From contig NZ_CP108513.1 in NCBI RefSeq assembly GCF_035989285.1, forward strand, positions 10,726,001-10,790,000: a stretch of DNA of 64,000 nucleotides. The letters run 5' to 3'. Positions 1 to 64,000 of the stretch are shown piece by piece (position 1 is the stretch's first letter; every line of letters starts with the position of its first letter). Origin of the DNA: Streptomyces sp. NBC_01235 (GTDB taxonomy: Bacteria > Actinomycetota > Actinomycetes > Streptomycetales > Streptomycetaceae). The notes under the pieces are model-generated. The model was not told where the DNA came from and ran no database searches. It saw only the letters and a program-made list of their open reading frames with translations. The position numbers and the translations under genes are program-made.

Positions 1-159
1 CCGGGCTGCTTCACACACGCAGTGGTCTTCCGTCGGTGTCCCACCTGCCGGGAGCACAACATCGTGCGAGAAGGCCACTTCGTCTGCGTCTTCTGCGACG
101 CAGACCTACCCCGGCGATGGAACGTCGATCCGAACGCAGACGACTCAGACGGGCCCTGA
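1..159 (+). CDS. C-terminal end of a small zinc-ribbon-like protein (partial)
   Basis: The reading frame is open from the first base to a TGA ending at 159. The last 52 residues contain two CxxC pairs, CPTC and CVFC, spaced like a treble-clef or zinc-ribbon finger. They are followed by an acidic tail after a Trp-Asn pair. Short proteins of this kind are common conserved hypotheticals in Streptomyces, sometimes next to secretion or DNA-processing genes. The start lies outside the window, so length and function cannot be judged. Zinc binding is inferred from Cys spacing only. Confidence 0.5.
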   Translation, partial: PGCFTHAVVFRRCPTCREHNIVREGHFVCVFCDADLPRRWNVDPNADDSDGP

Positions 160-383
160 TCTCGTCCGCCACAGCGCTGCTGGGCGGTGGGTGGAGCGGG
201 CTCGGTCCCGGGTGGGACGCGTTGAGCGATGACCTTCCGGGTGGTGGCCAGATCCGCGAGTCGCGCTTCGGTCTCGGCGAGGGCAGCGGTCAAGTGCTCG
301 ATCTGGTCGCGTAGTTCGCCGGCCCGGGCCGTGGTCTCGTCGTGCTGGGCCTGGAGGTCTGCCAGGAGCTCGATGACGTTCAC
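160..383 (-). pseudogene. Coiled-coil IS-accessory protein, N-terminal remnant
   Basis: A GTG at 383 on the minus strand begins a heptad-like stretch of about 55 residues with alternating Leu/Ala and Glu/Arg positions (IELLADLQAQ, then RDQIEHLTAALAE). It resembles the coiled-coil start of the accessory protein at 55.9 kb, which also lies beside an IS5-type transposase. Beyond about residue 60 the sequence turns into Pro/Arg-rich text antisense to the zinc-ribbon gene, so the gene appears cut there. Function unknown; the link to the neighbouring transposase remnant is inferred. Confidence 0.35.
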
Positions 384-406
384 GCGGCCAGCCCGAGGGT
401 GTCGCG

Positions 407-705
407 TCAGGTGGGGGCGGGTGTGGTGAGGCGGCGAGTCATGTTCGCGACGGAAGCCCAGTGGACGCGTGAGGCGGAGGTGTCGGGGCGGTGGTCCTTC
501 TCGTGGGCCAGGCGGCGATGCAACATCAATGTTCCGTTGACCTGCTCGACCACCCACGGAGGTCGCAGGACCCGGGATTTCCGGTCGCCGACCGCGCCAC
601 CCGGTCCTGCTTCCAGGCCGTGATCATCGGCTCGATCAACGCCCACTGCTCGTCCGCTAAGTCGATCGGGTACGGGTCTCGCTCCATGCCCCGCATCTGA
701 ACATG
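407..705 (-). pseudogene. IS5-type transposase with large internal deletion
   Basis: The minus strand starts with a typical IS5-family N-terminus (MERDPYPIDLADEQWALIEP). After about 35 residues it jumps into the family C-terminus with a WVVEQ motif followed by LMLHRRLA. The two parts are in different frames. The central DDE region is missing, so roughly two thirds of a normal transposase of about 270 residues has been lost. The piece cannot be active. It marks the left edge of the mobile-element-rich section. Confidence 0.6.
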
Positions 706-793
706 GGCATGTCCAGCAGTTGGCGCGCGACGATCTTTACCACGATCGAGCGATCACGAACCGAGGAAGATCGGACTTACTGACTTCGGCTCG

Positions 794-1330
794 TCAGGGT
801 GAGGTCGGGTTGCCGAGGGCGAGGCCGGTGCCGGCTATGAAGCCGTCGAGGGTCTAGGGCCGGTACTGGAGTCGTTTGAGCCGGTTGCGGACGAGGGCCT
901 CCAAGCGGTCCAGGGCGACTACGGCGAGGTTGGCCAGGCTGCGCTTGACGTGGGCCCACACGCCCTCGACCGGGTTCAGGTCGGGCGAGTAGGCGGGCAG
1001 CAGGAACACCGTCAGCCATTCCCGTGCGTCGATCAACTCTCGCATCGTTCGGGAGACATGGGTGTTGAGCCGGTCCCAGACCAACACGATCGGTGCCTTG
1101 ATGAGCTGGTGGGTGCCGTCGAGCAGAGCGATGAAGTCGCGCTCGCTCATACTGCGGCGCTTGCCCTTGCCCGCGGGGTGGGCGATCAGCCGATGGCACA
1201 GCCGGGTCCGTGAGCCGGGCCGCATCGCAATCAGCCCGGCCACCGACAGCCGCCCCGAGCGGCGTCCACTCACCGTCACGACCGGGGTGTGTCCGCGTCG
1301 CCCCCAGGTGAGGCCTCGGGGCGGTCGGCG
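794..1330 (-). pseudogene. IS630-family transposase, C-terminal half with in-frame stop
   Basis: The minus strand encodes the catalytic C-terminal half of an IS630/DDE_3 transposase: a WDRLNTHVS segment, then LPAYSPDLNPVEGVWAH, the family signature around the last acidic residue. An in-frame TAG at 854-856 interrupts it. The frame behind the stop continues with the usual family tail (LDGFIAGTGLALGN) to a TGA at 794. The N-terminal HTH half is absent and replaced by a recombinase-like piece. Inactive remnant. Confidence 0.65.
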
Positions 1331-1339
1331 GGTGAAGCC

Positions 1340-1493
1340 TGGCTTGTCGTGGTCGGTGGCCGCGGGACTGCTGGTGGAGTCGACGGAGCCGCTCGACTTC
1401 GGCGGGATCGGCGTGGATGATCCAGGACCGTCGCTGGTCGGTGACCTGGTGGGCATCGACCCAGCCGCGTTTGATCCATCCGAAGAGAGTCAC
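1340..1493 (-). pseudogene. Recombinase-type C-terminal fragment
   Basis: About 48 residues (GWIKRGWVDAHQV, then a WIIHADPAEVERLRRL stretch) resemble the DNA-binding C-terminal segment found in large serine recombinases and related Streptomyces transposon proteins. The frame then degrades into antisense of the IS630 remnant. It is sandwiched between IS630 and IS5 pieces, so it is probably a leftover of nested insertions. Identification rests on a short motif only. Confidence 0.35.
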
Positions 1494-1499
1494 CCGCCC

Positions 1500-1912
1500 G
1501 TTGCGTGGCCCGCTGGCTCACCCCTGGTCTCAGTAGCGTCGCTCTCGCTGCGGCAGGTGGCGGCGCCGGTGTCCTTCTCCGGCCGGGACGTGTTCGTGGC
1601 GTGCTGGTGGGCCCGGTTGATCGTCGAGTCGACCGAGACCGTCCAGCCGATCGAGTCCGCCTCAGCGGTCAGCTGCCCCAGAACCGTGTCCCAGGTGCCG
1701 TCAGCCGCCCATCTGCGGTGGCGTTTCCACACCGTCTGCCAGGGTCCGAACGGCTCGCGTGGCAGATCTCTCCAGGGGATTCCGGTGCGGTACCGGTAGA
1801 TGATCCCCTCGATGATGCGACGGTGGTCGGCGAACGGACGCCCTGCCTTCCCCGTGTTGCGGGGAAGGCAGGGTGCCATGCGTCCCCACTGCTCGTCGGT
1901 CAGCAGGCGCAT
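1500..1912 (-). pseudogene. IS5-family (IS427-type) transposase, N-terminal half
   Basis: The minus strand starts at ATG 1912 with the IS427-group N-terminus (LLTDEQWGRMAPCLP) and continues through the conserved RTGIPWRDLP, PWQTVWKRHRRW and VSVDSTINRAHQHA segments. The last contains the first catalytic Asp. The sequence breaks off after about 130 residues and the second ORF with the remaining catalytic residues is missing. It abuts the 3' end of the methyltransferase gene, so this IS landed immediately behind that gene. Confidence 0.65.
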
Positions 1913-1926
1913 GCGCCCGCTTGTGG

Positions 1927-2772
1927 TCACCGAGGCCGGTAGGCGGTGGCCAGCACGGAGACGGTGACCTGGTCGGGCAAGGGGCCGTCATCGTTCAGGT
2001 CTGCACGGCTCAAGTGGCGTGCGCTCGGCGTCATTCCAACCAGGTCGAGGGCCTCCTGCTTGGTCAAGGGCGTGGTGTACTCGACCTGTTCGGTAACGGC
2101 GGCCTCGAAGAAGGGATCCATCGCTCGGTGTAAGCGTTGTTCCTTGACCGGGTCGATCGTGACCATCGCAGGTACCCGGCCGCGCAGCTCGGCCAGGTGC
2201 CGCCTGGTAGGACGGAACACGATCAACCGGCCGGTCGGGCGCAGTACTCGGTGGAACTCGACAGGGTTGCGCGGGGCGAACACGTCCAACACGACCTCGG
2301 CCACTCCGCCGGCCAGCGGGAAGGGACGGAAGACGTCCCAGGCCGCCGCGGCGGCTCGTTCATGGGCGCGAGCCGCTGAGCGCAGCGCGCGCACCGACGT
2401 GTCCAGCCCCAGACCACGGGCGCCGGGCAGCTGATCGAGTACGCCGGCCAGGTAGTAACCCGTGCCGCACCCGACGTCCACAACCGTGGCCTGCTCAGGC
2501 GCGGAGTCGGCCGACAGGCGGGCAACGACTTTGCGGATGGGTGCGTACGCGTCGGTCGACAGGAACCGGTCCCGGGCCTGGGCCATGGCCGCGTCGTCGC
2601 CGCTGGTGGCACGGGTGCCCGTCAGCAGGCTGACGTAGCCGTGACGGGCGATATCGAAGGTGTGGCCTGCCGGGCAGCGCAGTGCGCCGCGGTCGGGGTG
2701 CAGTCTGCGCGTGCGGCACATTGGGCAGCGCAGCAGGTCGAGGGACAGGTCGAGGGCAGGGGGAAGCGACAT
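1927..2772 (-). CDS. RlmA-like 23S rRNA (guanine-N1) methyltransferase
   Basis: This protein of 281 residues is a SAM-dependent rRNA base methyltransferase of the RlmA(I)/RlmA(II) group. Members methylate G745 or G748 in 23S rRNA hairpin 35; TlrB-type relatives give mycinosyl-macrolide resistance in producers. The N-terminus carries the family zinc finger (CPMC, later a Cys and a GHTFD His). The Rossmann SAM loop is VVDVGCGTGYYLAGV at about residue 97. Length fits the family. It stands alone, with an IS relic directly behind it. Whether it is housekeeping or a resistance determinant cannot be decided from sequence. Confidence 0.85.
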   Translation of the reverse strand: MSLPPALDLSLDLLRCPMCRTRRLHPDRGALRCPAGHTFDIARHGYVSLLTGTRATSGDDAAMAQARDRFLSTDAYAPIRKVVARLSADSAPEQATVVDVGCGTGYYLAGVLDQLPGARGLGLDTSVRALRSAARAHERAAAAAWDVFRPFPLAGGVAEVVLDVFAPRNPVEFHRVLRPTGRLIVFRPTRRHLAELRGRVPAMVTIDPVKEQRLHRAMDPFFEAAVTEQVEYTTPLTKQEALDLVGMTPSARHLSRADLNDDGPLPDQVTVSVLATAYRPR

Positions 2773-3039
2773 GGGTACGAGGCACTCCTGGCAACGGTGA
2801 AGGGGAGAGACCGTGCCTGCACGCGCGCTCAGAACGTCACTGCCTCAGGAAAGAACGGGCAGGGCCGGAAATGTGGCTCACGCAGCAGGCGCACCAAGGA
2901 GGGCGACGCCGTCCGGCATCGCCCTCAACGCCTTCCGATTACAGGAAGCAGCAGTGTGGGGTGCTCATGAATGCCACGCCATGATTCTACGAGCTTCGGC
3001 GAAGCCCCTCATGCCGCTGATGTTGGGACACACGACCTA
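2773..3039. other. Intergenic region, no gene seen
   Basis: The stretch between the divergent methyltransferase start and the IS630 element holds no ORF with family-like sequence. It must contain the methyltransferase promoter. I see no clear -10/-35 pair or terminator hairpin. Confidence 0.4.
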
Positions 3040-4455
3040 GTGTGCTGCGCCAGAAATCCTGAGGGTTAGTTCTGCTCTGTTTTCTGGCTGGCGGTTCCGA
3101 CCTTGGTGAGGTAGTCGGCGAGGGAGTTGAGGATCTCGTCTGCGGTCTTGGTCCAGGTGAAGGGCCGTGGGTTCTCGTTCCAGGTGTCGATCCACGCGGT
3201 GATGTCATCCTCCAGGGCCTTCACGGACCTGTGCACGCCACGGCGGATGAGCTTGTCGGTCAGCAGGCCGAACCACCGCTCGACCTGGTTCATCCAGGAG
3301 GAGCCCGTCGGGGTGAAGTGGACGTGGAAGCGGGGGTGTCTGCCCAGCCATGTCTTGATCTCGGCGGTGTTGTGGGTGGCGTAGTTGTCACAGACGAGGT
3401 GGACGTCGAGCCCGGCGGGCACCGCCTTGTCGATCCGGACCAGGAACTTCTTGAACTCAATCGCACGGTGGCGGCGGTGGAGCTGAGATATGACGGTGCC
3501 GTCAGTGATGTTGAAGGCGGCGAACAGGCTGGTGATGCCGTGCCGGTAGTAGTCGTGCGTCCGGCGTTCGGGCATGCCCGGCATCATCGGCAAGACCGGC
3601 TGCGAGCGGTCCAGTGCCTGGATCTGGGACTTCTCGTCCACGCAGAGCACGACCGCCTTCTCGGGCGGATGGTGGTACAGGCCGACGACGTCGACGACCT
3701 TGGCGACGAACCGTGGATCGGTGGACAGTTTGAAGGAATCCTGCAGGTGGGGCTTGAGGTCGAACTTCTTCCAGATCCGGCCGATAGTCGACTTCGACAG
3801 GCCGGTGCGCTGGGCCATCGAGGCCCGTGACCAGTGCGTGTCCCTGTCCGGGGTCGACTCCAAGGTGGCCACGATGACCTCCTCGACCCGGTCGAGGAGG
3901 ATCGAGGGCGGCCGGCCCGAGCGGGGCTCGTCATGCAGACCGTCGAGGCGTTCGGCGATGAACCGGGCCCGCCAGCGGTCCACGGTCGACCTGTCGATGC
4001 CGAGGTCGGCCGCGGCCTGCTGGTTCGTGCCGCCCTCCGCGCAGCGCAGCACGATCTTGGCTCGCAGCGCGAGGAACTGGGCGGTCTTCGCCCGCCGCGC
4101 CCACTGCGTCAGCTGTCTCCGCTCAGCCTCGTCCAGGACCAAGTCGGCCTTCGGCCGCCCGATCCAGCCGGCGTCCTCAAGCCCGGCCATCCGCTCTGCG
4201 GCGAAAGCTCGACGCCACTTGCCAACCGTCTTGGCCTGGACGCCAACGATCCGTGCAACACCTGCATTTGACATGCCGTCAGCGCACGCCAGGATGATGC
4301 GGGCCTTCTCGGCCGAGCGCCGGTCCGGCACTTTCGTCCGGCGCACCAACTCGGCACGCTCGGACTCGGACAGCGTGATCTCCACAGCAGAAGGGCCCGA
4401 ATGCGACATGGCAACAGGGTAGTAAGTAACCCTCAGGATTTCTGGCGCAGCACAC
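3040..4455 (-). mobile_element. Complete IS630-family insertion sequence, 1416 bp
   Basis: Perfect 29-bp terminal inverted repeats lie at 3040-3068 and 4427-4455. The element is flanked on both sides by the dinucleotide TA (3038-3039, 4456-4457), the target duplication expected for the IS630/Tc1-mariner superfamily. One full-length transposase gene fills it on the minus strand. The left repeat contains the transposase stop codon. Identical ends and an open frame suggest recent, possibly active, insertion. Confidence 0.93.
3066..4409 (-). CDS. IS630-family transposase (double HTH type)
   Basis: A transposase of 447 residues, inserting at TA sites. The N-terminus has two consecutive helix-turn-helix units (around residues 10-75 and 80-150, each with a [11 protein letters not shown] / [15 protein letters not shown] repeat and an RW recognition segment). 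The DDE catalytic domain follows: [15 protein letters not shown] holds the first Asp, [17 protein letters not shown] text the second, and [16 protein letters not shown] the last acidic residue. All expected motifs are present, and length is within the range for two-HTH members. Confidence 0.93.
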
Positions 4456-4559
4456 TAGTGCCGCGTCAGCGAACGTTCACCCTGTCGACGACGGGAGCTG
4501 GCCACCCCCCTGGATCGACGCCTGCATCGGAGTGGCTCGGCGCCTCGCCTTGAAAACAA

Positions 4560-4575
4560 TTAGCGACTATGCTAA
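4560..4575. promoter_or_regulatory. Inverted repeat just before an ArsR gene, possible operator
   Basis: TTAGC and GCTAA form a perfect 5-bp inverted repeat around six bases. It lies 10 bp before the preferred GTG start of the ArsR gene and partly overlaps its ribosome binding site AAGGA (4574-4578). ArsR-family proteins usually bind short AT-containing dyads at their own promoter, so autoregulation is plausible. The repeat is short and could be chance. Confidence 0.4.
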
Positions 4576-4585
4576 GGATTGCCAG

Positions 4586-4891
4586 GTGCACGGAGCCTCT
4601 GACGCTGCGCACTCGGCCGCCTACGACCGGGTCTTCGCCGCCCTTGCCCACCCGGCCCGTCGACGGATCTTGATCACCCTCCACTTCGAGGGAGGGTCGA
4701 TGGGGGCGGGTGATATTGCGCGAATGTTCGAGCATGCCTGGCCGACGACCAGCCGACATCTGCAGGTGATGGAAGACGCCGGCCTGGTGACGCACGAACG
4801 CCACGGACGGACTCGGATCTACCGCATGAACCGACAACGTGTCGAGCTGGTCTCCGATTGGCTCGACCTCATCCGCGGGACGGGTTCGTAA
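4586..4891 (+). CDS. ArsR-family winged-helix transcriptional regulator
   Basis: About 101 residues from GTG 4586, chosen because AAGGA sits 7 bp upstream; an earlier GTG at 4532 would add 18 unlikely residues. The core is the ArsR winged helix: FAALAHPARRRILI (helix 1-2), GDIARMFEHAWPTTSRHLQVMEDAGLV (recognition helix) and HERHGRTRIYRM (wing). No Cys pair for arsenic or metals is seen, so this is a non-metal or glyoxalase-partner type. The VOC gene follows 24 bp downstream, which suggests co-transcription and control of that gene. Confidence 0.85.
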   Translation: MHGASDAAHSAAYDRVFAALAHPARRRILITLHFEGGSMGAGDIARMFEHAWPTTSRHLQVMEDAGLVTHERHGRTRIYRMNRQRVELVSDWLDLIRGTGS

Positions 4892-4915
4892 CAACCGACG
4901 CCATAAGGAAACGCC

Positions 4916-5356
4916 ATGACCAGCGACGATCCAATCCTCAATGCGCCTTCCGAGAGTCATGACGCCGACGAACCAATTCTGTTCCGCCTCAATGTCGAGG
5001 TGGCGAACCTTGACCAGGCGGTCATGTTCTATTCGACTCTGCTCGGCGTGACTGGCCGCAGGCAAGCTGGCGCGCGGTGCTACTTCACCTGCGGTACGGT
5101 CACGCTCCAGGTCCTGGACGTCTCTGGCCATGGCACCGTCAAGCGGTTGCCGAAATCGCTGTACTTCACCGTTCGAAGCCTTGACGAGGTGTTCGGTCGC
5201 GCCCGGGAACTGGGGTGCTTGTCGGACGAGCAAGTGCACGGTGTATCTGGAGGCGAGATCGCCGTGCGGCCGTGGGGTGAGCGGTCCTTCTACGTCGATG
5301 ACCCATGGGGCAACTCGCTGTGTTTCGTCGAAGCCGGGACGATCTACGAGGGATAG
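4916..5356 (+). CDS. VOC (glyoxalase/bleomycin-resistance fold) protein
   Basis: A protein of 146 residues from ATG 4916 with AAGGAA upstream. It has a single VOC module pair: a first beta-alpha unit (LFRLNVEVANLDQAVMFYST) and a second ending WGERSFYVDDPWGNSLCFVE, the typical end of the family with a metal-ligand Glu. The family includes glyoxalases, dioxygenases and antibiotic-binding resistance proteins, and the sequence does not say which. Pairing with the preceding ArsR gene suggests an inducible detoxification or stress role. Confidence 0.75.
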   Translation: MTSDDPILNAPSESHDADEPILFRLNVEVANLDQAVMFYSTLLGVTGRRQAGARCYFTCGTVTLQVLDVSGHGTVKRLPKSLYFTVRSLDEVFGRARELGCLSDEQVHGVSGGEIAVRPWGERSFYVDDPWGNSLCFVEAGTIYEG

Positions 5357-5514
5357 CCAGACACCTTCCATACGTCTGAGAACCCCACAATCGGAACTAC
5401 TCGTCTAGCCTGCGTCGCACCAGGATTCCCTGCCCTCTACTCTCGGAGATGATCAGTAGCGGGAGTTGGCTCACGGGGGAAGGCGGCACATGGCGAGCGT
5501 AGAGACTGCTGAAA

Positions 5515-6058
5515 TTGCCGGCGCCTTTCGATGCGGCTGCACGTCGGGCCGGCGCCGCCCACCGCGTCCGGGAGACAACGCCCGCGCATCTGGTCGACCT
5601 GATCGGCAGGCCGGCCACAGACGGCAGATGGGGCAACCACGAAGCACGGATCTTCGTCCTTGACGAGCCCGTCGCCCCGGAGAACCTGCCGGGAATCGTG
5701 AGCACGTTGCCGTTGGACTGCTTGCGGGGGCTGGGTGAGCAGGACCGGTTCGAGGGGGAGGCGTCCACGCTCGACTCGGTTTGGCTGACGTTGTTCATGA
5801 CCGCCTCGGCAGGCGGATTCGGCTCAGCGGGCGTCCACGGTGCCTGGGGGCGTTTCAGCGCGTGGCTCTCCCTGGCGGGGCTCTGCGGAGCCGAGTACCC
5901 CGAGGCCAGCGCTTCCGAGGTTGAGGAGCTGGCCCGGGCCTGTACCTGGTACAGGTTCGAGGCCGACACCGAATGGTTCCACAACGACCTGAGCGACTAC
6001 GGCATCGTCTCCGTCTCCCCCGACGGCCGCCGTACTTGCCGCGATGGACACGGACTGA
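5515..6058 (+). pseudogene. DUF6183-like protein, truncated and frameshifted
   Basis: The frame contains the conserved core of a Streptomyces-specific family: WLTLFMTASAGGFGSAGVH, GRFSAWLSLAGL, then CTWYRFEADTEWFHND. The N-terminal half of the usual protein (about 350 residues) is missing, and a stop closes the frame at 5500. Near the end the frame slips. After PDG the usual C-terminus (AVLAAMDTD) is encoded in the next frame with a stop at 6056-6058. No function is known for the family; this copy is probably dead. Confidence 0.55.
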
Positions 6059-6079
6059 ACCATCCCGAGCCTCAGGCCG

Positions 6080-6423
6080 ATCCCATCCGCTAACGCGGCG
6101 GCAAGTTGGAGGAGTTCCGGCGACGCCCTGGGCGCGGCTGTGGGGGTGGAAGCGGGGGAGAAGGTCTCGACGAGGCTGACGCAGCGGGGTGCGCCGATAC
6201 GGCGGGTCAGGAGCAGGGACTGGGTGGCGGCGGCTGCGGCGGGCTCGGGTTCCTTCAGGTCGAGGAAGCTGGCGGCGCGGTAGGCGAGGAACATCCCGCG
6301 GGTCTTGTCCCGGGCGACGGGCAGCAGGCGTTCGCCCTCGGCGATGAGCTGGTGGGCGACGCCGGTGTCACCGAGGTCCACCAGCGCCTGGCTGGAGTCC
6401 ACGGCGAGATCGGCCTCGGACAC
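6080..6423 (-). pseudogene. TPR-repeat regulator, C-terminal fragment
   Basis: The minus strand reads SSQALVDLGDTGVAHQLIAEG, LLPVARDKTRGMFLAYRAAS and TQSLLLTRRIGAPRC. This is the helix-repeat (TPR) end typical of Streptomyces XRE-type regulators with C-terminal TPR arrays. It joins directly to the ISL3 transposase piece at 6423/6424 without stop or start, so it is a junction product. No HTH is present, so it is not functional as a regulator. Confidence 0.5.
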
Positions 6424-6932
6424 TTTGCGTGTCGCGTACTCGTCGACGCCGACCACTCTCGGGGCTGGCACATCCGGTTCGGGCAGCGAATCGACGAGCC
6501 GCAGCACCGTGCTGCGGCTGACTGACACCCCAAAGACGCCAGCCATCCGAGCTCCCCCCGGCCGGCCAGGGCGAGGCCGACCGCCGCCAGCGTCGAACGC
6601 AGACGCTCGGTCCACCGGCCGTACCTCCGGGTCAATCCCGGCACCTGCTCAACGACCATCCGTCGCCCGCACGAAGCGACCGGGCAGGCGAAGCGGCGGA
6701 CCCGCAGACAAAGCACCACCCGGCACCCCGCGCTGGGAACATCCGCAGGAAACCGCAGGTAGGAACTATGAACCCGGATCGACCAGTTCCCGCAGCCCGA
6801 ACACGCCGAACCGGTCGTTGTGTTGCGGGCCTCGACTCGCATCGTCTCGTTGCTCACGTCCACCGACACCACCGACACGTCCGCGATCGAGGGGAACAGC
6901 AACTCCTCCATCCGGAGGGCCACTTCTTCCAC
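6424..6932 (-). pseudogene. ISL3-family transposase, N-terminal fragment
   Basis: Begins as an ISL3 transposase (LFPSIADVSVVSVDVSNET) with the N-terminal zinc finger (CSGCGNWS, later FACPVASCGRRM). It loses frame around 6560-6600, then resumes with VSRSTVLRLVDSLPEP and VVGVDEYATRK, which carries the first catalytic Asp. It stops exactly there, fused to a TPR fragment. The C-terminal two thirds are missing. A related terminal-repeat-like sequence lies upstream at 7092-7141. Confidence 0.65.
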
Positions 6933-7091
6933 GATCCCGAACTGTCAAGTACCCGAGGTCACTACTGATCACTTTCGGGCGACTTTCAGGAGCCCAATGC
7001 GACCACGAACCGTGACTCAGGGTGCGCAGGTCACGGAACTTGAGCCAGAGCCGAAACTCGTGAACATTCCGGCCAGGCTGCTACCGCCAAC

Positions 7092-7141
7092 CGCCTCCCG
7101 AACCGACGGAGAAGTGCTGCCCGTTCTCGTGAACGGAGCCA
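7092..7141. repeat. Diverged relative of the 50-bp transposon end
   Basis: These 50 bases align without gaps to the right terminal repeat of the 12.4-13.2 kb element, with 35 of 50 identical by hand count. Identity is concentrated at the inner 10 bases (GCCTCCCGAA) and the outer 26. It lies upstream of the ISL3 transposase remnant in the orientation expected for the end of that IS. This suggests the 50-bp repeats belong to the ISL3 family. The surrounding 6933-7318 stretch otherwise shows no gene. Confidence 0.5.
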
Positions 7142-7318
7142 CACGGTCAACGGAGTCCGTCGTCCCTGCTGGTACCTCAATGCTGTGGTCAGTGCGTTGA
7201 GAAGGAGCCGCTCAGCACACGACCTCGTCAGGGGGGAGACCAGGGAATCGCCGCCTTTTGAAGCTGCGTAACTGGGCCGCGCCCCGGCGAGAGGCTTTAC
7301 CCGTTAGCGGAAAGCCCC

Positions 7319-7654
7319 TTAGCCGACAATCATGCAGACTTCCCGAGTGCAAGTGATGTAGCCGTTTGAGCCTTTGCCGCAGATGTACGTGGCAGTCCAG
7401 CACTCCGCGCCACTGAGAAACTCCACGCTGGGCGCATTGTGTCCCGTGCCATCGGTGGGCTGCCCACCGGATGGGTGGACACTGATCTTGATCTGAATGC
7501 CCTGTGATGCGGACCCATCACGAGAGCTCATGCTCTGAAGCCGTGCGTGGGCAGCGTCCTGTAGCGCCGACACATGCTCGCTGATCTCGTTGACAAAACT
7601 TGAGAGCTCGTCAGAGACAGTCTCGGTCCTCGGCTTCGATTGTAGATTCTGCAT
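7319..7654 (-). CDS. Orphan Cys/Thr-rich peptide, RiPP-precursor-like
   Basis: A protein of 111 residues from ATG 7654, preferred because GGAGGG lies just upstream; ATG 7687 would add 11 residues. The N-terminal part is hydrophilic and helical (SDELSSFVNEISEHVSALQD) and a Gly/Ser/His-rich linker follows. The end is a compact segment with four Cys and several Thr (ECWTATYICGKGSNGY, then ITCTREVCMIVG). This leader-plus-core layout resembles lanthipeptide or other RiPP precursors. No modifying enzyme lies nearby; both sides are IS sequence. Could instead be a fragment of a secreted or structural protein. I do not recognise a family. Confidence 0.5.
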   Translation of the reverse strand: MQNLQSKPRTETVSDELSSFVNEISEHVSALQDAAHARLQSMSSRDGSASQGIQIKISVHPSGGQPTDGTGHNAPSVEFLSGAECWTATYICGKGSNGYITCTREVCMIVG

Positions 7655-7707
7655 GAGCCCTCCAGATGCTTGCGGATTTGCCTCCATAGCCTCGATCGTT
7701 CATGAGT

Positions 7708-9362
7708 CCTCGTCGGTTCGCTGACGGGGACTCCGCGTTTGTGTGGTGCGGTCTTTTCGGGGTTGGGGCAGGGCGAGGGTCCGGCTTTCGCGTCGGATGG
7801 GCGCCGGGTTCCACTTCGCCGGTGTGGTGGTGCGGGTCGTCGGGACGGTCGATGTGGCTGGTCAGCCGGGGTTCGGCAGGGCGTGGAGCCTGACGATCGC
7901 GTGGCTGATGACGGCGGTCCAGGGCCATCGGGTGGGCAGGCGGAGCCAGCGGCGGCGGCCGGTGTTCACGAGCTGCGCGGGGGCGGAGAACAGCCGCAGC
8001 CGGAGCTTCTTGGGCTCCCAGCGGCGGGCATCGCCGCTCAGTGCGAGCATCGGCATCCAGGCGAGGAGGTCGAGTGCGAGGGAGACGATCTCCAGCCAGA
8101 TCCGGTTTTGTGCCGTGTCGTGCAGGGGCAGATTGCGCAGGCCGGTGGCGCGGGCGCCGCGGATGCGGTCCTCGCAGCGGGCCCGCCTGCGGTGACGCAG
8201 TTCGAGGTCGGCGAGCTGGCCGCCTTTGGTGTTGGTCGCGAAGCAGGTGAGCCGCAGTCCGTCGAGGTCGGTGAAGCGCAACTGTGCCCCGGGGTGCGGG
8301 CGTTCCTTGCGGACGATCAGCCGCATGCCCTTCGGCCAGGTGCTCAGGTCGGGCATGTCGGTGATCTCTGCGACCCAGGCTCCGGGCCGTTCGGTGCCGC
8401 CCGCGTCGTAGGCCGGTGTCCATGCCTTCTTCGGGATCTTCAGGACGGCCTGGTGGATGGCGTCGGTGATGGTCATTCCGACGGAATACGACAGCCACCG
8501 GCCGCGCCGGGAGAGCCAGTCGAGGAAGGCGTGGGTGCCGCCGCCGGAGTCGGTGCGGATCAGCGTCTGCCGTCCCCGCCGCAGGCGTTTGGGCAGCTGG
8601 GCCAGGGCGAGTTGGGCGGTCTCGATGTGATCGGCGGCGGTGTTGGAGCCCGCGTTGCCGGGCCGCAGCAGGGCCGCCACCGGCTCTCCGGACCCGGCTG
8701 GGCCGTGGTCGACGAACGCGACAAGCGGGTGATGGCCGAAGGTCTTCTTCCAGGTCGCGGTGGCGTCTTGTTTCTCGGAGTGGGCGAGGACCAGCACGCC
8801 GTCGATGTCCACGATCACCTGGCCGTCGGCGGCCGGACTGCTTGCCCCGGCCAACTCCCAGACTCGCTGACGTACTTCGGAACGCGCGCCGCGGATCGCT
8901 GCAAGAGCTTTCGGGCCGGACGCGGCGAGCGCGTCGACGAGGCGGGAGACGGTCGGATCGGAGGCCACCGGGCCGAACACCGCCGGCTCGGCCCGCAGCA
9001 TGCCGACGTCGGCCAGACAGTCACCGCCGAGTGCGACGGCCAGCGCCACATCCAGCAGGATCTTGCCCGGATCGTGCACGGCCCGCCGCTTGCGCCACGG
9101 CGCCAGCGACGCGGATATCGCGGTGTCCAGGCCGGACCTGCGGACCGTCTCGACCAGCAGCACGGCCCCGGCCTGGGCAACAACTCCACGGCCGCCGCCC
9201 TCGACACGGACACGCGGGTACGACCCGCTACTCTTCTTCACCTGGAGAGTGCTTCTTTCCTTGCAGTGACAGGACCCTCGACAAGTCCCATCGTTGCAGG
9301 TCAGCAGCACTCTCCATTTATTTGATCAAGACTCGGACAGACCCACTCGCGAAAGCGCGAGG
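7708..9362 (-). mobile_element. IS1380-family insertion sequence
   Basis: A full-length IS1380-type transposase gene is bounded by imperfect inverted repeats beginning CCTCG (7708 onward, and the complement ending at 9362), with TTCGC also conserved in both. Matches over the first 20 bases are 13, so the ends are approximate. No target duplication is apparent. It sits about 50 bp upstream of the orphan peptide gene. Confidence 0.65.
7862..9241 (-). CDS. IS1380-family transposase
   Basis: About 459 residues from GTG 9241 (family N-terminus VKKSSGSYPRVRVEG). DDE motifs are visible: VIVDIDGVLVLAHSEKQ (first Asp), LIRTDSGGGTHAFLDW (second Asp), and the conserved RCEDRIRGARATGLRNLP with the catalytic Glu. 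Family features such as GHHPLVAFVDHG and LRPGNAGSNTAADHI are intact. No frameshift is seen, so it may be active. It catalyses cut-and-paste movement of the IS; there is no cargo. Confidence 0.9.
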   Translation of the reverse strand: MKKSSGSYPRVRVEGGGRGVVAQAGAVLLVETVRRSGLDTAISASLAPWRKRRAVHDPGKILLDVALAVALGGDCLADVGMLRAEPAVFGPVASDPTVSRLVDALAASGPKALAAIRGARSEVRQRVWELAGASSPAADGQVIVDIDGVLVLAHSEKQDATATWKKTFGHHPLVAFVDHGPAGSGEPVAALLRPGNAGSNTAADHIETAQLALAQLPKRLRRGRQTLIRTDSGGGTHAFLDWLSRRGRWLSYSVGMTITDAIHQAVLKIPKKAWTPAYDAGGTERPGAWVAEITDMPDLSTWPKGMRLIVRKERPHPGAQLRFTDLDGLRLTCFATNTKGGQLADLELRHRRRARCEDRIRGARATGLRNLPLHDTAQNRIWLEIVSLALDLLAWMPMLALSGDARRWEPKKLRLRLFSAPAQLVNTGRRRWLRLPTRWPWTAVISHAIVRLHALPNPG

Positions 9363-9572
9363 ATAGTGATCGGCGGAGCGATAGGCCCAGGGAGGACGCT
9401 GGCAGTTGCCGCCAAAAAGCACTCAAATGGCTGTCACATTCCGCCGCTGGCGGGAACGTGAACCGCTCCGGGTCCGATGGAGGCTCCGGACTGTCCCGAA
9501 TTGGGTGGAGTCAAGTTGCTTGGTTTCAAGCTACTGGCGGGGCTAGGACTGACACGGCAGCTGTAGTTCTGG

Positions 9573-10920
9573 TCATGGCTGGTCCTGAAGAGCGTGTCGG
9601 CGCTGGTGGCAGGCTCGTGCGATGGCTTGATGGCGGCGGCGCCAGGCCATCCAGTGCAGGATGTGTCTCGCGTCCCGGACTGGTGGTGTGAGGACGAACG
9701 CCCGGAGGAATCGGACGGGTTCGGGGCAGGACAACGGGACGAGATGGGCTGGTCCGGCAGGGCTGGCCGTGGTCGTGGCAGCGGCGGTCAGGGCGAGGAC
9801 GGCGGATGCGACAAGGGAGAACAGCGACCAGCGCATCCAGTAGTTCCAGCAGTCCACCTGCCCTTCGTCCAGGCCGGTGAGGGTCTTGCCGAGTTGGAAA
9901 GCCTCCTCGATCCGCCACCGTCGGCAGATCACTTCCACCAGCTGGGCGAGGGTGACATCTTCGGTCGACCAGCAGCGGAAGAAGGAGATCTCGCCGGTGT
10001 ACCGGTGCCGGCGGGCGACCAGGACGCTGGTGCCGTCGTCTTCGTGTCCGTCGGGGGCATCGTCCGCACGGACATCGAGCCAGGCCCAGTCGTACTCGCG
10101 GGTGCCCTTCGTTCCGTGTGCCGGTCTGCATGCGCATCCACTGGTGCGGCAGCACCTTGTTGATCATCTGGCGGGCCTTCCACCTGCGGCCCGCTCCATC
10201 CCTGATCGTGTATGTGTGGGACACGCCGACCGCGTAGCCGAGCCCGAAATCCCTTATTTTCCTGCGGAGTTCGCGACCCGAATACACATCGTCACCGGTG
10301 AACCAGCGTGCCCGGACACCCAGCTCGAGCGCGTTTTTGACCATGGCGGCGGTCTGCTGCAGGTTCGTCGCGAACATGATCCCTTCCGGGACGCCGGCTG
10401 CTTCGCGGCGCTCCTCGTCCGCAGCCCAGTCCTTCGGGAGATATAGGGACCGGTCGATCACCACCCGCACCGACTCGGTGACCGCGGCCAGGTGCACGGC
10501 GACCTGGCACAGTCCGACGCTTTTGATCGCGCCGGAGTACTGGCGGCCGGCGCCGACGCAGTCGGCCGAGGACTTCGCGTCCCCGGTCTCGTCCGCGACC
10601 AGCACTGCCTCCTGGCCCGCGAGCTCACGCACGACCAAGCGGGCGATCTCCTCCCGGGCCTGGTCATGGTCGAACCTCGCCCGTGACAGCAGGTGCTGCA
10701 GCCGGTGCGGGCCTGGATGCCCCAGCGCCTCAGCCAGCGTCCAGCAGTTGCGCGTGTCCACCTCCGTCAGTAGCCCTGTGATCATCTCCGCTGCCGTCGC
10801 ACGTGTCTCACGTCGCGCGAAGCAGCCGGCGATCGCATCCATCGCCACCCGGAACACCTGGTCCCAGGCAGCCTGGGCTATCGCGGCCTCCACGGCCACG
10901 TGATCCTGAAACGTCGTCAC
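9573..10920 (-). pseudogene. IS701-family transposase, frameshifted
   Basis: From ATG 10920 the minus strand encodes an IS701 transposase (VLVADETGDAKSS with the first Asp, then WFTGDDVYSGRELRRKI with the second). At about 10110-10125 the frame is lost. The rest (VEVICRRWRIEEAFQLGK with the catalytic Glu, then GLDEGQVDCWNYWMRW) continues in another frame to 9573. One indel therefore separates two otherwise normal halves: either a recent mutation or a sequencing error. A TCGTTGTCC/GGACAACGA dyad near 10,950-10,970 may belong to its end. Confidence 0.75.
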
Positions 10921-11087
10921 AAACGTTCATGATCAAGGTGGTCGTTGTCCTTGGACAACGAAGCCAGTCGCCCTGACATCCAATCGAGGCGTTTGACACC
11001 GAACCCAGGCGGCGCTGATCTTTGCCATCCAGCCGAGTCGTCGCAGATCAGCCGACCGTGTCAGTGTCCGGTCGCATACTGACGCCC

Positions 11088-12146
11088 ATGCAGATATCGG
11101 CGTACACACTCAAGCGGGCCTGGCACCAGGTGTCTGCGGGCTCTGACGTGCTCGACGACGCGATGCTCCCGCCCATCGGCACCTCACCCGACCAGTACGA
11201 GCAGCACGTGGGCGAGTCGCACGGTCGTCTGTTCCTGGTCCTGGACGACGACGGCACGGTGCGCGGCCACATCGGTCCCTATCGGGAGGTCTTCGTCACT
11301 CAGGACCTGGATCAGGTGCTGTACTTCGCCGCCGAGGACGCGGTCCGCAAGCTTGCCGAGCACATCGCGGCCCGGTCCCCGGGTCGCGGCCCGGTGGCCA
11401 ATCTCGTGTCCGGTCAGGCCGAGCTGCTGGACCGGATCAACCTCGCCTGGGGCAGCCGATTCCGCAACGGCGGCATGGACGGTACGCAGCCCTCCGCTGC
11501 GTGCGGGCGCGACCCGCTGGAGCGCCTCGCCTGGATCGCTGGCAGCTGGCGCGAGCAGGACCCCTACACCCACCTCGCCTTCTTCCGCGGCGAGAGCATC
11601 AGCGCCGAACAGATCGCCCTGCTCCACGGAGCCGACCCCGCACAGATCGCCGCCGGGACCCGTCTTGCGGATCTGCGCAGCATGGACGGCGGGACCTTCG
11701 ACTACTGGGACATCGTCTGGGAAACCTGCTGCTACGGGCAGGCCGGCGACTGGGCGTTCCTGATGTACCACGAGACCCCCGGCTTCGGGCCCGACCTTGA
11801 GGCTCTCGCCCGGCTCGGTGTCACCGAGGCGGTGCACCTGAGCGCCACCTCCGCGAAGGCCATCTACACCTTCGACTACTTGCGCGACGGCCGCCGTATC
11901 GACGACGACTGGGGCGTCCTGGAGCTGATCTGGTACGACCGAGGCCGCGCCCCCTACTTCCGAGGTGGTCAGCTCGACTTCCTCAACCAGGCCATACGCC
12001 GTGCCGAATTGGACCACCCCGAACTCACCAGCGAGTTCGAGCTGTACTTCCACGCCCTGGAGGACGCTTTCGACCTCCAACTACCCCGGCAGGACATTCA
12101 GGAGGGGGCGGTCCGGGCCGCGCAGTGGACACGCCGCAACAGTTGA
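11088..12146 (+). CDS. Conserved hypothetical protein, about 352 aa
   Basis: Start chosen at ATG 11088 (MQISAYTLKRAW); an upstream in-frame GTG would add 22 residues. The protein is acidic, aromatic-rich and without signal peptide or membrane segments. Recognisable blocks are GGTFDYWDIVWETCCYGQAGDW, FLMYHETPGFG and DDDWGVLELIWYDRGRAP. These recall Streptomyces proteins found near SUKH and polymorphic-toxin immunity genes, but I cannot assign a family. A SUKH gene lies 340 bp downstream on the other strand. Role unknown. Confidence 0.55.
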   Translation: MQISAYTLKRAWHQVSAGSDVLDDAMLPPIGTSPDQYEQHVGESHGRLFLVLDDDGTVRGHIGPYREVFVTQDLDQVLYFAAEDAVRKLAEHIAARSPGRGPVANLVSGQAELLDRINLAWGSRFRNGGMDGTQPSAACGRDPLERLAWIAGSWREQDPYTHLAFFRGESISAEQIALLHGADPAQIAAGTRLADLRSMDGGTFDYWDIVWETCCYGQAGDWAFLMYHETPGFGPDLEALARLGVTEAVHLSATSAKAIYTFDYLRDGRRIDDDWGVLELIWYDRGRAPYFRGGQLDFLNQAIRRAELDHPELTSEFELYFHALEDAFDLQLPRQDIQEGAVRAAQWTRRNS

Positions 12147-12380
12147 CAGTTCCATCCTGAGAGCCGGCCGAGGGCCGTGGCCTCTCATAGCAGCCCGCCT
12201 GCCCGCGCGCGTGGTCCCGCCTCGACGGCTGCACAGACATGAAGGGCACAAGGCAGCGATCCAGGTCTCTCAAGTCGTCTACTGCTCCCATAAGTTGACA
12301 TAGAACGTACGCCTGCGTCACCACACAGCAGCGATCACTCCCGAGCAGCCGGGCCTGAAACGCCACGTTCGGCACGATCG
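12147..12380. other. Intergenic region left of the SUKH transposon
   Basis: No convincing gene. When the 793-bp element is removed, this stretch joins to 13186-13304. I could not make a clean family-like reading frame across the join, so the insertion probably hit intergenic or already degraded DNA. Confidence 0.35.
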
Positions 12381-12386
12381 CTTTGA

Positions 12387-13179
12387 TGGCTTTGTCCATG
12401 AGAACGGACAGCGAATGTTCACCACTTCGGGAGGCACCAACGATTCGAACGGTCCGCGACCTGGGGTGCACAGGACGGCCCGCTCAGTCCCACCATTCGT
12501 TGCCGGTGTGCCAGCGCCGCACCCACTCCTCGAAGCCCCATGCCTGGTCGCCAGGCGCCGGGATGGCGCCGACGTCAGCGATCATCCACACCTCGCCGCG
12601 GCGGGGGCCGGTGGTCAGCAGGAGCCAGAACGACTGCCCGTCTTCGGACCCGAGAACGACGGACCCCTTGTTGAATGCGGCCTCGATCCGCGAGTCCTCG
12701 GCGTCGGTACTCTCATCGTCCTCCCAGGGCCAAGCCGACTCCAGAGGGAACGGTTCTCCTGGCTGTCGCGGGCCGAGGTCAGGCCACGTGTCGGGCAACC
12801 AGCCGAGCGGCTGGAGACCGCCGTCGCCGGCGGGTCCCAGGCTGGACCCGTTGCTGATCTCCGCGATGAAGGTCCTGTACGGCTCCGGGAGGACCACCCC
12901 GTGCTCCTGCTCCCACTCCCCGACGGCTTTATGTCCGAGCGCTGGCTCGCGCCATTCCAGCGGAAACGCAGAGCGCAGGAAGTCGAGGGTGGTTTCGGCG
13001 GGACGCTGATCATGTGTGTCTGTCACAGCAGCATGCTGGCACGAGGGGCTGACAAGCCCATCGCGGCCGCCTCACCCCGGAGTCCCGCGCCGCCCCAAGT
13101 CATGAACATCGAACAGAGCCGGGGGCAGATGCCTCCCGAAGTGGTGAACATTCGCTGTCCGTTCTCATGGACAAAGCCA
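12387..13179. mobile_element. 793-bp non-autonomous transposon carrying a SUKH gene
   Basis: Perfect 50-bp inverted repeats (12387-12436 and 13130-13179) are flanked by a 6-bp direct repeat CTTTGA (12381-12386 and 13180-13185), the expected mark of transposition. The only gene inside is a SUKH-fold protein; there is no transposase. Repeat ends read TGGCTTTGTCC, reminiscent of ISL3-type termini, and a diverged copy lies next to an ISL3 remnant at 7.1 kb. It is therefore probably moved in trans by an ISL3 transposase. The name and family are inferred. Confidence 0.85.
12484..13026 (-). CDS. SMI1/KNR4 (SUKH) family protein
   Basis: A protein of 180 residues from GTG 13026. The SUKH core is clear: LGHKAVGEWEQEHGVVLPEPYRTFIAEISNG (helices and first strand), a GGLQPLGWL strand, and the C-terminal RRGEVWMIAD and WGFEEWVRRW blocks. 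SUKH proteins often neutralise polymorphic or contact-dependent toxins, or act as scaffold domains. Here no toxin gene is adjacent and the gene is the sole cargo of the small transposon, which is unusual. It may be an orphan immunity gene spreading by transposition. Confidence 0.8.
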   Translation of the reverse strand: MTDTHDQRPAETTLDFLRSAFPLEWREPALGHKAVGEWEQEHGVVLPEPYRTFIAEISNGSSLGPAGDGGLQPLGWLPDTWPDLGPRQPGEPFPLESAWPWEDDESTDAEDSRIEAAFNKGSVVLGSEDGQSFWLLLTTGPRRGEVWMIADVGAIPAPGDQAWGFEEWVRRWHTGNEWWD

Positions 13180-13304
13180 CTTTGACAGCCAACACAGTCC
13201 ACACAGGTCGGAGGCTTCGACCGGACTAGATTGACTGTCAACGTACAGCCATACCTGTGCCCGCACCCGACCCCGTAAGCCGCCGACCAGCACAGACGCC
13301 GGAA

Positions 13305-13958
13305 CTACAACTGCCGTGACTGACGGCGCGCGAAAAGGACCGCCCCTGGGAGGCGGTCGTCGGGGTCGAGCAGTATCTGGGCCTCGACCGTGAACCCGGC
13401 ATCGCGTAGCCAGGCCGCCACTTTGTCGGGCTGGCGGCGGTGGACGTAAACGTTCATCGGGTGACCGCCGTAGCCCTGCGTCTTCAGGCGTGACTCGTTG
13501 CCGACGTGAAAGCCGAGCAGAAGTGGTGCGCCGGGACGCAACACCCGCCGGAAGTGCCCGAAGACCGTGGGGACGGCGTCGTCGGGGATGTGAATCAACG
13601 ACCAAAAGGCGAGCAGGCCGGCGACTGAAGCATCGGTGAGGTCGAGGTCCGTCATCGAGCCCACTTCGAACCGCAGGCGAGGGTGGTCACGCCGAGCGAC
13701 GTCGATCATCACGGGGGAAAGGTCGATGCCGAAAGCATCCACACCCAGCTCGTGGAGGTGAGCGGTGACATGTCCAGGCCCGCAGCCCACGTCCGCCACC
13801 GGTCCACCGCCAGCGGCGTGCACCAAGTCTGCGAACAACGTCAAAGTCGCCCGAAGATACGGTTTCTCGGCCAGAGCCTCGCGTATTTGGTCGGCATAGT
13901 TAACCGCGACCGTGTCGTAGGAGGTCCGGGTGTCTGCCAACCAGCCGTCCGTGCTCAT
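13305..13958 (-). CDS. Class I SAM-dependent methyltransferase
   Basis: 217 residues from ATG 13958 (MSTDGWLADTRTSYD). SAM-binding motif I is VADVGCGPGHVTAHL, followed by the acidic loop FGIDLSPVMIDVARR, motif II/III SMTDLDLTDAS, and the post-motif LLGFHVGNES. This is the methyltransferase type 11/25 fold acting on small molecules. The sequence gives no substrate. It stands alone between the SUKH transposon and an ISAs1 relic, with no operon partner. Confidence 0.8.
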   Translation of the reverse strand: MSTDGWLADTRTSYDTVAVNYADQIREALAEKPYLRATLTLFADLVHAAGGGPVADVGCGPGHVTAHLHELGVDAFGIDLSPVMIDVARRDHPRLRFEVGSMTDLDLTDASVAGLLAFWSLIHIPDDAVPTVFGHFRRVLRPGAPLLLGFHVGNESRLKTQGYGGHPMNVYVHRRQPDKVAAWLRDAGFTVEAQILLDPDDRLPGAVLFARRQSRQL

Positions 13959-14141
13959 GGCCCGACACAGTAGTCGAGTGATCAGGATGACGATCCAGAT
14001 CAACGATGAATCAGGCCAGGCCACTTGAGACGGACCGGATCCTTCGAGATGGGACAGTCGGTCATCTGCGCCTCGTTGCGGGGTGCCGTCGGGCGGTCTG
14101 TCGTTCAGGGCTCCGTCGTTCTCGTGATTGGCCGGGAATGA

Positions 14142-14460
14142 TCACGCGAGTCCGAGGGTCGCCAGCGGCCGGGCCATGTCTCGCCCGTGATGGCGCAGGC
14201 CCTCGGCGATGTTCGTCTGGTCGGCAAGTCGGAGAGCGCCGATGGCCAGGTTGCGCAGGGATGCCATCGCGCGGGGAGCGGTGCCGGTGCGTACGCGGGG
14301 AATTGTCCTCGGCGAATGTGGTGTCCCTGACGTGTTGGATCTTGTTCTCGATGTCCCGGTGGTCGCGGACGCGGCGGGCGATCTCGGTTGCCTCAGCCTG
14401 TTCCGCGGTCAGGTCGGTCACGCCGTGGACGCGTTCCGGCAGACATGTCAACGGGTCTGG
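14142..14460 (-). pseudogene. ISAs1-family transposase, C-terminal remnant
   Basis: The minus strand reads [21 protein letters not shown], then a frameshift after TFAEDNS, and continues with [17 protein letters not shown] and [18 protein letters not shown] to the natural stop at 14142. These are hallmark ISAs1 C-terminal blocks. The N-terminal and catalytic parts are absent here; a separate ISAs1 N-terminal piece lies at 20.6-20.8 kb. Confidence 0.6.
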
Positions 14461-14707
14461 GGCTACGGCGGGTTGTGTCTCGGCGCCGTCGGCAGCGACG
14501 CGCCGGATTCTCGCGGGCCGATCCCGGCAAATGCCCTCGTATCACCATCGGGACCACGGGCGGGGTTACCGCGGTCACCCACTGCTGAGGCCTACGTGAA
14601 ACCACGTAGACCACTACGGGACTTGGGGCCGCAACGCTGCGATCGCAAGCCTGCGGGGGGATGATCCCCGTGACAGAGAAGCCGCGAGGTACGCAGGGGG
14701 GGTGGAC

Positions 14708-15460
14708 ATGTCGGATGCCCGCAAGGGCCGGTCGAGACGGGCCCGTATCGTCCTGGTCGTGTTCCGCCTGGCCATGGCGGTGGTGATCGTGCTGTTCGCT
14801 TGGCGGACGTATGAGGAGATGGCCATCGCCAACGCCCGTTCCTCGGGAAACCTGGAACCGGCGGACGCCACCGTCGTGGATGTGACTGAAGATCGTAATG
14901 AGTCGCTCGGCGGCGCAGGCCAGGACCGCACCTCAGAGACGTTCGTCTGGTACGAGGTCACGTTCGAACTGCGGGTGAACGGCGAGCTGCAGTCCGTGAA
15001 GGGCGGCGGCGACAGGGTGCTGAACGTGGGCGACCATGCCCGGGTCGGCCTGTGGCACGGGTACGTCGTCGAGCTCGAGGGGTACTACGTGTGGCGAGGG
15101 TGGCACAGCGGCCTCGGAGGCAACACCCTTCTCGTGTTCTACCCCCTGGCCATGGGCTACCTGATCACCCTGGCGGTGGCGGCACGCATCCGGATGGCGG
15201 GCCTGCGCGGCGTTGATGACAACTTCGTCTTCGACATTGTGCTCGGCTTCATCGTCGGAATGGCCACGATCCTCCCGCTGGCCCTAGTCCCCGCCGCCCT
15301 CGGCACCGACCATCCCCGGTTCTGGCCGCTCATCCCGGTGGCCACCGGCACCACGGCCGCCTTGCTCCTCATGCGCAGGCAGCTCCGGCGCCGGCAGAGC
15401 AAGGCAACCCGCGCCGAGACCGACGACACCGATGCCGAGGGCTCGCCCGCTCGGCCCTGA
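14708..15460 (+). CDS. Integral membrane protein, DUF3592-like
   Basis: About 250 residues from ATG 14708, preferred over GTG 14702 because the G-rich ribosome site fits its spacing. One N-terminal membrane helix (IVLVVFRLAMAVVIVLFAW) precedes an extracytoplasmic beta-rich domain of about 100 residues (TFVWYEVTFELRVNGE, GDHARVGLWHGYVVELEG). Three further helices follow (LLVFYPLAMGYLITLAVAA, FDIVLGFIVGMATILPLAL, then FWPLIPVATGTTAALLLM) and a charged tail. Helix-domain-helix layout recalls DUF3592 proteins; that link is tentative. Function unknown. Confidence 0.6.
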   Translation: MSDARKGRSRRARIVLVVFRLAMAVVIVLFAWRTYEEMAIANARSSGNLEPADATVVDVTEDRNESLGGAGQDRTSETFVWYEVTFELRVNGELQSVKGGGDRVLNVGDHARVGLWHGYVVELEGYYVWRGWHSGLGGNTLLVFYPLAMGYLITLAVAARIRMAGLRGVDDNFVFDIVLGFIVGMATILPLALVPAALGTDHPRFWPLIPVATGTTAALLLMRRQLRRRQSKATRAETDDTDAEGSPARP

Positions 15461-15558
15461 GCGCCGTGACGGAGGTGGTGGTCAGCTGTCCGGACCCGCG
15501 GCGAGCCTCCGTGAACGTCGTCGCGCCGGACATCGAGGAATTGAACATGTCCAATTGA

Positions 15559-15915
15559 TGAGGATGGGAGCCATGGGGATGGTGGAAACGTACGGGCCGC
15601 ATCTGGATCCGCGCCGACCACCTCCCGCGCCCGGCGGGAGGTGGTCGCACCTGGCGACCGGGGCGGACCTGGCCTTCATGGCGCAGCTCGTTGTCGCGGG
15701 AGCGGTCTTCCTCGCCACCGCCGCCATGCGCGATGACCACGGCCTCGGCTTCGCCGGTGGCGCCCTTGCCCATGCGCCCGGGTGCTCTTCCTCGTGGTTC
15801 TCGCCGGGTATCTGCACTGGCTGCTGTTCAGCCTGCCCGCCATGGCGCCGGCCCGGCTACTGGCGGCTTCATCCGCAACACCGGCCCTGCGAGCGTCGTC
15901 GGTGCCCCAGGCCTG
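15559..15915 (+). pseudogene. Small membrane protein fragment, frameshifted
   Basis: From ATG 15559 the frame encodes a hydrophobic segment (LAFMAQLVVAGAVFLATAAM). After about 70 residues a one-base slip near 15775 is needed to continue into a second hydrophobic segment (VLFLVVLAGYLHWLLFSLPA). It ends in text that merges with the following amidase fragment. Looks like a decayed two-helix membrane protein. No family assigned. Confidence 0.35.
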
Positions 15916-16035
15916 AGCGTGCCGATGGGTATGGCCCTCAACGGTCTGCCGGCCGGCCTGGAGATCGAGGCTCTGCCCGGAGCCGACCGGGCCCTGATCG
16001 GACTGGGAATCACCGTCGAATCGATCCTCGGCTGA
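15860..16035 (+). pseudogene. Amidase C-terminal fragment
   Basis: The frame reads TGGFIRNTGPASVVGAPGLSVPMGMALNGLPAGLEIEALPG and ends DRALIGLGITVESILG at a TGA. This is the characteristic C-terminal block of amidase-signature enzymes (trade of Pro-Gly strands, G-LPAGLE). The catalytic Ser-Ser-Lys region is missing. It lies directly before a truncated hydroxyacyl-CoA dehydrogenase, so two gene ends were fused by deletion. Confidence 0.5.
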
Positions 16036-16046
16036 CCCCCAACCGC

Positions 16047-16555
16047 CGGCCGCTGGCGACCAACACCAGTTCCCTGTCGGTGACCGAAGTCGCCGCGGCT
16101 CTACGGCGTCCGGGATGGTTCCTGGGGACGCACTTCCCGTGGCCGTCTCCGCGCTGGTCGAGCTGGTCACCGGTTCCGACGCCACCGCGGAGACCCTGAA
16201 GGCGGCGGTCGCATGGACGCACGCCCTCGGCAAACAGGAAGTCGTCGTGAAGGACTCGCAGGAATTCGCCAGCAGCCGCCTCGGACTCGCCCTCGGCCCG
16301 GAGGCGATCCGCATGGCCGAGGAGAGTGTCGCCGAGTCGGAGGCCATCGACACGGCCATGCGCCTGGGCTACGGGTACCCGATGGGACCGCTGCGCCTGA
16401 CCGACCTCGTGGGTCTTGACGTACGGCTGGCCGGCGCCGAGCACCTGCACTCGACGATCGGGGAGCGGTTCGCCCCACCCGGGCTGCTGCGGGACAAGGT
16501 CGCTCGCGGCGAGCTGGGCCGCAAGACCGGTCAGGGGTTCTACCGATGGACGTGA
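16047..16555 (+). pseudogene. 3-hydroxyacyl-CoA dehydrogenase, N-truncated and frameshifted
   Basis: The frame starts inside the NAD domain (LATNTSSLSVTEVAAAL, then GTHF), slips near 16140, and continues as SALVELVTGSDATAETL. It then runs through the intact C-terminal dimer domain (RLGLALGPEAIRMAEESV, GYGYPMGPLRLTDLVGLD, ARGELGRKTGQGFYRW). The Rossmann NAD-binding start is gone. In intact form such enzymes oxidise 3-hydroxybutyryl-CoA. This copy cannot bind NAD. Confidence 0.65.
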
Positions 16556-16783
16556 CGGAAAGGGAGGCCACCAGTGTCCAGGAGGAGAGACCAAGGGGCC
16601 AGGAGAACAGGTCCAGGGGCCAGGCGGACGGGCACCCCGGCCCGTACGGAGTGGGGTACGGCGTCAGCGGCGCCGTCGCCGTCATCGAGCCCGGCCGACC
16701 GCGTCCACCAGGAACTGTTCCACGCCGGCGACGTTCCGCCCGCCCGCCCCACGGCCCACCAGGAGAGGGATACGCACGACCGC

Positions 16784-18364
16784 ATGCTGGAGCTGGCGGG
16801 GGAGAAGACGGAGACGGCCGGGGCATATCGGCTGTTCGCCGAGCTGGGGCAGGGCGGCATGGGCCGTGTGCTCCTCGGGGCCGGGCCGGACGGGCGGCTG
16901 CTCGCCGTCAAGCAGATCCATGCCGAGTACGCCGACGAGGACGGCTTCCGGGCCCGTTTCCGGCGGGAGGTCGCGGCCTCGCGCCGGGTCTCAGGGGCCT
17001 GCACCGCGCCCGTCGTGGACGCGGACCCGGAGGCCGAAACACCCTGGCTGGCCTCGGTGTTCATACCCGGTCCCACGCTGAGCGGGGCCCTGGACGAGAT
17101 CGGGCCGCTGCCCGAGGAGGCCGTACGGCGGCTGGCCGCCGGGCTGGCGATCGCGCTCGCCGACATCCACGGGGCCGGGCTGGTCCACCGTGACCTCAAG
17201 CCCTCGAACGTCCTGCTGGCCGAGGACGGCGTACGGGTCATCGACTTCGGCATCGCCCGTGCCGTCGCGGGCGGCACCCGTATCACCCACACCGGCTCGC
17301 TCATCGGCTCGCCCGCCTTCATGGCGCCCGAGCAGGCGAGCGGCGGCCACATCACCTCGGCCACCGACGTGTTCGCGCTCGGGTCCACCCTCGTCGCGGC
17401 CTGCACGGGGCGGCCGCCCTTCGCCGGGGAGTCCGTACCGAGGCTGCTGTACGCGATCCTGCACGACGAGCCAGACCTGGCCGCCGTACCGCCGTCCCTG
17501 CGCGGGATCATCGCGCCCTGCCTGGCCAAGGACCCGTCCGCGCGGCCGGCCCCGCAGGAGCTGCTCGCCACGATCGGGGCCCTGGCGCCGACGGCCCGGC
17601 CGTGGCCGGGGGCGCTGGCGGCACTGACCGCGGCCCAGCGGGCCGAGGCCGAGACCCTGGCGGCGCGGCTGCCGGCCGCCCCCGCGACGATGGCCGCGGC
17701 TGTCCCCGGCGCCGCCCCGCTCCGCCGGGGACGGTGGCGCCGGCCGCTCGCCGCGGCGGCGGCCGCGGCGACGGTCGTTGCCGTGTCGGGCACCCTCGCA
17801 CTGACCGCCGGGCGGCCGTACGCCATGGACCTGTACCACTCCCTCGGGCTGGGGACCGTACCCCTGTCGGAGCTCGAGGACCGGTTCCAGGCGAGGGCCC
17901 TCGACTGCTCGGACATCAGAGGCGAGATGGACGTTCCCATCGGGTTCGGCCTCTCGGCAGGAGGCGGGATCGACCGGCGCGGCGGGACCTGGGCCGGGCC
18001 CGACAACCTCTGCGTGTGGACGACTTCGCCCGTGGGGACCGAGGGCTTGGCCACAATCTCCGTGCACTGGTATCTCCACCTCACCGGCGAGGGCGAAGGG
18101 ACGGGCGCCGAGCAGGCCTACCGCGCGCTCGAACAGCTCAGGGCCCGCGGCGGGACCCGGGACGAGCCTGCGCTCGGCTTCGGGGACGAGGGCCTCTGGC
18201 GGAACAGCGCGGAGGAGGAGTTCAACTGCGCGCTGTCAGTGCGCGATGGCAACCTGAGGGTGTCCGTCGAGGTGGCCGGGCAGCGCTATTGGAGGGACGA
18301 CGGCTGCCAGGCCCTGGCGAAGCAGGCCGCCCGGACCGCCGTGCGGGTGCTCCCGAAGCGCTGA
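16784..18364 (+). CDS. Membrane Ser/Thr protein kinase 1
   Basis: About 526 residues from ATG 16784; the frame is open further upstream but that part looks non-coding. The kinase domain has glycine loop ELGQGGMGRV, catalytic Lys in LAVKQI, HRD loop LVHRDLKPSNVLL, DFG as VIDFGIAR, and APE as MAPEQA. An Ala-rich linker and one membrane helix (LAAAAAAATVVAVSGTLALT) follow. The roughly 180-residue outside domain has paired Cys (LDCSDIRG, DNLCVWTT, FNCALSV, DGCQALAK) and no PASTA repeats. A close paralogue follows 25 bp downstream, probably one operon. Ligand unknown. Confidence 0.88.
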   Translation: MLELAGEKTETAGAYRLFAELGQGGMGRVLLGAGPDGRLLAVKQIHAEYADEDGFRARFRREVAASRRVSGACTAPVVDADPEAETPWLASVFIPGPTLSGALDEIGPLPEEAVRRLAAGLAIALADIHGAGLVHRDLKPSNVLLAEDGVRVIDFGIARAVAGGTRITHTGSLIGSPAFMAPEQASGGHITSATDVFALGSTLVAACTGRPPFAGESVPRLLYAILHDEPDLAAVPPSLRGIIAPCLAKDPSARPAPQELLATIGALAPTARPWPGALAALTAAQRAEAETLAARLPAAPATMAAAVPGAAPLRRGRWRRPLAAAAAAATVVAVSGTLALTAGRPYAMDLYHSLGLGTVPLSELEDRFQARALDCSDIRGEMDVPIGFGLSAGGGIDRRGGTWAGPDNLCVWTTSPVGTEGLATISVHWYLHLTGEGEGTGAEQAYRALEQLRARGGTRDEPALGFGDEGLWRNSAEEEFNCALSVRDGNLRVSVEVAGQRYWRDDGCQALAKQAARTAVRVLPKR

Positions 18365-18389
18365 CGGGGACTCCGGCGCCTGACGGGCA

Positions 18390-20090
18390 ATGATGAGGGA
18401 TGGGGAAGCGTTGAGGGAGCTCAGACAGACCGACCCGATCAGGGTCGGGCCGTACCGGCTGCTCGCGGAGATCGGGCGGGGCGGGATGGGCCGGGTGCTG
18501 CTCGGGGCCGGGCTCGACGGGCGGCTGGTGGCGGTCAAACAAGTCCACGCCCGGTTCGCCGCCGACGAGGAGTTCCGGGCCCGGTTCCGGCGCGAGGTGG
18601 CCGCCTCCCGCAAGGTGTCCGGGGCCTTCACCGCGGCCGTGACGGCCGCCGACACGGAGGCCGAGACCCCGTGGCTGGCCTCGGTGTTCGTCTCCGGGCC
18701 CGCGCTCGGTGCGGTGGTCGACGCGGTCGGTCCGCTCCCGGAGGCGTCCGTACGCCGCCTCGCGGCCGGACTCGCCACGGCGCTGGTGGAGATCCACCGG
18801 GCCGGGCTGGTGCACCGGGACCTCAAGCCCGACAACGTCCTCCTCGCCGAGGACGGCGTACGCGTCATCGATTTCGGCATCGCGCGGGCGGCGCAGGCGG
18901 CGGGCGGGGACGCCGCCGAGCTGACGCAGAGCGGGGTGGTCGTCGGCTCGCCCGCCTTCATGTCGCCCGAACAGGCCGAAGGGAAGGAACTGACCCCGGC
19001 GAGCGACGTGTTCTCGCTCGGGTCGGTGCTGGTGCTGGCTGCGGCCGGACGCAGCCCCTTTGCCGCCGGCAGCACCCTCCAGACCCTGTACGACCTGGTC
19101 CACGCCGAGCCCGACCTGTCGGCCGTACCAGCGGGGTCCCAGGCGCTGGTGGCCGCCTGCCTGGCCAAGGACCCGGCCGCCCGGCCGACGCCGGAGGGGA
19201 TCCTCGAACTGCTCGGGGCCTTGGCCCCGGCGGACGCTGATGGCCGCCGGCCGTGGCCTGCCGCCGTGCACACGATGATCGCGGCGCAGCAGGCCGAGGT
19301 GGACCGGGTGCTCGGCGCCCCGGAGCGGACCGTGCTGGACCTGCTGGCCGGGCGGGCCGGGGCGCCCGTACCGGGCGAGCCGCAAGGGACCGGCCCCGGG
19401 GCCGCCGCGCCGACCGCCGTGGCCACCGCCGCGGACCTGGCCGCGGCACCCGCAGACGACCCGGTCCGGCGCCGGATCCCGCAGCCGCTCGTGGCGGCGT
19501 CCGCGGTGGTGCTGGCGGGCCTGATAGGCGGAGCGGCGTACCTCTTGTGGCCCGACGGGGACGGCAGCGGCAACGGGAGCCCCCCGGGGGACAAGTACGT
19601 CAACACGGTGCTCTGCCCGGAGGCGGCGGACCAGCTCCCGCTGCCCCCGGCCGAACGCAGGGAGGCGGACGACATCCACAGCGACGGCGGGACGTATGAG
19701 GGGGTCGACTGCACCTGGTACGGCTACGGGGAGTCGAAGCAGCACGCGTACGTGACCTGGACGGTGTACCACAGCCCCAAGTCCGCGCCGTCTGCGTCGC
19801 CCGGGCAGGCGGTGACGCAGTCAGCAGGGACGCAGTCGGCGGGGACACGGGCGGCGCACGCGAGCCTGGCGGAATTTGCGAAGGCGACCCACTCCTCGCC
19901 CGGGCCCGGCCCGGGCGAGGAAGCGGTCTGGGGGACCGCCTGGTCGGACGGGTCGGGCTGCCGGTTGGGGGTGCGCGACGGGAACCTGGAGGTGGTGACG
20001 GTGCTCAGCGAGCCGCGGCACCCCGCGGGCACCTGCAAGGCGGAGGCCGCGAAGATCGTGGAGGCCGTGCTGAACATGATGCCGCGCTGA
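18390..20090 (+). CDS. Membrane Ser/Thr protein kinase 2
   Basis: 566 residues from ATG 18390 (or ATG 18393). Kinase motifs are EIGRGGMGRV, VAVKQV, LVHRDLKPDNVLL, VIDFGIAR and MSPEQA. A Pro/Ala linker leads to one membrane helix (LVAASAVVLAGLIGGAAYLLW near residue 370) and an extracellular domain of about 180 residues with four Cys (VLCPEAAD, VDCTWYGY, GCRLGVRD, GTCKAEAA). Kinase domains of the two neighbours are nearly alignable throughout while sensor domains diverge, as after tandem duplication. The shared end motif SVRDGNL/GVRDGNLEV suggests related sensor folds. Confidence 0.88.
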   Translation: MMRDGEALRELRQTDPIRVGPYRLLAEIGRGGMGRVLLGAGLDGRLVAVKQVHARFAADEEFRARFRREVAASRKVSGAFTAAVTAADTEAETPWLASVFVSGPALGAVVDAVGPLPEASVRRLAAGLATALVEIHRAGLVHRDLKPDNVLLAEDGVRVIDFGIARAAQAAGGDAAELTQSGVVVGSPAFMSPEQAEGKELTPASDVFSLGSVLVLAAAGRSPFAAGSTLQTLYDLVHAEPDLSAVPAGSQALVAACLAKDPAARPTPEGILELLGALAPADADGRRPWPAAVHTMIAAQQAEVDRVLGAPERTVLDLLAGRAGAPVPGEPQGTGPGAAAPTAVATAADLAAAPADDPVRRRIPQPLVAASAVVLAGLIGGAAYLLWPDGDGSGNGSPPGDKYVNTVLCPEAADQLPLPPAERREADDIHSDGGTYEGVDCTWYGYGESKQHAYVTWTVYHSPKSAPSASPGQAVTQSAGTQSAGTRAAHASLAEFAKATHSSPGPGPGEEAVWGTAWSDGSGCRLGVRDGNLEVVTVLSEPRHPAGTCKAEAAKIVEAVLNMMPR

Positions 20091-20115
20091 GGCGGCGGGG
20101 CCAGCCGTAAGGGTC

Positions 20116-20575
20116 ATGCGGAGTCAGCGGCGTCCGCCGCCCTGCTGTGCGGGCAGCTGTCCCGCAGTCCTGGACCCTCTCCCCGGGCAGGCCGTCCCCC
20201 TGGGACTCGCCCTGGGCATGTCCGCCCTGCGGGCCGACATGGCACGCACCCTCGCCATCGCCGGCTCCCACGGCGACCAGACCGGTGAGGCCGGGGTCCT
20301 GGCTCTGTCGGCGCTGGGGGAGGCCTATGAGGGCGACACCGATGCGGCCGGCCGGTTCGCCGACGCCGCTGCCGGGCTCGTGGACGGACTCACCGATCCG
20401 AACCTCACAGACCTGTGCGAGTCGCTGGTGTGGCTTGCCTGGGCGGAAGCACTGCTGGAGCGCTACGACGACGTGGAACGGCATGCGGACCGCGGTGTGG
20501 GCATCGCCCGACGCAGCGGTCAACTCCATGTCCTGCCGCACCTGCTGACGACCACGGCGTACCTGGGCTGCGGTG
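20116..20575 (+). pseudogene. LuxR/AAA-type regulator, internal fragment
   Basis: The frame encodes helix-repeat text (GEAGVLALSALGEAYEGDTDAAGRFAD, LTDLCESLVWLAWAEALLERYDD, VERHADRGVGIARRSGQLHVLPHLLTT) characteristic of the TPR-like middle region of large LuxR-family (LAL/MalT-type) regulators. It breaks off at about 20575 where ISAs1 sequence begins. Neither the ATPase nor the LuxR DNA-binding domain is present. A remnant. Confidence 0.5.
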
Positions 20576-20619
20576 GGTGCCGACGGCATCGCTCATCCCC
20601 GCGGACCATGAAGCCACCC

Positions 20620-20802
20620 GCCGGGGATCGGGCACCTGAGCCAGGCAGGTCAGCAGGCTGGGGAGGTCATCGGGCGCGGTCGGTGCGGCGTCGGCGAGTC
20701 GGCCCAGAGGGCCCGGGACGAGCGAGGATGAACGGGCAGGCACGGTCTTCCGTCGTGGTGATCAGGGACTCGACACCTCATGATCACCGGAAATCGTGCC
20801 TG
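20620..20802 (-). pseudogene. ISAs1-family transposase, N-terminal remnant with IS end
   Basis: The minus strand starts MPARSSSLVPGPLGRLAD and continues APDDLPSLLTCLAQVPDPR, the standard ISAs1 N-terminus, then loses homology. Upstream, GCAGGCACG and CGTGCCTGC pair around inner TGATCA sites and probably represent the IS terminal region. It may be the lost front end of an element similar to the one whose C-terminus lies at 14.1-14.5 kb. Confidence 0.5.
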
Positions 20803-20809
20803 CTCCGCG

Positions 20810-21493
20810 TCAGCCCCGGCGACCACCTCGCGGTCCTACCCCAGCTCCTGAAGCCCCACCAACCCGGATACACCGCCTGAATGACGCCGCCCTGGTCTGT
20901 CGTTGCAGGCTGCCCAGGGATACCGAGATGTCGTGGACGTCCGTCAGCTCGGTCCAGATTTCCTTCGTGCCCATCCCGCTCACGATCATCGAGTTGATCT
21001 TTTCCTTGAGGGGCTCGGTGATGGCGGACCGGTTCTTGGGGGTCTGGAAGTCGGGAAAACTTGCGGAGTCCAGGACGCGGCGGACCAGCCAGCGGGGAAC
21101 ATTCCACCGCCCCGCGATCTGCCGGACGGTTGTGTCGCCCTGAAGCGCGTCGTATTGGATGGGCAGGGTCATGTCCAGGCTGCCCTGCTTGAGTGCCTTG
21201 TGGGTGTGGATGCGCAGGGTCCTGGGGGTGGGCATTGCCCGGCCGCGGGCGGAGCCGGCGGCCGAGAGGGCCCGTTGCAGGGCGGCCTCGGAGCGGCCGG
21301 AGACCGCGCCGAGCCGTTCGATGCGGGGTTTGCCGAACCAGTTGGGCGGGCCGGCGAGGAAGCAGCGCAGGTCGCTGGGCTTGAGGTGGTTGGCGCGGGC
21401 CAGGCGCCGGACGTAGGAGTCGGTGCTCTCGCCGAGCTTGGGGCGGACAATCACCGGAAGCTCGGCGATGCGCTCGGAAGAGGATCCGGTCAA
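20810..21493 (-). pseudogene. TniQ-like transposition protein
   Basis: Starts with TTG 21493 overlapping the upstream TniB stop by TTGA. The first 70 residues match TniQ proteins (RPKLGESTDSYVRRLARANHLKPSDLRCFL). A helix-turn-helix-like C-terminal part follows (TVRQIAGRWNVPRWLVRRVL). The last about 25 residues are Gly/Arg-rich and look like read-through past a break next to the ISAs1 piece. TniQ directs target choice in Tn5053/Tn7-type transposons. With the rest of the element gone it is non-functional here. Confidence 0.5.
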
Positions 21494-21760
21494 CGCCTGG
21501 TCACCGCCGCCCTGACCGGGGACGACGCCATCTGGGCGGTGTGATCCAGCGGTATCGCCGCGAAGTCTTCTTCGTGATCTTCTCGGTGCCGGTGAGGATC
21601 GCGTCGATCGCGTCCCCGCGGATCGCGTGGGACAGGGCTCCGATCATGCCGCCGGTCCGGTCGTGCAGGTAGCGGTCGAGAGCGACCAGCGTGCCGCGCT
21701 GGTGCTCGTGCAGCAGCAAGGTCTCCTCAAGGGGCGCGACTGCGTCGTCCACCCCTCGCC
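21490..21760 (-). pseudogene. TniB-like ATPase, C-terminal fragment
   Basis: The minus strand reads LLLHEHQRGTLVALDRYLHD, RTGGMIGALSHAIRGDAIDA and ILTGTEKITKKT. This is the C-terminal lid region of TniB/TnsC-type AAA+ transposition ATPases. One extra base near 21550 breaks the frame. The correct frame continues AAIPLDHTAQMASSPVRAA to a TGA at 21490-21492 that overlaps tniQ. The Walker motifs are missing: the piece begins at the junction with tpg-side DNA. Confidence 0.55.
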
Positions 21761-21965
21761 GGGGGGAGAGCCCGCTGGACTTTCTGCCGTACGCGGCGTC
21801 CGGCAAGCCGCAGCCGGGCGGGTTCCGCCTCGGGCCCACGCCGGGCCTGGCGAAGCTGGAGAGCGTCCAGTCGATGCTGTGGGCGGTCGAACTGTTGGAG
21901 AAGGGCCTCAACCCGGCCCGCCACATGAAGGGCGGCGACGCCGTCCGGACGAAGGGGAGTAACCG

Positions 21966-22393
21966 GTGGGCGAGATCGACGACGCGATCGAGCGGGCCGA
22001 CCGGGAGAGCTTCATCCGCCAGCCGCCGAAGACGCTCAAGGGCAAGATCGGCTACCTGCTCAAGCAACTGGGTAGCGCGAAGGCCGTCGCCCAGGAGATC
22101 GGCGTCACCGCCGACTCCGTGAACTGCTACCGGCGCGGCGCCCACAAGCAAGCCCGCGCCGACGTCGCCGCGAAGATCGACGACGCGGTGTGGGCCCGCT
22201 GGCAGCCCCAGGTCCTCAAGCGCTGGCAGAGGCGGGCCGCGCCCTCCAGCGGGATCACGGTGGAGACCCGGCCCGGTTCGTGTACACCGCGCCCGTCGGT
22301 ACGACCGACGACGGACAGTTGGGGTGCCTCACCGTGCACCTCCCCCCCGGCGTGTATTTCCAGGACGGTGGTGGACGCGCTATGAGCTCGTAA
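21966..22393 (+). pseudogene. tpg: Telomere terminal protein gene (tpg) relic
   Basis: From GTG 21966 the frame resembles Streptomyces Tpg, the protein covalently bound to linear chromosome ends: an N-terminal DDAIERADRE helix, GKIGYLLKQLGSAKAVAQEI with an HTH, ARADVAAKIDDAVWARWQPQV, and GITVETR. The frame slips at about 22260, after which ARFVYTAPVGTTDDGQLGCL and TVHLPPG follow. It then ends early where an IS5 element is inserted. The region just upstream (to about 21770) may be the end of the partner gene tap. A dead copy, but evidence of linear-replicon ancestry. Confidence 0.65.
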
Positions 22394-23274
22394 CACGATC
22401 TTGTTGAACGGTCCTGGTCGGGCGTGACTGTTGTGACGGTCTGATCGTTCGGGTGGGTGTGACGACTCGGCCGTGGATCGTGGACGACGACTTGTGGGCG
22501 CTGATCGAGCCGTTGCTGCCGCCTTGGCCCCCGCGGTCTCCGGGGCCGAAGCCGGTGGCGGACCGGCTGTGTCTGCAGGGCATTCTGTATGTCCTGCACC
22601 AGGACGTCGCTTGGCAGCTCCTGCCCCTGGAGCTGGGGTTCGGCTCGGGGCAGACCTGCTGGCGGCGCCTGGACCGCTGGCAGGCGTCTTCGACAGGTTG
22701 CACCGCATCCTGCTCGCGGAGCTGAACGCGGCCGGCGAACTCGACTGGACCCGCGCGTGCGTGGACGGCTCCCACGTCCGCGCCAAAAAAGGGGAGACGC
22801 GACCGGGCCGTCGTCGGTCGACCGGCGGAAGACTGGCAGCAAACACCATCTGATCTGCGACGGGAAGGGCACTCCGCTCCACGTCATCACGACTGCGGCG
22901 AACGTCGACGACATCACGCAGACTCTCGCCCTCGTCGACGGCATCCCGCCGGTGGCCGGGCGTCCGGGCCGTCCCCGTCGACGCCACGAGTCCATCCTGG
23001 GTGACAAGGCGTACGACTCCCGGGTAGTCCGCCGTGAACTGCGCACACGCCGGATCATGCCGGTCATCTCCCGCAAGGGCGCCCCGAACATCAAGGGCCT
23101 GGGCAAACTCCGCTACGTCGTCGAGCAGGCCTTCGCCCTCCTCCACCAGTTCAAACGCCTCGCCATCCGATGGGAACGACGCCTCGAACTCCACGACGCC
23201 TTCGTCTCCCTGGCATGCAGCCTCATCTGCTGGCGACGCCTCAAGAAGGCCCACCCATGATCCTGTTACGAGCC
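22386..23274 (+). mobile_element. IS5-family insertion sequence
   Basis: Both ends share the inverted sequence GCTCGTAACA (22386 onward; complement ending 23273-23274), with further partial matching inward. The element interrupts the tpg relic. It encodes a two-frame IS5 transposase on the plus strand. No clear target duplication was seen. Confidence 0.7.
22453..23260 (+). pseudogene. IS5-family transposase, two-frame, with an extra break
   Basis: ORF A starts at GTG 22453 (VDDDLWALIEPLLPPW, then WRRLDRWQA). At about 22683 one base is missing and the text continues in the next frame (GVFDRLHRILLAELNAA, then DGSHVRAKKG with the first Asp). At an A6G slippery run near 22785-22791 the family's usual programmed frameshift leads to HHLICDGKGTPLHVITTAAN, ILGDKAYDS (second Asp) and KLRYVVEQAFALLHQFKRL (Glu). 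The slippery site is normal. The earlier indel probably inactivates it. Confidence 0.7.
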
Positions 23275-23330
23275 ATTAGACTCCGAAAGGGCTCCGCGAC
23301 CAGGGCATATGGAGAAGTGCAACTGGAGTA

Positions 23331-23915
23331 CTAAGCCTTGATTGGTGCGGCCGACCTGGCGGCCTGCTCGATCTTCGCGCAGTAGGATGCACGGGCTTCC
23401 TCGTCGATCTGCTTCTCGTGTTCGGCGCGCAACCCGGTCCGGCCGTCGAGGCCCTCGCGCAGGATATCGGCGTGCCCGGCATGCCGGATGGACTCGCCGA
23501 GGACATGGACCATGATGGCGAACAGGTTCGTGTCGGCATGAGGCTCCGGCCACCACGGCACGTGGCCGTGGGCGTCGAGGGGAAGCTCGTTGATCGTCGC
23601 GTCCGAGTGTTCCCACGTGCGCCGGTAGAACCCGATGATCTGATCGCGGGTCTCGTCCTCGGTCGCCCACAGATCGCTGCCGTTGGAGTCCTGCCACCGG
23701 GGCAGCGGTTCCGGGGAAGGGCGGTCGAAGACCTCGCCGAAGTACCTGGCCTCGACGGTGGCCACGTGTTTGACCAGGCCGAGGAGGTTGGTCCCGGTCG
23801 CTGTCAAAGGTCGGCGGGCGTCGTATTCGGACAAGCCGTCGAGTTTCCAGAGCAGCGCCTTGCGGTCCCGCCGCAGTCTCCCGTGCAGGTTGTCTTTCGC
23901 GAATTCATCGATCAT
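23331..23915 (-). CDS. DinB/DUF664 family protein
   Basis: 194 residues from ATG 23915 (MIDEFAKDNLHGRL). Matches the DinB-like four-helix fold as used in actinobacterial mycothiol-dependent enzymes: KALLWKLDGLSEYDARRPLT, LLGLVKHVATVEARYFGEVF with a metal-ligand His, and VHVLGESIRHAGHADILRE with the second and third His. Reactions in the family include thiol transfer and detoxification; the substrate here is not predictable. Intact, though placed among IS relics. Confidence 0.8.
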   Translation of the reverse strand: MIDEFAKDNLHGRLRRDRKALLWKLDGLSEYDARRPLTATGTNLLGLVKHVATVEARYFGEVFDRPSPEPLPRWQDSNGSDLWATEDETRDQIIGFYRRTWEHSDATINELPLDAHGHVPWWPEPHADTNLFAIMVHVLGESIRHAGHADILREGLDGRTGLRAEHEKQIDEEARASYCAKIEQAARSAAPIKA

Positions 23916-23945
23916 GCGGCATGAGCCTGCCATGGGCTGCTCGTG

Positions 23946-24049
23946 GTCTCAAGATCCCGTACGTGGTCCGCAACGACTGGCAGAGCCGAGGCCTGGCCAT
24001 GGCCGCCGCCCTGACCTGCTACAAGAAGCTCGCGAAACTTGCCACGTGA
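23946..24049 (+). pseudogene. Transposase C-terminal tail
   Basis: A short frame (GLKIPYVVRNDWQSRGLAMA, then TCYKKLAKLAT and TGA at 24049) looks like the last 35 residues of a DDE transposase or similar protein. It has no start or other domains. It forms the last relic before the azole cluster's low-GC upstream region. Confidence 0.35.
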
Positions 24050-24506
24050 GACACCCGCTAAGTGGTTGGCAGGTTGAAGACCAAGCTCAACATCTTTAAC
24101 GATTCAATCAGACCCTCGATCGTTGCGTGTCCGGCCACCGGCTTGGTGTCCTCGCGATCGCGTCTCGACGTACGGACGAGGGGCACAGGCGTCGGCCCGC
24201 GGCTCAGTGAACAGATCACGCCAGATCCTCCTCGAAAAGAGGATCCAGCAGTCTTCGACGTGTCGAAAATTTCGAAATGTTTAATCGCTGCGATGTCGGA
24301 GTGGCGGAAGTCAGCAGTGCAGTCTTCCTCGAACAAGACCGTGGTACGTGAAACTTTCTGGAATGGCGAAGGTTTCGAAAGGTCAGGATCCGGCCACATG
24401 GCGAGAAATCGAAGCGCTTCAACATGTCTATTGACTTTCACGCTTGGGCTTTGTGATCGTGAGGCGTCACCACTCGTACTGGCAACCAAGAAGGGTTGAC
24501 CTGGCA
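24050..24506. other. Lower-GC region upstream of the repeat ORF
   Basis: GC drops visibly below the flanks. Frames on both strands are open but none matches a family I know. The minus-strand frame ending near 24061 (FRHSDIAAIKHFEIFDTS, then ATIEGLIESLKMLSLVFN) has protein-like composition and could be the end of a small unknown protein. This stretch may be the left boundary of a transferred island. A weak TTGACT at about 24431 could be a -35 box for the repeat ORF. Confidence 0.3.
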
Positions 24507-24752
24507 ATGACGCGTGAACGAGCGATGGTTCCGGCCTCCAGCGACAACGGGCGTGCACGGGCGATGGTTCCGGCCTCCAGCGACAATGGGCGTGCACGGG
24601 CGATGGTTCCGGCCTCCAGCGACAATGGGCGTGCACGGGCGATGGTTCCGGCCTCCAGCGACAACGGGCGTGCACGGGCGATGGTTCCGGCCTCCAGCGA
24701 CAATGGGCGTGCACGGGCGATGGTTCCGGCCTCCAGCGACAACGGGCGGTAG
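24507..24752 (+). CDS. Six-repeat ORF, candidate multi-core RiPP precursor
   Basis: 81 residues from ATG 24507: a five-residue start (MTRER) then five full and one partial copy of AMVPASSDNGRAR, with the stop TAG directly after the last NGR. The only base that varies between copies (AAC/AAT) is silent in this frame but changes Thr/Met in the next forward frame. Each unit offers two Ser and Arg-rich borders. A TTG at 24444 would add a 21-residue leader; AAGAAGGG is 11 bp before the ATG. All six frames are open through the repeat, so coding is not proven. Alternative: a minisatellite or a minus-strand product. Confidence 0.4.
   Translation: MTRERAMVPASSDNGRARAMVPASSDNGRARAMVPASSDNGRARAMVPASSDNGRARAMVPASSDNGRARAMVPASSDNGR
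24522..24748. repeat. Tandem array of 39-bp repeats, 5.8 copies
   Basis: Copies start at 24522, 24561, 24600, 24639, 24678 and 24717; the last is 32 bases long. Units are identical except for a single C/T position (C, T, T, C, T, C). The unit length is a multiple of three. Each full unit contains the palindrome GTGCAC. There are no unique spacers, so it is not a CRISPR array. Confidence 0.97.
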
Positions 24753-24851
24753 CTTCCGCCCTGAACTACGAAACATGCCGGAAATCCTGGGACCTTTCCC
24801 TCGGTTCCGGTAAGTATGCAGTCTGAATGGCCTGGCCAGGCAGAATTCAGT

Positions 24852-24895
24852 GCGTGTGGTTTCGGTTCCATTATCCCGGTATCGAAACCACACGC
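24852..24895. terminator. 13-bp perfect hairpin between repeat ORF and operon
   Basis: Bases 24852-24864 and 24883-24895 are perfect inverted repeats of 13 bp around an 18-base loop, extendable by wobble pairs. It lies 99 bp after the repeat ORF stop and 56 bp before the first operon gene. Without a following T-run it is not a classical terminator. It could be an attenuator separating a highly expressed precursor from the enzymes, a regulator's operator, or an RNA processing site. Confidence 0.55.
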
Positions 24896-24951
24896 GTCCC
24901 TGACAGTAAGAATTCACCTACGGCAGTCGCACCACCGATCGCGAGGATGCT

Positions 24952-26307
24952 GTGTGGCCCGATGGTAAGAACTTTGGCGAGGCGCTCAACGACTGGATGG
25001 ACGGCGTGTCAGGGATCCTCGACGTGCCCGAGGCGCTGGTCGAGGACTCGGCAGCCGCTTCCGCCGACTTCCTGCTATGCGCGCTGATCAGCCGGGTTCA
25101 GGCGGGTGAGGGCGGCCGGCGTGCCGACCATGGCACCGATGCCGACGGCACCGCGGGCGCTCCCATCTGGTGGACGGGAAAGACGGCCACGGCCGAACGC
25201 GCGGCCTCGGCGAATCTCGTCGCTGGCATAGCCGCCGATTTCGACTCGGTTCACTATTTGGCGGGAGGGCACCTGGCAGCTTTCCTTACACCGTCGCTGT
25301 TCGACCGGCCCGGTGTCTCTGTGGACGACACACTGCGCATTCAAGCAGTCGCTACCGAGTTCGGTGTGCGTCTAGGGCAGGCGGTGAAGGACCAGGTGCG
25401 TGCCAACGCATTTCATGTCACGCCGATCATCGGGGGACTGAGTGCTGTCTACGCGCTGGCCCGCAGAAGCGGATTCCCCGTGGAGCGCATCAGATGGTGT
25501 CTGCGCCTCTACCTCTCGACATACAGGTCCGACTATGAACTCCTGGGCAGCGACGGGCGTATGTACCAGATGGGTCAGGCCATGAGGCAAGCGCACGGCG
25601 TGGTTGCGGAAGGTGGTGTGCACTCCAAGGTCGATCGACGCGCTGCCAACGAATGGTGGCAACCATTTTCTGTCATGGGTGTACCGATGAATACTCCTCC
25701 AAAGAAATCGGAACAGTGGCTCTCCCGTTCAGGGACCACCACTTTGAAGTCCGCGCCGTGCTGCGCGTACTTCTTTGAAACCTTGGCTGCTGTCGCAGAC
25801 CTCCGGCGAAGAGTTCTCGGTGGCACATTGCGGCAGCTGCACGTACACATCCCGCGGTACGCCCTCGCCGCACATCGTGGTTCGGCCGGTGTCACCTGGC
25901 TGGACCCGTTCGATCTTGTGCACAACATCGCCATCTGTTGGGTGCTGGGAAGGGACTCCTGGACCCCATTGGCTGAACTGCCGACCGACGTCGTGAAACG
26001 GGCCGCGAAGCTGATCACGCTGCACGAAGTCTCTGATCGGACACCGGCTGCAGTGACGGCGGTGATGAGTGACGGAGTCGTGGCGGGTAGCGCTGAAACG
26101 ATCCATAAGCAGAACGGCCGAGGACGCACTTACCCGGCACTACAACGGAAGGCCGAAATCGTGAGCGGACATCTCAACGGGGAACGGCGACGACTGGAAG
26201 CTGCGGATGATCCACGGCGACTGTTACGCCGTCTCCTCGACGTGTGCGGCGAGGACGTCGACGAGCAGACGGGTGGAGCGCGTGTGACCGTCGGAGGGCT
26301 CCAGTGA
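24952..26307 (+). CDS. MmgE/PrpD-like protein (first operon gene, TTA codon)
   Basis: 451 residues from GTG 24952, the only start after the stop at 24907, with GAGG 5 bp upstream. The central part resembles the MmgE/PrpD fold (2-methylcitrate dehydratase, iminodisuccinate epimerase, cis-aconitate decarboxylase): SANLVAGIAADFDSVHYLAG, AVATEFGVRLGQAV, NAFHVTPIIGGLSAVYALAR. Active-site residues are not confidently placed. Such a lyase/dehydratase/isomerase fold is unexpected in an azole peptide operon. It may make or modify a small building block for the adenylation enzymes, or eliminate water on a peptide. The Leu codon TTA at 26224-26226 suggests bldA-dependent, developmentally timed expression. 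Confidence 0.6.
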   Translation: MWPDGKNFGEALNDWMDGVSGILDVPEALVEDSAAASADFLLCALISRVQAGEGGRRADHGTDADGTAGAPIWWTGKTATAERAASANLVAGIAADFDSVHYLAGGHLAAFLTPSLFDRPGVSVDDTLRIQAVATEFGVRLGQAVKDQVRANAFHVTPIIGGLSAVYALARRSGFPVERIRWCLRLYLSTYRSDYELLGSDGRMYQMGQAMRQAHGVVAEGGVHSKVDRRAANEWWQPFSVMGVPMNTPPKKSEQWLSRSGTTTLKSAPCCAYFFETLAAVADLRRRVLGGTLRQLHVHIPRYALAAHRGSAGVTWLDPFDLVHNIAICWVLGRDSWTPLAELPTDVVKRAAKLITLHEVSDRTPAAVTAVMSDGVVAGSAETIHKQNGRGRTYPALQRKAEIVSGHLNGERRRLEAADDPRRLLRRLLDVCGEDVDEQTGGARVTVGGLQ

Positions 26308-26897
26308 CGTTCCCCCCGGTTGAAGTGTCCAGCGTCCACGTTCTCACGCCCCAGGCTTACACGTCCGTGTCCACGGAGTTGAAAGCGCTGCTGTCCACCG
26401 ACGGTGAGCGCAACTCGGCATACGAGGGCGAAACTGCGGCGCAGGCCTTGTGCGTGGATGTCGTGGGCGTCGGCGAAATCGATGATCTTCTTCCCAGAGC
26501 CCTCGACTGGACTCGACGCGGCGGCCTTCACCTTCCCGTCGTCGTCGGCGCGCAGCACACATCCGTGGGACCGCTCACCAATCCGGGCTACGCCGCCTGC
26601 ATCCAGTGCGCCGGCTACCGCGGTTGCTTCGACTCGACGACACCACCTGCCGTGGCGGACGGGCATGTAAGTCCGACCGATGTCTCATCGCTCACCGTGA
26701 AGCTGATCTCCGTCACGGTGGCACAGGAGATCGACAGAGTTGTGCGTGCCGAGAACACCCTGCCCATGACCCTGGGCGGCTTGATCAGTATCGACCACGC
26801 CACGGGGACAGTGGGCATCGAGAGGGTCGGCCAGGTCGACGGCTGCGAAGTGTGCTCGTCACTGATCGAGTTCGCCTTCCAGGGGGCGCTGGGATGA
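26304..26897 (+). CDS. E1-like zinc protein of azoline cyclodehydratase
   Basis: 197 residues from GTG 26304, overlapping the previous stop (GTGA). Recognised by the cyclodehydratase block HTSVGPLTNPGYAACIQCAG and a second Cys pair near the end (CEVC). C99, C102, C181 and C184 would form the tetra-Cys zinc site of E1-like (C) proteins from thiazole/oxazole-modified microcin pathways. The family partner presents the peptide to YcaO. It is shorter than usual, and no winged-helix leader-binding (RRE) domain is evident at the N-terminus, so substrate recognition may differ. The next gene is the YcaO partner, overlapping by 4 bp. Confidence 0.75.
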   Translation: MTFPPVEVSSVHVLTPQAYTSVSTELKALLSTDGERNSAYEGETAAQALCVDVVGVGEIDDLLPRALDWTRRGGLHLPVVVGAQHTSVGPLTNPGYAACIQCAGYRGCFDSTTPPAVADGHVSPTDVSSLTVKLISVTVAQEIDRVVRAENTLPMTLGGLISIDHATGTVGIERVGQVDGCEVCSSLIEFAFQGALG

Positions 26898-28090
26898 ACA
26901 GAATCCATGAACTGCAGCCGCATCGCATACGTCAGCTTGAAGATCTGCTCCTCGAACAGAGCGGCCAGGTATCGACTCTCCAGCCCCTTGACGACTTCTA
27001 CAACGACGAGCCTCGGGGGCAGGGCTGGGTGGCGCAATTGCCGCCCAATTCGCACTTGCCGCTGGGTTCGGCCCATAATCCGCGAGCCACCGGAGGGCGG
27101 GGGCGAGGGGAACTGGCTCGGCTGAAAGCCCTGATGGAGGCAGCTGAGCGCATCTGCCTCAGCACGATACCTAAGGAGAGACTCTGGTACGGCTCGGCAT
27201 CGGAGCTCGACAACTGCCTCGCCGCCGAGGCGTTTCCGACACCTTGGCGGGATTCTCCGGTATGGCGGATGCCCCTTCACTGGTGCGAGGCCACCAAGAT
27301 CGGCTCACCGTCATCGGCGCCCATCCTGATTCCGGCCCAACTCGTCTACTGCCCGTTCAGGGAAACCGATGAGCGCGCGATGCTCTGGGACCCGAGCAGT
27401 AATGGCGCTGCCGCCGGCTTCTCAGTCGAAGATGCGGTGGTGCGCGCGACGCGGGAGGCATTCGAACGTCACGCCATCATGCTTTCCCACTACTTGCGGC
27501 TGAGTGGCCGGGAAGTCGACTGGCGCGACCTGGCCCTTGAGCCAGGTCCCATGGCCATGGGGATGGAGGCAACGGCGCTGGGGCTGGGGATACGTGTGGC
27601 ATGCCTGGTCGAGACGCCCTTCCCCGTGGCCGTCTGCCGTGTGGTCGACCCGTCCGGCAGGTTTCCGGCGCTCACCACCGGCAGCGCCTGCGGCGTCTCA
27701 CTCGAGGAAGCCGTAGGCGGTGCGATGAGCGAGGCACTGTACGCCCGCAGGCAGGCTCGGGACTTCCTGACGAACGTCGAGGCCGTGGACGCGAGGGATC
27801 TGGAGACGATCGAGGACCGCGTCGTCTACTGGGGTCAGCCACAAACGATGGAGAGACTTGATTACCTTTTCGGCAGCTTCATGCCGCTTGAAGGTACCTA
27901 CACGAACGGCTTCCTGGACGAGGGATACATGGCGGACATCACAACACCGCTGTTCGCCAAAGCCGGAATTTCGGTTGTGAAGGTTGTCTACCCGCGGCTT
28001 CAACCCCTGTTCTTCGCCGAGGGCGAGAAGCGGATTCTTGGCGATCCGGACGCGAGTTTTATTTCCTCCGAACCGCACCCCTATGCCTGA
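26894..28090 (+). CDS. YcaO-domain cyclodehydratase
   Basis: 398 residues from ATG 26894, overlapping the E1-like gene (ATGA). YcaO proteins use ATP to activate the backbone amide so that Cys, Ser or Thr side chains close to azolines. Visible signature blocks are ELARLKALMEAAERICL (ATP site Glu), FRETDERAMLWDPSSNGAAAG, EDAVVRATREAFERHA with the Glu/Arg pair, and TGSACGVSLEEAVGGAMSEAL. The C-terminus ends in a Pro-spaced EPHPYA tail, as in azoline-forming YcaOs. With the E1-like and SagB genes beside it, azol(in)e formation is the best assignment; thioamidation or macroamidination seems less likely. Confidence 0.85.
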   Translation: MNRIHELQPHRIRQLEDLLLEQSGQVSTLQPLDDFYNDEPRGQGWVAQLPPNSHLPLGSAHNPRATGGRGRGELARLKALMEAAERICLSTIPKERLWYGSASELDNCLAAEAFPTPWRDSPVWRMPLHWCEATKIGSPSSAPILIPAQLVYCPFRETDERAMLWDPSSNGAAAGFSVEDAVVRATREAFERHAIMLSHYLRLSGREVDWRDLALEPGPMAMGMEATALGLGIRVACLVETPFPVAVCRVVDPSGRFPALTTGSACGVSLEEAVGGAMSEALYARRQARDFLTNVEAVDARDLETIEDRVVYWGQPQTMERLDYLFGSFMPLEGTYTNGFLDEGYMADITTPLFAKAGISVVKVVYPRLQPLFFAEGEKRILGDPDASFISSEPHPYA

Positions 28091-28102
28091 CGGGAAGTGA
28101 AT

Positions 28103-28876
28103 ATGAGCGCAGACAAGGGCGCGGCTGTTTCGGCACTCGATTTTCATCGGACAACCTACGCCGACGCGGCGATGCTCTCCGACTGGGCGATGCTTCCCGT
28201 CGACCAGTGGCCCGATGAGTGGTTCACGTACAACGAAAAGAGTTTCCCACGCCTTGAGAGCGTGCAGCTCCAGGTGCCGGAGGCTCCGCCTTCCGGCCTT
28301 GGCGGTGAATGGCTGGCCCGTCGGACCAGCAGTCGGTCCGCTCTCGACCAGATGTCTCTCGCTGCTCTCTCCCAGGTGCTCTGGTACACGACACACTCCG
28401 ATCCGCCGGAAGAACACGCTCCCGGCAGCTGGCATCGTCCGTACCCGTCCGCCGGTGGGCGCCTCGGCTGCGAGTTCTACGTCATCGCGCGAACCGTCGA
28501 AGGCCTTCCGTCAGGCGTCTACAGCTACGGCGTGGCTCGCCATGAGCTGAATCGGCTGCGTCCCGCTGCGACCGAGTCCATGCTGCGCTTCATCTTCGGC
28601 GACGGGTGGGTGACAAGGACCTGTGCGCTCCTGATCATCACGCTGTCGATGGACAGGCTCGAGACGAAGTACGGCGACCGCGGGTACCGCTACGGGTTGA
28701 TCGAGACCGGCGCCGCCTCACAAACGGTCTCCCTCGTGGCCGGTGCCGCGTCGATCGGGTCCTGCATCCTCGGCGGGTTCGCGGACGTTCCGTTGGGCCA
28801 ACTTCTCTTGTGCACCCCCGAATCGGAAGTGCCGGTGGCAACCATCGCCTTCAGCCTCATAGAGGAGGAGCGCTGA
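28103..28876 (+). CDS. SagB-type FMN-dependent azoline dehydrogenase
   Basis: 257 residues from ATG 28103; GTG 28097 is also in frame, but GGGAAG favours the ATG. This is nitroreductase fold of the SagB/McbC type, which oxidises azolines to aromatic azoles with FMN. Evidence: RRTSSRSALDQMSLAALSQV (FMN phosphate site), RPYPSAGGRLGCEFYVI, LPSGVYSYGVARHEL, and KYGDRGYRYGLIETGAASQ, which carries the catalytic Lys-Tyr pair described for McbC-like enzymes. IGSCILGGFADVPL closes the fold. It lies 12 bp after YcaO and 1 bp before the oxygenase gene. Confidence 0.87.
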   Translation: MSADKGAAVSALDFHRTTYADAAMLSDWAMLPVDQWPDEWFTYNEKSFPRLESVQLQVPEAPPSGLGGEWLARRTSSRSALDQMSLAALSQVLWYTTHSDPPEEHAPGSWHRPYPSAGGRLGCEFYVIARTVEGLPSGVYSYGVARHELNRLRPAATESMLRFIFGDGWVTRTCALLIITLSMDRLETKYGDRGYRYGLIETGAASQTVSLVAGAASIGSCILGGFADVPLGQLLLCTPESEVPVATIAFSLIEEER

Positions 28877-28877
28877 G

Positions 28878-29930
28878 ATGCTCGTAACGGACGCCAACGT
28901 CGAACCCGTTCTGGGCGTCGGCCGGACAGAGCTGTCCGAGGCGAAGGGGCGTAGGTGGCTTCACCGGAGCGCCGCCCTGCAGCCCCACGACACCTACTCG
29001 TGGAACGACCTGAACACGTCCTTGCAGTACGGCAATCTCGGTCCGGATCAAGTGCGACTCGTCGGCGGTGACGTGTCGGTCGACGAGCTGTTCCTCATGT
29101 CGGTCGCGGGTGGCTCGCGCACCTTCCTCCGAATCGTCCCCGAGACAGTGCACCGGGCCCTCGCGACCGGCGGGACGCTTGTGATCGACCAGCTGGACCT
29201 GATCAACCCCTGGGCCGATCAGGTGTCCCGCGCTCTGGCCGGCATCTTCACCACACGGGTCCAGGCCAATCTCTACGCATCACTGCGTGGAGCGCCCGGA
29301 TTTGGTGCACACCAGGACACCCATGACGTCTTCGTGGTCCAGGGCCGCGGGAAGAAGCACTGGACCTTGGGGACCGGGGCCGAGACCACGCAACTGACCA
29401 TGGTTGCGGGTGACGTGCTGTACCTGCCCGAGGGCACCAGCCATGACGTGGCCACCGGCACTGAAGGGTCGTTGCACATCACTTTCGCCATCCCGCGGCC
29501 CAATGTGCAGGAGCTGCTGGCGTGGACGATCGACAACTCACAGGACACCGGTCTGCTGGCAGCCATCGACGAGGGCGATCCCGGCGCCACGGCCACGGTA
29601 CTTGCCGAGCGAACGCACAAGATCAGTGACACCAAGGTGAGTGCTTTCCTCGAAGAAGGATTGAGCAAAGGGGTGGCACCGTCGTACGTGAACCTTCCCC
29701 ATGTGGTCCGTGAGGCCGAACCAAGCGGGACCACCACGCTCTTCGCCCGGCGCTCCTTCGTGAACATCCTGCCCGACGGGGCGGACGAGCACGCACAGGT
29801 TCTGGCCTGTCTGAGTGCGACCGACGAGATGGCGGTGCAGGACCTGCTCTCTGTCAGCGGTGTGAGCAAGCCACTCGACGTGGTCCGCGAACTCGCGCAG
29901 TGGGGCCTGATCAGCCTGTCGGAGCGTTGA
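28878..29930 (+). CDS. JmjC/cupin 2-oxoglutarate Fe(II) oxygenase
   Basis: 350 residues from ATG 28878. The double-stranded beta-helix has the metal triad H145, D147 (GAHQDTHDVFVVQ) and H189 (LPEGTSHDVATG), with GRGKKHW supplying the 2-oxoglutarate Lys. It is closest in pattern to ribosomal-oxygenase JmjC proteins (YcfD/NO66-like), which hydroxylate Arg or His side chains, and a winged-helix-like C-terminal part (DLLSVSGVSKPLDVVRELAQW) fits that group. In this operon it likely hydroxylates a residue of the precursor; the repeat ORF is rich in Arg, Asn and Asp. Substrate is inference only. Confidence 0.8.
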   Translation: MLVTDANVEPVLGVGRTELSEAKGRRWLHRSAALQPHDTYSWNDLNTSLQYGNLGPDQVRLVGGDVSVDELFLMSVAGGSRTFLRIVPETVHRALATGGTLVIDQLDLINPWADQVSRALAGIFTTRVQANLYASLRGAPGFGAHQDTHDVFVVQGRGKKHWTLGTGAETTQLTMVAGDVLYLPEGTSHDVATGTEGSLHITFAIPRPNVQELLAWTIDNSQDTGLLAAIDEGDPGATATVLAERTHKISDTKVSAFLEEGLSKGVAPSYVNLPHVVREAEPSGTTTLFARRSFVNILPDGADEHAQVLACLSATDEMAVQDLLSVSGVSKPLDVVRELAQWGLISLSER

Positions 29931-29931
29931 G

Positions 29932-31041
29932 GTGCACCGAATGCGGGAGGTGGCTCCCGGGCTGGGGTGGTACGACTACGACGGCGACGTCGGCGCGTTC
30001 GCGCTGACGTTTCCCGCTGGCTTTCATGCGGAAGGCGCCGACCGTCCCGGTCTCGCCCACTTCACCGAACACATGCTCATGGCGCCGAGGGACGGGGCCG
30101 CGCGCCCGTACGCCCAGCTCGAGGAACACGGTTGCCTGCTGGAGGCGCAGACCAGACGGGACCATCTCACCGTCACCGTCAGCGGACCACAAGGACACCT
30201 GCTGCGCGCTGCCGAGACCATGGTCGCCCACCTCACCGACCTTCGCCGTCCGGCCAGCGCCGCCCTTCAGCAAGCGGAGATCATCCACAACGAAGTGCTG
30301 GAGAAGACCGGGCTCGCTCCCTGGTCGGATCGCTGGCGTTGGTGCATTCCCACGCCTGGCGGTGGGATCGGCGTGGACCACGACCCGGTCGTCGCCCCGG
30401 CGCTCGCGGGGCTTGCGGTCTACGAGGAGGGTTGGAAGGCGTTCGCCGTGCAGAACATCCGTCTCGAGCGGTGCAGTGCCGCAGTGGTCGCCGACCCGGC
30501 GCTGGTTGCTCCCGAGGACATGGAATCGGTGCTGGGTCCCAGGTCGCTGCCTGACGCCCGTGACGTTCCGCGACCCGACACTGACTCCCGGATGCTTCGG
30601 GACGAAATCGTCCTTCCGGTGGACACCAACGACCTTGCCGGGCAGAGCGCCGCGTTGATCGCAGCCAAGCTGGTGGCGAGAGAGGCGGCCGCGGTTCACC
30701 GTCAAGCGTGTGCGGACATGCGGTACGGCCTTTTCGACGAGTGGTTCAGTGAGAACGCCGCGACGATCGTCACCGTGCCCGTCCCCTCCGACCTCGATTT
30801 CGGTGCGCTCGAGCGGCGACTGCACAGGCTTCGAGAGACCGCGGTCGAGCCGAGCGCCATGAACTGGGCTCGCGAGCAACTACTGCAGGAGTGGGCCGCG
30901 CGCGTCAAGTCACCCTCGGCGTGCGCCCGGTCGATGGCCTGGATGCTGTCCGGCGGACGACTGGGCACTCCTTTTGCACCACTCGACTCCCGCCTTGTCG
31001 AGCGCAGCGCATCCGCGGCTGCCATGCTGATGGGGGCCTAG
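29932..31041 (+). CDS. M16-family zinc metallopeptidase (catalytic subunit)
   Basis: 369 residues from GTG 29932 (ATG 29941 also possible). The inverted zinc motif HxxEH is intact as HFTEHM (H43, E46, H47), and the third ligand is probably E121 in IIHNEVLEK, at the spacing expected for M16. M16 enzymes work as clams with two half-domains, often split into active and inactive subunits; mitochondrial processing peptidase and PqqF-type enzymes are examples. The following gene supplies a non-catalytic half. Role inferred: leader removal or cutting between cores. M16B enzymes often choose sites near Arg. Confidence 0.85.
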   Translation: MHRMREVAPGLGWYDYDGDVGAFALTFPAGFHAEGADRPGLAHFTEHMLMAPRDGAARPYAQLEEHGCLLEAQTRRDHLTVTVSGPQGHLLRAAETMVAHLTDLRRPASAALQQAEIIHNEVLEKTGLAPWSDRWRWCIPTPGGGIGVDHDPVVAPALAGLAVYEEGWKAFAVQNIRLERCSAAVVADPALVAPEDMESVLGPRSLPDARDVPRPDTDSRMLRDEIVLPVDTNDLAGQSAALIAAKLVAREAAAVHRQACADMRYGLFDEWFSENAATIVTVPVPSDLDFGALERRLHRLRETAVEPSAMNWAREQLLQEWAARVKSPSACARSMAWMLSGGRLGTPFAPLDSRLVERSASAAAMLMGA

Positions 31042-31614
31042 ATGCCAAAGCCCATGACGCGTGTGAACCGTTGGGGCATGACCATGGACCTCGTCCGGCG
31101 GCCCTCGCACTTCTCTGCCACTGCGTCCGTGCGAGTCGCCTCCCCCGACGATGTGCTGTCGTGGCTGTGCCTGTGCGAGTGCTTCGCGGGCGGCTTCTCA
31201 AGTCCCCTGATGCGTGCGGGCCGACTCAACGGCACGTTGTTCCGTGTTCATCTGGCGCTGCTCCCCAGCATGCCCGGCGACGGCGTCCTGGCGCTGACGT
31301 TCACCTCCTCTGCGCGGTCTGAGCCGACGAGCCTGGTGCGTGTTCAGCGGGCGCTCGACAGAATTCTGGAGGCCGGCGAGGTGACGCCCGCTCAGTGGCA
31401 AAGCGCAGCGCTTCGCCTGCGGACTCGGCTGGACACCAGTGATCGCCTGCCGCGTCGTTCGCTGTGGCACCGGTCCCCGTACGATGCCCGCCTCGTCGAT
31501 CCGTTGTCGTGGGCGGCGCGCACTTGCCCCGGCCACGAGATCTACGAGCATCCGCTGGCCGCGTTGGTGCACGAACTGTCGGGACATCACGCGGACGTGC
31601 AGGGGAGGCGGTGA
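31042..31614 (+). CDS. M16-like non-catalytic partner
   Basis: 190 residues from ATG 31042, directly after the catalytic subunit. It lacks HxxEH. The segment CECFAGGFSSPLMRAGRLNGTLF, followed by LALTFTSSARSEP and LDRILEAGEVTPAQWQSAALRLR, matches the C-terminal substrate-binding half of M16 proteins (the G-SSPL...R loop). It probably completes the peptidase chamber as a separate chain. Assignment rests on pattern and position. Confidence 0.6.
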   Translation: MPKPMTRVNRWGMTMDLVRRPSHFSATASVRVASPDDVLSWLCLCECFAGGFSSPLMRAGRLNGTLFRVHLALLPSMPGDGVLALTFTSSARSEPTSLVRVQRALDRILEAGEVTPAQWQSAALRLRTRLDTSDRLPRRSLWHRSPYDARLVDPLSWAARTCPGHEIYEHPLAALVHELSGHHADVQGRR

Positions 31615-32846
31615 TGGGTTCCTCTGTCGAGAAGAAGACGCCGAGCCCCGTCAAGGTGCTGCGCAGGACCAGCACGGCCTCGAGCCTGGAAGACGGTGCG
31701 TTCGCCCTGGTCCTGCCGGTTCTCGCGGAGCAGTCCACCGGGAAGTACGGTGTGGCGGCGGTCTTCGTGGCGGTGACGGCACCCTGGGCACTGGCGTCAC
31801 TCCCGATCGGATATCTCGCCGACCACATGTCGCGCACGCGTCTGCTGAGGATCGTGGCCGTGGTGCGCATAGGGCTCGCCGCACTGCTTGCCGCTCTGTA
31901 CCTGCTCGGCAGTCCCGTGCCGGGGCTCGTGGCTGTCGTGGCTTTCGGGTTGGGCAGCTGCGCTGTGGCTTCGGAGATCGCGCGCCAGTCGCTCGTGCCG
32001 CAGCTGGTGTCGAATCCGGACCGGCTCGTCTCCGCCAACACGGAGATCGCCAAGGTGTCCCAGCTGTATGGCGGCTTCGTCGGACCGTTGGTGGGCGGCG
32101 GGCTGCTGACCTGGAGCCAATCGGGTGCCACGCTCGCTCTGGCGGTGTTGGCCCTGATCACTCTGATCGTGACGCTGGGCCTACCGGAAACCCCTGCCCT
32201 GAGTGACGAACCCATGCGCGTACAGACCATGGTGACAGTGGGGTTGGACGGATTCCGCCACATCTACCGTCAGCGCATGCTTTTGACTCTGGCCGCTCTG
32301 AGTTTCACGGTCTCGGTCATCTGGTACGTCTGGCAGACGTCCTTCACGGCCTTCGCACTGGCAGACAACGGTCTGGGCGCCTCAAGCCTCGGCTACTCGG
32401 TGCTGCTCCTGGCCGGCACAGCGGGAGCGCTCGTCGGCAACCAACTGGTGCAGCATCTAACGCGGACGTTTCCCTTGCGCACTGTGTTGTCCATGAGCCT
32501 GGTCGTCTGGGTCATCTGGTTCGTCGTTCCCGCTCTGACATCGAGTTGGTACGCGATCCTCGTCGGCCTCGTCCTGGGCGGTTCCGCCGGGCTGCTGTGG
32601 AACACCGTCTCCATCACGGCTCGACAACTAGTCACCGAGGGACACCTGTTGGGTCGGACGACCGCCGCATACCGGATGGTGACGCGCACGGGCCGGGTGA
32701 TCGGGGCGGCCATCGCGGGACTGATGATGACGCACACCTCCTGGCAGCACATCTTCGCCATCTGTGCCGGTGCCGTCGGAGCCGTGGCTGTCGGAATCCT
32801 TGTTCTCTACCGTGACCGATCCATGCTCGAGCCGGAAGTGCGGTGA
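31614..32846 (+). CDS. MFS exporter
   Basis: 410 residues from ATG 31614 (GTG 31611 also in frame), overlapping the previous stop. About 12 hydrophobic segments with the MFS loop after helix 2 (IGYLADHMSRTRLLRI) and a central charged loop (LPETPALSDEPMRVQ). It looks like the MFS_3/EntS-type drug or siderophore exporters. No ABC transporter lies in the operon, so this is the likely exporter or self-resistance pump for the product. Membrane-bound. Confidence 0.85.
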   Translation: MGSSVEKKTPSPVKVLRRTSTASSLEDGAFALVLPVLAEQSTGKYGVAAVFVAVTAPWALASLPIGYLADHMSRTRLLRIVAVVRIGLAALLAALYLLGSPVPGLVAVVAFGLGSCAVASEIARQSLVPQLVSNPDRLVSANTEIAKVSQLYGGFVGPLVGGGLLTWSQSGATLALAVLALITLIVTLGLPETPALSDEPMRVQTMVTVGLDGFRHIYRQRMLLTLAALSFTVSVIWYVWQTSFTAFALADNGLGASSLGYSVLLLAGTAGALVGNQLVQHLTRTFPLRTVLSMSLVVWVIWFVVPALTSSWYAILVGLVLGGSAGLLWNTVSITARQLVTEGHLLGRTTAAYRMVTRTGRVIGAAIAGLMMTHTSWQHIFAICAGAVGAVAVGILVLYRDRSMLEPEVR

Positions 32847-34318
32847 CGTCGTTGACCACTCCACGGAACACCAGCCGGTCGGCCGGCGAGTGGATGCCCG
32901 CCGCGTCTCTCGTTCTCCACTCGCGCGACGGCAGCACGCAGTTCCTCGAACCGGAGGGTATCCGAGCGCGCTTGTCGCAGATCCGAGGGGAGCTGCGCCA
33001 GGAGGTGGCCTCCGACGAGTCCATCTGCCTCCTGCCCAACGGGCAAGCGCCGTTCACGCGCTTCCTGTTGGAGCTCCTTGCAGCCCTTGGACTGCCAAAT
33101 CCTGTGGCCGTACCGGACGATGACACCTCTGCGTCGATCGCTCAACTGGCCCGCCTGGGGTTGACGGCTCGTGCGCTCGGACAGGAACGGCAGCCACGCG
33201 ACGAGCCCGCCCGGCGCGAGGTACTGCCGCGCCATGCCCTCCTGCTCAGAACCGGGGGCACCAGCGGTCGGGTCCGTTACGCGGTGAACACCAGCATGCG
33301 CCGCACCCTGGGCCGGGACCGCCGGTTGAGCCTGGCGAGCGCGCTGGGACTGAAGGACGAAATCCGTGTCTCTCTTGCCGGATCGATTCGTCACGCCGCC
33401 CATCTGAGCATGCTGTTGGACGCGTTGAACTATCGCACACAGGTCCACCTGTTCGAGAAACCCGACCCCGCACAGGTGTTGGACCACGTCCGCCGAGATA
33501 GCGTCCAGTGGCTCGTCACCACTCCACTTCATCTGCGGATCATGCAACGCCAACTGCAGGACGGTGAGGGGACGTCGGACCTCAAGACCGTCGTCCATAT
33601 GAGTGCGGCCTGCTCGATGCCGATCAAACGGTTCTGGCACTCCACGCTCGGTCCCGAGAACGTGTACGAAGTGTTCGGAGCCTCCGAGGGAATCGGGACC
33701 ACGGTGGCTCGTGGGGATGAATGGGAAGAGCGTCCCGGAACGGTCGGCAGGGGCTTCTACACCTCAGTGACCGTCATGGACTCCTCCGGCCGCCCGGCGG
33801 CGCCGGGCGTACTGGGTGACGTCTACTTCAAGAGCGGAATGTCGGCGCGACCGCTGCACGTCGGACAACGAGACCTCGTCACTTGGACCAGCGACGGGCA
33901 AGTTAGCATCGGCGACCGCGGCAGGCTCGACACGGACGGCTACCTCTATCTCGAGCCGAGGCCTCAGCTGCGGATCACTGTCGGTGGGACCACTGTCCTG
34001 GCCACGGACATCGAGGAGGCGCTGCTCGACATCCCCGGGATCCAGGACGCGGCTGCGGCGGCAGTCTCCAATCATGTGACGGGGCAGCGTGTCGTCTGTT
34101 TCGTGGTGCGCGACTCCCACGGTTCCGATGCCGAGCCGAACGAGTTGATTCCGGCGCTGCGACGGGTACTGCCGCCCGCCGCCGTTCCTCGCAGAATCAT
34201 CGAAGTAGAGGCCGTTCCCCGGTGGCTGTCGGGCAAGGTCAACCGCACTTTGATCTCGGAAATGGCGCAGAAGCACTTCGCAAGGGAGAAGAACAGTGAC
34301 CGTGCAAGCGATTCCTGA
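32843..34318 (+). CDS. Adenylate-forming enzyme 1 (A3 motif altered)
   Basis: 491 residues from GTG 32843, overlapping the exporter stop. ANL-superfamily core motifs are visible: LLRTGGTSGRVRYA (A3 P-loop, lacking the usual Lys), YEVFGASEGIG (A5), SIGDRGRLDTDGYLYLEPR (A7/A8) and LSGKVNRTLI with the A10 Lys. It should activate a carboxylic acid as acyl-AMP for transfer to CoA or the carrier encoded next. The substrate pocket cannot be read by eye. Loss of the P-loop Lys may lower or change activity. Confidence 0.8.
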   Translation: MTSLTTPRNTSRSAGEWMPAASLVLHSRDGSTQFLEPEGIRARLSQIRGELRQEVASDESICLLPNGQAPFTRFLLELLAALGLPNPVAVPDDDTSASIAQLARLGLTARALGQERQPRDEPARREVLPRHALLLRTGGTSGRVRYAVNTSMRRTLGRDRRLSLASALGLKDEIRVSLAGSIRHAAHLSMLLDALNYRTQVHLFEKPDPAQVLDHVRRDSVQWLVTTPLHLRIMQRQLQDGEGTSDLKTVVHMSAACSMPIKRFWHSTLGPENVYEVFGASEGIGTTVARGDEWEERPGTVGRGFYTSVTVMDSSGRPAAPGVLGDVYFKSGMSARPLHVGQRDLVTWTSDGQVSIGDRGRLDTDGYLYLEPRPQLRITVGGTTVLATDIEEALLDIPGIQDAAAAAVSNHVTGQRVVCFVVRDSHGSDAEPNELIPALRRVLPPAAVPRRIIEVEAVPRWLSGKVNRTLISEMAQKHFAREKNSDRASDS

Positions 34319-34781
34319 CAATCCGTATTTCCCAGGGATTTACCGCCGCACGGCGGACAATGCCTGTGTCGTCGCCGTGGCACCCCGGTCCTTCATGTCC
34401 GTGCCGGAAGTGCGCGCCGTGTTGAGCGAGGTCCTCGCGACCCAGCCGCACCGATTCGTCTTCACGGTCCTTCACTCGGGGGAAGGCCTGCAGGACGACA
34501 CCATCAGCGACGAGGTAGTGGCCACCAGGAAGTTCCACCGGATGCAGTCCTCCGAAGGACCGGTGGAGTCGCTGTTGGCGGAGAGAATCCACCTCACCCT
34601 GCCTGATGCCGCGGTACTCAGCATGACCGACGACATCAAGGACCTGGGGGGTGATTCGTTGCTCTGTCTCGAGTTGAGCGAGGCCATCGCCGACATCTGG
34701 GATGTCGAGATTGAGCCCGTGGATGTCTTCCGGGTCAACTCCCTGGCAGCCCTTGCCGCGGATATCGAGGCGGGACGATGA
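34296..34781 (+). CDS. Carrier protein (acyl/peptidyl carrier domain)
   Basis: 161 residues from GTG 34296, overlapping the previous gene by 23 bp. The C-terminal 80 residues are a phosphopantetheine carrier: DDIKDLGGDSLLCLELSEAI with the attachment Ser, then VEIEPVDVFRVNSLAALAADIE. The N-terminal 75 residues (FPGIYRRTADNACVVAVAPRS, then an EVLATQPHRFVFTVL strand) form an extra unknown domain not typical of free carriers. It lies between two adenylation enzymes and before a condensation enzyme, so it probably shuttles their acyl or aminoacyl group. Confidence 0.82.
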   Translation: MTVQAIPDNPYFPGIYRRTADNACVVAVAPRSFMSVPEVRAVLSEVLATQPHRFVFTVLHSGEGLQDDTISDEVVATRKFHRMQSSEGPVESLLAERIHLTLPDAAVLSMTDDIKDLGGDSLLCLELSEAIADIWDVEIEPVDVFRVNSLAALAADIEAGR

Positions 34782-36202
34782 CGTCCGTGGCCTTCGACCT
34801 GCTGGCCAACGGCGCGTACGACGCGGCGGCTCTTGTCGATGGAACACAGGTTCTCACCCGCGGGCGGGCACGGGAGATGGCCGATGGCATCGCCCGATTC
34901 CTGGGCGATGACGCCAAGAAGCTCGTGATGGTGGAGAACCCTCGTTCCTTGACGGGAGCTCTGGCTTATGCGGCCGTGCTACGTGCCGGCCATGCGGTGA
35001 TGCTGGTGGAAGCCGCGGGCTACGGTGACGCGACGACGTTGATCGAGCGACTTCGCCCGGATGTGCTCATGGGGCCCTCATGTGTCAGAGCGTCCGAAGC
35101 TTCACCGTATTACCAGCACCACGTGCGGGAAGTTCCTCACGGCGGGGTGGCTCGTTGGGTCATTGACGCTAATCCGGCCGCGCTCGCACAGGAGTTGGCC
35201 CTGGTCGCACGCACCTCCGGCTCCACATCCGAGGGCAAACTGGTACGGCTCTCCTACGGCAACCTCGTGAGTAACGCCGAAAGTATCGTTGCAGCGACAG
35301 ACATCCGTGGATCGGACGTCGTCGCGACGTCACTGCGCTTGGACTACAGCTTCGGTCTGTCCATGTTCCATTCTCATCTCGTGGCGGGCGCCACCGTGGG
35401 TCTGACCACGGCATCGCCGACCACCGACCGCTTCTGGGCGGATGTCGAGCGCTGGGGTGTGACGTCCACGGGGATGGTTCCGTCCACGGTGCGTTTCATC
35501 CTGCAGGATCCGGTGTCGAAGGCGCGGTTGTCCGCGCTGCGATCGCTGCTGGTGGCCGGCGGTCCGTTGCGGGCCGACTCGCTGCGACGGCTTCGTGAAG
35601 CGGTCGGTCCGGAGGGTTCCGTCTTCTACATGTACGGCCAGACCGAGGCGACTGCGCGGATGACCTGCATGGACCCGGCATTGGCGGCCGAGCACGAAGG
35701 AAGTGTCGGAGTTCCGATATCGGGTGGGCGGATCGAGATTCGCGGACCGGACGGATCCGAGGTCGTCCCCGGCCGACGGGGCGAGGTGTACTACAAGGGA
35801 CCCAACGTCATGCTCGGCTATGCCGTCATACGTGACGATCTTGCACTGTCCGACCTCTGCGGTGGGGAACTGCGGACGGGTGACATAGGCCGGTTGCAAG
35901 ACGGCGTGTTGTATCTCGAGGGCCGCGTCGATCGCCAGGTCAAGGTACTGGGTGAAAAGGTCAATCTGGACGCTGTCGAGGCCGCCGCGGTGTCGGCCCT
36001 CGGCGGGACAGCCGCAGCCGCCGTGTTCATGGAACCCGATCAGGTCCACCTCCATGTCGAGGGAGGACCTGAGTCTCTGAAGCGGCTGCGTTCCTGGGGA
36101 CTGGCTGGTCTGGGAGTTCCGCCGGGCTGCCTGAAGCTGCGAACCGTGGAACATCTCCCGAGAACACCTTCCGGCAAAGTGAGGTACCTCTTGCTGAGTT
36201 GA
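34778..36202 (+). CDS. Adenylate-forming enzyme 2
   Basis: 474 residues from ATG 34778, overlapping the carrier gene (ATGA). Core motifs are complete: VARTSGSTSEGKLVRLSYGN (A3), YMYGQTEATARM (A5), LRTGDIGRLQDGVLYLEG (A7), VDRQVKVLGEKVNLDAVE (A8) and LPRTPSGKVRYL with the catalytic A10 Lys. Text is closer to acyl- or aryl-CoA ligases than to NRPS amino-acid domains, but pocket residues are not decoded. Two ligases for one carrier suggests either two substrates or one ligase acting on the peptide terminus. Confidence 0.83.
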   Translation: MTSVAFDLLANGAYDAAALVDGTQVLTRGRAREMADGIARFLGDDAKKLVMVENPRSLTGALAYAAVLRAGHAVMLVEAAGYGDATTLIERLRPDVLMGPSCVRASEASPYYQHHVREVPHGGVARWVIDANPAALAQELALVARTSGSTSEGKLVRLSYGNLVSNAESIVAATDIRGSDVVATSLRLDYSFGLSMFHSHLVAGATVGLTTASPTTDRFWADVERWGVTSTGMVPSTVRFILQDPVSKARLSALRSLLVAGGPLRADSLRRLREAVGPEGSVFYMYGQTEATARMTCMDPALAAEHEGSVGVPISGGRIEIRGPDGSEVVPGRRGEVYYKGPNVMLGYAVIRDDLALSDLCGGELRTGDIGRLQDGVLYLEGRVDRQVKVLGEKVNLDAVEAAAVSALGGTAAAAVFMEPDQVHLHVEGGPESLKRLRSWGLAGLGVPPGCLKLRTVEHLPRTPSGKVRYLLLS

Positions 36203-36285
36203 ATGATTGTGGCAGGGAGTGCAGGAGCACGGCTCGACGCGAAATGGGCCTCTGCTGGACCAGGGGACGGGATGCTGAGGAGGCG

Positions 36286-37635
36286 ATGCCGGACATGAGT
36301 GAAATGACGACACTGACAGTGCGGGGCGAACCAGGCGTCCTGCCCTTTACTTGGGGGCAGCGGTGGTGGTGGAACGAGTGTCCTCCCGAAAATCCGGAGA
36401 GGAGAAGAGGAAACATGATCATCTCCCTCGAATTTCCGTCCGGCATGTCTCTCAAGAGTGCCCTGGAGACGCTGGAAGGGATCGCCGGAAGATTCGACAC
36501 CTTGCGGACACGATACGAGCTCACCGGCGAACCCGAACCGGTTCAAGTGGTTGAGCGCCAGGCGCAGATCCCCGTCTATCTATATGCTGCGGAAAGTGAT
36601 TGTCCGGGACTCCCGGAGAGCATTGACTCGTCAATGCGCACACATAATTTTGATCTTCTTGGGCATCCACCCGTCTGTTTGGCTATCGGGCTGGGAAGCG
36701 AAGGAGAGCCAGTCCGCCTCCACGCGTTCCTCGACCATATCGTCACCGACTTGGTGGGTGCCATATACCTGAAGCGCTATTTTCGAAGTGTCATCTTCAG
36801 GGAAGGGGCCCCCGCCGGCGCGATACATCAGCCCGCCGATCAGGTGGCCCTTGAGTCTACGGAAGCCAGACGGCGGCGCAATGAAAAGGCTATCGAATAT
36901 TGGAGATCCGAGCTGACGGCGCCCTCCCCTGATGCATGGTTGTCCCGTGTGGCCGAGACGAGGAGTGGAAGCGCCCTAAACTTTGCCAAGGTCTCCCTGG
37001 AATCCCCATTCCTTGGCGCAGCTCTTCCGATTATCGCAGAGCGTCATCAGGTGAGCGTCGCGCATGTTCTCTGCCATCTTGCAGCCTTGACTTTCGAAGG
37101 CTTCGCGGAAATTCCGCCTTTCTTCAACATGATCGTCTCGACCCGCCGTTCTCAAGTGGAACGGTCTGCCCTGGGGATGTATTCGCGATCCATACCGATC
37201 ATCCTGAAATCGCGAGGGCGGACGGTTGAGGAGCGCATCAGAGACTCGGCGAGAACAATGATGCACGGACAGCTCTTTGCTGCGTGTGACCCCACGGATT
37301 TCGATGCGGTGTGCCGAGAATCCGGATGGCCGGACAGAGCGATGATCGGGGTTTCCCTCAATGATGGATACAGTGCCACGACCAACCCGTCGGCACAGCC
37401 CGGCACGCGAAGGGATGACCTCAATTCCCTCTTGAAGCTCAGTAATTACGAGTACCCGAGCTTCCGGGTTTATCAAAATGGGCGTGCGATCAAGCTCGAC
37501 TCCGGAAAGAGCCCGACAGGCATATTTCGCCTATCTCTCGAGGTGGATGCCCGACTATTTTCCGCTTCCGCTGCAGAAAAAGCTCTGGGTGAAATCGAAG
37601 AACGGGTGCTGATGTACCTTAAAAAGAGCCTGTGA
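36286..37635 (+). CDS. Free-standing condensation-domain enzyme
   Basis: 449 residues from ATG 36286, chosen because GAGGAG lies just upstream; an earlier TTG at 36199 would overlap the previous gene but adds odd residues. CoA-dependent acyltransferase/condensation fold: LPFTWGQRWWW at the start, the HHxxxDG site present as DHIVTDLVG (catalytic second His and Asp kept, first His replaced by Asp), and a late FNMIVSTRRSQVERSALGMYS latch-like block. It likely joins the carrier-bound acyl group to an amine, perhaps the modified peptide. Codons are markedly AT-richer than neighbours (ATA, AAA, AAT), a sign of transfer. Confidence 0.75.
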   Translation: MPDMSEMTTLTVRGEPGVLPFTWGQRWWWNECPPENPERRRGNMIISLEFPSGMSLKSALETLEGIAGRFDTLRTRYELTGEPEPVQVVERQAQIPVYLYAAESDCPGLPESIDSSMRTHNFDLLGHPPVCLAIGLGSEGEPVRLHAFLDHIVTDLVGAIYLKRYFRSVIFREGAPAGAIHQPADQVALESTEARRRRNEKAIEYWRSELTAPSPDAWLSRVAETRSGSALNFAKVSLESPFLGAALPIIAERHQVSVAHVLCHLAALTFEGFAEIPPFFNMIVSTRRSQVERSALGMYSRSIPIILKSRGRTVEERIRDSARTMMHGQLFAACDPTDFDAVCRESGWPDRAMIGVSLNDGYSATTNPSAQPGTRRDDLNSLLKLSNYEYPSFRVYQNGRAIKLDSGKSPTGIFRLSLEVDARLFSASAAEKALGEIEERVLMYLKKSL

Positions 37636-37650
37636 AGACAGGGATTGCCT

Positions 37651-38676
37651 GTGCGGAAAGATGGCCGGACTCCCGAGTCCGTGACGCGTATCCGTGTCCT
37701 GCTGAAGGAATGGGTGGACCGCAAGATCATCCTCGGTGCTCAGGTGTTCTCTCTGGAGGATGGCGTGGCCTGTCACATCGTGGCAGGAGAAGCAGCCCCG
37801 GGGACCGACGTCACGCCGGACATTGTCGGACGGCTCTACTGCGCGAACAAGCCCGTGCTGGCCGTCAGTACGGGCATTGCGTCGGAGGAGGGCCTCGTCG
37901 GCCTGCACACCCCGCTGTCACACTACTTCGACGACTGCACGCCGGCCATGGCGGCGGTGACCATTGCGGATCTCCTCGGACACACCGTCAGGCTTCCGCC
38001 CACTCTGTACAAGAACACCGCCTCACTGGACGAACGGGCTCGTCGCATCGTGACTTGTGCCGTGCCTCGACCGGGAAACGCGCACTACAACGCACAGACC
38101 ACGTCGGCGTTGCTCGGCGCGATTCTCGAGCGTGTGTACTCGATGCCCCTCGAACACGTCATAGCCGAGAAAGTCGCTGCCCCGCTTGCCCTGCGCGACC
38201 TGTCCCTTGTGCCGCGCCCGGGCCAGCAATACGGCCCACTGCATCGCCGTGACGGAAGCATGCGCTTCGTTCCAGTCGAGGACGAGGCGCGAGGCTTGAG
38301 CCCGGTAAATCCCGGTCAGGCCGGCGTATCGACGGCCGCAGGCATGGGCCTGGTGTACGCGGATCTCTTGAATTCCCTGAAAGGCCATGGGACTCTGCTT
38401 GCACCGTCAACTGCCATGAGTTTGCTCGAAATCAGCCGTTCGATACAGCTCTACGACCTCGGTCCGCGCAGCTGGGGTCTCGGCTTCCAGCGTGACTTGC
38501 AGCAGGGCATCTTGGGGGCCGGGTGGAGCCGTGACACCTTCGGCCATGTGGGCACCGCTCCGCGGCGCATCGTTGTTCTTCACGCGGCCGATCCGGTTTC
38601 AGGTCGTGTTCTGACGTTCAGGCTCTTCAGCATTGTCGATGATCATCGGGTGCAGCAGCTGACGACGATGTCGTGA
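37651..38676 (+). CDS. Beta-lactamase-fold enzyme with Cys nucleophile
   Basis: 341 residues from GTG 37651 (TTG 37645 also possible). Class C beta-lactamase/esterase fold with three motifs: CANK in place of SxxK (Cys codon TGC 37840-37842), YNAQ in HYNAQTTSALLGAIL for the YxN site, and HVG in FGHVGTAP for the KTG/HxG site. The Ser-to-Cys swap suggests acyl transfer through a thioester rather than simple hydrolysis. Family relatives act as transacylases or esterases in antibiotic pathways. It is last in the operon and could release, transfer or trim the acyl group. Cytoplasmic: no signal peptide. Confidence 0.78.
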   Translation: MRKDGRTPESVTRIRVLLKEWVDRKIILGAQVFSLEDGVACHIVAGEAAPGTDVTPDIVGRLYCANKPVLAVSTGIASEEGLVGLHTPLSHYFDDCTPAMAAVTIADLLGHTVRLPPTLYKNTASLDERARRIVTCAVPRPGNAHYNAQTTSALLGAILERVYSMPLEHVIAEKVAAPLALRDLSLVPRPGQQYGPLHRRDGSMRFVPVEDEARGLSPVNPGQAGVSTAAGMGLVYADLLNSLKGHGTLLAPSTAMSLLEISRSIQLYDLGPRSWGLGFQRDLQQGILGAGWSRDTFGHVGTAPRRIVVLHAADPVSGRVLTFRLFSIVDDHRVQQLTTMS

Positions 38677-39012
38677 TCTGCTGAGACCGATGGGACCCGC
38701 CGATACTGCCGTCTCCCAGTCCTCCATGTAGAGAAAGGAATTACTGAACTTGATTGAGTGATGTCGGAGCTGTTTGCCTGACAGCGGCACCACGGCTTCG
38801 GTAAAGGATGTCCCGCAAAGGCTGGCTGGAGCCCGCGCCGGGTGCTGAGCGGGATACCCGCGAGACTCCGACGCGGGGCTGTGACAGCCTGCGGACATGC
38901 CAGAGCTGCGTGTTCATGCAGGCCGTCACTATGCCGTCCAGTTCCACTATGCCTTGCCGGACGACGCATGGTGGTGTGTGGAGCTGAGCGAGGCCGTCCT
39001 GTGTTCGGAGCC
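38677..39012. other. Operon end and intergenic region
   Basis: No strong terminator hairpin seen after the operon. A short plus-strand ORF (38897-39067) reaches into the 3' end of the convergent lactate dehydrogenase gene. Otherwise no gene is recognised. Confidence 0.35.
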
Positions 39013-39067
39013 TCAGACGGCGGGCGACCGGACGAGAGTGTTGTCACCGCTTCGGCCGGCGAAGTAG
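38897..39067 (+). CDS. Small ORF, 56 aa, doubtful
   Basis: ATG 38897 to TAG 39067: begins MPELRVHAGRHYAVQFHYAL and contains DDAWWCVELSEAVLCSEPQ. Composition is protein-like (paired Trp, acidic centre), but there is no clear ribosome binding site and the last 55 bases overlap the convergent ldh gene. It lies 220 bp after the azole operon. Could be a small conserved Streptomyces protein or chance. Confidence 0.25.
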   Translation: MPELRVHAGRHYAVQFHYALPDDAWWCVELSEAVLCSEPQTAGDRTRVLSPLRPAK

Positions 39068-40026
39068 TCCGCGACGTTGGCCGTGGTCGTCTCGGCGATC
39101 TGTCCGACGGCATCCCGGGTGAAGTACGCCTGGTGCGAGGTGACCAGGACGTTGTTGAAGGTCATCAGCCGCGCGAGACGCTCGTCGGTCATCACCTCCA
39201 GAGACTTGTCGAGGAAGAAGACTCCTGCCTCCTCCTCGTACACGTCCAGGCCGACACCGCTGAGCCGCCCCGCGCGCAGGGTTTCCAGCAGGGCGTCGGT
39301 GTCTACGAGGCCGCCGCGGCTGGAGTTGACCAGGATCGCGTCGTCCTTCATCAAGGCCAGGGCACGGGCGTCCACGAGGTGGTGGGTGGCCGGCAGCAAA
39401 GGTACGTGCAGGCTGACCAGGTCCGCCTCGGCGAACAGCCGCTCCCGCTCGACGTACTCCATGCCCAGGGCCAGGCAGTCGGGGTTCTCGGCGACGTCCC
39501 AGCCCAGCAGCCGCATCCCGAAGCCGTGCGCGATCCGCGCGAACGCGGCCCCGATCTTCCCGGTTCCCACCACCCCGGCCGTCCGGCCGCGCAGGTCGCG
39601 GCCCATCAGCCCGTCGAGCCGGAAGTCGAACTCCCGAGTGCGGTGCGCGGCGCGCACGATCCGCCGGTCGACGGCGAGCGCCAGCGCCCAGGCGAACTCG
39701 GCGACCGAGTAGGGCGAGTAGTACGACACCCGGGCCACCGTCAAGCCGAGTTCCTCGGCCGCCGTCAGGTCGATGTTGTTGTAGCCGGTGGCACGCTGGG
39801 CGATCATCCTCGTGCCGCCCTTGGCCAGCGCACGCAGCACTTCCGCATCCAGGGTGTCGTTGACACTGCTCAGCACCACCTCATGTCCGGCTGCGGTCGG
39901 GACGGTGTCCCTGTTCAAGAACAGCCCCAGGCAGCGCAGTTCATGCCTGCCCGCGAACTCACGGTTGAATGCGTCGCGCAGAAGCGGCTCCTCGTCCGCG
40001 AGGACGCCGTACGCAATGGCTTCCAC
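39013..40026 (-). CDS. D-lactate dehydrogenase (NAD-dependent, D-2-hydroxyacid family)
   Basis: 337 residues from GTG 40026, preceded by a strong AGGAGGAGAGAG ribosome site. D-2-hydroxyacid dehydrogenase fold: QRATGYNNIDL, PYSVAEFAWALAL, NAD motif AGVVGTGKIGAAFARIA, catalytic Arg in VNSSRGGLVDT, Glu in VYEEEAG, and His in VTSHQAYFT. The text fits the LdhA type that reduces pyruvate to D-lactate for NADH disposal when oxygen is short. It is first of a set of fermentation- or hypoxia-type genes extending to 48.6 kb. Confidence 0.9.
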   Translation of the reverse strand: MEAIAYGVLADEEPLLRDAFNREFAGRHELRCLGLFLNRDTVPTAAGHEVVLSSVNDTLDAEVLRALAKGGTRMIAQRATGYNNIDLTAAEELGLTVARVSYYSPYSVAEFAWALALAVDRRIVRAAHRTREFDFRLDGLMGRDLRGRTAGVVGTGKIGAAFARIAHGFGMRLLGWDVAENPDCLALGMEYVERERLFAEADLVSLHVPLLPATHHLVDARALALMKDDAILVNSSRGGLVDTDALLETLRAGRLSGVGLDVYEEEAGVFFLDKSLEVMTDERLARLMTFNNVLVTSHQAYFTRDAVGQIAETTTANVADYFAGRSGDNTLVRSPAV

Positions 40027-40100
40027 GTTCTCTCTCCTCCTGTTGTGCTGCGGCCCCGGGCGAGACCCGGGCTGCCCCGTGGGCGGGTCGTGAGCGGGGG

Positions 40101-40640
40101 TCAGAGGTCTTGGGGGTCGACCGGCGTGCCTCGCTGCTTGCTGTCCATGCCTGCCTTGCTCTGCGCGATGATCTCCTGAACGTGCTGTTCGATCTGGTGC
40201 GGGTCGAGGCCCAGTGCCTTTCCTATGTGGACCGACCACACTTCGGAGCGCAGGTTGGTCTCGAAGTCCAGATCGGCGCGTACGTTCTCGCGTACCGCCT
40301 GGCGGTTCTGGCTGATCATGACGAACGTGGACAGGAAGATCGCTTCCAAGCTGACGATCATGGTGAGCAGCCCGTAGGGATACGGGTCGAAGATCCCTGC
40401 CTTCCCGAGCAGGCCCTCGTTCAGTGCGATCCATACCGCGAACCAGAGGGCGTGCAGGTAGACGAACCGCATCGTCCCCGCGAACGAGGTGATCGCGTCG
40501 GCGACACGGTCCTGCGAGCTGCGCATTCGGGCGAACTGGACCCGCTCGTGGGGAAGGCGGACGACGCTTTGCCGAGGGCTGCTCCCGCCCAGGGAGGCGG
40601 GGCTGCTCTCGCCTGCGGAACCGGGCTTCACGCCCTCCAT
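40101..40640 (-). CDS. DUF1003 membrane protein
   Basis: 179 residues from ATG 40640. It shows the DUF1003 core: DRVADAITSFAGTMRFVYLH, a first helix (ALWFAVWIALNEGLLG), the block FDPYPYGLLTMIVSLEAIFLSTFVMISQNRQA, and a DLDFETNLRSE motif. There are two membrane helices with cytoplasmic tails. The family is widespread and of unknown role; in actinobacteria it often travels with stress and redox genes, which matches this setting. Confidence 0.85.
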   Translation of the reverse strand: MEGVKPGSAGESSPASLGGSSPRQSVVRLPHERVQFARMRSSQDRVADAITSFAGTMRFVYLHALWFAVWIALNEGLLGKAGIFDPYPYGLLTMIVSLEAIFLSTFVMISQNRQAVRENVRADLDFETNLRSEVWSVHIGKALGLDPHQIEQHVQEIIAQSKAGMDSKQRGTPVDPQDL

Positions 40641-40779
40641 CCGTCTTCCTCTCGATCGATGCCCGGCGGTGTCCGGGGCCCGCTCCCAGCATGGCGGCTG
40701 CGAGACGTGCCGCACGTGGGCCGCACGGGGACGGCATGAGGGACGTACGGCCCAGCGGGCCTGCCGAAGAAACGGAGGC

Positions 40780-41480
40780 TCAGTTCCCTTCGCGCCGGAG
40801 CCGGTCCTGGGTCTGCGTGGCGATGACCGCGGCCTGGATGCGCCGCTCCACACCGAGCTTGGCCGGCAACCGGGAGATATGGTTCTTCACCGTCTTCTCC
40901 GCGAGGTAGAGCCGCTGGCCGATCTGGCAGTTGGTTGGTCAGCCCCTCGCCGATCAGCGCCAGGATCTCCCCCTCTCGCACGGTCAGGCCGGGCAGCGCG
41001 TCCGGCTCCTCCTCCTTCTGCTGGTCGTTGCGCAGTCGGGCCATCAGCTTGGTGGTGGCGCCGGGGTCGAGCAGTGACTGGCCCGCGGCCACCGTGCGGA
41101 CGGCCGGGACCAGGTCGGAGCCCTGGATCTGCTTCAGGACGTACCCGGCCGCGCCGGCCATGATCGAGTCGAGCAGGGCCTCCTCGTCGTCGAACGAGGT
41201 CAGCATCAGGCAGGCCGGTTCCGGCATGCTCGACCGCAGCTCGCGGCACACGGTGACCCCGTCGCCGTCGGGCGGGCGCACGTCGAGCACCGCCACCTGC
41301 GGGCGCAGCGCGGGCAGGCGCACCAGGGCCTGCTCGACGGTGCCGGCCTCGCCGACCACAGTGATGTCCGTCGTCGTTCAGCAGGTTGTGCACCCCACGC
41401 CGTACCACCTCGTGGTCGTCCAGCAGGAAGACCCGCGTCGGGTTGCCGGCGCCGGGCCGCTCGCTGTCCGCCATCGCCAT
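40780..41480 (-). pseudogene. DosR/OsdR-like NarL-type response regulator, two frameshifts
   Basis: From ATG 41480 the text is a receiver start (RVFLLDDHEVVRRGVHNLLN). One extra base near 41365 shifts it; it then continues ITVVGEAGTVEQAL through VLDVRPPDGDGV (phosphorylation Asp) and AAGYVLKQI. A second slip near 40930 precedes the LuxR HTH ([17 protein letters not shown]). All parts of a DevR/DosR-type regulator are present across three frames. Either recent decay or base-calling errors. If errors, this is the local hypoxia regulator. Confidence 0.75.
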
Positions 41481-41676
41481 CTCCTCATTCTGCGCGCTCT
41501 GTCGCGGGCACCGGGAAGCGCCCCTGGGCGTGACCTGCCCCTTGTGGCTTCGCTGATCTCCAGGAACAGCGTTTGTCGACCGGTTCCGGAGGCAGTTGGT
41601 GATCACCTGGCTCACGGATCTCGATGAGAAACGACGGCACTGTCGTGTCCACGAACTTGGGACAGCCAGCCTGTCG

Positions 41677-42228
41677 TCAGAGCGGCCGGCCGTCGACGGG
41701 GTCGCCGGAGCCGGGCTTGAACGTCGTGCCGAGGTCGTACTGTGCGATCCCGAAAGGTTGAAAATCGGCATCGGCAAGGACGCGGTAGAGGAACTCCGAG
41801 GTGGACATGTCGTACCGGTCCCATGCGCCGCCGTCATCGGACCGCGCAAGGACGGGATAATCGCCCGGCCGCTCGGCATCGATCAGCCAGCAGTACTCGT
41901 CGGCCCATTCGGTGGAGCCCCACTCAACGAGCCCCTTGCCGCCCGGCGCGTAGATCGCATAGGGATCGACGGCGGAGACGTCTCCGAGCTTGCTGTCCTG
42001 GTCGACCGACCGGGAGACCCGCCACTGTGTCAGGAAGTCGAACGAGACGCCCTCGTCGCGCCCCAGAAAGTAGACGGAATCACTGAAGACGCCGCCGCCG
42101 AACACCTCGTAGAGCTCCTTGTAGTCCGCCGGCAGCGGAACCCCCAGCTCTGCCTCGATCGCCGCCCAGTCGACGGAGATCCCGAGTGGCTCCCACCCGG
42201 TCAGTTCGATCACTCGCTGAACCCACAT
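41677..42228 (-). CDS. SMI1/KNR4 (SUKH) family protein
   Basis: 183 residues from ATG 42228. SUKH fold: VDWAAIEAELGVPLPADYKELYEVFGGG at the start, then FDFLTQWRVSRSVD, a PYAIYAPGGKGLVEWGS block and YDMSTSEFLYRVLAD at the end. Members commonly serve as immunity proteins against secreted toxins. No toxin gene is adjacent. It is a different subfamily from the SUKH gene at 12.5-13.0 kb. Confidence 0.8.
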   Translation of the reverse strand: MWVQRVIELTGWEPLGISVDWAAIEAELGVPLPADYKELYEVFGGGVFSDSVYFLGRDEGVSFDFLTQWRVSRSVDQDSKLGDVSAVDPYAIYAPGGKGLVEWGSTEWADEYCWLIDAERPGDYPVLARSDDGGAWDRYDMSTSEFLYRVLADADFQPFGIAQYDLGTTFKPGSGDPVDGRPL

Positions 42229-42299
42229 ACAACAATCTTCTAGCACCGGTTTTCGTTCCGGTGTGCCTCAACCCCCTCGTCTCTCACGTCAAGATCGGC

Positions 42300-42460
42300 A
42301 GCTGTCGCACTCAGCCGACTCGGCGGGTTCCTCAGCCGGGTTCGTGCGCTGGCGAGGCGACAGGAGTCAGTGCCGGTCTCGATGATGGTGCCGTTGAAGG
42401 TGAGGCGGTCGACGATGGCCGCGCAGAGCCGGGGGTCGGTGAAAGTCTTGGTCCAGCCAT
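42300..42460 (-). pseudogene. IstB-like ATPase, C-terminal fragment (IS21)
   Basis: The minus strand reads [20 protein letters not shown] followed by ETGTDS, the very conserved end of IstB helper ATPases of IS21 elements. Nothing else of the element remains. It is fused in frame to the phosphoketolase fragment upstream, so an IS21-mediated deletion probably removed the phosphoketolase end. Confidence 0.6.
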
Positions 42461-42464
42461 CTGG

Positions 42465-42975
42465 GGCCGGCACTTGTTCCCTCACAAGGGTTGCCGCTGC
42501 CACGTCCCCGGCGTAGGCGAGCACCACGTCCGGTTCCCGGGTGCCGCTCTCCTTGCCCGCCCAGTCCCAGATCCCGGCGCCGCGCGCGCAGTGGACGCGG
42601 GCCTGTTCCATGCTGAGCCAGTCGTAGCAGGGCTGCTTGCCGGCCACGATCACGTTCACGTAGTCCTTGCTGCGCAGCGCGTGATCGGCCACCGACAGCA
42701 GGGTGTCGTCGTCCGGCGGCAGGTAGACCCGTACGGCCTCGGAGCTCTTGTTCAGGATGTGGTCGACGGAGCCGGGGTCCTGGTGGGAGAAGCCGTTGTG
42801 GTCCTGCCGCCATGCATGCGAGGTCAGCAGGTAGTTGAGGGAGGCGATGGGGGCCGCCACGGCAGTCGGCGGGTGGTGCGCAGCCATTTGATGTGCTGGT
42901 TGACCCTCGAGTCGACGATGTGCACGAACGCCTCGTGGCAGGAGAACAGTCCGTGCCGGCCGGTGCCGGTTTCCC
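42465..42975 (-). pseudogene. Phosphoketolase (XFP), internal fragment
   Basis: The minus strand reads [19 protein letters not shown], then after a one-base slip near 42860 continues [56 protein letters not shown] and [12 protein letters not shown]. These are middle-domain blocks of ThDP-dependent phosphoketolase (about 800 residues when whole). Both ends are missing. Phosphoketolase genes are usual members of actinobacterial hypoxia islands. Confidence 0.75.
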
Positions 42976-42983
42976 CCGGTCCC

Positions 42984-42999
42984 GGGGCCGAGCGGCCCC
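42984..42999. promoter_or_regulatory. GC-rich palindrome upstream of adhP-like gene
   Basis: GGGGCCG and CGGCCCC form a perfect 7-bp inverted repeat around two bases, about 90 bp before the alcohol dehydrogenase start. Could be an operator half-site pair; base composition makes chance occurrence fairly likely. Confidence 0.25.
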
Positions 43000-43089
43000 A
43001 CCCTCAAGGACGTTCAGGACCTGCCGCACCGCTGGGACGCGTTCGACCCTGGATTCGCACCGCACCGAACAGTTCTCAAGGAGCATGTG

Positions 43090-44100
43090 ATGAAGGCAGC
43101 AGTCGTCCGGTCCTTCGGCGAGCCGCTGGTGATCGAGGAGCGCCCGGATCCGGAGCCCGGCCCGGGTCAGGTCCGCATCCGGCTGGAGGCGTCCGGACTG
43201 TGCCACACCGACATCCACGCCGCGCACGGCGACTGGCCGGTCAAGCCGACCCCGCCGTTCGTTCCCGGCCACGAGGGCGTCGGCATCGTCGAGGCACTCG
43301 GCGACGGAGTGACCCACCTGCAGGTCGGGCAGCGGGTGGCCGTGCCCTGGCTGGGCTGGGCCTGCGGTCGGTGCGAGCACTGCCTGTCCGGCTGGGAGAC
43401 GCTGTGCGAGCAGCAGCACAACACCGGCTACAGCGTGGACGGCGGGTACGCCGAGAAGATGCTCGCCCCCGCCGACTTCGCCACGGTGGTCCCCGACGGT
43501 ATCGACCCTCGCGACGCCGCCCCGCTGACCTGCGCCGGCGTGACCACATACAAGGCGCTGAAGGTCGCCGGCGTCCGGCCGACCCAGCTGGTGGCGATCT
43601 CCGGCGTCGGTGGGCTCGGGCACCTGGCGGTGCAGTACGCGAAGATCGCCGGCGCCACCGTCGCGGCGATCGACGTCACCGACGAGAAGCTCGAGCTCGC
43701 TCGCGAGCTCGGTGCGGACATCCTCATCGACGCCCGTAAGGAGGACCCGGCCGAGGTGCTCAAGCAGCACGGCGGAGCCCATGCGGCGATCGCGCTGGCC
43801 GTCAACGAGCAGGCTTTCGCCTCCGTCTACGGCGGTCTGCGGCGCAGCGGCAAACTCGTCATGGTCGCCCTGCCGGCCGGCGGAACGATCCAGGTGCCGA
43901 TTTTCGACACCGTCCTGAACGGCACCTCGGTCATCGGCTCGATCGTCGGCACCCGCCAGGACCTGGACGAGGTGTTCCAGCTGCACGCCGCCGGACGCAC
44001 CAAGGTCATCTACGAGACCCGTCCGCTGGAGACGGTCAACGAGTCCATCGCCGAGGTCCTGAGCGGGCAGATCAAGGCACGCATCGTCTTCGAGATGTGA
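43090..44100 (+). CDS. AdhP-like zinc alcohol dehydrogenase
   Basis: 336 residues from ATG 43090 (GTG 43087 possible) after AAGGAG. Zinc-dependent medium-chain dehydrogenase: catalytic zinc GLCHTDIHAAHGDW and PGHEGVGIVEALG, structural zinc four-Cys lobe in WACGRCEHCLSGWETLCEQQ, and NAD motif SGVGGLGHLAVQYAKIAG. It is close in pattern to AdhP ethanol dehydrogenases. It would recycle NADH by reducing acetaldehyde, or oxidise alcohols. A cupin gene follows 110 bp downstream in the same direction. Confidence 0.9.
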   Translation: MKAAVVRSFGEPLVIEERPDPEPGPGQVRIRLEASGLCHTDIHAAHGDWPVKPTPPFVPGHEGVGIVEALGDGVTHLQVGQRVAVPWLGWACGRCEHCLSGWETLCEQQHNTGYSVDGGYAEKMLAPADFATVVPDGIDPRDAAPLTCAGVTTYKALKVAGVRPTQLVAISGVGGLGHLAVQYAKIAGATVAAIDVTDEKLELARELGADILIDARKEDPAEVLKQHGGAHAAIALAVNEQAFASVYGGLRRSGKLVMVALPAGGTIQVPIFDTVLNGTSVIGSIVGTRQDLDEVFQLHAAGRTKVIYETRPLETVNESIAEVLSGQIKARIVFEM

Positions 44101-44211
44101 CCCGCCGGAGCCTTGCCACCACCACCGCCGGCGCCGTAGCGGCGTCCGCCAGGGACTACCCGCACGGCGCGCCGGCGGTCGACCGTCGCATCCCCCCGGA
44201 GACTGGAAACC

Positions 44212-44544
44212 ATGCAGAAGCTCTCACTCGACGCACTGGCCCGCGAGCACCTGGAACGCGCCACCGCCGCCTCCACCGGCCGCAGCGCCGCCACCGTCTA
44301 CGGCGGCCACGAACACGTCCTGCGCCAGACCGTCCTCGCGCTGACCGCCGACACCGCCCTCGCCGAGCACGAGAGCCCCGGCGAGGCGACCCTGCTGGTG
44401 CTGCGCGGACGCGTGAGGCTCACCAGCGGCGACACCTCCTGGGAGGGCCGGACCGGCGACCTGATCACCATCCCCGAAGCCCGCCACAGTCTGCAGGCCA
44501 TTGAAGACGCGGCAGTACTGCTCACCGTCGCCAAACACGCCTGA
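44212..44544 (+). CDS. Small cupin-domain protein
   Basis: 110 residues from ATG 44212. Single cupin barrel: LAEHESPGEATLLVLRGRVRL, then GDLITIPEARHSLQA. The metal-binding His/Glu set is only partly evident (His in EHES and RHSL). Such small cupins are often found in actinobacterial hypoxia clusters and may bind a metal or a small ligand; activity unknown. Confidence 0.75.
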   Translation: MQKLSLDALAREHLERATAASTGRSAATVYGGHEHVLRQTVLALTADTALAEHESPGEATLLVLRGRVRLTSGDTSWEGRTGDLITIPEARHSLQAIEDAAVLLTVAKHA

Positions 44545-44964
44545 CACCGCACCGCCGACAACGCCCCCGTGCCACTCATCGGGAGGCTGGGCCCCCGGGC
44601 TCGGCAGCGGTCGAGTGTGCCGAAGCATGACGCGGCCGATCCGCCGCGTCCGCGTCCGCGACCACGGCCCCGGCTCGCTCGACCGAGGTTCGCTCGGCCA
44701 CGGCCCACGGACTGTGGGCAGTTCGGCCCTCGGCTCAGGGACGCTCGGCCCCTGCCACCGCTGCGGTCAGGGAGGGAAGCTGAAGAAACACCAGGGGGCC
44801 GGCTCCCCGGGACGGTCCGAAGGGATGACAACGGCCACCACGGCCGAGCGGGCCCGTGCGTTCCGGCCCCCAGGTGCCCCATAGCAGGCCCGCCGCGCCT
44901 CGCACTCTCCGTCGGGCGATCCGGCCGCAGCACTTCGTCGCATTCCGCTCGTGGACGGCGGACG
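44545..44964. other. GC-rich intergenic region
   Basis: No convincing gene. It holds a GGGAC-N4-GGCCC motif at 44738-44751 (see separate entry) and stretches of CGGCTCG-type imperfect repeats. It must contain the CBS-BON gene promoter. Confidence 0.35.
44738..44751. promoter_or_regulatory. Possible DosR/OsdR-type box
   Basis: GGGACGCTCGGCCC, about 215 bp upstream of the CBS-BON gene. The same GGGAC-N4-GGCCC pattern occurs at 48744-48757 before the FAD-linked dehydrogenase gene. Pattern is reminiscent of DosR-family boxes (GGGAC...). Recognition inferred from position in a hypoxia-like island. Confidence 0.35.
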
Positions 44965-45640
44965 ATGAAGGAAGTGCGCGTGATGACTCGCATCGTCGCT
45001 GAAGTGATGACCAGCGAGGTCGTCGAAGCCCGCCGGGAGACACCGTTGGAGGACGTGGCAGGCTGCTGGACCAGCACCGGATCAGCGGGCTGCCCGTGGT
45101 CGACCACGACGACAAGGCCCTGGGTGTGGTCTCCGAGACCGACCTGATCCGCCGCCAGGCTGCCCAGTCCATCGACCGCCCTGTGCCGCGGTTCCGCGTG
45201 CCCGCGCTGCGCCGCGCCGCCCGTCGCACTGCCGTCGCCCGGGCCACCACCGCCGAGGACCTGATGACGTCGCCCGCTGTCACGGTGCACCCCGAACAGT
45301 GGGTCGCAGATGCCGCGCGTGTCATGGAACGCCACGGCGTCCAACGCCTCCGGGTCGTGGACGAGGAGGACCGGCTGATCGGCACCGCCACCCGCCGCGA
45401 CTTGCTGCGCGTCTTCCTGCGCACCGACGAGGAGTTCCGCCGGGAAGTCATCGCTGACGTGTTCAGCCGCGCCATGTGCCTGCCGCCCCGACGCCGTGAC
45501 CGCCTCCGTCCAGGACGGCATGGTCACGCTGGAAGGGCGCCTGGAGCGCCGCAGCGACGTCCTACGACACGCCGCTGTACGGCCAGGCAGGTCGGCCCCG
45601 GCGGTCACCGCTCCCGCGGAGTTGACCAGGGCCTCGCGAC
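44965..45640 (+). pseudogene. CBS-domain / BON-domain protein, two frameshifts
   Basis: From ATG 44965: VAEVMTSEVVEARRETPLED, then one base is missing near 45058. It continues RISGLPVVDHDDKALGVVSE and TDLIRR, and a full second CBS unit follows (EDLMTSPAVTVHPEQWVADA, then RLRVVDEEDRLIGTATRRDL). Another slip near 45485 precedes a BON-like end (VTASVQDGMVTLEGRLERRS). CBS-BON proteins are hypoxia-regulated hypothetical proteins in actinobacteria. Either a pseudogene or a real gene with indel errors. Confidence 0.7.
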
Positions 45641-45669
45641 CGCATCGTTGCCGCTGCTGTGCCGGTGCT

Positions 45670-47223
45670 TCAGAAGAGCGCGGGCACCACGGCCTCGATG
45701 AGATGCGGTCCCGGCTCGGTCAGGGCCTTGCTCAGCTGGGCTGTGAAGTCCTCGGCGGTGGCGGCGCGCGATGCCGGTACGCCCATGCCGTGGGCGAGCG
45801 CGACGAAGTCGAGGCCGGGCCGGGTCAGGTCGAGCAGGTCGCGCCGCGCGGGGCCGTCCGCGGGCGTGCCGAGGCGCTGGGACTCCATGGTGAGGATGGC
45901 GTACGAACCGTTGGCGAAGATCACGGTGGTGATGTCGAGCCCCTCGCGTGCGTGGGTCCACAGCGCGGAGAGGGTGTACATGGCGCTGCCGTCGGCCTCC
46001 AGGCACAGCACGGGCCGGTCCGGGCAGGCGAGCGCGGCGCCGGCGGCGAGGGGCAGGCCCTGGCCGATGGCACCGCCGGTGAGGGTCAGCCAGTCGTGGC
46101 GGGGCGCTCCTGCGGTGGCCCCGGGGAGCCAGAGGCCGGAGGTGTTGGCCTCGTCCACCACGATCGCGCCCTCGGGCAGTAGCGCGCCCACGGCCGCCGC
46201 GGCGGTCTCGGCGGTCAGTGCGCCGGTCGGCGGCGCCGGTCGTCCTGGGGCCTGGAGCGGCGGGGGCGTGTCCCGAGCGACGGTGTCGGCCAGGAGGCCA
46301 AGAGCCACCGGAACGTCGTCGGCGGACGTGGCGAGGGTGTGGACCTGGCTGCCGTCGGGTGCCAGCAGACCGGGCAGACCGGGGTGGGCGAAGAACGACA
46401 CGGGTGCGGGGGCGCCTGCCAGCACCAGGTGACGTACGCCGTCGAGTTGGGCCATCGCCCCCTCGGCGAGGTAGCCGAGCCGCTCCACCGCGGGCAGGCC
46501 CGCGCCGCGTTCCAGACGGGCGGGGAAGGTCTCGCACAGCAGACGGGCCCCCGTCGCGGCGGCGATCCGGCCGGCTGCGCGCAACGCGGGTTCGCGGGTG
46601 GCGGGGCCGCCGAGGAGGATCGCGGCCGGCTCGCCGGAGCGCAGGGCGGCGGCCACCGCGGCGACGGTCTCCTCGGGTACGGTCGCGGGCGGCCGGGGCG
46701 CGACCGGCGGCGCGGGACGGGCACCGTCCGACCAGGACACGTCGGCGGGCAGGATCAGCGTGGCCACCTGTCCTGGAGCGCCGGTGGCGGCGGCCACCGC
46801 CTCGGCCACGTCGCCGCCCACCGTTGCGGGGTCGTCGCAGCGGCGCACCCAGCCGGAGACGGTGCGGGCCAGCGCGTCGACGTCCGACTCCAGCGGGGCG
46901 TCGTACTTCTTGTGGAAGGTCGCGTGGTCGCCGACGAGGTTCACCAGGGGAGTGGCGGCGCGGCGGGCGTTGTGGAGGTTGGCCAGGCCGTTGCCGAGGC
47001 CGGGGCCCAGGTGCAGCAGTGTGGCGGCAGGGCGACCGGTCATCCGGCCGTAGCCGTCGGCCGCGCTGGTGGCCACGCCCTCGAACAGACACGGCACGGC
47101 CCGCAGTGCGGGCTCGTCGTCGAGGGCGGCGACGAAGTGCAGTTCGGAGGTGCCGGGGTTGGCGAAGCAGACCTCGACCCCGGAGTCCAGGAGGGTGCGG
47201 GCCACAGCATGCGCACCGTTCAC
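45670..47223 (-). CDS. ThDP-dependent acetolactate synthase-like enzyme
   Basis: 517 residues from GTG 47223. Three-domain ThDP fold: N-terminal CFANPGTSELHFVAAL with the catalytic Glu region in PCLFEGVATSAADGYGRM, a central domain with ILLGGPATREPALRAAGRI, and the ThDP motif ADGSAMYTLSALWTHARE followed by FANGSYAIL. Closer in pattern to benzoylformate decarboxylase/acetolactate synthase-like proteins than to true IlvB. It lies 22 bp after the FAD-dehydrogenase gene on the same strand, so the pair may convert 2-hydroxy acid to 2-keto acid and then carboligate or decarboxylate it. Confidence 0.82.
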   Translation of the reverse strand: MNGAHAVARTLLDSGVEVCFANPGTSELHFVAALDDEPALRAVPCLFEGVATSAADGYGRMTGRPAATLLHLGPGLGNGLANLHNARRAATPLVNLVGDHATFHKKYDAPLESDVDALARTVSGWVRRCDDPATVGGDVAEAVAAATGAPGQVATLILPADVSWSDGARPAPPVAPRPPATVPEETVAAVAAALRSGEPAAILLGGPATREPALRAAGRIAAATGARLLCETFPARLERGAGLPAVERLGYLAEGAMAQLDGVRHLVLAGAPAPVSFFAHPGLPGLLAPDGSQVHTLATSADDVPVALGLLADTVARDTPPPLQAPGRPAPPTGALTAETAAAAVGALLPEGAIVVDEANTSGLWLPGATAGAPRHDWLTLTGGAIGQGLPLAAGAALACPDRPVLCLEADGSAMYTLSALWTHAREGLDITTVIFANGSYAILTMESQRLGTPADGPARRDLLDLTRPGLDFVALAHGMGVPASRAATAEDFTAQLSKALTEPGPHLIEAVVPALF

Positions 47224-47245
47224 GACGGTTCCGCCTTTCACACGC

Positions 47246-48619
47246 TCAGTCGAAGAGGACGTCGGGGTTGAGGATGCCGTCGGGGTCGAAGGCGTGCTTG
47301 ATGCGGCGCATCAGCTCCACCTTGGCGGGGTCCTCCAGATCCAGGAAGTACCGCTTCTTGGCCGTGCCGATGCCGTGCTCGCCGGAGATCGCCCCGCCGA
47401 GGGCCGTTCCCGCCCGGAACAGCCGCCGGAGCACGGAGTCTCGCAGGTCCTCGTCGGGCTGGAAGACCGCCAGGTGTACGTTGCCGTCGCCGGCGTGCCC
47501 ACAGCCGGTGATGACCGACCCGCTGTCGCGGGCGATGACGTCCGCCTCGGCGAGCAGTCGGGGCAGTGACGCGCGGGGCACCACGATGTCCACGACCTCG
47601 TCGGCACCGGCGGCCTTCGCGGCCCAGAACGCGCGCTCCCGGGCCTCGATCAGCCGGCGGGCGGCGGCCGCGGGCAGCACGTAGACGTCGGCCGCGCCCA
47701 GCGTGAGCAACTGCTCGCCGAGCCCTTCCACATCGGCTTCGAGCCGCTCGGCGGACCGCTCTTCGAGGACCACGACCAGATAGCCGAGCGAGGTGCGGCG
47801 GACCTGTTCGGGGATGCCGAGCGCGAGATCCCGCTCGGCGGTCGTCGCAGCCATCGTGAGCATGTCGACGTATTCCAGGGCCAGCGGGTCCAGGCCCCCG
47901 GCCAGCAGCCGCGGCACGGCCTGCGAGATCTCCCCGGCTGTGGCGAACGGCGCCAGCACCGTCGCGCTGTGCCCGGCGCGGGGCTTCAGGCGCAGGACGG
48001 CCTCGGTGACCAGGGCCAGCGTGCCCTCGGAGCCCACGAGCAGCTGGGTCAGGTCGTAGCCGGTGCTGGTCTTGACGAACTTCCCGCCGCTGCGCACGAT
48101 CTCGCCGGAAGCCAGGACGGCCTCGACGCCGAGCACGTGGTGCCGGGTGACGCCATGTCTGACGGCATGCATGCCACCGGCGTTGGTGGCGATGGTGCCG
48201 CCGACCGAGGCACTCTGCCCACCCGGGCGCACCGGGTAGCACAGCCCCGACGAAGCTGTCTGCCGGTCGAGTTCGGCCAGGGTGACGCCGGGCTGGACCA
48301 CGGCGACATGGTTGGCGGTGTCGATCTCCAGGACACGGTCCATCCGCTCGAACGACAAGACGATCCCGTCGGCATGAGGCACGCAAGCCCCGCAGAGGCC
48401 GGTTCCAGATCCCCGGGCGGTCACCGGGATCCGCTGCGCCGCGGCGACCGCCACGACCCCCGACACCTCGGCCGCCGTCGCGGGGCGCACGACATACGCC
48501 GGCGCCCGCGCGACGGCGGTGAGCGACTCGTCGTGGCCGTACTCCGCCGGAACACTCCCCTCCGTCAGCACGTGTTCCGGCCCCACCACCTCGGCCAGGA
48601 GCGATCCGGTGTCCGTCAT
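47246..48619 (-). CDS. FAD-linked D-lactate/glycolate dehydrogenase (GlcD-like)
   Basis: 457 residues from ATG 48619. FAD-binding PCMH domain: VVRPATAAEVSGVVAVAAAQ, VTARGSGTGLCGACVPHADG, TIATNAGGMHAVRHGVTRHH, VGSEGTLALVTEAVLRL. The C-terminal cap ends GCGHAGDGNVHLAVFQP, GGAISGEHGIGTAKKRYFL and FDPDGILNPDVLFD, all hallmarks of GlcD/D-lactate dehydrogenases with the catalytic His. Probably oxidises D-lactate or glycolate to the keto acid. It heads an operon with the ThDP enzyme gene, with a dyad upstream. Confidence 0.9.
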   Translation of the reverse strand: MTDTGSLLAEVVGPEHVLTEGSVPAEYGHDESLTAVARAPAYVVRPATAAEVSGVVAVAAAQRIPVTARGSGTGLCGACVPHADGIVLSFERMDRVLEIDTANHVAVVQPGVTLAELDRQTASSGLCYPVRPGGQSASVGGTIATNAGGMHAVRHGVTRHHVLGVEAVLASGEIVRSGGKFVKTSTGYDLTQLLVGSEGTLALVTEAVLRLKPRAGHSATVLAPFATAGEISQAVPRLLAGGLDPLALEYVDMLTMAATTAERDLALGIPEQVRRTSLGYLVVVLEERSAERLEADVEGLGEQLLTLGAADVYVLPAAAARRLIEARERAFWAAKAAGADEVVDIVVPRASLPRLLAEADVIARDSGSVITGCGHAGDGNVHLAVFQPDEDLRDSVLRRLFRAGTALGGAISGEHGIGTAKKRYFLDLEDPAKVELMRRIKHAFDPDGILNPDVLFD

Positions 48620-48722
48620 GATCCGAATCCCCTCGTCGACGAGCTTCCACACCGGATGCCCGCACACGCGCGGGCCGGTGTCGCGCCCACCATGATGGGG
48701 TCGCGGCCACGGAGGGCGGATC

Positions 48723-48757
48723 GGCCCAACAGTCCCTGACACAGGGACAGTTGGCCC
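48723..48757. promoter_or_regulatory. Dyad of two GGGAC-type sites before the glcD-like gene
   Basis: Two 16-base arms (48723-48738 and 48742-48757) form an imperfect inverted repeat, each reading GGGACnGTTGGsCC on its own strand, about 105 bp upstream of the minus-strand glcD-like start. The motif recurs once at 44738-44751. Likely a binding site for a NarL/DosR-type dimer; the broken regulator gene at 40.8-41.5 kb is the obvious candidate. Inference. Confidence 0.45.
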
Positions 48758-48759
48758 TA

Positions 48760-49808
48760 TCGGCCCGCGAGGAGATGTCGACGGCGCCCGCTGAGCCGAC
48801 CAGCACGCTCCAACTGCCGCACGGGCCAGGGCGGCCGGTCGAGGACGTGGAGGTGCGCGGACAGCGGACGCGCGCTTGACAGCAGCGACGCCGCCCGATC
48901 GGTCGGCGAGGGCATTGGTAGTGGTGTCCGGCCTCTCCTCGCGGTCGGGCCCAGGGCGGAGGCGATGTGCAGGGTTCTCGTGGCAACATACCGCCGCCCC
49001 TGCGTCGTCCGGCTCCAGGCCGGTACGGAAGTGCACCGCACTGCCTCTCCTGGAAGTGCGGGATGTCCGCCGGGTGGTGTGTGTCAGGCGCGGGCGCCGC
49101 TATCCGTACTTTCCGCGCCGACGGTTCTCGCAGCCGGTGGGCGGGGTGCGTACGGCGAGAAGGGCGAGGCCGTCGTGACCGTCGCTGGGGTTTTGCCTGA
49201 GCGGCTTGGCATGGAGTAATGGCAGCCACTGCGAGGGGAGGGCCGCCTCAGGGCGAAAGACGTCACCATGCCGAGCCGCCACACATGAGGCCATGCCCTT
49301 TCGGTCGTTGGGCCGCCCGTCTGACGGCGCTCGGTCACGATCTCCTCCTCTACAGCCACTTGCGCCCGCAGCCCGCTGCGGATGCTCCCAGGCCCGGCTG
49401 TCAGCGGGCGGAGCTGATCCCGTCTCAGATGACGGCGCTGCACCTGTTCGCGGCGCTCGCCGGCCGGCTCCGGGTGCCGCCGGCCGGCGGTCTGGCGGAA
49501 CGGGTGCGCATGGCCCGGCGTGACGCGCGGTGAACCGGCAGGTTCCCGGCGGGCCCGGTTCTGCGCGAGCCTGTCCCGGATCACGCTCACGGTGTGCCCG
49601 GCACATCGGACGCGGGCTCCCGGAGCTCTCACCGGCGCGGCGGTGTTACCCACTTTCGGGTGACGGCCCGGCCGACCCGCAACGACGTGGTCGGGCGAGG
49701 AAGGGCCCCGGCCAGCGCCCGCAAGGACGCGCGGTGTGGCAGGGCGTCAACATCGTGCACACGCCGCATATATGGAGCGTGCACGGCGGACGTCTGCGGC
49801 CGGCACCA
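48760..49808. other. Long intergenic region, no confident gene
   Basis: About 1 kb of GC-rich sequence between divergent and convergent neighbours. Several frames are open on both strands. The plus frame ending at 49533 (LTALGHDLLLYSHLRPQP, IPSQMTALHLFAALAGRL) has mildly protein-like text, but no start or family match convinced me. Possibly decayed coding DNA. Confidence 0.35.
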
Positions 49809-49845
49809 GCCGGGCTTCCGCAGCCCTGGGCAGCGGAAGCCCGGC
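49809..49845. terminator. 12-bp hairpin, second terminator-like structure
   Basis: GCCGGGCTTCCG (49809-49820) pairs perfectly with its complement at 49834-49845 around 13 bases. It lies downstream of the secreted-protein gene's stronger hairpin, acting perhaps as a back-up terminator. Confidence 0.5.
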
Positions 49846-49918
49846 CGGCGCGGACGCCGTCGGGCGACGTCTGTCCGCCCGTGGCTGCGCAGCACAGGGC
49901 TCCGTGGCCGCGGCGCCG

Positions 49919-49962
49919 GTGCCGGCCCCCTGCCGGGCAGAAGCCCGGCAGGGGGCCGGCAC
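49919..49962. terminator. 20-bp perfect stem terminator hairpin
   Basis: Bases 49919-49938 and 49943-49962 are perfect complements around a four-base AGAA loop, 20 bp after the stop of the minus-strand secreted-protein gene. Very GC-rich stems without a T-run are the usual terminators in Streptomyces. Confidence 0.8.
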
Positions 49963-49981
49963 ACGGCCCGGCGTGCATGGC

Positions 49982-51943
49982 CTAGTTGGAGAAGTAGAAG
50001 TACTTCCAAGCGCCATGAGTGGTGGAGTTCACCGTGTCCCCGGAACTGCTGTCGATGTAGGAGGAGCGAACACGGGCGCGGATGCCGGACTGACCGGCGT
50101 GGCCCAGGTTGACGACCGACTTGCCGTTGGTGCCGAGGGCGAAGTACTCGCTGGCGGTGTCGTACCACTTGCCGCCCGAGTACACCTGGAGCTGGACCCG
50201 CTGCTTGCGGCCCTTGTAGTAGCTCATCGTCGTGGTGCAGATGACGTCCGTGTTCTTGTGGAAGTACTGGTACGTCGTGTTGCCGATCTTGCCGGTCTTG
50301 TAGTGCTTGGAGAGGGTCGTCGAGACCTTCACCTTGGCGTAGGCCGTGGCCGTGACCGACTTCGGGGCATAGCGGGCGTCGCCCTTGAACACCGCGGTCA
50401 GGGTGGTGTCACGGCTCATGTCGAGGGTGACCGACAGGTTGCCGCTGGAGTTGACCTTGCCGGTCTTGACGAGCTTCTTCGGCTTGTCGGCGCCGGCTGG
50501 GTCGGCCCAGATCTCCACGGAACGGTTCGTGTACGTGGTGCCGAGGCGCGCGGTGAAGGCGACGTCGGCACCGTAGGCGTAGAGCTTGCCGTTGTTGTTC
50601 AGGGTCAGGCTCGACGTGGCGCGCGAGACGGCGACCGTGTCGGAGGCGGTGACCGCGGTGTGGGACGCGTCGCCCGCGTAGGTCACCGTGTACTTGACGG
50701 TGCCGCCGGCCGGCGGGATGTCCGTGAAGGAGAAGCTGCCGCCCGATCCGAGGGGCCTGGTGCCGAGCGACTTTCCGTTCGGTGACTCCATGTCGGTTCG
50801 GGTGACGGCCAGCGGGGTCCCGGCGGGCAGAGCCAGGCCGGAGGTGAGACTGCCCTTGACGGTGAGGGACTTGGCCCGGGTGGCCGTGGCGGGGGCGTCG
50901 ACCGTCAGTGTGGTGACGTACTTGCGGGGAGCGTCGACGGCGTGGAACTGGGTGGATTCGTTGGACCCGGTCAGCACGAACAGCTGGGTGCCGTCGTGCG
51001 ACCAGTTCATCGAGTGCCCGAACCAGGGCATCCAGTTGGACGACAAGTTACGGATGCTGGGCGGGCGCGCGGGGTCGTTGCCGAAGACGTAGGTGTCGCC
51101 GAGGTTGTCGGTGTCGAGGACGGTGGCCGCGACCGTGCCGTCCTCGGCGATGCTGACCGTCTCCGGTTCGGAGGCGACCGGGTAGGTGCGCACCTGCTCC
51201 AGGTCGGAGAGCCGGTACTCGGTGAGCGCCCGGTTGCCCGGGCCCGCCACGACGACGTTCTGACCGTCCGGGGTGAGGGCCGCGTCGTTGTAGAAGCCGC
51301 CCTTGTTCGCGGAGACGCGGATGGCCGGGGTGCCGGTCGAGACGTCGTAGACGATGATCGGGCCGGAGCTGATGCCCGAGTCGAGGGCCAGCAGTGTGCC
51401 CGGGTTGTCGGGGTCGGCGTACAGCTCGGGCGGAGTGGCGAAGTCGTGCCCGGCAGCCAGGTCGAGCGTCACCGTCGGGCTCTGGGCCGTCAGGTCCACG
51501 ACGCCGAGTCCGGAGTCCCACTGGTCGCCGTAGCCGAACCACAACTTGCCTTCGGCGTAGGCGAGTCGGGAGGGAGCGGTCTTCTCACCGGTCGCGTATT
51601 CGGCGCTCCGGGCGAGGGTCGCCGTGTCGAAAGCGACGATCTTGTCGGCCCCTTGGATCGCGGCATACAGCGTCCCGGAGTCCGGGCTCAGCTCCAGGTC
51701 CCGGACCTGCGGCAGGTCGGTGAGGGTGGCGGTGACCTTACCGGTGTAGTCGGTGACGACGATCCGATTCTGGTACCGATCGCTGAAGTACAGCTGCTGG
51801 TGCAGGCCGTCGACGACGGTGTCGTCCGCGTCCGAGACGGCGATGGGCCTGCTGGTGTCGGCGGACGCCGGTGTGGTGCTGAGCGCCACTGAGCCCAAGA
51901 CGATCGCCAGCGTCGTAGCGGCCGTGAGAGTGCGTCTGTGCAT
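49982..51943 (-). CDS. Secreted beta-propeller / Ig-like repeat protein
   Basis: 653 residues from ATG 51943, chosen because a clear signal peptide follows (RRTLTAATTLAIVLGSVALS, cut after PASA). Residues about 30-300 are a YncE-like propeller (QVRDLELSPDSGTLYAAIQG, KGGFYNDAALTPDGQNVVVA). Then come two or three Ig-like domains (TLTVDAPATATRAKSLTVKG, VKYTVTYAGDASHTAVTASD). An aromatic-rich C-terminal domain ends WKYFYFSN. Exported; probably wall-associated or adhesive. The same architecture is frequent and uncharacterised in Streptomyces. Single gene with its own terminator. Confidence 0.82.
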   Translation of the reverse strand: MHRRTLTAATTLAIVLGSVALSTTPASADTSRPIAVSDADDTVVDGLHQQLYFSDRYQNRIVVTDYTGKVTATLTDLPQVRDLELSPDSGTLYAAIQGADKIVAFDTATLARSAEYATGEKTAPSRLAYAEGKLWFGYGDQWDSGLGVVDLTAQSPTVTLDLAAGHDFATPPELYADPDNPGTLLALDSGISSGPIIVYDVSTGTPAIRVSANKGGFYNDAALTPDGQNVVVAGPGNRALTEYRLSDLEQVRTYPVASEPETVSIAEDGTVAATVLDTDNLGDTYVFGNDPARPPSIRNLSSNWMPWFGHSMNWSHDGTQLFVLTGSNESTQFHAVDAPRKYVTTLTVDAPATATRAKSLTVKGSLTSGLALPAGTPLAVTRTDMESPNGKSLGTRPLGSGGSFSFTDIPPAGGTVKYTVTYAGDASHTAVTASDTVAVSRATSSLTLNNNGKLYAYGADVAFTARLGTTYTNRSVEIWADPAGADKPKKLVKTGKVNSSGNLSVTLDMSRDTTLTAVFKGDARYAPKSVTATAYAKVKVSTTLSKHYKTGKIGNTTYQYFHKNTDVICTTTMSYYKGRKQRVQLQVYSGGKWYDTASEYFALGTNGKSVVNLGHAGQSGIRARVRSSYIDSSSGDTVNSTTHGAWKYFYFSN

Positions 51944-51999
51944 GGTGTTTTCGAACCCCCCGGAGCGAAAATTGGTCTGGTGCCACCGCACCGGGCGGC

Positions 52000-52363
52000 C
52001 GCAGCGAATGGGTGTGACCGGTGGAGTGCATGTGGCGAATGAGTGCAGGTTAAGTCATGCCCCCGACAAGCCGAGCAGTGGGATCACCCTCTGACGCGCC
52101 ACGGCATGGCTCCGGACCGGGGCGCCGGCCCGGTAACGCTTCTCCCGGCTCCGTCCGAGAAGCGGGCCGTTCATGAAGCTCGTCGCGGCCGATCGGCTCA
52201 CCGTCGCGGAGGCGGCAGTGCTGGGGATGCGCCACCCCTGTCATGGCTGTTCAGGCCGCCGCGCGGTGTGGTGGTCGAGTCGATCGAGCGTGCGGCTGGA
52301 ACGGTCCGCGTTCCGTGCTCACTCCACATGGAGCACGCCGGGGCCGTTCTACGTGTAACGCAC
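52000..52363. other. Intergenic region with a doubtful small ORF
   Basis: Contains the promoter of the secreted-protein gene. A plus-strand frame from ATG 52173 starts plausibly (MKLVAADRLTVAEAAVLGMR) but soon turns into low-complexity Ser/Arg text. It may be a gene remnant. Confidence 0.3.
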
Positions 52364-53563
52364 TCACCGCCCGTCGCGCAGCAGTGCGCAGACGGAGTTC
52401 TCCTGGATGGCGCGCAGTTGCTCGAGCCGCGCGGGATCGCTGGTCCTGTTGATCTGGCTCGTGATCGAGAACGTCAGTGAGCGCCGGCCGTCAGGAGTGG
52501 CGGCCACCAGTTGCGTGTAGCCCGGGAAGTTGCCGGTGTGGCCCAGCACGACGCCGCACCGTGTCGTGTAGCGGAAGATGCCCAGTCCCGCGGTGTTGCG
52601 TCCCGGACCGGCGGGTTCGGACGCCCCTGTGATCCACCGGCGCTGCTCCCGCACGATGCCCTTGCCGTAGAGCGCGCCTGAGGCGTAGCCGCGGATGAAG
52701 CGGGTCATGTCGACCGGAGTGGAGATGATGCCGCCGGATGCCCATGCACCGGAGGCGCTGAAGAGTTCGCTGATGTCCTTTGGAGACGTGGGGTCACTCA
52801 CGTCGTACCCGTGCAGGTAGGGCTCGGGCATGCGGTAGCCATGCGGGAGGCTGGTGTCGCGCAGCTCCAGCGGCCTGTAGACCAGTTGCCGCAGGAGTTG
52901 TTCGTACGGGGTACCGGTGACCGCTTCTGCCATCAGGGCGACGGCGATGTTGTCGGAGTTGGAGTACTCGTACCGGCTGCCCGGGCTGAACCGCAGGGGC
53001 TCGTCGGCCACGTAGTCGAGCAGGTGGCGGGAGTCGAAGTGGTGGCGCGGGTCGGCCGCGAGCACCGCGGCGAACTCGGGGTCCTGCAAGTAGTCCGGCA
53101 GGCCGCTGGTGTGGTTCAGCAGCTGCCGCAGCGTCACCTGGCCCCAGGTGTCCGGGAGCTGCGGGAGGCGCTTGCGCAAGGTGTCGTCCAGACCCAGTGC
53201 GCCGCGGTCGACGAGGGACAGTGCCACCGCTCCGCTGAAGGCCTTGGCCGTGCTCGCGATCCGCATGCGGTCCTTCACATGCGGCAGGCGGCCCGTTGCC
53301 AGGTCGGCGACGCCGGCCCGCAACACGCGGGTGTGCCGACCGTTGCGCAGCATGGCGATGATTCCGGGAGGACCGCCCGGCTCGCTCACGAACCGGTCGA
53401 TCTGACGCTGCAGCGTACGGTCGTCCACCGGCCCGGCAGCGGTGCCGGCGGTGCCCGCGGCGGCGGGTACCAGTACCGCCAAAGAGGTGGCCGCGATGAC
53501 GAACACGGACCCGAGACGTGGTCGCAGGACGGCACGAAGAGGCCGTGCGGGACGCAGAGGCAT
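52364..53563 (-). CDS. Secreted serine hydrolase (D-Ala-D-Ala carboxypeptidase type)
   Basis: 399 residues from ATG 53563. The signal sequence (FVIAATSLAVLVPAAAG) indicates export. Class C beta-lactamase/DD-peptidase fold with SxxK as STAK (RIASTAKAFSGAVAL), YxN as YSN (RYEYSNSDNIAVALM), HTSGLPDYL, and the third motif HTG (VVLGHTGNFPGY). All catalytic residues are present, unlike the Cys variant in the azole operon. Probably acts on peptidoglycan stem peptides or small esters outside the cell. Confidence 0.85.
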   Translation of the reverse strand: MPLRPARPLRAVLRPRLGSVFVIAATSLAVLVPAAAGTAGTAAGPVDDRTLQRQIDRFVSEPGGPPGIIAMLRNGRHTRVLRAGVADLATGRLPHVKDRMRIASTAKAFSGAVALSLVDRGALGLDDTLRKRLPQLPDTWGQVTLRQLLNHTSGLPDYLQDPEFAAVLAADPRHHFDSRHLLDYVADEPLRFSPGSRYEYSNSDNIAVALMAEAVTGTPYEQLLRQLVYRPLELRDTSLPHGYRMPEPYLHGYDVSDPTSPKDISELFSASGAWASGGIISTPVDMTRFIRGYASGALYGKGIVREQRRWITGASEPAGPGRNTAGLGIFRYTTRCGVVLGHTGNFPGYTQLVAATPDGRRSLTFSITSQINRTSDPARLEQLRAIQENSVCALLRDGR

Positions 53564-53749
53564 CGAGGCTCCCGAAGGTGGGCGACGGCAGTGCAGGTCA
53601 AGCCTCACCGGCCGCGGATGCCGGCGCCACTTCCTGTTGCTGCAAACAGCCCAGCCGGCCGTGGAGTCGGGTCGCCGCCTCCGTGCCGCTCCGGACGCCG
53701 GCCGAGTATGTGCCACTTCTTGGCAGAAGGGCGTCTTGGCTTGATCTTT

Positions 53750-54300
53750 AACCCTTCAATCGGATGTGCTCGGTGAGGGACTCGGCTCGTTTGTCGGTCT
53801 TGCCGACATCGTGCCTGGTGGCGGGCCGTGTGTTCTTTGAGCCCGGTGGACGGGCATGGGTGGACACGGTCCCAGCCCATGGCGCGGGCCAGCCCGTAGC
53901 GTTCGGTGGCCTGCACCGTGGCGGTGTCGGGATCACCCCAGGTTTCCGGCTTTGCCAGGCGGAACTCCGGACCGTGCCTGGGGATCCGGCCGCCTTGCGG
54001 CAGCGCGGTGGTGCGCATGGCAGGGCGGCGCATCACGCGGTCTGAGTGCAGCCGTCCGAGCACCTCGACGGGCAGGTCATCGAGGAGGTGGGCCAGGCGC
54101 GGGGCGTCGTAGCCGGCATCGCAGACGACCGGTCCGTCCGCGCACAACAGCGCGTCCGTGAGCTCGAAGAGCGCGTGGCCTCGTGCAGTCAGGCACGCGT
54201 AGCCCTCCCGAAGCCGCTCCACCCAGCGGGCCGGCCGGCAGCTGCGCCCGGCAGCCCGCCCAACGAATGTGCATTTCGCGCCTCTCCCACTGCCGAAGGT
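53750..54300 (-). pseudogene. NF041680-type transposase, internal deletion
   Basis: The minus strand holds AKCTFVGRAAGRSCRPARW, REGYACLTARGHALFELTDALL, then jumps to VVCDAGYDAPRLAHLLDDLP (second catalytic Asp region), GRLHSDRVMRRPA and KPETWGDPDTA. The jump removes about 130 residues with the first catalytic Asp. The frame degrades after AMGWDRVHP. This is a family of Streptomyces transposases of about 450 residues; a dead copy. Confidence 0.55.
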
Positions 54301-54354
54301 AACCAGCAGCGCCGTTTCGCCCTCTTTATAGGTGACCGACCTACTGGGGGAACG

Positions 54355-55452
54355 ATGAACTGGTCCAGGGCCGTGGCCGTCACAGCGGCCGGTCTCCTGC
54401 TGTGCGGGTGCGCCACCGCGGCAAGCACGGCCGGAGCGGCACAGAGCACGGGCGCCTCCGCGCACACCGTGCACAAGACCGCGTCCACCACCGCCGACAG
54501 TCCCGGGACCACGAGCGGCAAGCCCGATCTGATCCTCAACGGCCAGACCGATGCCCGCCCCGGGCAGCTGGTCCACATGATGCTCTACGGCGTCAGCCAC
54601 GCGCAGGGCGGCGACGCGGTGACCGCCCAGTCGCCCGCGTTGAGCGGGCCGGTACGGCTGCGATGGGAGGGCGACCACTACTGGGCCCCGGCGACCCTCA
54701 AGATGACGGACAAGCCCGGCTGGTATCCGTTGACGGTCGCAGTCCATGGCCGCACCGTGGCCCACGACAGGATCCAGGTCGTACGATCCCAGCGGCCCTC
54801 CTTCACCCTGCCGGCGTCGCGGGACGTGACCCGCCCGGGGGAGCCGGTGTGGGTGGGTTTCGACGACCTGTACCCCGGTGAGCGGGGCACCGACTTCACC
54901 GTGCGGTCCGCGGCCCTGCCCGGGCCCGTGCGTCTCGTCCACGACGAGAACATGGACTTCTACAACCCGCGGGCCTTCTCGGCGCGGCCGGAGCTCAAGC
55001 CCGTCCTGGCGGACGGCACGTACACCTTCGAGCTGTACGGCCCGCACGGCCGCCGCATCGCCGAGAAGCGCCTGAAGGTCCGCGCGTCCCGGCCCGGCGA
55101 CCGCGACTACCTGGGCAAGGCGTACGGTCCCGAGTTCTACGACCCCGGCCAGGGCTACTCGGGCGGCACGCACAATTTCCGGGTCGGCGTCGGGCGTCAG
55201 GTCGCGGTCATGTGGCACGACGAGTACCCGGACCCGGGCGAGGAGACGCGGCTGACCGCCACCTCCCCGGCGTTCACCGGGGTGCTCCACCTCCGCCACG
55301 ACGACAGCAAGGGCGCCGACGGCGACGATCCGCGTTTCTTCGGCACGGCCACCGTCCGCTCCGGCCTCAAGCCCGGCAGCTACCCCGTGACGATCGTCAG
55401 CCATCACGGCCGGGTGAAGAAGACGGAGTACGTCACGGTGACGGCGCGGTAG
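54355..55452 (+). CDS. Putative lipoprotein
   Basis: 365 residues from ATG 54355 after GGGGGAA. A signal peptide with lipobox (AVTAAGLLLCGCATA; lipidated Cys in LLCGC) anchors it to the membrane surface. A Thr/Ser-rich spacer is followed by beta-rich domains with repeated pattern (GQLVHMMLYGVSHAQGG, GEPVWVGFDDLYPGERG, GRQVAVMWHDEYPDPGE), so three related Ig-like modules are likely, each ending with a Gly-rich turn and a VT.-type strand. No catalytic motif. Function unknown. Confidence 0.75.
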   Translation: MNWSRAVAVTAAGLLLCGCATAASTAGAAQSTGASAHTVHKTASTTADSPGTTSGKPDLILNGQTDARPGQLVHMMLYGVSHAQGGDAVTAQSPALSGPVRLRWEGDHYWAPATLKMTDKPGWYPLTVAVHGRTVAHDRIQVVRSQRPSFTLPASRDVTRPGEPVWVGFDDLYPGERGTDFTVRSAALPGPVRLVHDENMDFYNPRAFSARPELKPVLADGTYTFELYGPHGRRIAEKRLKVRASRPGDRDYLGKAYGPEFYDPGQGYSGGTHNFRVGVGRQVAVMWHDEYPDPGEETRLTATSPAFTGVLHLRHDDSKGADGDDPRFFGTATVRSGLKPGSYPVTIVSHHGRVKKTEYVTVTAR

Positions 55453-55788
55453 GCCTCGCCACCACACGGCACAGGGCGCTCGACGTCCCGTCGGTCAGAT
55501 GTCCCGAAAGGGGTCATGGCCCCGTGAGCTGCCCTCAGCTTGTCCTACCTTCCAAGCGTGGGTCCGAGCTGGTCATTCGTATGATCGGCGGACCCAGGGG
55601 TTCTGGGCATGGCTGTGAGCTTGTCGCCGTTGGATGACTCAAAGAACTTGGCCACCCGGAGCCCCGCGACGACTTGACCGCTAATTGGGATACGCGACTC
55701 GATTGCCTGACGGCTCCGCGCCGCCCGGCGCAGCATCCGGGCGGCGCGTCAACTCACAACGAGGCGAACGTTGTCTGATGCGGCGCTA
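55453..55788. other. Intergenic region, no gene seen
   Basis: Between the lipoprotein gene and the IS5-type element. A GC-rich GCCGCCCGG/CCGGGCGGC-type dyad at about 55720-55750 may be the lipoprotein terminator. No reading frame looks protein-like. Confidence 0.35.
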
Positions 55789-55887
55789 AGAAGCCGTATC
55801 TCAACCGAACTGGATCGTGTGATTCCTGCTGGTCAGGCATGGTTTCGCTCGGAGTGAGGGAAGCATGCGGCGTCTTGTGTCCGCTTG

Positions 55888-56433
55888 ATGGTCGAGGGGT
55901 GCGCGGTGGCGTCGGTGCTGGGAATGTTGGAGGAGCGGGAGGCGGCTGCCCGGGTCCGGGTGGAAGGGCTGCGGGAGGAAGTCGCGCGGCTGACTGAGGT
56001 GTTGGAGGCCGCGGAGATCGAGCTGGACCGGCGGGTGATCGCGCGGGAGGAGCTGGTCGAGGCCCTGGCTGTCTCTGCGGCTGAGTCCACTGCCGTGACC
56101 GGGGCCGGGGCGGAGTGGGAACCCGTGTCCTCTCCCGTGCCGGGCTCGACGGTGCCGCCCTGGCGGGACGGGTTGCCGGTGACGGTGCTGGCGCCGGACT
56201 ATCAGCGGCTTCTGGGTGTGCTGGAGGAGGGGCGATCAGCGGGCAGAGGGCCGCTGAAGGCCAGGGAGATCGCGGTGGAGCTGGGCTTGGAGACAACGCC
56301 GGCGAAGGTCGAGGGGCTGCGCTCGAAGGCCAGGCGTCTGGCGGAGCGCGGGTGGCTGGTGCAGGAGTCGTCAGGGACGTTCAGCGCTGTCCTGCGGTCC
56401 GTGGCCTTGCCAGACGCCGGCCCATCCGCGTGA
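55888..56433 (+). CDS. IS-accessory protein with coiled coil
   Basis: 181 residues from ATG 55888 (GTG 55906 also possible). The N-terminal half is a long coiled coil (EEREAAARVRVEGLREEVAR, then TEVLEAAEIELDRRVIAREE). A Pro-rich linker leads to a winged-helix-like end (LKAREIAVELGLETTPAKVE, RSKARRLAERGWLV). The last 53 bp overlap the convergent transposase gene. Similar text lies beside the IS5 relic at 0.2-0.7 kb, so it probably belongs to such elements, perhaps regulating transposition. Confidence 0.6.
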   Translation: MVEGCAVASVLGMLEEREAAARVRVEGLREEVARLTEVLEAAEIELDRRVIAREELVEALAVSAAESTAVTGAGAEWEPVSSPVPGSTVPPWRDGLPVTVLAPDYQRLLGVLEEGRSAGRGPLKAREIAVELGLETTPAKVEGLRSKARRLAERGWLVQESSGTFSAVLRSVALPDAGPSA

Positions 56434-57127
56434 TCATCGCTTCGCTGGTAGCGGGCAGAGTTTCGTAATCCCTCGCCAGGCGGCGGGAGTTCATCAGCCA
56501 TGCGAATGTGCGCTCTGCCACCCAGCGCCTGGGCAGCACCACGAATCCCTTCATGTCGTCGGTGCGCTTGACGATCTGCAGGGTGAGGGCGAGTTTCTGC
56601 CGGCACCAGTCGACGAGGTCGCCGGTGTAGCCGCCGTCGGCCCAGACGAGGGTGATGTCGCGGTGCAGGCGGCGCAGCCGGGTCAGCAGGCCCGCGGCGG
56701 CGTCCCGGTCGCCGATGTTCGCGGCGGTGACCGCGACGACCAGGAGCAGGCCGAGGCAGTCGGTCACGATGTGCCGCTTGCGGCCCGGCACCTTCTTCCC
56801 GCCGTCGTAGCCGCGTGAGGCGGCAGGCACCGTCGCGGCGGCCCGTACCGACTGCGCGTCGATGATTCCGGCCGTGGGCTCGGCCTCACGGCCCTCGCGC
56901 TCACGCACCCGACCGCGCAGCCGGTCATGGAACTCGGTGGTCAGCCCGTGCTCGCGCCAGCGGCGGAAGAAGGCGTAAACACAGCCCCAATCGGGGAAGT
57001 CCGCGGGCATCGCTCGCCAGGAGATCCCGCCCGCGACCAGATACCGGACCGCGTCCAACATCTGACGGTGGCAGTAGCCCTCGGGCTGTCCGCCCCGCCC
57101 CTGAAGCCAGGCTGGCACCGGCAGCAA
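56381..57127 (-). CDS. IS5-family transposase
   Basis: 248 residues from ATG 57127, though similar proteins start about 25 residues earlier and an in-frame stop (TAG, near 57147) may have removed that part. IS5/IS1182-like DDE motifs: AGGISWRAMPADFPDWGCVY, GIIDAQSVRAAATVP (first Asp), GRKRHIVTDCLGLLLVVAVT, LVWADGGYTGDLVDWC (second Asp) and PRRWVAERTFAWLMNSRRLA (Glu). All catalytic residues present. Confidence 0.8.
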   Translation of the reverse strand: MLPVPAWLQGRGGQPEGYCHRQMLDAVRYLVAGGISWRAMPADFPDWGCVYAFFRRWREHGLTTEFHDRLRGRVREREGREAEPTAGIIDAQSVRAAATVPAASRGYDGGKKVPGRKRHIVTDCLGLLLVVAVTAANIGDRDAAAGLLTRLRRLHRDITLVWADGGYTGDLVDWCRQKLALTLQIVKRTDDMKGFVVLPRRWVAERTFAWLMNSRRLARDYETLPATSEAMITRMGRRLARPRTAGQR

Positions 57128-57526
57128 CGGCCGGATGGCCGCCCACTACGCGTCCGTCATGTCCGACGGATAGCGGCGGGCCCGGTCCGGATGATCGGCC
57201 GCATTCCCGTACACGTGCGCGAGGCAATCACACGATCGGGAGCCGAAGTTGAGAACAGCGGGCGTAAGGCGTTAGCGCGTACAACTGCGACAACAGGGCC
57301 TCCTGGTACTGCTCGGTTCGGTTCGCACCTCCGAGCTACCAAAGGCCCTGCCTTCATGCGCCGACCGCCAGAAGATCACCCCGGCGAGAAACCTGTTCGA
57401 CCTGCACGTTCCATGATCGGTTGAGATACGGCTTCTGACAGAACCACTCACCCCGCCTCTCAACACACCAGCAACACACCAGGCCAGCCACCACCCCGTA
57501 CACCAACCACCACCCCTCCCAGCGTC

Positions 57527-57790
57527 ATGGGAAGTAAGAGCAACCGCAGCAGGCGGTACTCGGAGGAGTTCAAGGGCGACGCGGTCGCGCTGGTCCGGTC
57601 CTCCGGCAAGACCGTCACCGAGGTGGCCCGGGAGATCGGGGTCAGCGCCGAGGGGCTGCGGAACTGGGTCAAGCAGGACACGATCGACCGCAGGCAGGGG
57701 GCGCCGGGCGAGCTCACGAGCGCGGAGCGGGAGGAACTGCGTCGGCTGCGGCGGCAGAACCGTGAGCAGGCCGAGACGATCGAGGTGCTG
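57527..57790 (+). pseudogene. IS3-family OrfA, 3'-truncated
   Basis: From ATG 57527: RRYSEEFKGDAVALVRSSGK, TVTEVAREIGVSAEGLRNWV (helix-turn-helix), then the leucine-zipper segment EELRRLRRQNREQAETIEVL. At about 57790 the family text stops and unrelated sequence follows, so the frameshift window and the whole catalytic OrfB are missing. Remnant. Confidence 0.65.
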
Positions 57791-58097
57791 TGGGCGCTTC
57801 GATCGGGGCTTTCCAGCGCCCTTCGCGGTCTTCCTCACCACGCTCGAAGTCTTCGCCACTAGCCGGTTCCCAATCTGGAAACCGGCCGTGACCACCCGAA
57901 CCGACGACGTCGGCGTACAGAGGTTCACCGGGAATCTCCACACCCTTACGCGGGATCGCCACCCGGCGGCGGCCGCGTTTCAGCAGGTCAGCGCATTTCA
58001 TCGGTTGGCCTTAGGAGCCGGGTGGCCTCCGGCAGGGCACCGCTCCAGGACGGTGCGGGATGGCGCGGTGTTCGTTTCCATCACGCGTCACGGCCGT
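57791..58097. other. Region between IS3 relic and S26 gene, no gene seen
   Basis: Open frames exist on both strands but none shows family-like blocks. It forms the downstream end of the Cys-rich peptide operon (minus strand). No strong terminator stem was spotted. Confidence 0.3.
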
Positions 58098-58763
58098 TCA
58101 TCGCAACCGCAGGGGAGTTGATCGCTGTTCGTCACTCCGCGTCGGTGCGAGCGGGCGCAGCACCGTGCCCAGGACGCGGTCGGTGGGGAAGTAGCCGTAA
58201 TGCCGGGAGTCGAGGCTGGCGTCAGCGTTGTCTCCGAGCAGCACCAGACGGCCGGGCGGAACCCGGTCCTCGCCCGCGGCGGCCAGGGCGGGAACCGCCT
58301 CGCGCGGTACAGGGTCGCCCGGCACCGCGGCGATCCGTTTGATGATCCACCGGCGGCGGGACAACTCGGCCGCCCGTGCGGAGGACTTGAGTGGCGGTGC
58401 CGCCCAGCCGCCGTTTGCTTTTTGAGGCTCCACCACGGCCACCATTCCGCGCACGAGCGCCGGATTCCGGCGGACCAGGACCCTGTCGCCGTCGTGGTAG
58501 GCCGGTTCCATGCTGGGGCCGTTTACGGTCACCGCTACCAGCGTGCGCCGCAGCAGCACCAGCGTCATGGCGACGCCACACATCACGGCCGGCACGGCCG
58601 CTGCCAGGGCCCAGCCGCCCGCCCCGGTGCGCAGCAGGGCGCAGCTCACGGCCGCCACGGCCAGCAGCGCCGTCCACAGTGCCCATGACGGGAGTGCCGA
58701 ACGCGGGCCCGCCGATCGCTGGTGGGAACGGGTGAGGAAATGCGGTCGGTGCAGTGCGGTCAT
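58098..58763 (-). CDS. S26-family signal peptidase
   Basis: 221 residues from ATG 58763, overlapping the ABC gene stop (ATGA). Two N-terminal membrane helices (WALWTALLAVAAVSCALL, WALAAAVPAVMCGVAMTLVLL), then the peptidase: catalytic Ser in VNGPSMEPAYHDGDRVLVRR, catalytic Lys in RRWIIKRIAAVPGDP, and the closing LLGDNADASLDSRHYGY. The active site faces outside. As last gene of the operon it is the probable maturase of the Cys-rich peptide, which has an AEASA site matching the small-residue preference of S26 enzymes. Confidence 0.87.
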   Translation of the reverse strand: MTALHRPHFLTRSHQRSAGPRSALPSWALWTALLAVAAVSCALLRTGAGGWALAAAVPAVMCGVAMTLVLLRRTLVAVTVNGPSMEPAYHDGDRVLVRRNPALVRGMVAVVEPQKANGGWAAPPLKSSARAAELSRRRWIIKRIAAVPGDPVPREAVPALAAAGEDRVPPGRLVLLGDNADASLDSRHYGYFPTDRVLGTVLRPLAPTRSDEQRSTPLRLR

Positions 58764-60691
58764 GACCCTCCTGTCGGCACGGACGGGGCAGCGTTTTCGG
58801 TCCGGTATCCGGCGGCCTGCAGGGTGAACAGCCGGGCGTAGTGCCCGTTCGCGATCATCAGCGTGGGGTGGTCGCCCTCTTCGGTGACCTGACCGTCGTC
58901 GAGTACGACGATGCAGTCAGCGCCACGCACGGCACTGAGCCGGTGGGATATCAGCAGGCTGGTCCGCCCAACCCGGTGGCGGCGCAGGGTGGTGTGGATC
59001 TCGTGCTCGGCCTCGGCGTCGAGCCCGGCGGACGGCTCGTCGAGAATCATCAGATCGTGCCCGTCCCGCAGCAGCGCCCGGGCCAGGGCCAAGCGCTGCC
59101 ACTGGCCTCCGGAGAGCATCACGCCGGTGGCCGGGTCGTCCTTGTCGGACTCCATGAAGAACATCCGCGACAGCATGGTGTCGTAGCCGTGCGGGAGGCC
59201 GGCGAGTTTCTCGTGGATGCCGGCTCGGACCGCGGCCGCCTCGATGCGCGGCCGGTCGTGCAGCGCGTCCAGATCTCCCAGCGCAATGTTCTCGAGCGCG
59301 GTCAGGTCGTAGTGCATGTAGTCCTGGAACACCGCGCCGATCCGGCGGCGCATGTCGGCGGGGTCCACCTCGCGCAGATCGATGCCGTCCCACAGGATCG
59401 CCCCGCGGGTGGGGTCGTAGAACCGGCACAGGAGTTTCACCAGGGTGGACTTACCGGCACCGTTGCGCCCGACCAGGGCCAGCGCCGTGCCGTGCGGAAT
59501 GAACAGGTTGACGCCGCGCAGCACCCACGGGTGCTCGTCGGAGTAACGAAACCACACGTCACGCAGCTCGATTCCCTTGCGCAGGGCAGGCAGTGGGCGT
59601 GGCGGGACGGCGATGGGCAGGTCCGGCCCGGCCGTGGTCACCGCCAGATAGTGGCCGAACATCAGCAGGGCGTGGTGCGCACCGGCCACGGTGGCCGTCA
59701 GCGCGGCTAGCGCGCTCTGCACCCCGGCCACCGCGGCGACGAACATAGTGACGCCGCCGATCGACAGCTGGCCGGCGCGGGCCGCGTGCACCGACCACAG
59801 CAGTCCGCCGCCGGACACCGCGGCGGCCAGCACGCCCAGCCCGGCCTGGACGCGGACCTCCCACCGGTCCATGGTCCGCCGCTCGGCATTGCCGGCCCGC
59901 CGCTCGGCCAGCATCCGCCCGCGCAGAAAGCCCCCGAAGCCGAACAGTCGCACCTCCTTGGCTGCCTCTACGCTGGAGAGCAGTTCGCTGTAGAAGATCT
60001 CCCGTCGCTCGACGGGTCCGATCCGCCAGGCCATCCCTGCCCGCTGCCGGGACAGCATCAGCTCGGCGAGTAGCGCGGGCACTCCTGCGAGCAGGACGAG
60101 CGCTGCCATGACCGGGCTGAGTACGAACAGTGAGCCGAGGAATCCGGTGATGGTGAGCGTGGCCCGGGCGATCCCGCATACGCCGTCGACGGCCTGGCTC
60201 ACCGTCGTTCGGCCCGCCTGCTGGGCCAGCCGCAACCGGTCCAGGAAGCGTGGATCCTCGAACCGCCTCAGCCCCGCGAATCCGTCCACCGCGGTGAACA
60301 GCCGGTCCTGCGCCAGGAGACCGGCCTCCCGGTCCAACTGGGACCGCAGATACTGAAGCGACTGCGGCAGGATCCCTGCGGCGACCCCGGCCGCCGCCAG
60401 GCCTCCGCCCAGCGCGGCCAGCACGCCGAACGGCGCGGCACGGACCAAGCCGTCCAGCAGCAGCCGGGTCAGCCAGGCGGCCGCCACAGGCAGGACACCC
60501 GCCGTCAGCGTCAGTACCCCATACAGCGTCAGTGTCCCTGGTGCGGCCCGGCTTGCGAGCGCGAGCGCAGCCACGATCCGCCGTGCCAAGGCCCGCGCCC
60601 GCGTCATCCAGCCCCGCCCGGAGTCGTCGACGGCCGTCTTCTGCCCGGGCCCGGTCCACCGAACCCGGGTGCGGCGCCGGGCCCCGGTCAT
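58760..60691 (-). CDS. ABC exporter, fused permease-ATPase
   Basis: 643 residues from ATG 60691, overlapping the TlpA-like stop (ATGA). Membrane half with about six helices (GVLTLTAGVLPVAAAWLTRL, ITGFLGSLFVLSPVMAALVL), ATPase half with Walker A ALVGRNGAGKSTLVKLL, Q-loop AVFQDYMHY, signature LSGGQWQRLALARALLRD and Walker B LMILDEPSAGL with H-loop LLISHRLSAVR. No N-terminal C39 peptidase domain, so cleavage must be done by another enzyme, here S26. Probable exporter of the Cys-rich peptide. Confidence 0.9.
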   Translation of the reverse strand: MTGARRRTRVRWTGPGQKTAVDDSGRGWMTRARALARRIVAALALASRAAPGTLTLYGVLTLTAGVLPVAAAWLTRLLLDGLVRAAPFGVLAALGGGLAAAGVAAGILPQSLQYLRSQLDREAGLLAQDRLFTAVDGFAGLRRFEDPRFLDRLRLAQQAGRTTVSQAVDGVCGIARATLTITGFLGSLFVLSPVMAALVLLAGVPALLAELMLSRQRAGMAWRIGPVERREIFYSELLSSVEAAKEVRLFGFGGFLRGRMLAERRAGNAERRTMDRWEVRVQAGLGVLAAAVSGGGLLWSVHAARAGQLSIGGVTMFVAAVAGVQSALAALTATVAGAHHALLMFGHYLAVTTAGPDLPIAVPPRPLPALRKGIELRDVWFRYSDEHPWVLRGVNLFIPHGTALALVGRNGAGKSTLVKLLCRFYDPTRGAILWDGIDLREVDPADMRRRIGAVFQDYMHYDLTALENIALGDLDALHDRPRIEAAAVRAGIHEKLAGLPHGYDTMLSRMFFMESDKDDPATGVMLSGGQWQRLALARALLRDGHDLMILDEPSAGLDAEAEHEIHTTLRRHRVGRTSLLISHRLSAVRGADCIVVLDDGQVTEEGDHPTLMIANGHYARLFTLQAAGYRTENAAPSVPTGGS

Positions 60692-61233
60692 ACCGCCGCC
60701 ACGTCCGGCCTGCTCAGATCCACAGCGTTGGAGCGCACGACGAGCCGGCCGTCGCCACCTCGCCCCACCTTCAGTACGGTGGGGTACGCCTTGACCTTGA
60801 ACGCCTCGCCCAGCGCGCCGTCGACGTTCTCGACCACCACGCGGGCCACCGGACTCAGTGCGCCGACAGGCCCCGCGGTCTCGTCGGGTTCGCCGACCAC
60901 GACCGCCAGTACCCGATCACGCCCGCCGGGCACCGTCGGCGCGTACTGCACGAACTTCGGCATGGTCTCCTTGCACGGCCCACAGGTCGGGGAGAAGAAC
61001 GCCACCAAGGTGTCCTCGGCCAGCTGCTCCCCGGTCAGTGGCTCGCCGTCCATGGTGGTGGCCGTGAACGCGCCGACTTCCTCGCCGGCCGCCAGCGCCG
61101 GCGCACCCATGCCGCTGTTGTTCGCGAGCAGGTCTGTGTGCTCGCGGAGCCGTTTGATCACGCCCAGTGTGAGGATCAGGTCCAGCGTGCAGAGCGCTCC
61201 TACGAGTACCAGGGCCGCTGTCAAGATGGGCAT
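60688..61233 (-). CDS. Membrane-anchored TlpA/MauD-like thioredoxin
   Basis: 181 residues from ATG 61233 with a strong AAGGAGG upstream. One N-terminal membrane helix (LTAALVLVGALCTLDLILTL) and then an extracytoplasmic thioredoxin fold with the redox pair CGPC (VAFFSPTCGPCKETMPKFV) and cis-Pro region VKAYPTVLKVG. It resembles MauD/TlpA disulfide oxidoreductases. It lies 11 bp after mauE and before the exporter gene. Likely forms or reshuffles disulfides in the exported eight-Cys peptide. Confidence 0.88.
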   Translation of the reverse strand: MPILTAALVLVGALCTLDLILTLGVIKRLREHTDLLANNSGMGAPALAAGEEVGAFTATTMDGEPLTGEQLAEDTLVAFFSPTCGPCKETMPKFVQYAPTVPGGRDRVLAVVVGEPDETAGPVGALSPVARVVVENVDGALGEAFKVKAYPTVLKVGRGGDGRLVVRSNAVDLSRPDVAAV

Positions 61234-61244
61234 CGTGTGCCTCC

Positions 61245-61817
61245 TTAGGACTCCCCGCGGGCCGCGGACGCACGTGGGCGGCCGTCGGCGACGGGGACGG
61301 GTCGATACAGTTCGCAGATGTCGTCTAGCACGGCGACCAGCCCGCCGAGCAGCAGGCCACCGCTCACCGCCACGGCCGCCCCGCCCCACCGCACGGCACC
61401 GGCCGTCGGCAGCGCCCCGCACACCGCCCCCAGGACCGCGACGGCGGCAAGGACGAGGTTCCGCGCGATTTGCCGGGGCCCGAGCGGGGTCGCCGAGACG
61501 CCGAAGCAACGGCACGGCGCGCGCACCCCACGGCGCACCGCCAGCGTGATGCCGGCCGCGAATACCCCCAGCAGCATGGCCGCCAGTGTCAGCCCGGCCG
61601 CCGCAGCGGCCGGGCTGACGACCAGGGCGCAGATGGCGAACTCGGTCACGACCACGCCGCGGGCCACCGGCCGGGCCAGCCGCGGCGGCAGCAGCCGCAT
61701 ATCGCGCACAGAGGCGGCGAAGGCACCGAACGCGCCGCGGCCCGCCACTTTGCTGGCGGACGACACCACGAACACCGCCCCGATCAGACAGCGGATCCCC
61801 AACGCCAGGTACTGCAC
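61245..61817 (-). CDS. MauE/DoxX-type redox membrane protein
   Basis: 190 residues from ATG 61817. Four to five membrane helices (IRCLIGAVFVVSSASKVAG, ARGVVVTEFAICALVVS, GLTLAAMLLGVFAAGITLA, NLVLAAVAVLGAVCGALP) with the conserved Cys pair CRCFG after helix 4. MauE proteins supply or remove electrons for partner thioredoxins such as MauD. Paired with the next gene, it should power extracytoplasmic disulfide chemistry. First enzyme gene after the precursor and hairpin. Confidence 0.85.
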   Translation of the reverse strand: MQYLALGIRCLIGAVFVVSSASKVAGRGAFGAFAASVRDMRLLPPRLARPVARGVVVTEFAICALVVSPAAAAAGLTLAAMLLGVFAAGITLAVRRGVRAPCRCFGVSATPLGPRQIARNLVLAAVAVLGAVCGALPTAGAVRWGGAAVAVSGGLLLGGLVAVLDDICELYRPVPVADGRPRASAARGES

Positions 61818-61882
61818 GCAGATCCCTCCCGTGGCAGGGTCGAACCGGCGCCCGGCCGGACGCCGCAGGCTTCAACGTGGCA

Positions 61883-61916
61883 GACGCCGGCCCGAGCCGC
61901 GGCCCGGGCCGGCGTC
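61883..61916. terminator. 12-bp hairpin between precursor and mauE, attenuator-like
   Basis: Bases 61883-61894 and 61905-61916 are perfect complements around ten bases, 67 bp after the precursor stop (minus strand) and 66 bp before mauE. Such partial terminators between a precursor and its processing genes typically give more precursor mRNA than enzyme mRNA. Confidence 0.65.
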
Positions 61917-61982
61917 CACTGATGCGAGAGCCGGAAGCGCGAAACGCGACAGCGGCCCTCGGCTTGCGTCACTGACGTGGGA

Positions 61983-62162
61983 TCAGGGACAACGGTGCGA
62001 CAGACACACCGGGTCTCCACCGGCGCAGGTGTTCAGCTTGCAAGGGGAGTGACCACACTGCCAGCAGTCGTTCCAGCAGTACCAGCCGCATGCCGACGCC
62101 TCGGCCGAGGGCACGAGGCGCTCCAGCAGGCGGCTGCCCGCTGCTTCGAGCTTCTTGAACAT
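61983..62162 (-). CDS. Eight-Cys peptide precursor, 59 aa
   Basis: 59 residues from ATG 62162 with an excellent AAGGAG 8 bp upstream. The first 24 form an amphipathic basic helix (MFKKLEAAGSRLLERLVPSA) ending AEASA. The remaining 35 contain eight Cys, three Trp and two His (CGWYCWNDCWQCGHSPC, then KLNTCAGGDPVCLSHRCP). Cleavage after ASA by the operon's S26 peptidase would release a Cys-rich peptide that could hold four disulfides. MauE, TlpA-like and exporter genes follow. I do not recognise it as a known bacteriocin or RiPP. A metal-binding or thioether-bearing product cannot be excluded. Confidence 0.8.
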   Translation of the reverse strand: MFKKLEAAGSRLLERLVPSAEASACGWYCWNDCWQCGHSPCKLNTCAGGDPVCLSHRCP

Positions 62163-62288
62163 CTCAACACTCCTTAAGTACTTGTTTTCGATCCGGCGGG
62201 ATGTTGGCCAGGATGGCTGGGCGGCTGATCGAGCGTCGACGTAATTTGGCCTAGCCCGAATAACGACATCCTGGACATGCTCTGTGCC
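62163..62288. promoter_or_regulatory. Divergent promoter region with 8-bp inverted repeat
   Basis: The 126 bp between the precursor and the divergent regulator contain CCAGGATG (62208-62215) and its complement CATCCTGG (62267-62274), with ATGT-like extensions on both, 51 bp apart. Likely site of control by the adjacent winged-helix protein. Promoter boxes were not resolved. Confidence 0.4.
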
Positions 62289-63299
62289 ATGCCGGTACGC
62301 ATCCACTTCACCACCGAGGACATGGCCCGCACCCGTTTCGCGGAGGCACCCCGTCCACTTCTTGAGCTGAATATCGCGCTGCGGCAACTGCAGGAACGCA
62401 GTCATCCGACCCAGTTCGGGCCTTGGAGGCGGGAATCGTTGCGGCGCCTGTCCCCAAAGGTGCAGCAGTTGTTCGATCTGATCCCGTCAACGGGCTGGTC
62501 GGTGGGCTTCCTCGGCCTCCCGGCGGCCGAGGACATCGGAGAGGTGCTGGATCAGATCCGGGCTATGCCTGCTGCCCGGGTCCGGAAGGACATGGAGGTC
62601 TGGGCTGGCCGCGACCATCAGCGGCCGGTGCCAGCCTGGACGCAGTCGCTCGGCAGTGACAAAGAGCTGCTGCTGGAGTTGACCGATGTCGCAGCCCACG
62701 TGCACCAGCACGTCATCGCTCCCTACCAGCAGCGCATCGATGCCCTCAGCACTGCGGACCAATCGCTGCGCAGGCGTCAGGCCGCCCACGGCGGACTCCA
62801 CGCCTCGCTGTCCGGGCTCAACCCCCGTCACATCAAGTGGAAGCCGCCTGTTCTGGAACTCGCTATGGCCAGCGGTGCGGACGACGACATTCATCTTTCC
62901 GGCCGCGGCCTGTTGCTGATTCCGTCGTTCTTCGGGGTCGCATCCCCTGTACTGGGCGTGAGCGCCGAACTCCAGCCGTATCTGACCTACCCCATCCGCT
63001 GTGACGACACAGACCTCGCTCTGCCGCCCACGGAGACCGCCCGGGTCCTCAGTACCGTCCCCGACTCCCTGACCACGCTCCTCGGCCACACCCGGGCCAT
63101 CGTGCTGTGGACCATCGCCCATCATCCCGGCTGCACCACCACCGAACTCGCCCGCCATGCCGGTATCTCCCCGGCCAGCGCCAGCCAGCACGCGACTGTT
63201 ATACGCACCGCCGGGCTGACCATCACCGTCCGCCACCACAACACCGCCCTCCACACCACGACCCCGCTGGGCACGAGCCTCCTCAACACCACCGCTTGA
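62289..63299 (+). CDS. Winged-helix (ArsR-like) transcriptional regulator
   Basis: 336 residues from ATG 62289 (MPVRIHFTTEDMARTRF). The N-terminal 240 residues are a family-specific domain typical of large Streptomyces ArsR-like regulators (FAEAPRPLLELNIALRQLQE, LSGRGLLLIPSFFGVASPVL). The C-terminal winged helix is LGHTRAIVLWTIAHHPGCTT, TELARHAGISPASASQHATVIRTAGL, ending in a wing (HNTALHTTTPLG). Divergent from the Cys-rich peptide operon and sharing its promoter region, so it probably controls it. Confidence 0.8.
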   Translation: MPVRIHFTTEDMARTRFAEAPRPLLELNIALRQLQERSHPTQFGPWRRESLRRLSPKVQQLFDLIPSTGWSVGFLGLPAAEDIGEVLDQIRAMPAARVRKDMEVWAGRDHQRPVPAWTQSLGSDKELLLELTDVAAHVHQHVIAPYQQRIDALSTADQSLRRRQAAHGGLHASLSGLNPRHIKWKPPVLELAMASGADDDIHLSGRGLLLIPSFFGVASPVLGVSAELQPYLTYPIRCDDTDLALPPTETARVLSTVPDSLTTLLGHTRAIVLWTIAHHPGCTTTELARHAGISPASASQHATVIRTAGLTITVRHHNTALHTTTPLGTSLLNTTA

Positions 63300-63326
63300 G
63301 ACTGCGCCGCACATTTCGCGAACGGC

Positions 63327-64000
63327 GGGACTGTAAAACGTTCGGTGTAACTCCCGATCATGGAAGATGCATCGATGACCAGTGAGAACGTGTCGGAGTT
63401 TGTGGCCGCCGAGCCCACGAAGGCTGTGTCAGTGAAGGCTGTGGACGACCAGCTGATCGACGAGCTGGTGGGCCGAGCCCAGGCCGAGGGCCTGCAGCTG
63501 ACCGGCGAGGGTGGGCTGCTGCAGCAGCTGACCAAGCGGCTGTTGGAGTCCGCCCTGGAGGGCGAGATCACCGACCATCTCGGCTACGACAAGCACGACC
63601 CAGCGGGCAAGGACGGCGGCAACTCCCGCAACGGCAAACGCTCCAAGACCGTGCTGACCGACGTCGGTCCGGTGGAGATAACCGTGCCCCGCGACCGCGA
63701 CGGCTCCTTCGAGCCGAAGATCGTCAAGAAGCGGCAGAAGCGGCTGACCGGCATCGACGAGATGGTCATCTCGCTGGCCGCGAAGGGCCTGACCACCGGC
63801 GAGGTCCAGGCCCACCTGGCCGAGGTATATGGCGCCGAGGTCTCCCGCCAGACCATCTCCACCATCACCGACAAAGTCCTGGAAGGCATGGCCGAATGGC
63901 AGAGCCGCCCGCTGGACGCCGTCTATCCGGTGATCTTCATTGACGCCATCCACGTGAAGATCCGTGACGGCGCGGTCGCCAACCGGCCCATCCACGTGGC
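63327..64000 (+). mobile_element. IS256-family insertion sequence, left part
   Basis: A likely left end begins near 63327 (GGACTGTAAAACGTTC), typical of Streptomyces IS256 elements, followed by the transposase gene. The element runs off the window, so its right end and target duplication cannot be checked. It abuts the regulator gene of the peptide operon. Confidence 0.6.
63375..64000 (+). CDS. IS256-family transposase (partial)
   Basis: From ATG 63375 (MTSENVSEFVAAEP; ATG 63360 also in frame), open to the window end. It has the IS256 N-terminal block LTGEGGLLQQLTKRLLESAL, EGEITDHLGYDKHDPAGK, NSRNGKRSKTVLTDVGPVEI, VPRDRDGSFEPKIVKKRQKR, and the first catalytic Asp in VYPVIFIDAIHVKIRDG. The remaining catalytic residues lie outside the window. 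No disruption seen so far. Confidence 0.9.
   Translation, partial: MTSENVSEFVAAEPTKAVSVKAVDDQLIDELVGRAQAEGLQLTGEGGLLQQLTKRLLESALEGEITDHLGYDKHDPAGKDGGNSRNGKRSKTVLTDVGPVEITVPRDRDGSFEPKIVKKRQKRLTGIDEMVISLAAKGLTTGEVQAHLAEVYGAEVSRQTISTITDKVLEGMAEWQSRPLDAVYPVIFIDAIHVKIRDGAVANRPIHV

Follow-up and report, generated by a model that had tools for sequence, protein, structure and literature searches.

A Streptomyces cassette joining predicted azole-forming enzymes to ligase and carrier genes: a candidate source of capped, multi-core oxazole peptides

This study focused on a compact operon of Streptomyces sp. NBC_01235 in which azole-forming enzymes of the RiPP type lie beside ligase and carrier genes, and on the question of what substrate these two groups act upon and whether they serve a single product. 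The window is the whole stretch of DNA analysed, 64,000 nucleotides in length. On balance, we consider it rather likely that the operon specifies a multi-core oxazole RiPP, the units of which would be cyclised at Ser-Ser, cut at arginines, likely capped via the ligase-carrier line, and exported. The azoles, the cap and the product of the cassette are what we infer from sequence. The features are as follows.

24104..38676, + strand: whole cassette, the block in common with S. bobili, with unrelated flanks on both sides
24104..24506, + strand: upstream region, likely promoter and precursor 5' leader (84% to S. bobili)
24507..24752, + strand: predicted precursor ORF, 81 aa, MTRER followed by six AMVPASSDNGR units with Ala-Arg spacers
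24852..24895, + strand: hairpin in the precursor-enzyme gap (consensus with 18 paired positions)
24952..26307, + strand: MmgE/PrpD-like protein (PF03972, E 1.5e-9, N-terminal domain)
26304..26897, + strand: short E1-like cyclodehydratase partner, 197 aa (TIGR03882, 34.7 bits, cut-off 36.9)
26894..28090, + strand: YcaO cyclodehydratase, 398 aa, C-terminus PHPYA (PF02624, 119.8 bits, cut-off 25.7, the scan beginning at 26606, an in-frame start further upstream)
28097..28876, + strand: SagB azoline dehydrogenase (TIGR03605, 104.1 bits, cut-off 78.4)
28878..29930, + strand: JmjC_2 oxygenase (PF08007)
29932..31041, + strand: M16 peptidase half (PF00675, HFTEH zinc motif)
31042..31614, + strand: second M16 half, assigned by position and size, always adjoining the first half
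31611..32846, + strand: MFS exporter (PF07690)
32843..34318, + strand: ANL1, acyl-CoA-ligase-like (PF13193 and PF00501)
34296..34781, + strand: stand-alone carrier protein (PF00550, GGDSL site)
34778..36202, + strand: ANL2, adenylation-domain-like (PF00501; TIGR01733 below cut-off)
36199..37635, + strand: free condensation enzyme, start uncertain (PF00668)
37645..38676, + strand: beta-lactamase-fold protein with Cys replacing the SxxK serine (PF00144)

The limits of the block were given by blastn comparison with S. bobili (L011/L012, G352), in which homology ran from 24104 to 38671 with none outside; the sole gap was a run of N in the repeat array, so that the S. bobili precursor is known in part only. 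The cassette has 14 genes, the precursor ORF first and then 13 same-strand enzyme genes (24952-38676, + strand), where an earlier note on this DNA had counted 12 co-directional genes and placed the PrpD-like gene at the head. The enzyme families it named are all present, and its operon was borne out: the 12 enzyme-gene junctions, counted on the assumption that the condensation gene starts with the TTG at 36199, comprise six 4-bp overlaps, one 23-bp overlap and five gaps of 0-9 bp. That start is uncertain because the database copy, P0001, is only 406 aa long. The GC content of the cassette is 0.637, lower, as had been claimed, than that of the left (0.683) and right (0.698) flanks, and 42 overlapping flank windows of equal length ranged from 0.664 to 0.708. 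Movement as a unit, also proposed earlier, is supported by the sharp ends of homology to S. bobili and by the lower GC here, but low GC is not a trait of the cassette in general, as GC3 in the L003 cassette genes is mostly 0.85-0.95. The block 24104-38671 is one cassette, and is supported as a moving unit.

An azole RiPP had previously been guessed from the enzymes alone and its precursor missed; a candidate precursor was found in all six related loci. In the window, a 39-bp x 6 array (24512-24748) lies within the ORF 24507-24752 and encodes six identical copies of the 11-residue unit AMVPASSDNGR, which contains Ser-Ser and is without Cys or Thr. The peptide is present in five further genomes of the genus, near related genes, with an Ala-to-Gly change in one. 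Ser-Ser units occur in 6/6 loci, the S. bobili array being partial owing to its N run, with six units per array in four loci and one in L004. They are bordered by Arg and by Ala-Arg or Ser-Arg spacers; the single L004 unit is preceded by Gln instead of Arg. Since only 4-7 residues stand ahead of the first unit across the loci, the precursor probably lacks a normal leader, and recognition probably depends on the repeated unit itself. As a protein query the precursor had no match at E<=10 among 5834 database candidates, and such clusters would therefore be filed without their substrate. The unit pattern had no match in viral contigs. Single-copy matches to MVPATTDNG in G075 and G097, considered as Thr-Thr relatives, were rejected, as their neighbourhoods are without such a cluster.

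Upstream of the precursor, the stretch from 24409 onward is also kept in L003; a consensus scan found no promoter-like match in 24104-24506, and at the precursor and its hairpin it found neither a promoter-like nor a terminator-like site. The hairpin lies in the 199-bp gap between the precursor ORF and the PrpD gene. A strong local fold is present in 6/6 precursor-enzyme gaps (z = -3.2 for the gap in the window), and among the five alignable loci 9 of the 18 pairs have changed on both sides, in a compensatory manner. It was rejected as an ordinary terminator because it lacks a T run, and Rfam gave no match on 23900-25100.

When the same gene order was sought in relatives, the set was found to recur in six loci, which is more than chance. 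The E1-like/YcaO/SagB trio, the M16 pair, the MFS protein, ANL1-carrier-ANL2 and the Cys protein are common to 6/6, with azole and ligase/carrier genes together in each at 43-94% identity. The genome-contig scan yielded 4 loci out of 11 candidate stretches. The YcaO protein was found in 3/392 genus genomes (E<=1e-60) and, at E<=1e-40, in 1/249 family genomes, 1/396 of the phylum and 1/199 relatives of G305, where the single matches are the centre genomes themselves and the samples overlap. Plasmid-borne relatives numbered 14 records, all below 60% identity, the best 10 of the 14 at 24-28%. No publication on the combination of azole trio and ligase/carrier genes was found in the open-access literature, and a literature search with the peptide strings gave one match, which was unrelated.

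It could be argued that the operon holds two separate small pathways, one making a multi-core oxazole RiPP and the other, with ligases, carrier and condensation enzyme, leading independently to another small molecule, given that the two gene groups form contiguous blocks and that the condensation enzyme is variable. The latter, stressed by the earlier note, proved to be the least conserved part of the cassette and was dropped as its hub: identity to the window copy is 83% in S. bobili and ~24% in two loci, and neither the L004 nor the L005 stretch gave a match. Within its HHxxxDG motif the second His and the Asp are kept in 4/4 copies, the window having DHxxxD. L005 has lost PrpD, JmjC (of which a 31-codon relic remains) and the condensation enzyme, and its remaining genes are rearranged, but it keeps the azole trio, M16 pair, MFS, ANL1-carrier-ANL2 and Cys protein. 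Both groups occur together in 6/6 loci, including L005 with its losses and rearrangement, and searches with YcaO and the condensation enzyme gave no relative with one group alone. The claim of a single unit agrees with this, as nothing at the gene level divides the RiPP genes from the ligase genes, and two pathways are unlikely.

Alternatively, the units may be kept only in part, with a short stretch such as Ala/Gly-Ser-Ser surviving, the remaining tag trimmed, and the carrier line building on the azole fragment. There is a parallel in the thiovarsolins (var cluster of Streptomyces varsoviensis), where, in the part of the account that describes them, YcaO acts on repeated cores (0-5 repeats across the family) and a tripeptide is retained per repeat, with an Ala/Gly core variant (PMC6511847); here, too, the sole changed residue of the unit is the Ala/Gly directly before Ser-Ser. 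However, the whole unit is near-invariant across loci. A tag plus fragment could give that pattern, but a product explains it more simply, and partial retention is distinctly unlikely. The thiovarsolin system also has an MFS gene, and var-type clusters adjoin NRPS or PKS genes, but the same account gives it TfuA, a thioamide, the heme-oxygenase-like VarO and a predicted leader peptide (PMC6511847), whereas the cassette has E1-like and SagB proteins, no TfuA, an M16 pair, and ligases and carrier within the operon.

If the favoured oxazole pathway is correct, YcaO and the short E1-like protein would cyclodehydrate both serines of each unit, in which Cys and Thr are absent, and the cyclised serines would then be oxidised by SagB to a bis-oxazole. 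The C-terminal PHPYA of YcaO is invariant in 6/6 loci, and SagB exceeds the TIGR03605 cut-off in all three proteins scanned (window, L003, G305). Of the five E1-like proteins scanned, that of L003 reaches 42.3 bits, above the TIGR03882 cut-off of 36.9, and those of the window, L004, L005 and G305 fall below it; no Pfam family was matched at E<=1 in three orthologues. TIGR03882 is named for leader binding, which counts against leader independence. Linear azole-containing RiPPs, or TOMMs, likewise combine YcaO, an E1-like partner and SagB, but their survey describes leader peptides (PMC4603692), in contrast to the 4-7 residues found here; the main text of that survey is without the words condensation, NRPS or M16.

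The same three enzymes might make some other backbone change, a thioamide, an amidine or an azoline only, because the best NCBIfam model for YcaO, the azole subfamily TIGR03604, scores 110 bits, far under its cut-off of 219.25, and the cassette YcaO forms an isolated clade. This is nevertheless very unlikely given the SagB score (104.1 against 78.4), the E1-like partner and the lack of any TfuA family match among the cassette proteins scanned. Another reading, that the array is a non-coding or chance repeat, with the true precursor encoded at some other site, is scarcely credible. No database protein matches the array and tandem repeats can arise without function, but 11/14 variable columns in four arrays tiled without codon assumption fall at third positions of one frame, the single L004 copy encodes the same peptide, and the array is present in 6/6 loci. 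This third-position bias holds although the enzymes of the most distant locus have drifted to 43-67% identity. Codon variants in 25 units, counted with a partly anchored search pattern, were 17 synonymous versus 2 changing.

The M16 pair would release the units at arginines. The HFTEH zinc motif of its first half is kept in 6/6 loci; the second half matched no Pfam family above cut-off. JmjC_2 relatives hydroxylate Arg or His, and the cassette member, which matched 4nub over a short stretch (E 7.6e-6), would hydroxylate the peptide, with Arg, Asn or Asp as possible sites. The MFS protein would export the finished peptide. A TauD gene shared by L005 and G305 was also considered and dropped, there being no tblastn match at 1e-3. 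A two-part M16 protease, PttP1/PttP2, also acts in a class III lanthipeptide pathway, where it is described as removing the leader (PMC10885120), whereas the pair here would separate repeated units. Biphenomycin offers a similar case, in that its JmjC oxygenase, BipG, belongs to a RiPP operon that also has an MFS gene, but BipG hydroxylates ornithine in a biaryl peptide, and YcaO chemistry is absent from that part of the biphenomycin description (PMC12707348).

The window has an NRPS-type carrier set: PF00501, PF00550 with GGDSL (kept in 6/6 loci) and PF00668 with DHxxxD. ANL1, ANL2 or both would charge the carrier with an acid or an amino acid; their nearest solved structures are the bile acid-CoA ligase 4lgc and 3wvn, respectively, and the substrate of ANL2 is not readable from its sequence. 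A citrate/aconitate-like acid would likely be supplied by PrpD, present in 5/6 loci (missing from L005) and closest in solved structure to B. subtilis IRG1 (7bra, E 4.5e-5), or by an aconitase-type pair in one relative. The Cys-nucleophile beta-lactamase-fold protein, with a YC[AT]NK motif in 6/6 copies, would move the loaded group to the peptide amine, together with the condensation enzyme where present. In pheganomycin an ATP-grasp ligase, PGM1, attaches a non-proteinogenic building block to a small core peptide of ribosomal origin, as far as that source describes it (PMC8939145), whereas no ATP-grasp family match was found among the cassette proteins, in which ligase, carrier and Cys protein would do the joining, with azole enzymes added. 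By analogy, then, there are precedents, though with different machinery, for pairing a repeated core with YcaO and for adding a non-ribosomal residue to a ribosomal peptide.

A more far-reaching proposal, tentative and rather doubtful when taken as a whole, is that the cassette represents a new RiPP class, with leaderless repeated cores, bulk azole modification, Arg dicing, and each unit capped with a citrate/aconitate-derived acid via the carrier by a Cys-for-Ser beta-lactamase-fold acyltransferase; the cap tailoring would be swapped (PrpD and JmjC versus the aconitase-type pair and TauD) while the ribosomal part stayed near-frozen. If true, ribosomal and carrier-based peptide chemistry would be joined in one compact operon, and the Cys-for-Ser enzyme would become a candidate for a new catalyst of peptide capping. 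Azoles would also be installed on a precursor without a normal leader, with the repeated core as recognition element. How much leader RiPPs need is a standing question, and the 81-residue substrate and the natural 15-residue one of L004 would make it directly testable.

Within the window, which spans positions 10,726,001-10,790,000 of an 11.09-Mb single-contig genome, the highest-scoring tandem repeat by far (score 439; next 62) was a 39-bp array of 6.1 copies at 24512-24748, and it was found to lie inside a short reading frame ahead of the biosynthetic genes.

24507-24752, + strand: precursor ORF, ATG 24507 to TAG 24752, enclosing the 39-bp array, with GAAGGG upstream

The encoded precursor consists of MTRER followed by six units of AMVPASSDNGR, with Ala-Arg spacers between them, and as a query it gave no protein match in the databases searched. 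Relatives were located by YcaO search in Streptomyces bobili (L002 and G352, counted as one locus), S. harenosi (L003), Streptomyces sp. 130 (L004) and Streptomyces sp. AC550_RSS872 (L005), and a further genome of the genus, G305, was added. The precursor of S. harenosi begins MMRER and that of G305 MAMTDGR, each followed by six units, while L005 specifies MPNER and six AMVPGSSDNGR units with Ser-Arg spacers. A single unit, MVQQAMVPASSDNGR, is present in L004, and in S. bobili both ends of the gene are readable, with a run of N between.

Tiling of four arrays without any codon assumption gave 21 full units with 14 variable columns, eleven of them at the third codon position of the ORF frame, two at the second and one at the first. 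Over 25 units from five loci, 17 codon variants were synonymous versus two that changed the residue, both tracing to the L005 Ala/Gly substitution; of the two counts the tiled one is the stronger coding test because the search pattern behind the 25 units had fixed most first and second positions, and one reverse frame also gave 12 versus 4. The unit is kept in G305 while the enzymes there share 43-67% identity with those of the window, and the condensation protein 24%. Its degenerate DNA pattern, matched six times in the window against zero expected, was present in 4 of 392 genus genomes, with six matches each in G000 and G305 and one each in G075 and G097, the last two in unrelated neighbourhoods; it was not matched in G352 because of the N run. 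The single stretches in genomes lacking such a cluster (L028, L029) read MVPATTDNG and share their DNA wording.

In all six loci the best local fold of the intergenic gap downstream of the precursor stop codon was a strong hairpin (-32.0 to -51.9 kcal/mol), these being the only gaps folded. In the window the fold had a z of -3.2, equalled by one of 200 shuffles. When five loci were aligned (excluding G305, whose hairpin could not be aligned), 97.8% of cells paired and 9 of 18 pairs carried changes on both sides; four of five measures were reached by none of 500 shuffles, the fifth (further pair types) by 139, and sliding the partner strand destroyed the pairing. The hairpin lacks a T run, and no Rfam family matched it. 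We infer that the hairpin would favour precursor mRNA over enzyme mRNA.

The enzyme families named in the earlier note were recovered at 24952-38676 by Pfam and NCBIfam. The gene families and tight spacing of its co-directional run also stood, but the count of twelve becomes thirteen, with six 4-bp overlaps, one 23-bp overlap and five gaps of 0-9 bp, taking TTG 36199 as the condensation gene start, which is uncertain (the database copy of the protein has 406 aa). Neighbouring genes in the window include two adjacent Ser/Thr protein kinases (16574-20090, + strand, GC about 0.75), a weak TniQ-like match to the left of the cassette (20810-21493, - strand; E 2e-4, below its cut-off) and a SUKH (SMI1/KNR4) family protein to its right (41677-42246, - strand); downstream of the G305 cassette are an FGE-sulfatase-type protein, a Na/H exchanger and a sulfatase (L010:581-5997).

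Common to all six loci are the precursor, the E1-like, YcaO and SagB proteins, both M16 halves, the MFS exporter, ANL1, the carrier, ANL2 and the beta-lactamase-fold protein, although in L003, L004 and L005 the gene for the last is found on the 5' side of the precursor; in L005 this also holds for the M16 pair. PrpD and JmjC each occur in five loci, L005 being the one without them; there PrpD gave no match and JmjC is a 31-codon C-terminal relic directly before M16a (L005:2896-2991). Upstream of the L005 precursor lie a TauD oxygenase and the two subunits, large and small, of an aconitase/homoaconitase-type protein (L005:5843-8508); tblastn gave no match to them in the remaining five loci. The condensation protein shared 83% identity with that of S. 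bobili and about 24% with those of L003 and G305, and had no match within the 21-kb stretch of either L004 or L005; a database search with it returned seven matches, the close ones being its own copy and S. bobili only, the other five at 25-28%.

Motifs that we take to be those of the respective families were retained: HF[TA]EH of M16a (6/6 loci), HxD and the distal His of JmjC (5/5), the second His and Asp of HHxxxDG in the condensation proteins (4/4) and GGDSL of the carrier (6/6). A Cys nucleophile had been proposed for the beta-lactamase-fold protein, and indeed YC[AT]NK replaces SxxK in all six copies, with YNAQ and FGHxGT in all five full-length ones. PrpD residues D96, D98, H101, H107 and H155 were kept in 5/5, within a stretch alignable to B. 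subtilis IRG1.

Of 7,994 scored candidates, 25 matched a profile built from six YcaO proteins: nine had 65-94% identity, and the next sixteen 29% or less. Seven of the nine carry names, from Streptomyces and one Streptacidiphilus, and three are shorter than 330 aa. Judged by sequence, the cassette YcaO is an isolated clade, and the type was rare in genus, family and phylum genome samples. Nucleotide homology to S. bobili ends at 24104 and 38671, the flanks being unrelated, and on this comparison the block is one cassette. Low GC had been read earlier as a sign of transfer as a unit; GC is indeed lower here (0.637 versus 0.683 and 0.698 in the flanks) and the homology ends are sharp, but GC3 of the genes picked was mostly 0.85-0.95 in L003 versus 0.61-0.78 in L005, and low GC is therefore limited to some copies.

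No publication on this gene combination was found in searches of an open-access library. The use of repeated cores by a YcaO cluster, as many as five and including an Ala/Gly variant, has a precedent in thiovarsolins; clusters of their family additionally carry genes for an ATP-grasp ligase and an amidinotransferase related to proteins of the pheganomycin pathway, both dispensable for thiovarsolins (PMC6511847). In pheganomycin an ATP-grasp ligase couples a ribosomally made core to a non-proteinogenic residue (PMC8939145). The window cassette shares the repeated core and YcaO with thiovarsolins, but among its proteins scanned no TfuA family was matched, and, unlike pheganomycin, no ATP-grasp family. 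RiPP precedents also exist for two-part M16 proteases (PMC10885120) and a JmjC hydroxylase (PMC12707348).

Because each unit offers two serines but neither Cys nor Thr, YcaO, the E1-like protein and SagB would form a bis-oxazole on these serines. Classical leader recognition looks absent, since only 4-7 residues precede the first unit and the family-model match of the E1-like protein starts only at residue 76, although that family is named for leader binding; the near-invariant unit is likely the recognition sequence itself. An Arg before every unit, except that of L004, suggests M16 cleavage at Arg. ANL2 was nearest to amino-acid adenylation models and ANL1 to acyl-CoA ligases. Most tentatively, the loaded group may be a citrate- or aconitate-like acid, as suggested by PrpD in five loci and by the aconitase-type pair in the remaining one. 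The condensation protein varies between loci whereas the Cys enzyme is constant, which makes the latter the favoured candidate for transfer of that group.
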